A stretch of DNA of 22,757 nucleotides from a virus. The position numbers and the translations under genes were made by a program. Below the pieces are notes generated by a model. The model saw nothing but the letters and a program-made list of their open reading frames with translations. It ran no database searches and was not told the DNA's origin. Positions 1 to 22,757 of the stretch are shown here, piece after piece. How positions within the stretch are numbered: position 1 is the stretch's first letter; every line of letters starts with the position of its first letter. Where the stretch lies: positions 1-22,757 of IMG/VR virus record IMGVR_UViG_3300009149_000307; one strand, given 5' to 3'.

Positions 1-37
1 ATCCACCGAGCATTTAAAGCTTTCGCTCACCACTTTG

Positions 38-159
38 TGATTAGAATCGGAATCGAACCGATACCTCGAAGGCTCCACACTTCTGATACAGGTCTTTAAC
101 TTTCAACCTGCGGTGGCGGCACAGCCCACCTAGTGCTCTCCAATTTACACTATCTAATC
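38..159 (-). tRNA. tRNA-like gene with greatly expanded centre, isotype unresolved
   Basis: The ends are clearly tRNA: a perfect 7-bp acceptor stem (GATTAGA/TCTAATC), a D-arm with GTG/CAC stem and TTGG loop, a 5-bp T-stem with TTCGATT loop, and an A discriminator without encoded CCA. Between D-arm and T-arm lie about 71 nt instead of the usual 22-40. They can form three hairpins: GGTGG/CCACC with a GUG triplet in a 9-nt loop, GCAGGT/ACCTGT with UAA in its loop, and GAAG/CTTC resembling a class II variable arm. Histidine (GUG) is unlikely because there is no G-1/C73 pair; Leu(UAA) with an insertion in the anticodon arm is another reading. It may be an insertion-bearing or broken tRNA. Confidence 0.6.
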
Positions 160-164
160 ATCAG

Positions 165-248
165 TACACCTGGTTGGATTCGAACCAACGTAAACCTATT
201 CGGCTTCCTCCATGTAAAAGAGGCACTCTCCCACTGAGTTACAGGTGC
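165..248 (-). tRNA. tRNA-Val(UAC) with long variable arm
   Basis: Acceptor GCACCTG pairs with CAGGTGT (one G-U), the D-arm is ordinary, the anticodon stem CCTCT/GGAGG encloses loop TTTACAT with anticodon UAC (plus-strand 214-216), and the T-arm is GTTGG-TTCGAAT-CCAAC. The discriminator is A and CCA is not encoded. The variable region is 17 nt and folds into a 5-bp stem AAGCC/GGTTT with a 5-nt loop. Class I tRNA-Val normally has about 5 nt here, so this valine tRNA carries a class II-like arm (84 nt in total). Confidence 0.88.
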
Positions 249-254
249 ATATTG

Positions 255-339
255 AGTGTGGGAGTGGATTCGAACCACTGATGAGCTTTCGCTTACAGAT
301 TTGCAGTCTGTACCATTCGACCAACTCTGGCACCCACAC
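255..339 (-). tRNA. tRNA-Cys(GCA) on a class II (Tyr/Ser-like) body
   Basis: Acceptor GTGTGGG/CCCACAC is perfect, the anticodon stem ACAGA/TCTGT encloses CTGCAAA (anticodon GCA, plus-strand 302-304), and the T-arm AGTGG-TTCGAAT-CCACT is perfect. The discriminator is U, the base used by bacterial CysRS, and CCA is not encoded. The D-arm and the variable region of about 15 nt (AGC-GAAA-GCT hairpin) look like a bacterial class II tRNA such as tRNA-Tyr, whose anticodon loop differs by one base (GUA). It could have arisen from a class II tRNA by anticodon change, or be a tRNA-Cys that gained an arm. Confidence 0.88.
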
Positions 340-363
340 ATTTATTATTTCAAAGAACTGGAC

Positions 364-398
364 ATAAAAAAAGCCCTAACTTGTGCAGTTAGGGCTTT
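364..398 (-). terminator. Rho-independent terminator
   Basis: A perfect 12-bp stem (370-381 with 387-398) and 5-nt loop is followed on the minus strand by a run of U residues (complement of A366-A372). It separates the small ORF at 423-518 from the tRNA cluster, so the tRNAs probably need their own promoter or read-through. Confidence 0.85.
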
Positions 399-422
399 CC
401 AGTGTTTATGTATTGTATCTAT

Positions 423-518
423 TTATGCTTTACAATAATTAACGCCATAGCCCGACTGCCCTAGCAACACCACGCTGGTAAGTAGACATAAGACTAATAT
501 TGTAATTGTAGTAAACAT
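423..518 (-). CDS. 31-aa hydrophobic membrane peptide
   Basis: A short open frame with ATG start. Residues 1-20 form one hydrophobic stretch (MFTTITILVLCLLTSVVLL) suited to a single membrane helix or an uncleaved signal, followed by a short polar tail. It has a convincing host-type promoter upstream (TATATTTG at 550-557, TTG at 578-580), an A-rich leader and a strong terminator just downstream, which together make a small monocistronic unit. Function is unknown; small phage membrane peptides are often holin-like or host-takeover factors, but nothing here says which. Confidence 0.5.
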   Translation of the reverse strand: MFTTITILVLCLLTSVVLLGQSGYGVNYCKA

Positions 519-549
519 AATTTTTTTATTCTTTCTATTAAATATGGTA

Positions 550-580
550 CAAATATACAAAAGTTATTTGGATAATGCAA
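550..580 (-). promoter_or_regulatory. Host-type (Bacteroidota) promoter
   Basis: The minus strand carries TTG at 578-580 and TATATTTG at 550-557, matching the Bacteroidota TTG / TAnnTTTG promoter. It drives the small ORF at 423-518. Confidence 0.6.
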
Positions 581-645
581 GTCTTTTTGAAAATATTTTT
601 GAAATTCCTTTATTTCGTACTTAAAAATGGTTAAATATGTTACTC

Positions 646-1383
646 TTACTCGTCACCTAAAATTTTAGATACTGATGTTTTAGACCACATTTTACAAGAC
701 CAATATTTTGGGGTTGTCCTGTCCTTTGCGTCCGAACATTTATGTCTCGCTCTAAATGCTTTTCTCCTTTCTGGGTCATCTCTTTTTATCTCCATATTAG
801 GGTCACCGAAATTAACCTTAACCACATTACCTTTAGCGTTTTTAACATAAACTTTGAATTTCTTGACATCATCCTTAGTCGGTTTACCCAACTCAACCTC
901 TTTACCCTTATATTCGGCTTCATTTAGATTTACGTTTTCAACGGCTCCGTACTCATCTGTATAACCACGTTCGGTCTCTCCATCATAACTATCATCAGCA
1001 TTAGATTCCAAAAAATGGTATACTTCCTCAATGTCATCGGATGATGTTGCAATATGGTCTACCGCCCAAGCGTGACCATTAGCAATCAGGCTATCAATTT
1101 TAGTTTTGTCCATCCCCAGTAGTTCACTAGCAGCATGGTGAATAGTTTTAAGGTTTTGCCAAAACATATAATTATGACTTTCACCCATTTCACCACCCTC
1201 TTCTTTGGTTAGTTTATCCCACTGCTTTTTGTCTGGGTAATCCTTATCATTAGGTTTTGCTGGTGACCCACCTCTATCTCTTTTAGCGTGAATATTAGCC
1301 CACAACCCTTCAGAGTTTTCAACTAGGTGATTTTTATCAAAGTTTATAACTTGGTCTATTAATCTTCTCATTTCACTACCCAT
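646..1383 (-). CDS. Conserved phage protein of unknown function (C-terminal YWSC motif)
   Basis: A 245-aa acidic/basic mixed protein. The N-terminal third has the segment GLWANIHAKR and SPAKPNDKDYPDKKQW, which I recall from hypothetical proteins of large phages. The C-terminal third (about 190-236) has FGDPNM, RRKAFRARHKC and YWSCKMW; the spaced Cys and His could bind metal. I do not recognise an enzyme fold. It ends the minus-strand run before the small-ORF/tRNA segment and has a phage-type ATATTTATA motif 14 bp upstream of its ATG. A virion-assembly role is possible but unproven. Confidence 0.8.
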   Translation of the reverse strand: MGSEMRRLIDQVINFDKNHLVENSEGLWANIHAKRDRGGSPAKPNDKDYPDKKQWDKLTKEEGGEMGESHNYMFWQNLKTIHHAASELLGMDKTKIDSLIANGHAWAVDHIATSSDDIEEVYHFLESNADDSYDGETERGYTDEYGAVENVNLNEAEYKGKEVELGKPTKDDVKKFKVYVKNAKGNVVKVNFGDPNMEIKRDDPERRKAFRARHKCSDAKDRTTPKYWSCKMWSKTSVSKILGDE

Positions 1384-1397
1384 AACTTACATTTGTA

Positions 1398-1406
1398 TAT
1401 AAATAT
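1398..1406 (-). promoter_or_regulatory. Phage-type ATATTTATA motif
   Basis: The coding strand reads ATATTTATA 14 bp upstream of the ATG at 1383; one of a family of such sites in this window. Confidence 0.4.
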
Positions 1407-1439
1407 AATGGTTTTTCGTGAAAGTTCGTTAGGTTTTAT

Positions 1440-2078
1440 CTATTTCTCTATAATTCTCGAACACTCTTGTATCATCTTATCGGTACCTGACTGAATATAA
1501 TAATCATCCATATCGGTTACCCCTCTATGCTCTAAGTATTCTTTAAACCCTTGAAGGGCTTTACCAAGTTCTCCACCTGTCAGGCCGAAAGTGTCCATAA
1601 CTGTCTTACCATTGAAAATGGTTGCAGCATACTTCTTCTTTGAGACCTCGTAATCAATTCTTGCAAGTTCATCCAAAAGACCAGCTTCTGGGAAGAACCT
1701 ATCAATCATAGACAAGTACTTCGTAGTATCCTTCTCGAATACAAACTCGTGGTCTTCATCTGCGACATTAGCATCCATCCACTCAAGGAACGTCATATAG
1801 GAAGCTCTCTTAAGGTTACGCTCTCTGTTAATTCGGTTCAACTCTGAAGGTTGGAACTTTTGCCAGTTGAAATATGGTGATTCGGAGATGAACTCAAAAA
1901 TCTCTTCCAGAGTGTCAAAACCTTTCAACCATCGTCTGTAGTCCAATCCCAAGAATTCATAAATCTTTGGGTAGTCCTTAGAAATCGGAATGTCGAATTT
2001 CTGGGAATAATTCTTCCCAGCGAATACCCTCATAAACAAATCAGTTTGCCCGTATTTTAAACTATATTTTATTCTCAT
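1440..2078 (-). CDS. Nucleotidyltransferase, C-terminal half (split gene)
   Basis: A 212-aa protein that begins in the middle of a fold. Its first residues (YSLKYGQTDLFMRVF) are what would follow FIGRLAHGF in intact phage nucleotidyltransferases, the sequence that ends the N-terminal half encoded at 2832-3242. The rest is helical: LGLDYRRWLKGF, a charged segment with NRINRERNLKR, and a terminal FNGKTVMDTFGLTGGELGKAL resembling the C-terminal motif of CCA-adding/poly(A) polymerases. The catalytic GD-D motif is absent here and lies in the other half. Its ATG overlaps the 3' end of the GIY-YIG gene upstream, so translation is probably coupled. The two halves may assemble in trans, as for the split NrdA of phage Aeh1. 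Confidence 0.75.
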   Translation of the reverse strand: MRIKYSLKYGQTDLFMRVFAGKNYSQKFDIPISKDYPKIYEFLGLDYRRWLKGFDTLEEIFEFISESPYFNWQKFQPSELNRINRERNLKRASYMTFLEWMDANVADEDHEFVFEKDTTKYLSMIDRFFPEAGLLDELARIDYEVSKKKYAATIFNGKTVMDTFGLTGGELGKALQGFKEYLEHRGVTDMDDYYIQSGTDKMIQECSRIIEK

Positions 2079-2778
2079 CTTCTTTATATTTCCAAACGAA
2101 ACCCCTACAAGTTTTTAACCTGCCGTTACAACAACCCCTACAATATACCCCCAATTCTCGCTCAACTTCTTTAGTGGAGTCCCATTCTCTAACAAATTCA
2201 CCGTCCAACGTATACTGTAGTACGGTTTTCTTTAATTTACTGGTTCTACTAAGCTTATCTCTAACATCTTGAGTGTGCTTCTTACCATAAAATGGGTTAT
2301 CAGACCCAAATCGACTCACACCATACATTCCATTATTTTGACCACTAGATAATTTAGACCTAGTAATCAACCAATCAGACCATTTATCCTCAATTTCATC
2401 TTCTGATAAACCCTTATCACGCCAAGCATCTCTAATTGTTTTACCATACATAGGGTTACGCTTACCTGATGTAGAGTTAGACATCTTTGATTTAGCCTCA
2501 TCGGTATGTATCAAACCTAACGAGCCACCCCCACCATCAGTTATATTATACCCAATGGTAGTACCACTTAATTTAGCAATCCAGAATACTTCCTTCACAT
2601 TTAATTCATCTTTATCAGCACACACCTCTAAAATTTCCTTACTAAAGTTTTCAACACCATACTTCTTAATTGCCCGTTTTAGTATTTTACCAGAACCTAA
2701 ATATTTAGGGTCATTATTAGCGTCTTGCCCAATATAATATTTACCATTAGTCTTATTTGTCGTCTTATATATTACCAT
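2062..2778 (-). CDS. GIY-YIG homing endonuclease (NUMOD3/NUMOD1 type), splits the nucleotidyltransferase
   Basis: A 238-aa protein. The GIY-YIG nuclease domain is at 3-90: IYKTTN at 3-8, YYIGQD at 14-19, and a catalytic-type Glu in VKEVFWI (about 63). Three NUMOD3-like DNA-contact motifs follow (GKRNPMYGKT near 105-114, GQNNGMYG near 146-153, GSDNPFYGKKHT near 158-169), then a NUMOD1-type C-terminal domain (185-232, LDGEFVREWDS ... CRGFVWKY). I chose the ATG at 2778 because the nuclease motif starts three residues later; a longer frame upstream only crosses the promoter-like motif. It lies between the two halves of the nucleotidyltransferase and overlaps the start of the C-terminal half. Confidence 0.9.
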   Translation of the reverse strand: MVIYKTTNKTNGKYYIGQDANNDPKYLGSGKILKRAIKKYGVENFSKEILEVCADKDELNVKEVFWIAKLSGTTIGYNITDGGGGSLGLIHTDEAKSKMSNSTSGKRNPMYGKTIRDAWRDKGLSEDEIEDKWSDWLITRSKLSSGQNNGMYGVSRFGSDNPFYGKKHTQDVRDKLSRTSKLKKTVLQYTLDGEFVREWDSTKEVERELGVYCRGCCNGRLKTCRGFVWKYKEDENKI

Positions 2779-2792
2779 AATAGTTCTTTTAT

Positions 2793-2801
2793 AATAAATA
2801 T
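2793..2801 (-). promoter_or_regulatory. Phage-type ATATTTATT motif
   Basis: Coding strand ATATTTATT 14 bp upstream of the GIY-YIG start at 2778. Confidence 0.4.
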
Positions 2802-2831
2802 AAACCAAAGGTCAAGAAGGACTATGATACA

Positions 2832-3242
2832 CTAAAATAAATCATCTGTATCTACTTCCCCTGAGAAGCCGTGAGCTAACCTACCAATAAAGTTACCTAA
2901 CCCAAAATTATAAAACATAGAATACGCCTCAAAATCACCATCACTACACATAATAAAGTCTATCTGTACGTCTCTATAATCAAATGACCAGCAATTACCG
3001 TTATGGTATATCTCATTAGGTTCGAAGGTGGTAGTAATGTATTCCCTAATATCAGGAGGTGTCATAGGTGTACTCACTATTATATCTATGTCGCCATGGG
3101 ATTCCTTATTTTCATGACATAAGACCAACCGATTCTCAATATTACCCAAAGTGAGAATGTTACAAATCTCCATAGAAATCTGTCTATATTCTGGATTATA
3201 AACCCTAACAGTTTTAATTGATTTTAATGCATTACCTCCCAT
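2832..3242 (-). CDS. Nucleotidyltransferase, N-terminal catalytic half (copy A)
   Basis: 136 aa starting MGGNALKS, typical of phage nucleotidyltransferases. The Pol-beta-type catalytic signature is visible: G50-D51-x-D53 in HGDIDIIVS and a third acidic residue, D95, in VQIDFIM. The conserved block NGNCWSFDY follows the second strand. It ends with GNFIGRLAHGF and then a ten-residue tail SGEVDTDDLF before the stop, where an intact protein would continue into the C-terminal half encoded at 1440-2078. It has its own host-type promoter at 3261-3268. An upstream in-frame extension to 3389 crosses that promoter and a palindrome, so it is rejected. It probably supplies the working N-domain. Confidence 0.75.
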   Translation of the reverse strand: MGGNALKSIKTVRVYNPEYRQISMEICNILTLGNIENRLVLCHENKESHGDIDIIVSTPMTPPDIREYITTTFEPNEIYHNGNCWSFDYRDVQIDFIMCSDGDFEAYSMFYNFGLGNFIGRLAHGFSGEVDTDDLF

Positions 3243-3260
3243 CTTATTCACTTTATGGTA

Positions 3261-3268
3261 CAAAGATA
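3261..3268 (-). promoter_or_regulatory. Host-type -7 box TATCTTTG
   Basis: TAnnTTTG box on the minus strand 18 bp upstream of the ATG at 3242; it separates expression of nucleotidyltransferase copy A from the endonuclease upstream. Confidence 0.6.
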
Positions 3269-3289
3269 CTAAATTATTACGAGAATTAC

Positions 3290-3323
3290 AATATATTGAC
3301 TCGTAATTACGAGTCAATATATT
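3290..3323. repeat. Perfect 34-bp palindrome at the endonuclease stop codon
   Basis: 3290-3306 and 3307-3323 are exact reverse complements with no spacer. The palindrome contains the last codons and the TAA of the GIY-YIG gene at 3307-4182. As RNA it would give a hairpin of about 15 bp with an AATT loop. Candidate terminator, DNA cruciform or protein-binding site at the cassette boundary. Confidence 0.9.
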
Positions 3324-4182
3324 CATAATACTTGGATTGCCCAATACCCATCTTAAGTAAAATTTCACGTATTGGTAGTTTCTCGACAAACCTCAACCTC
3401 TTTAACTCATCTATCTCATCATGAGATAATGATTTATAGCATTTACTATCCTTACCTTTACCTATTTTACGTTTTTCGTGTATTTTATTTATGTGTTCCC
3501 TACTTTTGGTGTAATCGTACCCCCTCAGTTTAACGTTAGCGGATTTCAAAGCATTTCTAACTACTTCATATGACATACCCCCCTTTTTACTTATTTTACG
3601 TAAAGATAAGCCAGACTCATAATCATCGACTAACCCCTTAATATCTTCTACAGTTAGATGAAGTTTATTTGTTGGTGGTTTACGTTTGGGGGTTATTCCG
3701 TTTTCTATTAAAATTCGTTTAACTTTATTTTCATTTAAGGATAATTTGTCTGCAATATGTTTTAGGTACCACCCATCACCATATAACCTAATAATTTCAT
3801 TTATAACATCACCCCCTAATTTTATATAATTACTCGGTGGTTTATTATTAGTCAATATGTTAGTTAGACTACCAGAACCGTTACACCTCCTACCAATTAA
3901 ATTTATCAATTTAGTTTCTAATGCGTAGGCTTCCTCTTCATATAGATTGGTTTTAACTTTTATTATTTCGGGTTTTAAACCAACATCATTTATTTTTTCT
4001 AAAACTCTATATTTAAAAACGTTTGGGGTCTCTTCCTCGGTTTCAGTCAAGTGTTTTAGATGTCTATTACCACAACTCTTACCAACATAAATAGGTTCAT
4101 AATTGAATCGATAATCATTAAATACGTAGACCCCTTCTTTCCTTGGGTCTAGATAGATATAAACATAATACTTCTTTTCCAT
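3307..4182 (-). CDS. GIY-YIG endonuclease with helix-turn-helix repeats
   Basis: A 291-aa protein with an N-terminal GIY-YIG domain (VYIYLDPR at 7-14, PIYVGKS near 30-36, ETKLINLIGRRC as the Glu-bearing helix). From about residue 120 it has several short helix-turn-helix-like units (WYLKHIADKLSLNENKVKRIL; LSLRKISKKGGMSYEVVRNAL; LPIREILLKMGIGQSKYYEYI), presumably for DNA recognition in place of NUMOD modules. The start lies 1-2 nt after the motif CATATTTATATG, which leaves almost no leader. It lies between nucleotidyltransferase copy B (upstream) and copy A (downstream), and its stop falls inside a perfect palindrome. Probably a homing endonuclease targeting the nucleotidyltransferase gene. 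Confidence 0.87.
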   Translation of the reverse strand: MEKKYYVYIYLDPRKEGVYVFNDYRFNYEPIYVGKSCGNRHLKHLTETEEETPNVFKYRVLEKINDVGLKPEIIKVKTNLYEEEAYALETKLINLIGRRCNGSGSLTNILTNNKPPSNYIKLGGDVINEIIRLYGDGWYLKHIADKLSLNENKVKRILIENGITPKRKPPTNKLHLTVEDIKGLVDDYESGLSLRKISKKGGMSYEVVRNALKSANVKLRGYDYTKSREHINKIHEKRKIGKGKDSKCYKSLSHDEIDELKRLRFVEKLPIREILLKMGIGQSKYYEYIDS

Positions 4183-4183
4183 A

Positions 4184-4195
4184 CATATAAATATG
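4184..4195 (-). promoter_or_regulatory. Phage-type CATATTTATATG motif
   Basis: CATATTTATATG on the coding strand ends 1 nt before the ATG of the endonuclease at 4182. The flanks TTTCCA/TGGAAA can extend it into a hairpin. Confidence 0.45.
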
Positions 4196-4226
4196 TGGAA
4201 AATCAGTAAAAGTCGAATATTAAATT

Positions 4227-4586
4227 CTAGTTACCTAGGTCGTTGAAACTTAGGTAGTTAAGGTTAGAGTCGAAATGTTCTCCGTCCACAAACATCAGGT
4301 CTATTTGGATTTCCTTGTAGTCAAAAGACCAGCAGTTACCGTTATGGAATATTTCATTCGGCTTGAATGTGCTTTCGATGTACTGTCGCTTATCCATGTT
4401 TTCATTACCCTTAGTGGATATTAGGATATCGATATCACCGAAGGTTTCCTTCTTGTGGTAATATCTAGGCACCTCAGCTTGGTCGAACGTTCGCCTAAGT
4501 ATCCTCAACAGCGCTGAAGAAGCCTTACTGAACTCAGCTTTAGTGTATCTTCTAGTAAATGTGTTTCGTAACGCTCTACCACCAAT
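4227..4586 (-). pseudogene. Nucleotidyltransferase N-terminal fragment (copy B), both ends broken
   Basis: The open frame encodes IGGRALRNTFTRRY..., colinear residue for residue with copy A. It keeps GD-D (FGDIDILIS, D51/D53), IQIDLMF (third acidic residue) and NGNCWSFDY. The expected initiator Met is replaced by Ile (ATT at 4584-4586) with no ATG upstream after an in-frame TAA, although ATT could start weakly; an internal ATG exists at 4508. The frame stops right after DLGN, exactly where copy A continues FIGRLAHGF. Each break coincides with the edge of a GIY-YIG gene. About half the residues match copy A, so this is a diverged homologue and not a recent duplicate. I read it as the stranded N-terminus of the original gene. 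Confidence 0.7.
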
Positions 4587-4598
4587 GATTTCTAGGTT

Positions 4599-5369
4599 TT
4601 AGTTTAGGTTCTTTAAGGTTTTACTAGTCTTATGTATACCAACACCAACAGCATTGGCAATCTCTACGATTGTTAGACCTTCACCCCTTAATTTAACCAT
4701 TTTGTTAATAATTCTTTTATCTAATGGTTTAGCGAAGTTACCACTTTTTTTTGTAATATGCAAATTATAATCAGAAATTTTTCTCCTGATACATGAAATG
4801 CTAACTTGAAAATCTTCGGCAACCTCTTTAATCGTTTTATCTTTCAGCTTACTTTCTAAAATATTTTTATCTATATGAATATAGCTAGAACTAGTGTCAC
4901 CAGTTAATTTACTTCTAGTTTCGGACATTTTAGTTATTGTTTCATCCGAGTATACGTTAGTTTTATATTTATTCCAAGGTTCCCTACCTATTTGAGATTC
5001 GCTCATTTTACGTCTAGACTTTTCAGTATGGGTCTTACCATAGAAGTGATTATTTTCACCACTCAATTTATTGATTATGTCTGGTAGGTTAGGGTTCATA
5101 GTATAGGTATCACCACCACTCCCACCTAAAGCTATATTATAACCAATGGTGGTAGCACTTAACTTATCAATCCAATATATCTCACACTCATTTAACTCTT
5201 TTTTAGTGTCACAGGTTTCAATTACTGTCTTTTTGAAGTTTTCTATACCATATTTATTGATTGCCCTACTCAAAATTAACCCAGAACCTAAATAATCTGG
5301 ATTATTTTTAGAGTCTTGACCTATATAAATTTTACCATTCACTAGATTTGTCGTTTTATAAATTATCAT
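4599..5369 (-). CDS. GIY-YIG homing endonuclease (NUMOD3 plus HTH)
   Basis: A 256-aa protein. The GIY-YIG domain is at 2-90 (IYKTTN at 3-8, IYIGQD at 14-19, CEIYWIDKL with the catalytic-type Glu). A NUMOD3-like motif (GENNHFYGKTHTEKSRRKM) is near 109-127, and the C-terminal half has two HTH-like units (KTIKEVAEDFQVSISCIRRKI and LTIVEIANAVGVGIHKTSKTL). The N-terminal domain closely resembles that of the endonuclease at 2062-2778. It ends 12 nt before the broken start of nucleotidyltransferase copy B, so it may have inserted at or near that gene's start codon. CATATTTACAT lies 15 bp upstream of its ATG. Confidence 0.9.
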   Translation of the reverse strand: MIIYKTTNLVNGKIYIGQDSKNNPDYLGSGLILSRAINKYGIENFKKTVIETCDTKKELNECEIYWIDKLSATTIGYNIALGGSGGDTYTMNPNLPDIINKLSGENNHFYGKTHTEKSRRKMSESQIGREPWNKYKTNVYSDETITKMSETRSKLTGDTSSSYIHIDKNILESKLKDKTIKEVAEDFQVSISCIRRKISDYNLHITKKSGNFAKPLDKRIINKMVKLRGEGLTIVEIANAVGVGIHKTSKTLKNLN

Positions 5370-5383
5370 ATCACATCTCTTTA

Positions 5384-5394
5384 ATGTAAATATG
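5384..5394 (-). promoter_or_regulatory. Phage-type CATATTTACAT motif
   Basis: Variant of the ATATTTATA motif, 14 bp upstream of the GIY-YIG gene start at 5369. Confidence 0.35.
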
Positions 5395-5426
5395 TATCTA
5401 CTAGTGAAAGTATTTTTTAAACGGTC

Positions 5427-5654
5427 TCATTTAATCAGATGCTCAACCTTATCACATGGTACACATGTAACCCCAAGACCAGTGGTACTAAAACTAAACG
5501 TCCTACGTGATGCTACAACGCCATAGCACAACCCAGTTCTACTATCTTTGACATATTTAATGTCCGTTGCATCAATATCAACGTTTCCAGATGTGTTTAC
5601 ACTACAACTGGTAAACAATACAGCGCATAGCGCCAAAATCCCTAACTTTTTCAT
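5427..5654 (-). CDS. Small lipoprotein
   Basis: 75 aa with a classical type II signal: MKK, a hydrophobic core (LGILALCAVL) and lipobox LFTSC with the acylated Cys at 17. The mature part is about 58 aa, with three further Cys (C43, C64, C67), including a CVPC pair. It would be attached to the cell envelope. Its start overlaps the stop of the 2H phosphoesterase gene (ATGA), so the two are translationally coupled. Phage lipoproteins may act in superinfection exclusion or lysis; which of these applies, if either, cannot be told. Confidence 0.8.
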   Translation of the reverse strand: MKKLGILALCAVLFTSCSVNTSGNVDIDATDIKYVKDSRTGLCYGVVASRRTFSFSTTGLGVTCVPCDKVEHLIK

Positions 5655-6196
5655 TCTATCCTTCCTTTTTTAATTAATTCGTGAATATATCTTGCGTGCG
5701 CTTCGTTCTGTCTAATAGCTTTTACCGCGTTATTACCATGGTCAATATTATCGTGACTATCTCTAGCATAACCTATCGACATATGATAATCAAAATAGGG
5801 GTCGCTTAACCCCAATTCGGTTCGTATCGTATCGAATTGTTTTCTCTCTTCCTCTGGTACGATTAGCCACCAATGGGTGGCGTCCGTTTTAGCGTCAACA
5901 CTTAAGGTAACGTTAACCTTCTTACCGTTCCACGTCTTCTTAACTTCTTCCCACTTACCGTTGGTGTCACTCTCCCTATCGTTGATGAAGGATATATGGC
6001 TGAATCTAAGGGGTTCCGCTAATGGTAGGTTATATCGTTTATTTATAAACCATGCGTAATAACCGCAAAGGTCTGATTTAGGGAACTTAACCATCGCCAC
6101 GCGCTTCCAACTACCTTGAGCTTCATGCTTTTTGGTGCGATTTTCAGGGTCGAATTCTATTACCCCAGTTACTGTTATAGTATTATCCCCAGTCAC
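5651..6196 (-). CDS. 2H phosphoesterase-like protein
   Basis: 181 aa with two H-x-S motifs typical of the 2H superfamily: H67-I-S69 in FSHISF and H138-M-S140 in YHMSIGYA, each at the end of a predicted strand. 2H enzymes act on 2',3'-cyclic phosphates and 2'-5' or 3'-5' linkages (LigT, CPDase, phage anti-CBASS Acb1). Residues 30-60 are a variable N-terminal extension. The start is a GTG at 6196, since no in-frame ATG precedes the conserved region. A host-type promoter sits at 6216-6223. The role could be RNA end repair or degradation of cyclic-oligonucleotide defence signals; the sequence does not decide. Confidence 0.7.
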   Translation of the reverse strand: MTGDNTITVTGVIEFDPENRTKKHEAQGSWKRVAMVKFPKSDLCGYYAWFINKRYNLPLAEPLRFSHISFINDRESDTNGKWEEVKKTWNGKKVNVTLSVDAKTDATHWWLIVPEEERKQFDTIRTELGLSDPYFDYHMSIGYARDSHDNIDHGNNAVKAIRQNEAHARYIHELIKKGRIE

Positions 6197-6215
6197 CCTT
6201 TTGATTAATATTCAA

Positions 6216-6223
6216 CAAATATA
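6216..6223 (-). promoter_or_regulatory. Host-type -7 box TATATTTG
   Basis: TAnnTTTG box on the minus strand 19 bp upstream of the GTG start of the 2H gene; it lies back to back with the plus-strand motif at 6255-6264. Confidence 0.55.
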
Positions 6224-6254
6224 CAATATTTATCCGACTTTTCCAAATCTTTCT

Positions 6255-6264
6255 CATATTTATA
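6255..6264 (+). promoter_or_regulatory. Phage-type CATATTTATA motif
   Basis: CATATTTATA on the plus strand, 19 bp upstream of the ribbon-helix-helix gene. Confidence 0.45.
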
Positions 6265-6283
6265 GTAAAGCAATAGATTTACA

Positions 6284-6430
6284 ATGGAAAAGAAAACGAA
6301 AGAAATAATGTTCAACGTAAGAGTTGAACGAGAGCTAAAGGATGCATTTATAAAGCACTGCAAAGATAATGGATATTCCATATCACAGAGACTAAGAATA
6401 TTATTAAAGAGAGATATCGATGGAGAATAA
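6284..6430 (+). CDS. Ribbon-helix-helix (Arc/CopG-like) DNA-binding protein
   Basis: 48 aa on the plus strand, opposite to most of the window. The pattern fits a minimal RHH protein: a basic strand (KEIMFNVRVERELK), helix A (DAFIKHCKDNG), a turn with Ser-Ile-Ser, and helix B (QRLRILLKRDI). RHH proteins dimerise and bind operators through the strand pair. Its last 11 nt overlap the start of the HNH endonuclease gene, so the two form one operon. The likely job is autoregulation of the endonuclease operon or target recognition with it; this is inferred from context only. Confidence 0.75.
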   Translation: MEKKTKEIMFNVRVERELKDAFIKHCKDNGYSISQRLRILLKRDIDGE

Positions 6431-7031
6431 AACATGCAAAAAGTGTGGGTCAGATAAACCACAGTCTGACTTCGGAAGAGATAAGAGTAGGGTAGATGGT
6501 TATAGTTACGTTTGTAAGGTGTGTAAAAATAGGTATAATAAAACTTACTACAATTTAAACACCGAAGCTAAACGTGATTACTATTTAGAAAATAGAGAAG
6601 GTATTAGTAATAATAATAAAGCTAAATACTATGAAAATAAAACTTTTTATTCTAATAAAAACCGTAAGTATCGTAATAACAGGTTAAAGAATGACCCATT
6701 ATTCAAATTGCGATATGATATTAAGGGTACTATACGTGACGCATTTAGGTCTAAAAATAAAGTTAAGGTCGGTTCAAGTTTAGACATTCTAGGGTGTTCA
6801 ATAATCGAATTTAAGGCTCATCTGGAAGCTCAGTTTGAACCGTGGATGAACTGGGATAATAAAGGTCTATATAATGGTGAATTGAATTATGGTTGGGATA
6901 TTGACCATATCATCCCAACTAGTTCGGCAATAACGGAAGAAGATATTATTAGGTTAAATCATTACACCAACTTGCAACCACTATGTAGTTACATTAATAG
7001 ATACGAAAAAAGGGGTAACGTTTTATGCTAA
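6420..7031 (+). CDS. HNH homing endonuclease with N-terminal zinc ribbon
   Basis: A 203-aa protein. The N-terminus has a CxxC...CxxC zinc ribbon (CKKCGSDKPQSDF, VCKVCKNRY), common in phage HNH proteins. The middle is basic and Asn/Lys-rich. The C-terminal HNH core reads WDIDHIIP (first His), LNHYTNLQPL (Asn) and CSYINRYEK. It overlaps the preceding RHH gene, and its 3' end overlaps the convergent PTH2-like gene by 9 nt. It shares the core WDIDH...SSAITEED.IRLNH.TNLQPLCSY with the HNH protein at 8950-9591, so the two are paralogues. Unlike the HAD locus, no duplicated neighbour fragment is visible here. Confidence 0.88.
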   Translation: MENKTCKKCGSDKPQSDFGRDKSRVDGYSYVCKVCKNRYNKTYYNLNTEAKRDYYLENREGISNNNKAKYYENKTFYSNKNRKYRNNRLKNDPLFKLRYDIKGTIRDAFRSKNKVKVGSSLDILGCSIIEFKAHLEAQFEPWMNWDNKGLYNGELNYGWDIDHIIPTSSAITEEDIIRLNHYTNLQPLCSYINRYEKRGNVLC

Positions 7032-7805
7032 TCTTTTTCCAGTTAAAAATTCCCTTAAAAAGGCGTTCTTAGGACCTCCCACTTTTTCAACCCACTTCTT
7101 ATAGTTTCGTGCGTTATCATCTTCCCAAGCTTTAATAGTTTCAGCATTTGGTGTGTAATTTGGTGCGTATGGTTTAGGTGTCGGTTCGAATGATGGGTAG
7201 TCGTCCTTTAGGAAGACTCTTTCATCTGCAATGAAACATATCGCTGTCATAGCATTGTTGAGGTCTGGTTCACAGAATGTATCAACGTGAACACCATTAT
7301 CACGCAACTCAATTAAGTGTTTCTGTAGGCTACCAATACCGAAATCTTCACAATCACCACTATTGGTGGTGCCGCCATTTAATATGATACTAGTCTTCCA
7401 CTTATCAGCCCATCTTTGATATCTATTCTTTAGTTCTGCGCTCTCGGCATTGTTGAGTGGCACCATTGTCTCCATGCTCCTACCGTAATCGGTAACAGCG
7501 TGTTGGAATTGAATACCTTGTTGGATACCCATCAACTGATAGATTACCAGACCATACATTTTCATCTCTAATAACTCATCCATCTTACGTGGACGTGAGT
7601 TCTCTTTATGGTCATGACACTCTAATTCCTCTAAAAACTCTTCTTTGGTGCATATCGATGCATGGAACGAATAGTTTGACAAACGGTCTTCCAGACCAGT
7701 CATATTCCAATATTGTGGCTCAAATGGTCGAACGTTAAATTCTAGGCACCATTCGTATGGCGACTTTTGAGTCCATGACTCTTCTTTACCAAGTTCTTGT
7801 ATCAT
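7023..7805 (-). CDS. PTH2-like (peptidyl-tRNA hydrolase 2 fold) phage protein
   Basis: 260 aa. The central part (about 77-195) has the order expected of PTH2-type proteins: a strand (MYGLVIYQLMGI), a basic/amide segment GIQFQHAVTDYG, WKTSIILNGGTTN, a helix LQKHLIELRDNGV and a strand TAICFIADERVF. I recall closely similar proteins from large phages that are annotated as PTH2-like. The N-terminal 75 residues and a Pro-rich C-terminal segment are extra. Canonical PTH2 frees peptidyl-tRNA; activity here is unproven. It is the last gene of a four-gene overlapping operon, sharing 20 nt with the preceding gene. Confidence 0.55.
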   Translation of the reverse strand: MIQELGKEESWTQKSPYEWCLEFNVRPFEPQYWNMTGLEDRLSNYSFHASICTKEEFLEELECHDHKENSRPRKMDELLEMKMYGLVIYQLMGIQQGIQFQHAVTDYGRSMETMVPLNNAESAELKNRYQRWADKWKTSIILNGGTTNSGDCEDFGIGSLQKHLIELRDNGVHVDTFCEPDLNNAMTAICFIADERVFLKDDYPSFEPTPKPYAPNYTPNAETIKAWEDDNARNYKKWVEKVGGPKNAFLREFLTGKRLA

Positions 7806-8007
7806 CTACAAATAGTTTTGGGTTAGCCATTATCCAGTTATATAGGAACTGTTGCATGTTAGGTTGTACAGGTACACCTCTCATGTATACCATGTTCTTA
7901 ACCAATTCGAATTCTTGTCCTTTCTTGAAGTTCAAATCGTTACCTAACGATGCATCTTCTTTTAGCTTAAGGACTCTGCCCGTTAATAAATCTTTCTTGT
8001 GTTGCAT
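7786..8007 (-). CDS. Small phage protein of unknown function
   Basis: 73 aa. The beginning is strand-rich with a Lys/Gly-rich turn (LNFKKGQEFELV), and the C-terminal half is helical and aromatic (FLYNWIMANPKLF, DTRTW). The N-terminal pattern of short strands around GQEFELV would suit a small beta-barrel such as SH3, but I do not recognise the family. It overlaps the PTH2-like gene (20 nt) and the preceding gene (1 nt), so it is expressed with them. Confidence 0.75.
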   Translation of the reverse strand: MQHKKDLLTGRVLKLKEDASLGNDLNFKKGQEFELVKNMVYMRGVPVQPNMQQFLYNWIMANPKLFVDDTRTW

Positions 8008-8219
8008 TACTTAATATTATATTTCTCTTTTATGGCCACTTCAGCCCGTCTTATCGCCTCCAAAGCTTGGTCGAATGTTACATACGTTTCGTCCTCCTTG
8101 AATCTGTTCAATAAGGATGGATTCGTCTTAGAGAAGTGCTGGTGGTGTAAGAAAACCTCCTTATACCCCGCACCTGTCTCTAAGCCGTATGGTTTTGCGT
8201 ATTTATCCCAATCAGACAT
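8007..8219 (-). CDS. Small phage protein of unknown function
   Basis: 70 aa, mostly helical, with a central SLLNRFKEDE and a long C-terminal helix FDQALEAIRRAEVAIKEKY. There are no metal-binding, catalytic or membrane signatures. It overlaps the HD gene upstream by 8 nt and abuts the next gene, so it is part of the 8718-7023 operon. Confidence 0.75.
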   Translation of the reverse strand: MSDWDKYAKPYGLETGAGYKEVFLHHQHFSKTNPSLLNRFKEDETYVTFDQALEAIRRAEVAIKEKYNIK

Positions 8220-8718
8220 AAGCTTCTACTTTAAATCCCATAAGTTCATCCAGTTCAGCCCATAGTGAGTCGGCCATCGTATCCGAAAATTTCAAAGCCT
8301 TTCTGAATTCAGGATACTCCTTAACATACATGTCAACCTTACCACCATGCTTGATGTTGGCTAGTCTATCTGCCAATTTAACTATGACCGCATCAGGATT
8401 GGATGCTATCTTTGGTAGTGTCTTAGTTTTGCGTTCCTTTCGGTTACGCCCCATCTCGTCAGTCACGCAGAACACAATCTCCGCCACATCTATACCGAAA
8501 TAGTTCTTGATTTTATTGTATGATACATCACAGTCCTCAATTGTATCGTGAAGCGCACTACATATTTGCAATTTGAAACCGCACCCATTATCGGATAATA
8601 CCTTTATGACATCCCTTAGATGTTTCTCATATGGGAAGATATTGTCATATCTTTGGTCCCCGTGGGCCGCTATAGCCACCATGATTGCTTCAGATAGTAA
8701 TTTCTCATTGTATTCCAT
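8212..8718 (-). CDS. HD-domain hydrolase, small alarmone hydrolase/MESH1-like
   Basis: 168 aa matching the hydrolase domain of SpoT/MESH1: AHGDQRY (H19), PYEKHL (H33), the HD pair in SALHDTIED (57-62), CVTDEMGRNRKER, and KLADRLANIKHG with the second Asp. These residues bind the metal that cleaves the 3'-pyrophosphate of (p)ppGpp. No synthetase, TGS or ACT domain is present, as in small alarmone hydrolases. It leads a four-gene overlapping operon with a host-type promoter at 8723-8730, which suggests early expression. It could lower host (p)ppGpp or counter toxic alarmone-type defences; this is inferred, and NADPH or other nucleotides are also possible substrates. Confidence 0.8.
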   Translation of the reverse strand: MEYNEKLLSEAIMVAIAAHGDQRYDNIFPYEKHLRDVIKVLSDNGCGFKLQICSALHDTIEDCDVSYNKIKNYFGIDVAEIVFCVTDEMGRNRKERKTKTLPKIASNPDAVIVKLADRLANIKHGGKVDMYVKEYPEFRKALKFSDTMADSLWAELDELMGFKVEAYV

Positions 8719-8722
8719 ATCA

Positions 8723-8730
8723 CAAAGATA
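8723..8730 (-). promoter_or_regulatory. Host-type -7 box TATCTTTG
   Basis: TAnnTTTG box on the minus strand only 4 bp upstream of the ATG at 8718, giving a very short leader. Confidence 0.6.
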
Positions 8731-8786
8731 CTAAATATTTTTGACTTTTACAAGTTTATTGTACTATCAAAATAATTCCGTATCAA

Positions 8787-8936
8787 TTAATCAATTGGAG
8801 AGTGGTGTTCACCCTTAATGTGATTCATGGTGTAGTTTTTCAACCTACCACTTTCCAGCATAGACTTACCCCATGCGTCAAACGTTGGGATATGTTCGTC
8901 TCTGTCGTCTTTTGGGTTCTCAGCCTTATATTTATA
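8787..8936 (-). pseudogene. HAD phosphatase C-terminal remnant
   Basis: A 49-codon open stretch without start codon, bounded upstream by TAG. Its translation from DDRDEHIPTF to GEHHSPID and stop is colinear with the last 40 residues of the intact HAD protein at 9573-10181 (DDRDQHIPTF ... GEHHSPID), but diverged (DAWGKSMLESGRLKNYT against QTWGDELVANGRLTNFT). It contains only HAD motif IV and begins almost exactly at that motif. It is the stranded 3' end of the original HAD gene whose 5' end is at 10961-11062. The plus-strand HNH gene's promoter-like motif (8927-8936) lies over its broken end. Confidence 0.8.
8927..8936 (+). promoter_or_regulatory. Phage-type TATATTTATA motif
   Basis: TATATTTATA on the plus strand 13 bp upstream of the HNH gene at 8950, at the junction with the HAD remnant. 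Confidence 0.45.
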
Positions 8937-8949
8937 CTAAAACAATACT

Positions 8950-9591
8950 ATGACACCAGAAGAAAAAAAAGAAGCAAAACGATTATACGATATAGATTAT
9001 CAGAAAAAAAATAGGGCTAAACTACGAGAACAAAAACGAATGTGGGCTAAAAATAATCCAGATAAGGTTGCTGCGTGTAGACTACGTAATAAAGAGGGGA
9101 AGAAAATTAGCGATAAAAAATACGCCCAAAAAAATGTCAAGCGAGAAAATGATAAAAAAATGTTATGGGCTAAAAATAACCCCGATAAACGTAAAAAAGC
9201 TAATGCGGATTATGTCCGTAAGAAGCTGGCTACCGACCCACTATATAAGTTGAAGCATTATACTAGATGCGCTATTAGGGGTGCGTTTAAGAAACGTGGG
9301 TATCGTAAGAAGTCTAGAACCCATGAAATATTAGGATGTTCATTCGATGAATTCAAATCGCATATTGAATCACAATGGGAAAATTGGATGAATTGGGATA
9401 ATTATGGTAACCCAGAGGATGGTATCTATGAGCCAAATAAGACGTGGGATATTGACCACGCTGTAGCAATATCGTCAGCAATAACTGAAGAAGATGTAAT
9501 CAGGTTAAACCATCATACAAATCTTCAGCCATTATGCAGTTACGATAATAGATTCATTAAGAAAGACCTACCTCAGTCTATTGGTGAGTGA
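8950..9591 (+). CDS. HNH homing endonuclease
   Basis: 213 aa on the plus strand. The first 100 residues are very basic and contain an internal repeat (RMWAKNNPDKVAACR and MLWAKNNPDKRKKAN), probably for DNA binding. The C-terminal HNH core is WDIDHAVA, LNHHTNLQPL, CSYDNRF. It lacks the N-terminal zinc ribbon of its paralogue at 6420-7031. Its last 19 nt overlap the 3' end of the intact HAD gene on the opposite strand, and its 5' side abuts the C-terminal remnant of another HAD gene. It therefore forms one flank of the cassette inserted in the HAD locus. Confidence 0.88.
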   Translation: MTPEEKKEAKRLYDIDYQKKNRAKLREQKRMWAKNNPDKVAACRLRNKEGKKISDKKYAQKNVKRENDKKMLWAKNNPDKRKKANADYVRKKLATDPLYKLKHYTRCAIRGAFKKRGYRKKSRTHEILGCSFDEFKSHIESQWENWMNWDNYGNPEDGIYEPNKTWDIDHAVAISSAITEEDVIRLNHHTNLQPLCSYDNRFIKKDLPQSIGE

Positions 9592-10181
9592 TGTTCACCT
9601 TTGATATGATTCATCGTAAAATTAGTCAGTCTACCATTAGCTACTAGCTCATCGCCCCAAGTTTGGAATGTCGGAATATGTTGGTCCCTATCATCATAGA
9701 GTGTTACATCAACGATGTTAGGATTGGCATTCAAAATTCGGTTAAGTTCACCAATCTTATAAGCAGATGTCTCACCTCTAGTATTGTAGTAATACCCATC
9801 AAAGGTAAATCCGTTCTTATCTAGAACAGCCTTAACTGCTCCCATAAGGTTAGCGAACTTAGTCGCACCAGTCTTATCTCCACGTCTTCCAGTCATCATG
9901 ATATTCATGGTGTCTGGTCTTGCTGTGGATGTTCTGTTAGCGGCAGCTACCTGCGCTAGTGGCTTCATCTCGAATATTCTTTGGTCAAGAGATTCAACTC
10001 TGCTCCACCAGCCAACATGTGGCCACTTTTGACCGTACTCCTTCTCCCAGATTGGCTTGCCAAACTCTGGTAGTGGCGTTGAAATAAGCGTCCCGTCAAA
10101 GTCGAAGACCTCCAATCGGGTAATCTTATTAACTTCTTCTGCTAGTCTTTTTCTCAATTTATCCAATATCTCATTTTCCAT
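9573..10181 (-). CDS. HAD-family phosphatase, Swiss-Army-Knife RNA-repair type
   Basis: 202 aa, complete. The HAD motifs are in order: I, DFDGT at 27-31 (nucleophile D27); II, T97 in MMTGRR; III, K142 in SAYKIGE; IV, D163-D164 in YDDRD. The start LEVFDFDGTL and the cap-less layout match the HAD_SAK family (Swiss Army Knife RNA-repair-like HAD domain), so a polynucleotide end phosphatase is the best guess. The N-terminal helix LDKLRKRLAEE before motif I is common in phage versions and may direct the protein into the virion. A host-type promoter is at 10203-10210. It sits between an HNH and a GIY-YIG gene, inside remnants of a homologous gene. Confidence 0.8.
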   Translation of the reverse strand: MENEILDKLRKRLAEEVNKITRLEVFDFDGTLISTPLPEFGKPIWEKEYGQKWPHVGWWSRVESLDQRIFEMKPLAQVAAANRTSTARPDTMNIMMTGRRGDKTGATKFANLMGAVKAVLDKNGFTFDGYYYNTRGETSAYKIGELNRILNANPNIVDVTLYDDRDQHIPTFQTWGDELVANGRLTNFTMNHIKGEHHSPID

Positions 10182-10202
10182 TATAATCGTTTTCTATCTT
10201 TA

Positions 10203-10210
10203 CAAAGGTA
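10203..10210 (-). promoter_or_regulatory. Host-type -7 box TACCTTTG
   Basis: TAnnTTTG box 21 bp upstream of the intact HAD gene. Confidence 0.55.
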
Positions 10211-10225
10211 CGAAATTAATTTGGA

Positions 10226-10921
10226 TTAAACAACCTTGAATTTCCACACATAACCATATGCATGTTTTGATTTACCCCTTAAATTCGCACTAATATTTTT
10301 TCTACATAACCCAAGCTCCAGCTCAACATCTTTAGCACTTTTCCACTCTTTCAGTAGGTTACCATCCGAATCAAACTGTAATATTGGTTTTTTAATGCTT
10401 TCAGCGTTATTTTTAATCCAATCGGCTGATTTGGTAACCTTCTTACCCACCAATTTCTTATTAGCCTCTTGACAAGCTATTGTGTTACCTATTTTTTTCC
10501 TACTTTCGGATATTAATTTTTTAGTCTCCTCCGTGTGTTTCTTATAAGTTCTTCTCTTATTAGACTCAATTATCTTTTTTTTATGTTCGTCACTAATTTT
10601 TCTCCCAAATCCACCATCACCCCCCAAGGTTAAATTCATTCCATTTTCGTTATTACCGTGGAACGAATTAAATAATCCGATAAAGAAAATTTCTAACTTA
10701 TTTAATTCTAATAATGTATTTTCACCTTCATAAAGTATATCAAATGTATGACCACTAAATCCATATTTTAATAATGAATGATAAATAAGTGGTTGTTTTT
10801 TACACTTTAATCTCCTATAATATGATAATCTCTGTTTTAAATTGATTGTTTTTCCAACATATATCCTACCACTTGGTGATTCTAATTTATAGATAATTCC
10901 TGTTTTTTTAATTGGCTCCAT
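10226..10921 (-). CDS. GIY-YIG homing endonuclease (NUMOD1 type)
   Basis: A 231-aa protein: GIY-YIG domain at 7-90 (GIIYKLESPSGRIYVGKT, LNKLEIFFIGLF with the Glu), a linker with NUMOD3-like KKHTEETKKLISESRKK, and a C-terminal NUMOD1 module (SDGNLLKEWKSAKDVELEL ... HAYGYVWKF) like that of the endonuclease at 2062-2778. The start is the ATG at 10921, just before the nuclease motif; an upstream TTG in the same frame lies across a hairpin. It is preceded by the N-terminal HAD remnant and followed by the intact HAD gene. It probably cut a HAD gene at the sequence encoding the DFDGTL active site. Confidence 0.9.
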   Translation of the reverse strand: MEPIKKTGIIYKLESPSGRIYVGKTINLKQRLSYYRRLKCKKQPLIYHSLLKYGFSGHTFDILYEGENTLLELNKLEIFFIGLFNSFHGNNENGMNLTLGGDGGFGRKISDEHKKKIIESNKRRTYKKHTEETKKLISESRKKIGNTIACQEANKKLVGKKVTKSADWIKNNAESIKKPILQFDSDGNLLKEWKSAKDVELELGLCRKNISANLRGKSKHAYGYVWKFKVV

Positions 10922-10943
10922 ATAAATAAATATGGAGCCAATT
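10910..10943. repeat. 13-bp inverted repeat with 8-nt AT loop over the endonuclease start
   Basis: 10910-10922 and 10931-10943 are perfect reverse complements; the loop with its edges carries the ATATTTATTTATATG version of the phage motif. The ATG at 10919-10921 lies within the stem, so the hairpin could hide the start or terminate upstream transcripts. Confidence 0.85.
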
Positions 10944-10960
10944 CTCGAAATCAAAAGAAT

Positions 10961-11062
10961 TTAAACGATTAAAGTACCGTCAAAATCAAATACCTCTAAT
11001 CTGTTAATTCTAGCTTCTTCGCTCAATCTTTCTCTTAATTTCTGTAATACTTCGCTTTCCAT
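10961..11062 (-). pseudogene. HAD phosphatase N-terminal remnant
   Basis: A 33-codon ORF with ATG. It reads MESEVLQKLRERL...RLEVFDFDGTLI followed by Val and stop. It aligns with residues 1-33 of the intact HAD protein (MENEILDKLRKRL...RLEVFDFDGTLI) but is diverged, and it breaks immediately after catalytic motif I. The GIY-YIG gene begins 40 nt later. Together with the C-terminal remnant at 8787-8936 it frames the cassette. A phage-type motif (11075-11083) lies 12 bp upstream, so the truncated peptide may still be made. Confidence 0.82.
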
Positions 11063-11074
11063 TATTCTTTTTTC

Positions 11075-11083
11075 TATAAATAG
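11075..11083 (-). promoter_or_regulatory. Phage-type CTATTTATA motif
   Basis: CTATTTATA followed by GAAAA on the minus strand, upstream of the HAD N-terminal remnant and directly after the hairpin at 11085-11115. Confidence 0.4.
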
Positions 11084-11084
11084 T

Positions 11085-11115
11085 TAATTGGGTGGACTAA
11101 ATGCCCACCCAATTA
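11085..11115 (-). terminator. Hairpin at the end of the metallophosphoesterase gene
   Basis: An 11-bp perfect stem (11085-11095 with 11105-11115) and 9-nt loop overlapping the TAA of the gene upstream. The following sequence (AACTATTTATAG) is only moderately U-rich, so termination is plausible but not certain. Confidence 0.55.
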
Positions 11116-11817
11116 TACTTCGATGTCGGTTCTTAGGTCATAGGTATCGTTGATACCAATTACCCTGAACTTGACTCCCTCATGCAACGTTACTTCGTTG
11201 GTGTGGAAGTGTCCGTACAACCAATCGGTGATATTGTTATTCTCTTTCAGAATATCGTACATTTCCGTTAGGTCATTCCTTTCCTGAGCCAACATTTGAA
11301 TCAGCAACGGGTCATCTTTTGCAAAACCTCTTACGAAACCTCTTACGAAACCATTGATTCCGACAGGATGCGCAAAATGCGGTGCTGTATGAGTCACCAC
11401 AACGTCAATATCTCGCATCTCAGCCAATATCTCTCGTTCTAGTACAAATACCTCATCTGGCCACCAAAAGTTCATCATAGCCATTCTAGGTACTCTGTCA
11501 ACACTGATTGCGCCACCTACACCAAGCACTCTTTTACCCTCAATCTCAACTACCGTGTAGTCTGGGATTAACTTGATATTATCGTACATGTGGTCACCAG
11601 TCCAAAATGCTGGATTATCGTGATTACCACGAATGACCCACATAGTGTTATTGGTTGCCTTCAGTTTGGCATCCAGTCTCTTGAGTATAACTCCACCATT
11701 GATGATGCTGTCACCCATACCAAAATCACCAACATGGAAGAGATTCAACCCCTCCATCTTAGCAAACAGGTACTCAAGGTACCCGAAGTTTCCGTGTGTA
11801 TCACCCAAAAAGACCAA
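11113..11817 (-). CDS. Calcineurin-like metallophosphoesterase
   Basis: 234 aa with the complete set of metal-binding motifs: GDTHGN (5-10), GDFG (30-33), RGNHDN (63-68), THTAP (142-146) and GHFH (202-205). The order fits the PPP/bacteriophage-lambda-phosphatase-like family, which hydrolyses phosphomonoesters or nucleic-acid phosphates. No ATG is available: the frame is closed by TAA a few codons upstream, leaving TTG at 11815-11817 or an ACG three codons earlier in KKLVFLGD. A 12-bp tandem repeat (11326-11349) adds a second FVRG unit after the THTAP motif. A host-type box is at 11846-11853. The neighbours suggest an RNA-end phosphatase role, but protein phosphatase is equally possible. Confidence 0.85.
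   Translation of the reverse strand: MVFLGDTHGNFGYLEYLFAKMEGLNLFHVGDFGMGDSIINGGVILKRLDAKLKATNNTMWVIRGNHDNPAFWTGDHMYDNIKLIPDYTVVEIEGKRVLGVGGAISVDRVPRMAMMNFWWPDEVFVLEREILAEMRDIDVVVTHTAPHFAHPVGINGFVRGFVRGFAKDDPLLIQMLAQERNDLTEMYDILKENNNITDWLYGHFHTNEVTLHEGVKFRVIGINDTYDLRTDIEV
11326..11349. repeat. 12-bp tandem duplication
   Basis: Two exact copies of a 12-bp unit inside the metallophosphoesterase gene, in frame, giving FVRGFVRG. Confidence 0.9.
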
Positions 11818-11845
11818 TTTCTTCGTTTTTAGTTAATTTATATTG

Positions 11846-11853
11846 CAAATATA
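11846..11853 (-). promoter_or_regulatory. Host-type -7 box TATATTTG
   Basis: TAnnTTTG box about 28 bp upstream of the metallophosphoesterase start. Confidence 0.5.
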
Positions 11854-11884
11854 CGTATATTAATCGAGTTATGCAAATTTATTT

Positions 11885-12091
11885 TCAAGAAAAGTACCAA
11901 TAAAGGAATGAACCAATTATATTCAACCATCCAATAGTACAAATAGCCACATAACTATACATTAATGTTTGTACGGCTACGTGTTGCTTCTTAATCCACT
12001 CCATCGGTTCCTCAAATTGAGGGTGTAAGCCTATGAAATTCAATATGGCTATAATACTGAATAACCATAATAACTTATATAAAAAAATCAT
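11885..12091 (-). CDS. Small two-helix membrane protein
   Basis: 68 aa with two membrane segments: residues 2-21 (FLYKLLWLFSIIAILNFIGL) and about 42-66 (TLMYSYVAICTIGWLNIIG and a C-terminal FLYWYF). Between them is a charged loop (EEPMEWIKKQH). Its ATG overlaps the stop of the CYTH gene (ATGA), so it is translated with that gene. Function is unknown; a holin or envelope modifier is conceivable. Confidence 0.75.
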   Translation of the reverse strand: MIFLYKLLWLFSIIAILNFIGLHPQFEEPMEWIKKQHVAVQTLMYSYVAICTIGWLNIIGSFLYWYFS

Positions 12092-12591
12092 ACTCTTATC
12101 TGTGTTGCCGCAACTTCATCTGTAATGGCTAGGTTCTCATTGTAAAATTCGTCCATCCCAGTAACTTCCATCAACGTACATACTTCTACATCCTTTGGTA
12201 TGTCGAACTCGTGGTCTTCACTAGGTAACTCTACCTCCGCAATCATCATTCGTGTTGTCAGGAAATCATCAATCTCCCATGTCAAATCACCAATCTTCTT
12301 CTTGTACCGTAACTTAACCAGACTCTTCAAACTTTGTTCCTCTGCCCTATCATATTCTGGCTTCGTTACCTCATGCTCAATCTCAGTACATGACATATCC
12401 GACATTCTCTTCTTCCTCGTCTTGTGGTACGTTGCAACCCCATCATTTGCAGTTGCTCGATACCTAACTGTAAACCCTTCCTTATCTCTAGGAAGATAGC
12501 ATTGGTGTATCTCCAATAGTTCGTCATAATCGAATCTGAATGGGTTAACCCTCATCAGATACTTACGTTCAATTTCAAAGTCTTTTGGCAT
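12088..12591 (-). CDS. CYTH/triphosphate tunnel metalloenzyme
   Basis: 167 aa. It opens with the CYTH signature E-x-E-x-K (E6, E8, K10 in FEIERKYL). The expected alternating strands with inward charged residues follow: FTVRYRA, ATYHKTRKK, EIEHEVTK, RYKKKIGDLTWEIDDF and MIAEVELP. Family members hydrolyse tripolyphosphate, thiamine triphosphate or RNA 5'-triphosphates, or make cAMP. Start: the ATG at 12591; the frame continues upstream to a TTG inside the promoter box, which is unlikely. A host-type box lies at 12613-12620. In this context, RNA 5'-triphosphatase or nucleotide-triphosphate clearance are reasonable guesses. Confidence 0.85.
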   Translation of the reverse strand: MPKDFEIERKYLMRVNPFRFDYDELLEIHQCYLPRDKEGFTVRYRATANDGVATYHKTRKKRMSDMSCTEIEHEVTKPEYDRAEEQSLKSLVKLRYKKKIGDLTWEIDDFLTTRMMIAEVELPSEDHEFDIPKDVEVCTLMEVTGMDEFYNENLAITDEVAATQIRV

Positions 12592-12612
12592 GTTAATCAG
12601 TTTATTCTTTTG

Positions 12613-12620
12613 CAAAGATA
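12613..12620 (-). promoter_or_regulatory. Host-type -7 box TATCTTTG
   Basis: TAnnTTTG box 21 bp upstream of the CYTH start codon. Confidence 0.6.
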
Positions 12621-12664
12621 CAGAATTAAATCCATAATTCCTAATCTTTATCGTAATATATCTT

Positions 12665-12913
12665 TCATCCTAAATCGTCTAACCATATTGGGCTGTCGTC
12701 ACCAAGAGATGAACCAGCCACGTTGAATTCGAAGTATTCAACAGCATCATCTGGTGTCATCTCTTGTACTTCGACAAGAACCTCTAAACATTTTTCAATT
12801 GAATAAATTAATAGCATCTTATACGGGTCAATACCTATGACCGCACTATCGAAACCATCGGCAGTATAAAACCCACCTTCTGGGTACATCTCATATATGT
12901 CATCTAATATCAT
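12665..12913 (-). CDS. Conserved small phage protein
   Basis: 82 aa, acidic. GGFYTADGFDSAVIGIDP, a strand LLIYSIEKC, a helix LEVLVEVQEM, DAVEYFEFNVAGSS and the C-terminal DDSPIW are familiar from unannotated proteins in many T4-like phages, but no function is known to me. It overlaps the end of the kinase-2H gene by 4 nt (ATGA). Confidence 0.8.
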   Translation of the reverse strand: MILDDIYEMYPEGGFYTADGFDSAVIGIDPYKMLLIYSIEKCLEVLVEVQEMTPDDAVEYFEFNVAGSSLGDDSPIWLDDLG

Positions 12914-13752
12914 GATTTTATTTCAGTTACGCGACCCCTCAGACTCACGTATGAATCTAATGGTTCCCAATTAGTAATTTTATTGGATATGAATGGCTTT
13001 CCGCCTTCCGCAGCGTTAACCGCAAGTGTAATATGCGGAATGTCATTGGTTGACGGATAACCATCTACCTTAACAGCTATAGCCAAATCAGACTTACCAA
13101 TCTCGGTCGCTCTTATATCAACGACCTTACCCAAATCAGACTTAATGTCCTCTGGTAATCCTTTAGCGAACACAATGGTCATATGATGAGCAAATGTCTT
13201 CCATCCCTTCGGAATTAGATGTCCCAATGCCGTCAACAATTTAGCGTGTGACTTATCATCCAATACTACAGCAGAATATAGAACCTTTGGTCGGTTTTGG
13301 TCGCCAGAGGATTCCATAATCTTTTTAACCGTTAATGTCCCAACACTCTTATGCACTTCAATCATCTTCTTAATCTTATCCAATGGTACACCGTGAGTAT
13401 TTCGTCCAGCCAATACTTCAGCAGTCAAACCGTTTGTTCCAACGTCTTCAACCGTAATGTTAGCATCCGAATAACCCAATTCCAATGCTGTCTTAACATA
13501 TGCTTTCGCATCTGAAGCCTTAAGATTCGTGTTGTCGATAACAATTGGTGTTACACCCTCCACCATAGACGCCTTGGCGTTTGTATGGTTCTTACTGTGC
13601 ATCTTACCGTGGTCAGACCAGTCCTTAGACTCGTTCATTCTCTTGAAGGCTCCCAAATAATCTCCAGTAGCTTCCCAAAGGTCGTCAGTTGAGTGGATTA
13701 CACCTTCTCCAACAATCTCGTTAGCTCTAGTGCTCTTACCAGCTCCTGTCAC
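12910..13752 (-). CDS. P-loop polynucleotide kinase/2H cyclic phosphodiesterase fusion (main part)
   Basis: 280 aa from a GTG start. The N-terminal kinase domain has the Walker A end TGAGKST (2-8), HSTDDLW (20-26), DNTN (73-76) and NTHGVP (118-123), as in N4BP2-like/CNPase-like P-loop kinases. The C-terminal 2H domain has H190-M-T192 and H240-I-T242. This order matches the kinase-CPD part of fungal tRNA ligase and the layout of CNPase, so it could phosphorylate 5'-OH and open 2',3'-cyclic phosphates on cleaved RNA. The first beta-strand and first Walker Gly are missing here. They are encoded in another frame just upstream (13749-13871), and the GTG overlaps that ORF's TGA as GTGA. An AGGGG sits 4 nt before the GTG. 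Confidence 0.8.
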   Translation of the reverse strand: MTGAGKSTRANEIVGEGVIHSTDDLWEATGDYLGAFKRMNESKDWSDHGKMHSKNHTNAKASMVEGVTPIVIDNTNLKASDAKAYVKTALELGYSDANITVEDVGTNGLTAEVLAGRNTHGVPLDKIKKMIEVHKSVGTLTVKKIMESSGDQNRPKVLYSAVVLDDKSHAKLLTALGHLIPKGWKTFAHHMTIVFAKGLPEDIKSDLGKVVDIRATEIGKSDLAIAVKVDGYPSTNDIPHITLAVNAAEGGKPFISNKITNWEPLDSYVSLRGRVTEIKS

Positions 13753-13871
13753 GGTACCCCTCTCATGATGTATAACATCTGAGAAGGGCGAGTAATTTTA
13801 ACGTTCATACTATTATAGTTTTCAGACTCAACTAATTTAGTCCTCAAACTGTTCCTTATATTTTTGTTCAT
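13749..13871 (-). CDS. N-terminal part of the kinase-2H protein, frameshifted
   Basis: 40 aa from an ATG. It ends RPSQMLYIMRGVP-stop, which is exactly the hydrophobic strand and first half of a Walker A (expected ...MRGVxGAGKST). The second half continues in the -1 frame in the next ORF. If five bases (ACCGT, about 13753-13757) are ignored, the frames join as MRGVTGAGKST. The start, MNKNIRNSLRTKLVESEN, resembles N-terminal leaders of phage head-associated proteins. It has a host-type box at 13906-13913. It may be a mutated gene, a recoded one, two coupled chains, or an assembly error. Confidence 0.7.
   Translation of the reverse strand: MNKNIRNSLRTKLVESENYNSMNVKITRPSQMLYIMRGVP
13761..13784. 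repeat. Imperfect 10-bp inverted repeat just before the frameshift
   Basis: TCTCA-T-GATGT at 13761-13771 pairs with ACATCTGAGA at 13775-13784, with one bulged base and a 3-nt loop. It lies immediately upstream of the frame break in the kinase gene and could act as an operator or RNA hairpin. Confidence 0.6.
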
Positions 13872-13905
13872 ACCTATCAATGAATTTAATTAATCCTAGC
13901 TTACG

Positions 13906-13913
13906 CAAAGATA
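13906..13913 (-). promoter_or_regulatory. Host-type -7 box TATCTTTG
   Basis: TAnnTTTG box about 34 bp upstream of the kinase N-terminal ORF. Confidence 0.6.
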
Positions 13914-13937
13914 CTAAAAATATTTCAGATATGCAAG

Positions 13938-14585
13938 TTACTTACCACCACCGCCACCAACAGCAAGTGCAAGTGAACTACAGGAAGCGTTAGCAGAGTT
14001 ACCAAGGGATATTTCAGAACCTTCAGCATTAGCGGTCCAACCTTTTTCACTGTCACTTTGAGTTAAACAATATGAACAAGACTCATCACTATTTGACATA
14101 GTAACACCAAATAGATATTCAGTATCGGCAGATAAGGTGACCGCATGATTAAATGCTCCACTTGTTATGGCTATATCTTCGGCAGATATTATATCTTTTA
14201 CACCACTACCAACTACCAACAAATCTATATTCATAGTTCCTGTAACAGCGCTCATACTACCTAATATAGAACCAGCTAATTTACCTTTATAATAACCTAA
14301 ACTAATTGATATCGCATCATCACAACCACCTACTTCATTATCTACCTCAGTAAAGTATACTTTGCTGAGAGAGTCATTAAATGTGAATTTAGTCCAATTA
14401 TCATCCTTTTGGATGTCTTCAATAGTATATTGTTGACTTGGAGCTATTTTAAAGGTACGTGGAGGTAATACCCCTCGCTTACCTAAGAATAGTAACCTCT
14501 TTGCGATGTCGTTTATAGTGTCTGGGTTTCTAACCAGTAATCGAAGTAATCGAAGTATATCGGCTTGTAATTCTGCTTCTGACAT
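13938..14585 (-). CDS. Probable structural protein (beta-rich, Gly-rich C-terminus)
   Basis: 215 aa. The N-terminal 40 residues are helical (LQADILRLLRLLVRNP...IAKRLLFLG). The rest is rich in Ser, Thr, Gly and Asp with many short strands, and it ends in LALAVGGGGGK. It has no enzyme motifs; four Cys are present (GGCDD, SCSYC, ASCSS). Low complexity and beta-richness suggest a virion surface or fibre-associated protein. That is a compositional guess. CATATTTAATA (14627-14637) lies upstream. Confidence 0.7.
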   Translation of the reverse strand: MSEAELQADILRLLRLLVRNPDTINDIAKRLLFLGKRGVLPPRTFKIAPSQQYTIEDIQKDDNWTKFTFNDSLSKVYFTEVDNEVGGCDDAISISLGYYKGKLAGSILGSMSAVTGTMNIDLLVVGSGVKDIISAEDIAITSGAFNHAVTLSADTEYLFGVTMSNSDESCSYCLTQSDSEKGWTANAEGSEISLGNSANASCSSLALAVGGGGGK

Positions 14586-14626
14586 GTATCATTTTTTAAT
14601 CAATAATAATAGAGAATTGTCTCTTC

Positions 14627-14637
14627 TATTAAATATG
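14627..14637 (-). promoter_or_regulatory. Phage-type CATATTTAATA motif
   Basis: CATATTTAATA then GAAG on the minus strand, 41 bp upstream of the ATG at 14585. Confidence 0.35.
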
Positions 14638-14659
14638 TCTAAACTATTACAAGTACGTG

Positions 14660-15337
14660 TTAACTGTAATAAGAATCGTAGACATCACCGTTTAATCCGT
14701 AGTCAATTAGAACCACCGTATCGGCACCATCTCTCTTAACAACACCATATGAATTCATCCTACCTAAGTCACCCGCTGGAACGGCATAGTTACCAATGAA
14801 TTGTAATACATCATACGCAAATTCATTCTCCCACACCGACTCTCTCTCTTCTTCAGTCTCATCATAGATGGGCTTACGATTAGAACTGTGGGTGATTCCA
14901 TAATTAAGAATCACTCTCATAAAGACATCCCATTCAACACCTGTTATCGTAGCAAATGTTGGTTTGGTTAGTTTTCTAGCCAATTCCATTTCAGACCACT
15001 TATCGTTCTGGTCGTAAGTATATACCCTAGCAACCAAGTCATATAACATACCTTCTTTAGAGTATCCTATCTCGACTTCGTTCTGGGCTAATCCCTTCTT
15101 GTTGTAAGCTAGTTTTAATACCTTCTCATCGTCTATTTTATAAACGATTCTAGATGAACCTGAAGAGATTCGTTTTAGGTGTTCTTGACAGTATCTAGTT
15201 CTCGCAGCGAATGAGCCTAGCTTCTTAAACTCCTCCATGTTGAACGAGCTTGGATAGTCTTCACCTATCAGAGTCTCAATGTGTTCAAACACTTCACTCT
15301 CCGATAGTACAGATTCTAGTATTGGTGATAGTTTCAT
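14660..15337 (-). CDS. Protein-kinase-like protein with CTS-like N-terminus
   Basis: 225 aa. A Gly/Ser-rich loop ISSGSSRIVYKI (57-68), VLKLA with K75 and a conserved Glu helix (LAQNEVEI, E87 or E89) resemble the N-lobe of protein kinases. A C-terminal VVLIDYGLN resembles a DFG-like segment, but I see no clear HRD catalytic loop, so it may be a pseudokinase. The N-terminus MKLSPILESVLSES matches that of the GNAT/ParB protein at 16924-17604. Both contain I-x-E, which fits the cleavage rule of T4-type prohead protease, hinting at packaging in the capsid. Its ATG overlaps the stop of the 56-aa gene upstream. Confidence 0.65.
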   Translation of the reverse strand: MKLSPILESVLSESEVFEHIETLIGEDYPSSFNMEEFKKLGSFAARTRYCQEHLKRISSGSSRIVYKIDDEKVLKLAYNKKGLAQNEVEIGYSKEGMLYDLVARVYTYDQNDKWSEMELARKLTKPTFATITGVEWDVFMRVILNYGITHSSNRKPIYDETEEERESVWENEFAYDVLQFIGNYAVPAGDLGRMNSYGVVKRDGADTVVLIDYGLNGDVYDSYYS

Positions 15338-15504
15338 TTGGACATGTGGGATTTAATTACGTCCCAAGGAACTAATACCCCATCGTATCCTAAGATACCT
15401 GTGTCACTAATTAACACCCTACCATTAGGTGTATCTATACTGTTATAGATATGACCATTCAGTTTAATGGCCTCATTAAGTTTCTTTCTGATTGAATCCT
15501 TCAT
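15334..15504 (-). CDS. 56-aa phage protein of unknown function
   Basis: A short ORF with ATG. It has a basic helical start (MKDSIRKKLNEAIKLNG) then a strand-rich body (GRVLISDTGILGYDGVLVPWDVIKSHMSK). It overlaps the start of the kinase-like gene as ATGA and has ATATTTATA at 15518-15526 upstream, so it leads that transcription unit. I do not recognise a family. Confidence 0.7.
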   Translation of the reverse strand: MKDSIRKKLNEAIKLNGHIYNSIDTPNGRVLISDTGILGYDGVLVPWDVIKSHMSK

Positions 15505-15517
15505 GTGGGTGTTTAAA

Positions 15518-15526
15518 TATAAATAT
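15518..15526 (-). promoter_or_regulatory. Phage-type ATATTTATA motif
   Basis: ATATTTATA on the minus strand, 13 bp upstream of the 56-aa gene. Confidence 0.45.
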
Positions 15527-15545
15527 CACCTCAGAAGGATAAAGA

Positions 15546-15824
15546 TTAGACAGCTTCTTGTCGCTTCTTAATGACTGAGACCCACTTGTCGTTTTTAACG
15601 TCTAAACGCTCTAATAGTTCATCGTAAGTGATGTTGTAGTCGTCCAATAAGGAGAAGATACATTGGATGCTGTCAGCGCCCTCATCCAATACGTTATCAC
15701 GTATTAATTCTTCGTTGTCATCGGTAAGCTTCCTACCGATGGTCTTGTTAACTCCTTGAGCTAATTCTCCGAATAACTTACATAACTTCTCAGCCGTAGG
15801 TGCCTCGTCCAGCCCATTAATCAC
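15546..15824 (-). CDS. Helical phage protein of unknown function
   Basis: 92 aa, all-helical and acidic. It has LCKLFGELAQGVNKTIG, a middle helix ending in IQCIFSLLDDYN, and a closing helix with basic KKRQ. No motif is recognised. It sits 23 bp downstream of the zinc-ribbon gene and is probably co-transcribed with it. Confidence 0.7.
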   Translation of the reverse strand: MINGLDEAPTAEKLCKLFGELAQGVNKTIGRKLTDDNEELIRDNVLDEGADSIQCIFSLLDDYNITYDELLERLDVKNDKWVSVIKKRQEAV

Positions 15825-15847
15825 TTACACTCTATTATATTGCTTTC

Positions 15848-16321
15848 TCATTTCTTATGTTTTTGACACGCACCATCTAAATGGTTGGTCATTTGAATAC
15901 ATGTTTCACAGAAGGCCAATTCATGATGGTTCGCACCAGTAAAAGACATATCTTCTTTCATGAATTGAATCTCGCTAGTTTCCTTGTCGAGTCTCATTGC
16001 GTTACCCAGTTTTGCATATGGTAACTGCTCCTCATCTAGTATTGAAATATTGAATGTGATTTCATCGTGCGTCTCCTTTGCTGCTCGTAGCAAACAGGTT
16101 ATCGTCTCACCATCAATATCGGTTACGTGACCACCTTTAATCATGACCTTACCTATCTTGTCACCACATATGTGACATAGATTGTTATTATCACTGCATC
16201 GTTCACACACCTTGTCACATGGTATGTGACCAGTAACGACTTTAGTCCCACACTCTTCACAGTCTCCATCGGAGAACGCATGCATGACTATCATGCCGTT
16301 ATGATTACCACAATCTTTCAT
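15848..16321 (-). CDS. Zinc-ribbon phage protein
   Basis: 157 aa from the ATG at 16321. The N-terminal third is packed with metal ligands: C21/C24 (CEEC), C35, C39/C42 (CERC) and C49/C52 (CHIC), with His in between, enough for two zinc sites. A CETC pair and a final CQKH near the C-terminus could make a third. The middle holds strands and no enzyme motif. A longer frame reaching 16357 runs through the promoter box and is rejected. TATCTTTG at 16327-16334 leaves an almost leaderless transcript. The function is unknown; it may be a nucleic-acid- or protein-binding adaptor. Confidence 0.8.
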   Translation of the reverse strand: MKDCGNHNGMIVMHAFSDGDCEECGTKVVTGHIPCDKVCERCSDNNNLCHICGDKIGKVMIKGGHVTDIDGETITCLLRAAKETHDEITFNISILDEEQLPYAKLGNAMRLDKETSEIQFMKEDMSFTGANHHELAFCETCIQMTNHLDGACQKHKK

Positions 16322-16326
16322 TAGTA

Positions 16327-16334
16327 CAAAGATA
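16327..16334 (-). promoter_or_regulatory. Host-type -7 box TATCTTTG
   Basis: TAnnTTTG box 5 bp upstream of the zinc-ribbon gene start; divergent from the plus-strand motif at 16377-16385. Confidence 0.6.
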
Positions 16335-16376
16335 CGAAAAATATTCGACTTATACAAACGTTAGTATGTATTTACT

Positions 16377-16385
16377 ATATTTATT
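16377..16385 (+). promoter_or_regulatory. Phage-type ATATTTATT motif
   Basis: ATATTTATT on the plus strand ends 3 bp before the ATG of the membrane-protein gene at 16389. Confidence 0.4.
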
Positions 16386-16388
16386 AAT

Positions 16389-16694
16389 ATGAAATTAACC
16401 CCAAATGATAGAATTAGAACCGACTTATGTTATAATCATTTTGACAGAGTAATGAGTGGTGAGACATGTTCGGTATGCCCAAGTAATATTGCTAATGAAA
16501 AATCCATTATGGCTGTTAGTAAAGTATTAAGCTTAAATGAGGATGGAGACACACACGTTATCATTGAGGCATTGAACGCCAAGCGTAGTCATGACATCGT
16601 AATTAATTGGGTGAAGAATGGTATTATAGGTGTTGGTATATTAGGGTTATTTAATTTAATTCTACTGGTGATTACCCTGTGGTTAGCCGTCTGA
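16389..16694 (+). CDS. C-terminally anchored membrane protein
   Basis: 101 aa on the plus strand. A soluble N-terminal domain has two Cys (ETCSVC) and a segment VSKVLSLNEDGDTHVIIEALN. A single hydrophobic segment of about 24 residues (GIIGVGILGLFNLILLVITL) at the very end would leave the domain in the cytoplasm. It starts right after a phage-type motif and overlaps the 3' end of the convergent DUF4031 gene by 23 nt. Strand, motif and composition support a real gene; its role is unknown. Confidence 0.6.
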   Translation: MKLTPNDRIRTDLCYNHFDRVMSGETCSVCPSNIANEKSIMAVSKVLSLNEDGDTHVIIEALNAKRSHDIVINWVKNGIIGVGILGLFNLILLVITLWLAV

Positions 16695-16923
16695 ATAATA
16701 GAATTAACTCTCTATCTCTAACTTCAATGGCACCAGCCTTAATAGCCTTCTGTTTCATCTCTTTGCATATGTCGTAGTGTGGTTTTCCCTTCTTATCTTG
16801 GAAGTGTTTCTTGGCCACTCCAACGGCTTGAGCCATTGCGTGTAATTCTTCTAAGGTGTCTGCCGCCATGTGCGACATAATCATTCACCTGTACTTATAT
16901 TCGTTCTTACCAACGTAAACCAT
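16672..16923 (-). CDS. DUF4031-type protein with in-frame TGA at codon 13
   Basis: From the ATG at 16923, which directly follows the stop of the upstream gene (TAAATG), the frame reads MVYVGKNEYKYR, then TGA (16885-16887), then MIMSHMAADTLEELHAMA and on to 16672, all in one frame. MIMSHMAADTLEELHAMA, FQDKKGKPHYDIC and KAGAIEVR are DUF4031 hallmarks, and the 12 residues before the TGA are the expected first strand of that family. The ATG right after the TGA could restart translation and give a 70-aa protein lacking the first strand. Other genes here use TGA as stop, so general recoding is unlikely. Confidence 0.75.
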
Positions 16924-17604
16924 TTAAACGCTATAAACATATGCCGTTATCGAACTGACACCTTTAATGATTTCACTAGCAATCCTGTGATGTCCATCTA
17001 TTATATAGTATAACCCTCCACGTTCTATTAGGTACGCTTCAGTATTATTACCCACGTTATTAACCCTATCAAGGTTATCTTGACTTAAGAATCTCTGAGT
17101 AGGTACTATGTTGGAGACATTGACGGATTTTATAGGGTGACGTTCAAAATCTATATCAGCAAGCCTCATCAATTCCCAGTCAGTACCATTTGGCCCATTA
17201 TTAAGATTATTATGAGCAAAAACATCGGCTACTGGGAGCTTATGTCCTAATTGTGAGACTCCTTCTGGAATAGTGTGAATATTGTCTATTTTCTTATGTT
17301 TGAACTTAGCACCCAAATCAGTTTTCATAGATTCTTCGTACTCGTATTCTGGGTGGTTATTTTTCATTGCTTGAACCATTCTGGACCCGAAACCTTTTCT
17401 CCTAAATTTAGGTTTAACTACTATGACACTAATAGATATTTTACCCTCAAATAATACGTATTCTATCATACCCATTATCTCATCATCGATATACATACCC
17501 AGCTCATAATTATCTTGACCAGAATAGGAAGCAATATGTTCGAATCGATAGTCAATGTGACCAACTGATTCGGATAAAGATTCAAATATTGGGAATAGTT
17601 TCAT
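16924..17604 (-). CDS. GNAT acetyltransferase/ParB-like domain fusion
   Basis: 226 aa. The N-terminal half is a GNAT fold: strands around ELGMYIDDEIMGMIEYVLF, SISVIVVKPKF and the acetyl-CoA loop RRKGFGS (68-74). The C-terminal half has VPTQRFLS, YLIERGGLYYIIDGHHR (DGHHR at 203-207) and a helix RIASEIIKG, as in phage ParB/sulfiredoxin-like domains. The first residues MKLFPIFESLSES parallel the kinase-like protein at 14660-15337 and may be a capsid-targeting/protease-cleaved leader. CATATTTATATG (17606-17617) ends 1 nt before the ATG. Confidence 0.72.
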   Translation of the reverse strand: MKLFPIFESLSESVGHIDYRFEHIASYSGQDNYELGMYIDDEIMGMIEYVLFEGKISISVIVVKPKFRRKGFGSRMVQAMKNNHPEYEYEESMKTDLGAKFKHKKIDNIHTIPEGVSQLGHKLPVADVFAHNNLNNGPNGTDWELMRLADIDFERHPIKSVNVSNIVPTQRFLSQDNLDRVNNVGNNTEAYLIERGGLYYIIDGHHRIASEIIKGVSSITAYVYSV

Positions 17605-17605
17605 A

Positions 17606-17617
17606 CATATAAATATG
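17606..17617 (-). promoter_or_regulatory. Phage-type CATATTTATATG motif
   Basis: Full CATATTTATATG, ending 1 nt before the ATG of the GNAT/ParB-like gene; identical spacing to the motifs at 4184-4195 and 19605-19616. Confidence 0.5.
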
Positions 17618-17636
17618 TCAAACTAATCTAAAGTAT

Positions 17637-17702
17637 TTAGGTTTTTACGAAGTATTGTGCTGGTAATGAGGGTATTGGTTCACCATTGAACTCCACGGTC
17701 AT
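17637..17702 (-). CDS. Possible 21-aa peptide or gene remnant
   Basis: An ATG ORF, MTVEFNGEPIPSLPAQYFVKT, in the gap between the gene at 17735-18109 and the GNAT gene. The frame is open upstream for about 15 codons (KSRFNSVYY) without a start. Its strand-like composition looks coding, so it may be a tiny gene or the end of a broken one. Confidence 0.3.
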   Translation of the reverse strand: MTVEFNGEPIPSLPAQYFVKT

Positions 17703-17734
17703 ATAATATACGGAATTAAATCGAGACTTACAAA

Positions 17735-18109
17735 TTAAAGATTAGCTTTCAATTTCTTCCACTGTAGTGTATGGTAATCAATATCCCTTTCGTAGAACCA
17801 ATTATCATCGTAGTACCCTTCAATTAACTTATCATGCTCATACGCATCCTTGAAGTCTCTCTTGACTGTATAAGTCTCTCCGTCTACTGTAATGGTACCT
17901 TTAAATCCACCAATCCACTCTTTACCCATTGGGGTAATCTTTTCATCCTGAACCATCACACCATCATCGTAACTCTCAACAGTCACCTCACAATCAAGGT
18001 TATGTAACTCCTTTAACTTAGCCTTGCATATATCTGCACATATATGTATTGAACCTTCCATGAATCCAAACACAGCGTCTATTAACCCTTCTTTATATTC
18101 TTTTCTCAT
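17735..18109 (-). CDS. Phage protein of unknown function
   Basis: 124 aa. It begins with an amphipathic helix containing Cys (GSIHICADICKAKLKEL). Next come strands (CEVTVESYDDGVMV, FKGTITVDGETYTVKRDF) with a two-layer alpha/beta pattern, and an aromatic acidic tail (YYDDNWFYERDIDYH). No family is recognised. Its ATG shares a base with the TAA of the upstream gene (TAATG), so the pair is coupled. Confidence 0.75.
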   Translation of the reverse strand: MRKEYKEGLIDAVFGFMEGSIHICADICKAKLKELHNLDCEVTVESYDDGVMVQDEKITPMGKEWIGGFKGTITVDGETYTVKRDFKDAYEHDKLIEGYYDDNWFYERDIDYHTLQWKKLKANL

Positions 18110-18534
18110 TATACGTAGTCTTTAGCTAACTCCATTACAACATTATCACCATATATAGCATTTAATTCAGCTTCTATATCCATAGAACTATAAGACCATG
18201 CTGGGTCAACATCTTCAGCTAATTTAGTTAGGTCTACAATAGCAACTTCCATCATGGCATCGAAATCCAGATTATCCAATACGGTAATCGCGTCTTCTGG
18301 CTTTAATTTAACTACCGCACACTCATCAGGAGCAGCGATTAACCTAATAACCCTTAACGTAAACGCTGGTAACCATGAATAATCAAAGGTACCATCAAGT
18401 TTAGGTTTAATGATGTATTGTCTGGTCGCTAACATAGCTTTATCGATATACTTATGAAATTCTGGGTCAACTGTATCGTATACCCCTTTCATGGCTCTGA
18501 ACGCATCTAAGAACTCTTTATCTTCTTTTTTCAT
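18109..18534 (-). CDS. Helical phage protein of unknown function
   Basis: 141 aa from the ATG at 18534 (MKKEDKEFLDAFRAMKG); a longer frame to 18555 adds only MFLYTCY. It is mostly helical and acidic, with LRVIRLIAAPDECAVVKLKPEDAITVLDNL in the middle and a helical acidic end. No catalytic or membrane signature. It is translationally coupled to the gene at 17735-18109. Confidence 0.75.
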   Translation of the reverse strand: MKKEDKEFLDAFRAMKGVYDTVDPEFHKYIDKAMLATRQYIIKPKLDGTFDYSWLPAFTLRVIRLIAAPDECAVVKLKPEDAITVLDNLDFDAMMEVAIVDLTKLAEDVDPAWSYSSMDIEAELNAIYGDNVVMELAKDYV

Positions 18535-18570
18535 ATAGCAAGTATAAAGAAACATCTTGGTATTGTAAAT

Positions 18571-18650
18571 AGAAGTGGAGAGGGGGTCGAACTCATATTT
18601 GCAGCTCCTTTACCGATAACAGGGTCGAAACCTGAACGGGCTACACCGCC
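18571..18650 (-). other. tRNA-like sequence, degenerate or broken
   Basis: The minus strand contains GGCGGTGTAGCC, CAGG-TTTCGAC-CCTG (a 4-bp hairpin with UCG in the loop) and GAGTTCGACCCCCTC (T-arm-like TTCGA). No acceptor stem closes around these pieces. It lies directly after two GIY-YIG genes that follow two tRNA-Arg genes, so it may be the remains of another tRNA. Confidence 0.25.
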
Positions 18651-18651
18651 A

Positions 18652-18954
18652 TTAATATATTTTTTGAGTTAAACTACCGTTATACTCAGGATTGAAGTGC
18701 TCTATTAACTTCTTTTCCACTTCTTTATGGTTATCACAGAAGATGAAAACCACTTCATCGAATGGGAGTATCTTATGTATCCCAGACTTAGAAAAATGAC
18801 CTATTAACCTTTGGTATAGGTTCTTAGACCTACCGATGTATAACGCTTCATCATCCTTTAGGAAAGCGTATACGCCCGATTCACCTCTTAGCAGTGACCA
18901 AAGACCACGTTTTCTTGGTTTAATGTCCGATTTTTGTATTCTAAGGTTAATCAT
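18652..18954 (-). CDS. Single-domain GIY-YIG nuclease
   Basis: 100 aa consisting of little more than the nuclease fold: GVYAFLKDDEALYIGRSKNLYQRLIGH (GVY at 27-29, YIG at 39-41, Arg helix), a strand EVVFIFCD, and VEKKLIEHFNPEYN with the catalytic Glu and terminal Asn. No DNA-recognition module follows. It overlaps the end of the larger GIY-YIG gene by 8 nt, so the two are coupled. It may be free-standing, or use the larger protein's recognition. Confidence 0.85.
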   Translation of the reverse strand: MINLRIQKSDIKPRKRGLWSLLRGESGVYAFLKDDEALYIGRSKNLYQRLIGHFSKSGIHKILPFDEVVFIFCDNHKEVEKKLIEHFNPEYNGSLTQKIY

Positions 18955-19603
18955 ACTTTCGCCCTCTAACCCAACCTTCTACAAGGTAAGAATCAAGGTC
19001 TTCTTTCTTTATCTTCTTATTCTCACCGTCTTTGGTTATCCAGCAAGTACCGTACTGAGAATTTTTATCACCAACCCTCTTTTTAGCCAGCTCACTTAGC
19101 TTATTCTTCGTTTCTTCGCTATGAGTCTTACCATGAAATCCATGGTGGGTATATACCCCCGTCTTTAGACCTTTGCGATAATTATTCATATTTTTAACAG
19201 TCCTTTCATTATGAAGCCTTCGAAATTCATCATCCTCTCTTAGCCGTTTAATAAAGTTTTTAGTACCCACTTTTGAACTCATCATAAACTTTTTTCTGTG
19301 TTCTTCACTGCTAAACCCACCGCCACCTCCTGGCGCAAGATTCATACATAAATCCTTCTTAAGTAAGTCCTCGTTGACCAACTCAACCTCACGCTCTCTC
19401 AATTCCTTTCTAGTATCATAATACTCTAGTATCTCTACCGTGTGATTATCTTTACCATGGTAGTTAAACGAGTGCCACAGGCGTTTACCTGAACCCATAT
19501 AACCATCCTTAATGTTGTCGGTTGAGTGCATACCGATGTAGTACCTTCCAGTCACATCACAAGTGGTCTTGTAGATGTAATGGTATTTCTTTTGTTTCCT
19601 CAT
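18947..19603 (-). CDS. GIY-YIG homing endonuclease (NUMOD3 type)
   Basis: A 218-aa protein starting at the ATG at 19603 (MRKQKKYHYIYKTT), just before the nuclease motif; longer frames cross the promoter-like motif. GIY-YIG is at 7-95 (YHYIYKTT, GRYYIGMH, RELREREVELVNEDLL with the Glu). NUMOD3-like units follow in GFHGKTHSEETKNKLSEL and VGDKNSQYG, and the C-terminus ends in CWITKDGENKKIKKEDLDS and EGWVRGRK, common in phage GIY-YIG proteins. It lies directly downstream of two tRNA-Arg genes, which may mark its insertion target. Confidence 0.9.
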   Translation of the reverse strand: MRKQKKYHYIYKTTCDVTGRYYIGMHSTDNIKDGYMGSGKRLWHSFNYHGKDNHTVEILEYYDTRKELREREVELVNEDLLKKDLCMNLAPGGGGGFSSEEHRKKFMMSSKVGTKNFIKRLREDDEFRRLHNERTVKNMNNYRKGLKTGVYTHHGFHGKTHSEETKNKLSELAKKRVGDKNSQYGTCWITKDGENKKIKKEDLDSYLVEGWVRGRKYD

Positions 19604-19604
19604 A

Positions 19605-19616
19605 CATATAAATATG
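19605..19616 (-). promoter_or_regulatory. Phage-type CATATTTATATG motif
   Basis: Full CATATTTATATG, ending 1 nt before the endonuclease ATG at 19603. Confidence 0.5.
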
Positions 19617-19641
19617 CAGCTAAGGTACAAAAGTTCCAAAG

Positions 19642-19714
19642 TACTCTCTCAAGGACTCGAACCCTGACTCTGAAATTCGTAGTTTCAAGTGCTTTCCAAT
19701 TACACCAAGAGAGC
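19642..19714 (-). tRNA. tRNA-Arg(ACG)
   Basis: A 73-nt cloverleaf: acceptor GCTCTCT/AGAGAGT (one G-U), D-arm GTG/CAC, anticodon stem TGAAA/TTTCA with loop CTACGAA (anticodon ACG at plus 19678-19680, presumably read as ICG), T-arm CAGGG-TTCGAGT-CCTTG, and discriminator A. CCA is not encoded. It has a normal short variable loop, unlike the cluster at 1-340. Confidence 0.92.
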
Positions 19715-19717
19715 TTA

Positions 19718-19793
19718 TGGTACCCCCACTAGGACTCGAACCTAGACCAAAAATTTAGGAAATTCATATGCTATTCCGTTACACCATGGGGGT
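19718..19793 (-). tRNA. tRNA-Arg(CCU)
   Basis: Acceptor ACCCCCA/TGGGGGT, D-arm GTG/CAT, anticodon loop TTCCTAA (anticodon CCU at plus 19757-19759) on an AU-rich stem with one U-U mismatch, T-arm CTAGG-TTCGAGT-CCTAG, and discriminator A. The next three bases are CCA, so the 3' end may be encoded here, alone among the tRNAs in this window. Three bases separate it from tRNA-Arg(ACG). Confidence 0.9.
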
Positions 19794-19796
19794 GTA

Positions 19797-20105
19797 TTAT
19801 ACTATTGTGTGACCTGATAATTGTTTAGCCACATGTATCGCAAGTGGTGGGTATGTTTCATCAGCAGGTAATTTCGCCCAGACCGCTTTCGCAATAGGGA
19901 AGTGTACAGTATCAAATTTATCCGTAACTTCAGGTGAGTCTTCTGGTAAAGTAACCTTATCTTGAGCCTCAAACAACTTAGCCATATTCTCTGTGATATG
20001 ACCCTTGAGTCCATCTAGAAGACCAGTTGCAGCCCACTTCTCAGCAACCTTTCGCCTAACTTCTTTCATGTCTTCTAGACCCTTCTTTCTACCTTCTTCG
20101 TTCAT
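19797..20105 (-). CDS. Small protein, possibly related to the N-terminus of T4-type capsid proteins
   Basis: 102 aa. A charged helical start (MKEVRRKVAEKWAATGLLDG), then ENMAKLFEAQ, then DTVHFPIAKAVWAKLPADE. From memory, major capsid proteins of large T4-like phages begin with a similar helix, an ENxAxLxExQ segment and an FPI-R-hydrophobic stretch, but are much longer. It could be a truncated capsid paralogue or an unrelated small protein. It overlaps the upstream gene by 4 nt and lies next to tRNA-Arg(CCU). Confidence 0.7.
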   Translation of the reverse strand: MNEEGRKKGLEDMKEVRRKVAEKWAATGLLDGLKGHITENMAKLFEAQDKVTLPEDSPEVTDKFDTVHFPIAKAVWAKLPADETYPPLAIHVAKQLSGHTIV

Positions 20106-20422
20106 ACCTCAATATATTCCTCAATGAATAAACCACTTTCTCGCTTCTGTCTGAATAAGTCATTAGCGATAATCTCTTTAACAATATCCTTATCCATGGC
20201 GTCAGTTGATATTATTGGCATGTCATGATATTCTCCGATACTATCATAATCAATAGCTGGAACTATCCTATTATTATGGTCAGTTATATACTTTGGTGTC
20301 GTCCTCGTTTCCATGAGGTGAGGATGTGTGGCTTTCTGTGGTATATAGTATTTGATACCATCAATCTTCTCAACCTTAATTCGGTACGTACAATTTGATT
20401 TGAACTCTGTTTCCTTTTCCAT
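20102..20422 (-). CDS. Phage protein of unknown function
   Basis: 106 aa. It has a strand-rich start (CTYRIKVEKIDGIKYYIP), a polar middle (PHLMETRTTPKYITDHNN) and a helical acidic end (IVKEIIANDLFRQKRESGLFIEEYIEV). No recognised motif. It is preceded by a host-type box variant (TATCTTCG at 20427-20434) and overlaps the next gene (ATGA). Confidence 0.75.
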   Translation of the reverse strand: MEKETEFKSNCTYRIKVEKIDGIKYYIPQKATHPHLMETRTTPKYITDHNNRIVPAIDYDSIGEYHDMPIISTDAMDKDIVKEIIANDLFRQKRESGLFIEEYIEV

Positions 20423-20426
20423 GATA

Positions 20427-20434
20427 CGAAGATA
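20427..20434 (-). promoter_or_regulatory. Host-type -7 box variant TATCTTCG
   Basis: One mismatch from TAnnTTTG, 4 bp upstream of the gene at 20102-20422; the short spacing is like that of the boxes at 8723 and 16327. Confidence 0.4.
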
Positions 20435-20457
20435 CCGAATTAATCTAAGAATTGCAA

Positions 20458-21033
20458 TTAAAGCGAGTGCTTGTTAGTCTTGAATATCTTGATTAACTTG
20501 TTAAGATATTTATTGCCGACTTCATCATCATTTACACCTTTATCACCATCATAGTGAAACACCAATATATATAAGAACTCTCCGACCTCTATGATTTTGG
20601 CGGATTCTGAGTATATAACACCTTCCTTAGTGTATATTGATTTTCTAATACTATCAGGCATATCACCAACCTTAGTTCTCACTACCTCACCAGAAGCCGC
20701 CAACACCATATCCTTAATCAAATATTTATCCATTGGCATTCTATTATACTTAAGACTGTAACGTTCTTCACCAGGAATATCGTTATCATAAATTAACTCA
20801 AAATAAGGGTCGCGACCAGTATACCGTATTTTAGCTATGGCGACCTTATGTGCTTTGGTCTTATTGGCCAAAATATCAATAATATCATAGACCTCACTAA
20901 TAACTCTCATCCCTGTAGCAATTGAGATTGGTGGTGTGTAGTTTTTAACGTAATACTTATACGCCATAAACCCGTTAATTCCCACTAATATTAGTAGTAC
21001 CAAGTCAATTGTTAATACTGTTGCTATCGTCAT
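20458..21033 (-). CDS. Membrane-anchored phage protein (paralogue of the next gene)
   Basis: 191 aa. One N-terminal membrane helix (residues 2-26, VLTIDLVLLILVGINGFMAY) is followed by a soluble domain of about 160 residues. The domain has a helix VYDIIDILANKTKAH, strands KVAIAKIRYT and YFELIYDN, a long middle and a closing strand FLYILVFHYDG with a basic helical end. The order of segments parallels the protein at 21039-21686, and a GAF/PAS-like fold is possible. Function is unknown; it lies 5 bp downstream of that paralogue and is co-transcribed with it. Confidence 0.75.
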   Translation of the reverse strand: MTIATVLTIDLVLLILVGINGFMAYKYYVKNYTPPISIATGMRVISEVYDIIDILANKTKAHKVAIAKIRYTGRDPYFELIYDNDIPGEERYSLKYNRMPMDKYLIKDMVLAASGEVVRTKVGDMPDSIRKSIYTKEGVIYSESAKIIEVGEFLYILVFHYDGDKGVNDDEVGNKYLNKLIKIFKTNKHSL

Positions 21034-21038
21034 CTTAT

Positions 21039-21686
21039 TTAAATATTGTCGTTTACGACCTTCTTGAATATATTTCTAACTTTACTAATAGCTATCTCTA
21101 TTTCCACCCTATCCATTGGGTCATCGAACGTATTATTCTCATTGGTAGTACCAACACTTAAATAGAAGAAAGTGTTATCAGTCTCACCAATGTAATGTAC
21201 TTCAGAGTAAGATACTCCTTCTACCTTGTAGATGTTCTTAAGTATACCGTCCTTCATGTCTACAACCTTAAGCTTATTAGGGACACCTAATCCTATATCA
21301 CTTAACATTCTAACATATATGTCATCAACTAGAAGTCGTTGATAATCATCCTTCACCGATTTTAATTCCTTGCTGGTTGATTCATACATCACGCTAGAAT
21401 ATAGGTGACTACCTAGTCTAGGCTTACCACCACCATTCTCGGTTTTAAGTATCAGAAACCTATCAACAGCACTGCTGGCTATTACTCTGTCTATTATATA
21501 TTGGATTTCAGGTACATTGTCAAATTTATCTAATTCTGCATGACTCAAATCCTCATACGCTAACTCCTCCTCACCGTTAACCGATGGAGTTCTATTGTTT
21601 AGATACCACAATAATACCTGACTGGCAACACCAATCAACGCAACTGCAACCCCCCCTGTCAATAACGAATTTATAATGTCTTCCAT
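21039..21686 (-). CDS. Membrane-anchored phage protein
   Basis: 215 aa from the ATG at 21686 (MEDIINSLLTGG); an ATG at 21704 inside the phage motif is an alternative. One membrane helix (about 8-28, LLTGGVAVALIGVASQVLLW), a linker, then a domain with EIQYIIDRVIASSAVDRFLIL, NGGGKP, a middle helix region and a strand TFFYLSVG. The segment IDRVI...RFLIL..ENGGGKP recalls proteins of large phages with unknown roles, perhaps GAF-like sensors. It is followed at once by its smaller paralogue. Confidence 0.75.
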   Translation of the reverse strand: MEDIINSLLTGGVAVALIGVASQVLLWYLNNRTPSVNGEEELAYEDLSHAELDKFDNVPEIQYIIDRVIASSAVDRFLILKTENGGGKPRLGSHLYSSVMYESTSKELKSVKDDYQRLLVDDIYVRMLSDIGLGVPNKLKVVDMKDGILKNIYKVEGVSYSEVHYIGETDNTFFYLSVGTTNENNTFDDPMDRVEIEIAISKVRNIFKKVVNDNI

Positions 21687-21701
21687 ATCTACAATTATTC
21701 T

Positions 21702-21713
21702 CATATAAATATG
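21702..21713 (-). promoter_or_regulatory. Phage-type CATATTTATATG motif
   Basis: Full CATATTTATATG, directly downstream of and touching the hairpin at 21711-21744. Confidence 0.5.
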
Positions 21714-21744
21714 AGCCATGGGTGCCAATGTACCCATGGCTCAT
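21711..21744 (-). terminator. 13-bp perfect hairpin
   Basis: 21711-21723 and 21732-21744 are exact reverse complements (arm ATGAGCCATGGGT) with an 8-nt loop, followed on the minus strand by ATTTATATG. A possible terminator for the CCA-enzyme transcript or a processing hairpin before the membrane-protein operon. Confidence 0.6.
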
Positions 21745-21836
21745 GATGAGGCGTGACAATAATAGATAGGTGCGTACCAGACAAACTCTTGACAGTCAGA
21801 CGTATAATAGATTTCACCTACTGAGATGGGTGTCAA
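21741..21836 (-). CDS. Possible 31-aa ORF with TTG start
   Basis: The open frame LTPISVGEIYYTSDCQEFVW... ends in the hairpin at 21711-21744. It has a coding-like aromatic composition but no ATG and an in-frame TAA just upstream. It may be a short gene or remnant in the 127-bp gap after the CCA-adding enzyme. Confidence 0.25.
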   Translation of the reverse strand: MTPISVGEIYYTSDCQEFVWYAPIYYCHASS

Positions 21837-21871
21837 CTTTTATTAAATTTGTCCGAGAACTTTTTTACAGG

Positions 21872-22757
21872 TTACTGATTTAGAGTTGATTTGAAATTAT
21901 CGGCCTCAAGTTTGGCTATCATATTTCCAACATCTTTGCCCTTAATTCCGAACTTCGCCATCACTTCATCTCCGCCAACCGTCAGGTTAAACTTAAGCAT
22001 AGCGATAATCATCTCCATGTTCAGACCGTTGAACTTAGCGAATTCCATTATCTGGTCATCACTTAGTGTGGTCCTAACTTGTTTACTCTTAAACTGCTTA
22101 ATGAAGTCTGGATTAAGATTTGGTAACCAAGTAGTAAGAAACTCTATGTTAGTTACTTCTTCACTTGACCATTTAAATCCATTCAGTTGCCCTTTAAGTT
22201 TATTACCAGCGAATGGTAATAACAATGATGATACAACCAATGTTGAGTCATGACTCTCCATGAACGTTTTAGGGTTAACCCCAGATTTAGGGATTAGCTC
22301 TGGAAACACATGTGCAAGCAAATCGTACTTATTCATCAGCTCTAAGAACTGTATGGTTGATTTTGCCTTCTCAATACCTTTAATGAACTCATCTCTGATA
22401 CGCTCACCAGAGATTTGAGACATGTCGATACCTTTACTAAGTAATTGGTCAATTTTGTTGTCCACTTGACTACCGAATCTACCAGCAAACCTGATAGCTC
22501 TCAAGATTCTAAGCTTATCTTCTTCGAAGCGTTCGCCAGCATCGCCTACGGTTCGTATAACACCGTTTTTAAGGTCCTCTAAACCACCTACGAGGTCTAC
22601 AACCTCATTGGTATCCAAATCGTAGAAGAGTGCGTTAATCGTAAGGTCTCGCCTTTTAACGTCAGTGGCAATATCGGAAAACGTAACGCTGTTTGGTCTT
22701 CGACCATCACCACTGGAAGAATCAATTCTAAATGTGGCAATTTCGTATTCATCATTA
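21872..22757 (-). CDS. cca: tRNA CCA-adding enzyme (partial, 5' end outside window)
   Basis: 295 residues are visible; the N-terminal GS-DxD catalytic strand lies beyond the window. Seen are RRDLTINALFYDL, DLVGGLEDLKNGVIRTVG, RFEEDKLRILRAIRFAGRF and SGERIRDEF, the hallmark blocks of class II tRNA nucleotidyltransferases (neck domain and ATP/CTP-template region). A helical C-terminal body follows, ending near LNQ. The family adds or repairs the 3' CCA of tRNAs. Most tRNAs in this window lack an encoded CCA, so the phage would need this enzyme or the host's. The apparent internal start at 22618 is a TTG codon within the conserved region and not the true start. Confidence 0.92.
   Translation of the reverse strand, partial: NDEYEIATFRIDSSSGDGRRPNSVTFSDIATDVKRRDLTINALFYDLDTNEVVDLVGGLEDLKNGVIRTVGDAGERFEEDKLRILRAIRFAGRFGSQVDNKIDQLLSKGIDMSQISGERIRDEFIKGIEKAKSTIQFLELMNKYDLLAHVFPELIPKSGVNPKTFMESHDSTLVVSSLLLPFAGNKLKGQLNGFKWSSEEVTNIEFLTTWLPNLNPDFIKQFKSKQVRTTLSDDQIMEFAKFNGLNMEMIIAMLKFNLTVGGDEVMAKFGIKGKDVGNMIAKLEADNFKSTLNQ

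Follow-up and report, generated by a model that had tools for sequence, protein, structure and literature searches.

The DNA analysed here, referred to as the window, is 22,757 nt long and is the complete 22.8-kb virus record IMGVR_UViG_3300009149_000307. Read along the minus strand, its central part carries a metallophosphatase gene, an N-terminal piece of a HAD gene, a GIY-YIG gene, an intact HAD_SAK_1 gene, an HNH gene on the other strand, a C-terminal HAD piece and an HD-domain gene. When the intact HAD was used to search the window, exactly two other matching places were found, 10964-11062 (-), sharing 73% amino acid identity with HAD residues 1-34 (E=2e-9), and 8790-8909 (-), sharing 73% with residues 163-202 (E=6e-18). 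Neither match is due to chance, and the record holds no HAD sequences besides the intact gene and these two pieces. The order N remnant, GIY-YIG, intact HAD, antisense HNH and C remnant, described in a first-pass annotation of this DNA, was thus recovered. That annotation also correctly read the C remnant as starting with DDRDEHIPTF and keeping its stop, but it placed the start at 8936, while homology begins at 8909 (GACGACAGAGACGAACAT) and 8936-8910 is the leader of the HNH gene. Although the window's own junctions lie in one contig, the architecture itself was found elsewhere too; a chimeric assembly is unlikely, given that several contigs and lineages show the arrangement, L030/L033 even with the double invasion. 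The features of the locus are:

8787..8909 (-): C-terminal HAD remnant (DDRDEHIPTF...SPID-stop), 40 codons plus stop
8950..9591 (+): HNH endonuclease gene (WDIDH...TNLQPLC...NRFIKKD), antisense to HAD, family A3
9573..9695 (-): HAD 3' end (DDRDQH...SPID-stop), 72% nucleotide identity to the C remnant
9573..10181 (-): intact HAD_SAK_1 phosphatase-like gene, 202 aa
10083..10181 (-): HAD replacement 5' end, 33 codons, with the altered site TTCGACTTTGA (from the recoding analysis and the L009 comparison below)
10203..10233 (-): TTG-N-TAccTTTG promoter-like sequence before the restored HAD start, which we take to be of Bacteroidota type
10226..10921 (-): GIY-YIG homing endonuclease gene with GIY, NUMOD3 and I-HmuI NUMOD-like domains (Pfam, PHROG)
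10910..10943 (-): 14-bp hairpin in which lie both the GIY start codon (ATG 10921) and the ATATTTAT promoter-like motif of the phage; -21.2 kcal/mol, z=-7.2
10945..10955 (-): TTTGATTTCGA, near-copy of the FDFDG-coding target beside the GIY start; putative operator and homing-site mimic
10961..11062 (-): N-terminal remnant of the native HAD (MESEVLQ...DFDGTLIV-stop), 33 codons, in the native position behind the metallophosphatase gene
11817-11113 (-): metallophosphatase gene, directly before the N remnant

The intact HAD matched Pfam HAD_SAK_1 above the cut-off (E=8e-14) and keeps the residues that are invariant in the HAD alignment (DFDGT, TGR, K142 and DDR..H), so that family profile and motifs I-IV place it among the HAD_SAK_1 phosphatases, in agreement with the earlier suggestion that the function of the target is kept. 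Single-protein HAD scans of viral and genome contigs gave no match, and neither did a search of solved structures with the HAD; a scan with the HAD alignment yielded 80 loci.

For the GIY-YIG protein, Pfam matches to GIY-YIG and NUMOD3 lay at the cut-off and that to the I-HmuI NUMOD-like domain just below it, and PHROG homing endonucleases were matched with E=1e-20. Residues Y20, G22, R30, E76 and N95 are invariant in the GIY alignment A2. Conserved catalytic residues, a separate DNA-binding region and optional, site-specific presence in five pairs of alleles (see below) all point to a GIY-YIG homing endonuclease; the solved-structure search returned Endonuclease II as its sole match. As judged from the start position conserved across relatives, the gene most likely starts at ATG 10921 and not at TTG 10954. 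Hairpins at the GIY start are also present in other lineages, weaker than that of the window. An 11-mer mimic of the target site with at most one mismatch stands between remnant and GIY start in 8/8 lineages, compared with about 1% or less for shuffled leaders. In I-TevI, an operator mimics the homing site and blocks the promoter (PMC2988022). By analogy, the target copy beside the endonuclease start, for GIY and HNH alike, may be an autorepressor site.

The ATATTTAT motif occurs at 1406, 2801, 4194, 10933, 15526, 17616, 19615 and 21712 on the minus strand and at 6256, 8928 and 16377 on the plus strand. It sits about 0-20 nt before most endonuclease gene starts and before several other genes, and is probably a phage promoter class separate from the TAnnTTTG sites.

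The GIY-YIG element in occupied and empty HAD alleles

GIY relatives were sought upstream of every HAD locus and then with the GIY family as query. The order N remnant, GIY, HAD was found in eight lineages (the window, L012, L016/L017/L110, L030/L033, L044, L066/L115, L112 and L119), in all of which the remnant runs from the HAD start through FDFDGT plus zero to four residues and then stops. A remnant precedes every GIY gene of at least 58% identity for which upstream sequence is available; the sole close GIY left out of this count is that of L118, an end fragment. Across lineages, the GIY proteins are 63-87% identical (mean 69%) and their HAD bodies 34-65% (mean 45%), the extreme being L112/L030 with 87% for GIY versus 55% for the HAD body, and the DNA match between L066 and L017 is confined to the stretch bounded by the remnant and functional sites (78%). 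Such comparisons of sequence show that the GIY element spreads horizontally. At L121:3001-3621, a GIY relative of 51% identity that shares the TTTTCGATTTTGATAA leader precedes another HAD-like gene (MDFDSTMSR); no remnant is visible there, and the target may have been switched.

Five pairs of occupied and empty alleles were available, namely L066/L059, L119/L056, L012/L011, L112/L020 and window/L009. In L066/L059, positions 1-1910 correspond to 4120-6031 (79%) and 2654-5725 to 6010-9093 (86%); these matches overlap by 22 nt of L059, and therefore L066 has gained 743 bp plus a target repeat. L119/L056 are 88% identical before the site and 94% after it, with a 26-nt overlap and a 686-bp gain. 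The insertion amounts to about 690-740 bp, with which L012/L011 and L112/L020 agree, and the target repeats flanking it are 22-33 nt long. In the occupied alleles, the site is followed by the body of the empty relative (right after the site, L119 is 91-94% and L066 86% identical to the empty relatives), and the native start (e.g., MKDKIRMILREG... in the relatives of L119) is replaced. In L012, L016, L044, L066, L112 and L119, the final codons of the GIY gene contain the new start of HAD, read in a different frame; the new start of the window comes with a TAccTTTG promoter-like sequence of its own and a leader of 33 codons.

The closest relative of the window, L009, is syntenic (PNK, CYTH, metallophosphatase, HAD, HNH, HD). 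It has neither GIY gene nor N remnant, and its HNH protein, sharing 84% amino acid identity with that of the window, is followed only by a scrap coding for NPKDDRDEH; the two endonucleases therefore arrived separately. L012, L016, L044 and L066, in which GIY is present and no HNH gene was found downstream, agree with this. Both endonucleases are also found together in the distant phage L030. At the nucleotide level, the window and L009 are 77% identical in the metallophosphatase gene, 78% in CYTH and 76% in the HAD body. The 5' spacer of the N remnant is 77% identical over 44 nt to that of the uninterrupted HAD of L009. The first 33 codons of the remnant reach 79%, versus 72% for the first 97 nt of the new HAD N-terminus, a direction consistent with a foreign start on a native body, although the N-terminal stretch is short. 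By these small differences in identity, the intact HAD would be a hybrid of the resident gene, with a new 5' end, the native body and probably a new 3' end.

The target has an 11-nt core, TTTGATTTTGA. No functional HAD of the eight occupied lineages matches it exactly (1-4 mismatches), whereas the remnants of the same lineages have 0-1 (paired comparison with the functional sites, p=0.016). Among 60 empty HADs, the mean is 0.85 mismatches and 21 are exact; against these, the functional sites of occupied alleles are recoded (MWU p=0.0002), in line with the earlier expectation that the resident site is altered. These statistics are not fully independent because the eight lineages share an element, and the divergence could in part be drift in donor lineages.

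The HNH gene at the 3' end of the HAD gene

At their stops, the HNH and HAD genes share 19 bp (9573-9591). The WDIDH, NLQPLC and NR.I residues of the HNH motif are invariant in alignment A3; a Pfam search of the window's copy gave no HNH match, and relatives alone matched weakly (PF01844/HNH_4, E=0.015-0.018). All HNH relatives of at least 55% identity adjoin a HAD gene. With the HNH of L030 (52-53% identity) included, eight lineages carry the gene, antisense to HAD in the window, L009, L030, L131 and L165 and in sense orientation in L090, L092 and L132. A DDRxEH-like DNA motif of about 20 nt, which in the window forms the first nucleotides of the remnant, abuts the HNH start in 8/8 lineages. 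It is frameshifted in L132 and interrupted by a stop in L165 and is still present, so that DNA rather than peptide seems to be kept. HNH-bearing HADs have possibly lost the E of DDRxEH.

The C remnant is full only in the window, about 20 nt being left in the other HNH lineages. The layout of a duplicated, diverged gene end plus a remnant, which the GIY gene displays in eight lineages, is complete for HNH in the window only. From the same layout, the HAD 3' end at 9573..9695 is presumed to have been delivered along with the HNH gene. On the simplest reading, the antisense HNH group appears to be a mirror image of the GIY element, with a mechanism less certain than that of GIY.

For this side alone, a strong competitor, to which we give somewhat less than an even chance, is that the HNH gene is a classical free-standing gene of intronless homing that co-converts the HAD 3' end, the C remnant being the by-product of one recombination. 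In L090, L092 and L132, the sense-oriented gene follows the HAD stop with the DDRxEH-like motif only, which fits classical intronless homing equally well, and L132 compared with L006 shows an insertion between the HAD end and a ClpS-like gene. However, in the five antisense lineages the motif stands beyond the HNH gene and is oriented like HAD, as expected of a leftover C-terminus, and the window retains all 40 codons plus the stop. The search for a close relative that lacks HNH and retains the native 3' flank of HAD turned up none: L010 is only distantly related, and L238, which has a HAD without HNH, shows little DNA similarity.

Readings of the two-ended arrangement

The homing-type invasion and the break points at catalytic motifs I and IV put forward in the first-pass annotation are supported. 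The form of the invasion proposed there, in which the endonucleases brought along a complete foreign HAD cassette and the old gene lost its middle part, is improbable. In its favour, the window alone shows a full gene between two remnants, with both ends 73% identical and a promoter-like sequence of its own. Against it, no old-gene leftover was seen downstream of HAD in L012, L016, L044 and L066. Native bodies with a replaced N-terminus in L119, L066, L012 and L112 also speak against insertion of a complete second HAD, as does the window's body, whose identity to L009 tracks that of the neighbouring genes.

It is very unlikely that the endonucleases lie inside a self-splicing group I intron or an intein, with the remnants as exons. 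GIY and HNH genes are often intron-borne; nevertheless, the remnants end in stops, the target recurs in the downstream gene, which has a start of its own, and HNH is antisense. A search for Rfam group I or II introns in the window, L066, L119, L012 and L030 found none, and a group I intron was rejected on the lack of a match in these five loci. Decay of tandem HAD duplicates, with the endonucleases arriving later at other sites, has almost no probability: the remnants are indeed diverged and non-functional, but comparison with phages carrying an uninterrupted HAD found a single gene in the empty relatives, which excludes tandem duplication followed by decay for the GIY side, and the same end codons in eight lineages and the 22-33 nt target repeats also speak against it.

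We consider it very likely that two separate homing endonuclease elements have invaded the HAD gene, one from each end, with the GIY element breaking motif I and supplying a new start. The GIY-YIG element would be a mobile unit aimed at the DNA coding for FDFDGT, catalytic motif I. Its enzyme would cut an element-free HAD gene at this site, and repair templated by the donor would copy in the GIY gene and a new HAD 5' end, the old 5' end staying upstream as the remnant. The start codon would come with the new end, from the last GIY codons in another frame in several phages and from a promoter and about 33 codons in the window. Since the site is altered in the new end, by synonymous or F-to-L changes, the gene once repaired is expected to be resistant to the enzyme. 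As the reading frame runs on into the native body, enzyme function would be kept, and imprecise loss of the element would harm the gene. By supplying a new, altered start, the selfish gene could thus spread without destroying its target. The HNH element may do likewise at motif IV (DDRxEH), replacing the HAD 3' end.

A second target gene and relation to known systems

A nucleotidyltransferase-like (NT) gene, whole in L009 and L010, lies in pieces at 5426-1440 in the window, together with three GIY-YIG genes:

5394..5426 (-): NT N remnant (DRLKNTFTSRY)
4599..5369 (-): GIY-YIG gene flanked by the NT N remnant and the restored NT start GGRALRNTFTRRY; same order in L210, L220 and L229
4227..4598 (-): native NT N part, cut exactly at NDLGN; 74% nucleotide identity to L010
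3307..4182 (-): GIY-YIG gene following NDLGN; a homolog is present in L231 and a decayed scar in L215
2832..3241 (-): diverged NT N part serving as replacement, with a TATCTTTG promoter-like site of its own
2062..2778 (-): GIY-YIG gene splitting NT, the ATG of the C part lying within its last codons; same order in L231
1440..2078 (-): NT C part, 77% amino acid identity to L009

In L231, the homolog of the gene at 3307 has the same order as in the window, before a diverged new NT N part. The layout of remnant, GIY gene and restored start is seen for two of the three GIY genes here, the one at 2062 splitting the gene, and it is thus shared by more than one endonuclease and more than one gene.

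Introns and inteins are regarded as the main means by which selfish endonucleases persist in coding sequence. Phages probably possess a class of spliceless homing elements that break into a conserved gene where a catalytic motif is encoded and make it whole again with a recoded terminus, which can bring a new start codon overlapping the endonuclease gene. At least three GIY families and one HNH family would have converged on this strategy, by which both ends of a gene can be taken. If true, rebuilding a broken gene end would be a third route for phage endonucleases in coding sequence, directly testable with the clean occupied/empty pairs. It would also explain gene scraps and truncated duplicates beside GIY and HNH genes in large phages, imply that start-site annotation beside such endonucleases may be wrong, and provide a natural counterpart of engineered home-and-rescue drives.

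The nearest known kind is the mobile ORFs of fungal mitochondria that replace a C-terminus and make hybrid genes, in Allomyces atp6 and in Glomus atp6, atp9, cox2 and nad3 (PMC3630166). These too combine an endonuclease gene, GIY-YIG in the atp9 case, with a replacement gene end and leave the native end as a remnant; the hybrid gene is expressed, and the native end is conserved by synonymous change only (PMC3630166). Different from them, the phage GIY element replaces the N-terminus with a new start codon, and one gene is invaded at both ends; the HNH side alone resembles the C-terminal type. Intronless homing by T4 Seg/Mob enzymes likewise involves no intron, a conserved target gene and co-conversion of flanks during spread, but such genes are usually intergenic and hundreds to thousands of bp away from the site that is cut (PMC2988022), whereas the phage GIY gene lies inside the coding sequence of its target and leaves a repeat and a remnant. 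Placement beside the target does fit HNH in L090, L092 and L132. Aeh1 mobE in nrdA and T4 mobA in gene 60 (PMC2988022) are inserted in a critical coding part, as is the GIY gene at 2062 in NT; unlike these split genes, the HAD is made whole again. I-TevI also has an upstream homing-site mimic, a hairpin at the start and a phage promoter-like motif (PMC2988022), but is intron-borne, unlike the GIY gene here, for which repression would be by analogy. The engineered home-and-rescue drive HomeR (PMC7968924) similarly cuts a needed gene and carries restoring sequence, while the phage element is natural and would restore only the gene end beside the cut. Among the papers covered by a limited literature search, none described a phage version, and none described replacement of an N-terminus, supply of a start codon or invasion of a gene from two ends.

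Elsewhere in the window, a second HNH gene at 6420-7031 (+) overlaps with its 3' end the stop of the gene at 7023-7805, and a short ORF before it resembles a ribbon-helix-helix DNA-binding protein (region 6284-7031). Two GIY-YIG-like genes at 18652-19793 lie beside a tRNA-Arg pair (anticodons acg and cct), recalling the SegB-type tRNA targeting of T-even phages. An RNA-repair-like cluster (5651-13752 and 21872-22618) comprises PNK/phosphodiesterase, CYTH, metallophosphatase and HAD_SAK genes, a possible 2H phosphoesterase, a CCA-adding-like enzyme and four tRNAs. Two neighbouring ORFs at 20458-21737 resemble diverged tandem paralogues.

What the first reader, a model, noticed from the sequence alone, without database searches (positions are those of the whole stretch)
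12910..13871. Kinase-2H RNA-repair fusion is frame-broken inside its Walker A motif, with a GTGA overlap
The upstream ORF ends MLYIMRGVP-TGA and the downstream ORF begins GTG-TGAGKST in the -1 frame. Skipping five bases (ACCGT) restores a perfect GxxGxGKST. The stop and restart overlap as GTGA, an AGGGG lies just before the GTG, and an imperfect 10-bp hairpin (13761-13784) lies upstream. Possible explanations are a disabling mutation, a recoding or bypass event, two coupled chains that assemble, or an assembly error. The rest of the kinase and the 2H domain look fully conserved, which argues against an old pseudogene.
Basis: partly seen in the sequence, partly recalled or inferred. Interest (0 to 1): 0.75.

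Follow-up and report, generated by a model that had tools for sequence, protein, structure and literature searches.

The report
Ribosome-hop site in phage RNA-repair gene
A phage RNA-repair gene is cut by a stop codon inside its ATP-binding motif, and because at least 13 phage lineages carry the same hairpin-plus-stop signature, left there by a homing endonuclease, the ribosome probably hops over the stop to make the whole protein, a compact relative of phage T4's famous 50-base hop that has not been described before as far as I could find.

Summary
The break is real and is neither an error nor a decaying pseudogene. The window's kinase-2H gene has a 5-base interruption (TGACA) in its Walker A codons. 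Twelve other lineages of this gene carry an interruption at the same place: CCG, then a stop (TGA, TAA or TAG), then 2-6 bases, then the GGN of GxGKST. A near-invariant 13-bp hairpin, absent from 40 intact homologues, precedes it. Four lineages show the origin: a NUMOD3/TnsA-like homing endonuclease sits in the Walker A codons, three of them with the truncated old 5' exon still upstream. The element brings a replacement 5' exon that ends in the hairpin and CCG-stop. The window keeps only a ghost of that endonuclease's C-terminus. The kinase half is under purifying selection (dN/dS 0.14 against the nearest intact gene), all catalytic residues are kept in 13/13, and no second copy was found. Most likely the ribosome with Pro-tRNA on CCG slides 5-9 nt past the stop, pushed by the hairpin refolding behind it, and restores GxxGxGKST. 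This resembles T4 mobE/gene 60, but with another nuclease, a gap about ten times shorter and no gap stem-loop. It would be a natural 'stop-hop'. The hop itself is inferred; no protein data exist here.

The parts
13905..13913 (-). Promoter-like -7 box TATCTTTGC (Bacteroidetes-type TAnnTTTG) 34 nt 5' of the kinase start
   Evidence: only weakly above chance over the whole window (19 seen, 12.7 expected), placed directly upstream of the start
13837..13899 (-). Ghost of a homing endonuclease C-terminus (LGLIKFIDRYEQKYKEQFED*), no start of its own, overlapping the kinase start
   Evidence: matches C-termini of the endonucleases in L064 (IKFTDRYEEKYKIW), L054 (LKFLERYELKYKEW) and L055 (IKFLPRYEKKYNER)
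13752..13871 (-). Replacement 5' exon, 40 codons ending MRG-V-P (ATG to CCG)
   Evidence: its last 60 nt are 82% identical to interrupted lineage L052 but 48% to L001, the closest intact gene downstream of the break
13757..13788 (-). Conserved RNA hairpin, 13 bp, one bulge, loop TTATA; ends 2 nt before the take-off codon
   Evidence: 98% of cells paired in 12 distinct sequences; pair 7-38 CG to UA in L004, pair 19-25 AU/GC
13752..13754 (-). Take-off codon CCG (Pro)
   Evidence: CCG in 13/13 interrupted genes, 1/40 intact; mostly 0-12% of Pro codons in nearby ORFs
13747..13751 (-). Coding gap TGACA (in-frame stop TGA plus 2 nt; putative landing triplet ACA 13749-13747)
   Evidence: corresponding gaps are 5, 6 or 9 nt in other lineages, always beginning with a stop
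13744..13746 (-). Resume codon GGA (Gly of GxGKST)
   Evidence: position matches GxGKST of 40 intact homologues
12910..13746 (-). 3' exon: 278 codons plus stop; PNK-type kinase (about 13320-13746) and 2H/CNPase-type phosphodiesterase (about 12913-13299)

Best explanation
The window holds a HEG-less derivative of a mobile cassette. A NUMOD3/TnsA-like homing endonuclease cuts or inserts at Walker A codons of the phage polynucleotide kinase-2H gene. The cassette truncates the old gene after ..MRG(I/V)PG(x)G and supplies a replacement 5' exon that ends in a 13-bp hairpin, CCG and a stop codon, joined directly to the native GxGKST codons (shown by sequence). The extra bases probably make the occupied site uncleavable (inferred). 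Full-length enzyme is made by ribosome hopping (inferred): the ribosome stalls with peptidyl-tRNA-Pro on CCG and the stop in the A site; the hairpin zips up behind it and pulls the mRNA backwards; the tRNA lets go and re-pairs 5-9 nt downstream (CCA, CCT, CTA, CTT, TCA or ACA); decoding resumes at GGN, giving exactly MRGVP-GxGKST. In the window the hop is 5 nt, so it also changes frame. There the landing may be CCG to ACA (two of three pairs) or GUA to GUG (product GVTGAGKST).
For: (1) Thirteen distinct lineages share hairpin + CCG + stop at the same codon, with all three stops used (TAA 8, TAG 3, TGA 2), so a stop as such is kept. (2) Hairpin energy averages -22.7 kcal/mol against -3.8 in 40 intact homologues, with compensatory changes. 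(3) Kinase-half dN/dS: window/L001 0.14 (2H half 0.13), L011/L005 0.04, L022/L006 0.05, L056/L083 0.14; polarised kinase changes 7 on the window branch, 7 on the L001 branch. (4) All nine kinase catalytic or motif residues checked are kept in 13/13. (5) No second intact copy in the carrier records, up to 187 kb. (6) Full cassettes with old exon 1 + HEG + new exon in L011, L054, L064; HEG and a scrap in L055; remnants in L022 and the window. (7) On the 3'-exon tree the interrupted genes scatter: at least 8 gains or losses. (8) Precedents: stop next to the take-off codon, 5' stem-loop motor, synthetic stop-hops with matched codons around a stop, HEG association in T4 gene 60 (PMC5009743; PMC11194080); slow release after C-terminal Pro (PMC7246954).
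Against: No protein or RNA data. Landing pairing is exact in only 4 of 13 (CCA/CCT), possible with G-U wobble in 7, and poor (ACA) in the window and L054. There is no T4-like take-off stem-loop, and no conserved KKYK-type nascent peptide (the new exon is only 23-24 aa in L019, L057 and L063). Bypassing efficiency in the presumed Bacteroidetes hosts is unknown. Selection estimates are pairwise and near saturation for most lineages.
Confidence: 0.75

Rival explanations
1. Stop readthrough (6/9-nt lineages) or -1 frameshift (5-nt lineages) gives a kinase with two or three extra residues in the P-loop (MRGVP-x-L-GAGKST or MRGVP-V-T-GAGKST).
For: Ten of 13 gaps are exactly two codons in frame; for the window a -1 slip at CCG_UGA also gives two extra residues.
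Against: Walker A spacing GxxxxGK would be lost (Pro instead of Gly at -6), while every other catalytic residue is kept. One gap is 9 nt, two are 5 nt. An upstream hairpin is typical of bypass, not of readthrough.
Confidence: 0.08
2. The gap is removed from the mRNA (small intron, or cleavage and religation, perhaps by the phage's own RNA-repair enzymes).
For: A strong hairpin lies beside the gap, and the gene product is itself an RNA kinase-2H enzyme in a genome rich in RNA-repair genes.
Against: The gap changes length (5, 6, 9 nt) and sequence with no conserved splice boundaries, while a stop is conserved in it, which splicing would not need. No Rfam intron match in the window or in the full cassette.
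Confidence: 0.06
3. The cassette disables the kinase; only the 2H part is made from a downstream start, or nothing is, and the hairpin-stop merely ends translation.
For: The stop is real and would terminate ordinary translation. The L054 group has a further break before the 2H part.
Against: Kinase half as constrained as the 2H half, catalytic residues 13/13, the replacement exon keeps coding the family's N-terminus even where the HEG is lost, no backup copy.
Confidence: 0.08
4. Two chains (40-aa N-terminal peptide plus C-terminal chain from GTG 13752) are translated by coupling and assemble.
For: GTGA overlap in the window.
Against: Only the 5-nt lineages have the GTG. In the 6- and 9-nt lineages no start codon lies near the break. 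The split would fall inside the phosphate-binding loop.
Confidence: 0.03

Closest known systems
Phage T4 gene 60 50-nt translational bypass with its HEG-split gene 39 (mobE/mobA region)
   Same: Homing endonuclease inserted in an essential-motif gene; coding gap starts with a stop right after the take-off codon; 5' stem-loop ahead of the take-off site; gap thought to protect from the nuclease (PMC5009743, PMC3014915)
   Different: Gap 5-9 nt, not 50; no gap or take-off stem-loop; no KKYK-type peptide; Pro not Gly tRNA; NUMOD3/TnsA-like not HNH nuclease; replacement 5' exon restores one gene instead of splitting it; many lineages instead of one phage
Synthetic 'stop-hop' constructs (matched codons around a stop)
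   Same: CCG-UAA-CCA/CCU in L004, L052, L064, L057 is exactly take-off codon, stop, matched landing codon
   Different: Natural, conserved, with a hairpin; the 2016 review says no natural in-frame stop hop was known
Mitochondrial byp elements of Magnusiomyces capitatus
   Same: Short bypassed inserts spread through genes; imperfect take-off/landing match tolerated
   Different: 27-55 nt inserts (from memory), seemingly context-independent, mitochondrial; here one site, one gene family, HEG-borne
T4 polynucleotide kinase and tRNA-ligase type kinase-CPD proteins
   Same: PNK fold (1ly1, 4gp6/4gp7 top hits) plus 2H/CNPase-like domain
   Different: Single chain kinase-2H without ligase or phosphatase

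Membership tests
T4 gene 60-type programmed translational bypass | Stop codon directly 3' of the take-off codon | tested here: met
   13/13 lineages
[quoted passage not shown]
   CCG to CCA/CCU in 4, wobble-pairable CUA/CUU/UCA in 7, ACA in 2 including the window (GUA to GUG is matched there)
T4 gene 60-type programmed translational bypass | 5' stem-loop ahead of the take-off site | tested here: met
   13-bp hairpin ending 2 nt before CCG, with covariation
T4 gene 60-type programmed translational bypass | Take-off stem-loop formed by gap nucleotides | tested here: not met
   gap is only 5-9 nt
T4 gene 60-type programmed translational bypass | KKYK-type nascent peptide 25-30 aa before take-off | tested here: not met
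   new 5' exon is 23-24 aa in L019, L057, L063; no shared motif at that distance
T4 gene 60-type programmed translational bypass | Fused protein product shown | not testable with these tools
   needs mass spectrometry or reporters
Homing endonuclease-borne cassette | HEG at the insertion point, with empty-site homologues | tested here: met
   L011, L054, L055, L064 carry the HEG; 40 intact genes are empty sites
Homing endonuclease-borne cassette | Cleavage of the empty site but not of the occupied site | not testable with these tools
   biochemistry needed
Group I/II intron | Intron RNA structure | tested here: not met
   no Rfam match up to E=1 in L011 3700-5150 or window 13600-14700
PNK-type 5'-kinase | Walker A GxxGxGKST and PNK fold | tested here: met
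   intact homologue L001: AF2 pLDDT 92, top PDB hits are polynucleotide kinases; the window meets Walker A only if the gap is skipped

The most novel reading that the evidence does not exclude
The 45-base end of the cassette (hairpin, CCG, stop) is a self-sufficient, transplantable ribosome-hop module. The refolding hairpin alone moves the ribosome a few bases, in frame (6, 9 nt) or out of frame (5 nt), with no nascent-peptide signal. It would be the first natural 'stop-hop' and a second, independent invention of a homing endonuclease that hides behind translational bypass.
Probability: 0.6. Interest if true: 0.92.

Novelty: new variant of a known kind. Interest (0 to 1): 0.85.

Why it matters
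T4 gene 60 has been described as the only clear phage case of ribosome bypassing, and its many signals are hard to separate. A recurrent 5-9 nt hop with one hairpin and 13 natural variants would show what is minimally needed. It also links bypassing to selfish endonucleases a second time, suggesting that hopping is a general way for such elements to break a conserved motif without killing the gene. Practically, such genes are mis-annotated as truncated or frameshifted in metagenomes.

Tried and rejected
Assembly error or private mutation: rejected by 12 further lineages. Pseudogene: rejected by selection and residue conservation. Intron: no Rfam match. Alternative genetic code: all three stops are used at the site, so no single reassignment fits. 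Bacterial carriers: the strict kinase pattern gave 0 hits in genome contigs; the hairpin-only pattern gave 14 hits that are unrelated terminator-like or chance hairpins. Annotated phages: no DNA match and one weak protein hit. Control for stops without the hairpin arm: 0 hits. A looser hairpin scan was mis-specified by one base, so its zero means nothing. Literature searches for earlier reports of this cassette found none in the open-access library; subscription papers are not held, so the absence is soft.

Full report
What is there. The window is a 22,757-base viral metagenome record. On the minus strand an RNA-repair gene is broken inside its Walker A codons: ATG 13871 to CCG 13752 (MNKN...IMRGVP), then TGACA, then GGA GCT GGT AAG AGC ACT (GAGKST) and 278 codons to 12910. 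The downstream part matches kinase (AAA_33) and 2H/CPD models weakly. AlphaFold on the closest intact homologue, L001 (pLDDT 92), finds T4-type polynucleotide kinase (1ly1, 4gp6, 4gp7) and CNPase-like 2H folds in the PDB; PHROGs agrees.

Not chance, not error. Relatives in viral contigs fall into two classes. Forty intact genes read MRG(I/V)(P/S)GxGKST or close to it. Thirteen distinct lineages including the window are interrupted at the same codon: CCG + TGACA (window, L054), TAACCA (L004, L052, L064), TAACTA (L019, L055, L056), TAGCTA (L011), TAGCTT (L022, L063), TAACCT (L057), TAAATATCA (L053), each followed by GGN. A pattern that ignores the hairpin's 5' arm and a pattern that ignores the kinase returned the same 18 contigs. 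With the CGN arginine codon that 24 of 40 intact genes use, no stop was found.

The hairpin. All 13 have CCCCTCTCA-GATR-TTNNN-YATC-A-TGAGAGGGG (with a few changes) ending 2 nt before CCG. 26 of 48 columns are invariant. Of the counted cells 98% are paired; pair 7-38 is CG but UA in L004, and pair 19-25 switches AU/GC. The covariation is modest because the helix is nearly invariant. Mean folding energy of the 45 nt is -22.7 kcal/mol against -3.8 in intact genes. With CCG in the P site the top four pairs lie 13 or more nt upstream, and the lower nine would zip as the mRNA is pulled back. This is the motor geometry proposed for T4's 5' stem-loop (PMC5009743); applying it here is inference.

Where it comes from. 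L011, L054 and L064 show the full cassette: an old 5' exon cut off after ..MRGIPGA or ..MRGIPGSG, a ~280-aa endonuclease (NUMOD3 plus TnsA-like nuclease), then a new 5' exon near or overlapping its stop, then hairpin, CCG, stop and native GxGKST. L055 keeps the HEG and a scrap of the old exon. L022 keeps the old exon and a HEG C-terminal scrap. The window keeps only that C-terminus (LIKFIDRYEQKYKEQ against IKFTDRYEEKYKIW in L064). The HEGs are only 56-70% identical to that of L011 in protein, yet the hairpin-stop is nearly unchanged. On the 3'-exon tree the interrupted genes are scattered: at least 8 gains or losses, no better clustered than shuffled labels. Similarity switches at the break: the window is 81% identical to L001 after it but 48% before it, and 82% to interrupted L052 before it.

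A wider habit of the endonuclease. Relatives of this HEG sit at the 5' ends of other P-loop genes, FEN-like nucleases and C5-methyltransferases. Several P-loop cases show a truncated old exon ending in the P-loop (L032 ..GGPGVG, L033 ..GGPCSG, L046 ..EGND, L051 ..GCPGSG) and a restored N-terminus. None of those inspected has a stop in the motif, so the hairpin-stop seems special to the kinase-2H host gene.

The protein is still wanted. Kinase-half dN/dS is 0.14 for window/L001 and 0.04-0.14 for three other interrupted/intact pairs, about as low as or lower than the 2H half. Polarised changes show no excess on the window branch (7 against 7). K, S, T, both D, N, T, R and N of the kinase motifs are present in 13/13. 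No second intact copy was found in any of the carrier records, including 187-kb and 161-kb contigs, though most are fragments. The new 5' exon still encodes the family's N-terminus even where the HEG is gone.

How it probably works. Shown by sequence: a conserved stop right after a fixed, locally rare Pro codon (CCG 13/13 against 1/40 intact, mostly 0-12% of local Pro codons), a hairpin behind it, and a gap that must be skipped exactly to give GxxGxGKST. Inferred: slow release after Pro (Pro-stop stalling in E. coli, PMC7246954), hairpin-driven forward slip, re-pairing at CCA/CCU (exact), CUA/CUU/UCA (wobble) or ACA (two of three). Imperfect landing has precedents in the literature reviewed (PMC5009743; Herr et al. 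2004 as cited in PMC3014915). In the window and L054 the 5-nt gap could instead use GUA to GUG; both routes restore the Walker A length.

Compared with what is known. It works like T4 gene 60 but fails two defining features (gap stem-loop, KKYK peptide) and meets two (adjacent stop, 5' stem-loop); codon matching is mixed. I call it a new variant of HEG-associated bypassing. The 2016 review states that natural in-frame stop hops were not known, and my searches found no later report, within an open-access library only. The host is probably Bacteroidetes from TAnnTTTG boxes (weak).

Main weakness. Everything about the hop is comparative; no expression data exist here.

Noticed in passing
window 2832-4508 (-): A truncated gene copy (4227-4508, ending ..SFNDLGN), a GIY-YIG endonuclease ORF (3307-4182), and a full copy (2832-3389) starting inside the endonuclease end: the same old exon + HEG + replacement 5' exon layout with a different nuclease family. 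No stop or hop seen there.
   Followed up: partly
window 2062-2808, 4599-5369, 10226-10954 (-); 6420-7031, 8950-9591 (+); 18947-19639 (-): Unusually many homing-endonuclease-like ORFs; three have Pfam GIY-YIG/SegE or NUMOD3 support, the last three were judged by eye and had no Pfam match.
   Followed up: partly
window 164-339, 19641-19793 (-): Four tRNA genes: Val(tac), Cys(gca), Arg(acg), Arg(cct). A phage tRNA-Val(tac) would read both GUA and GUG, the alternative take-off and landing codons of the 5-nt gap.
   Followed up: no
L054 5359-5799 and 7035-7652: The kinase-2H gene of this group is split again: kinase residues 35-182, an insertion of about 1.2 kb, then a second ORF covering residues 106-307, which duplicates part of the gene. 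Looks like a second cassette in the same gene.
   Followed up: no
L024-L051: The NUMOD3/TnsA-like HEG family repeatedly sits at the 5' ends of P-loop kinases, thymidylate kinases, FEN-like nucleases and C5-methyltransferases; in several P-loop genes it leaves truncated old exons and restored N-termini.
   Followed up: partly
window 13938-14585 (-): A 215-aa ORF of unknown function inserted between the kinase and its usual upstream neighbour (14660-15337); only marginal Pfam hits and no PHROGs match.
   Followed up: no
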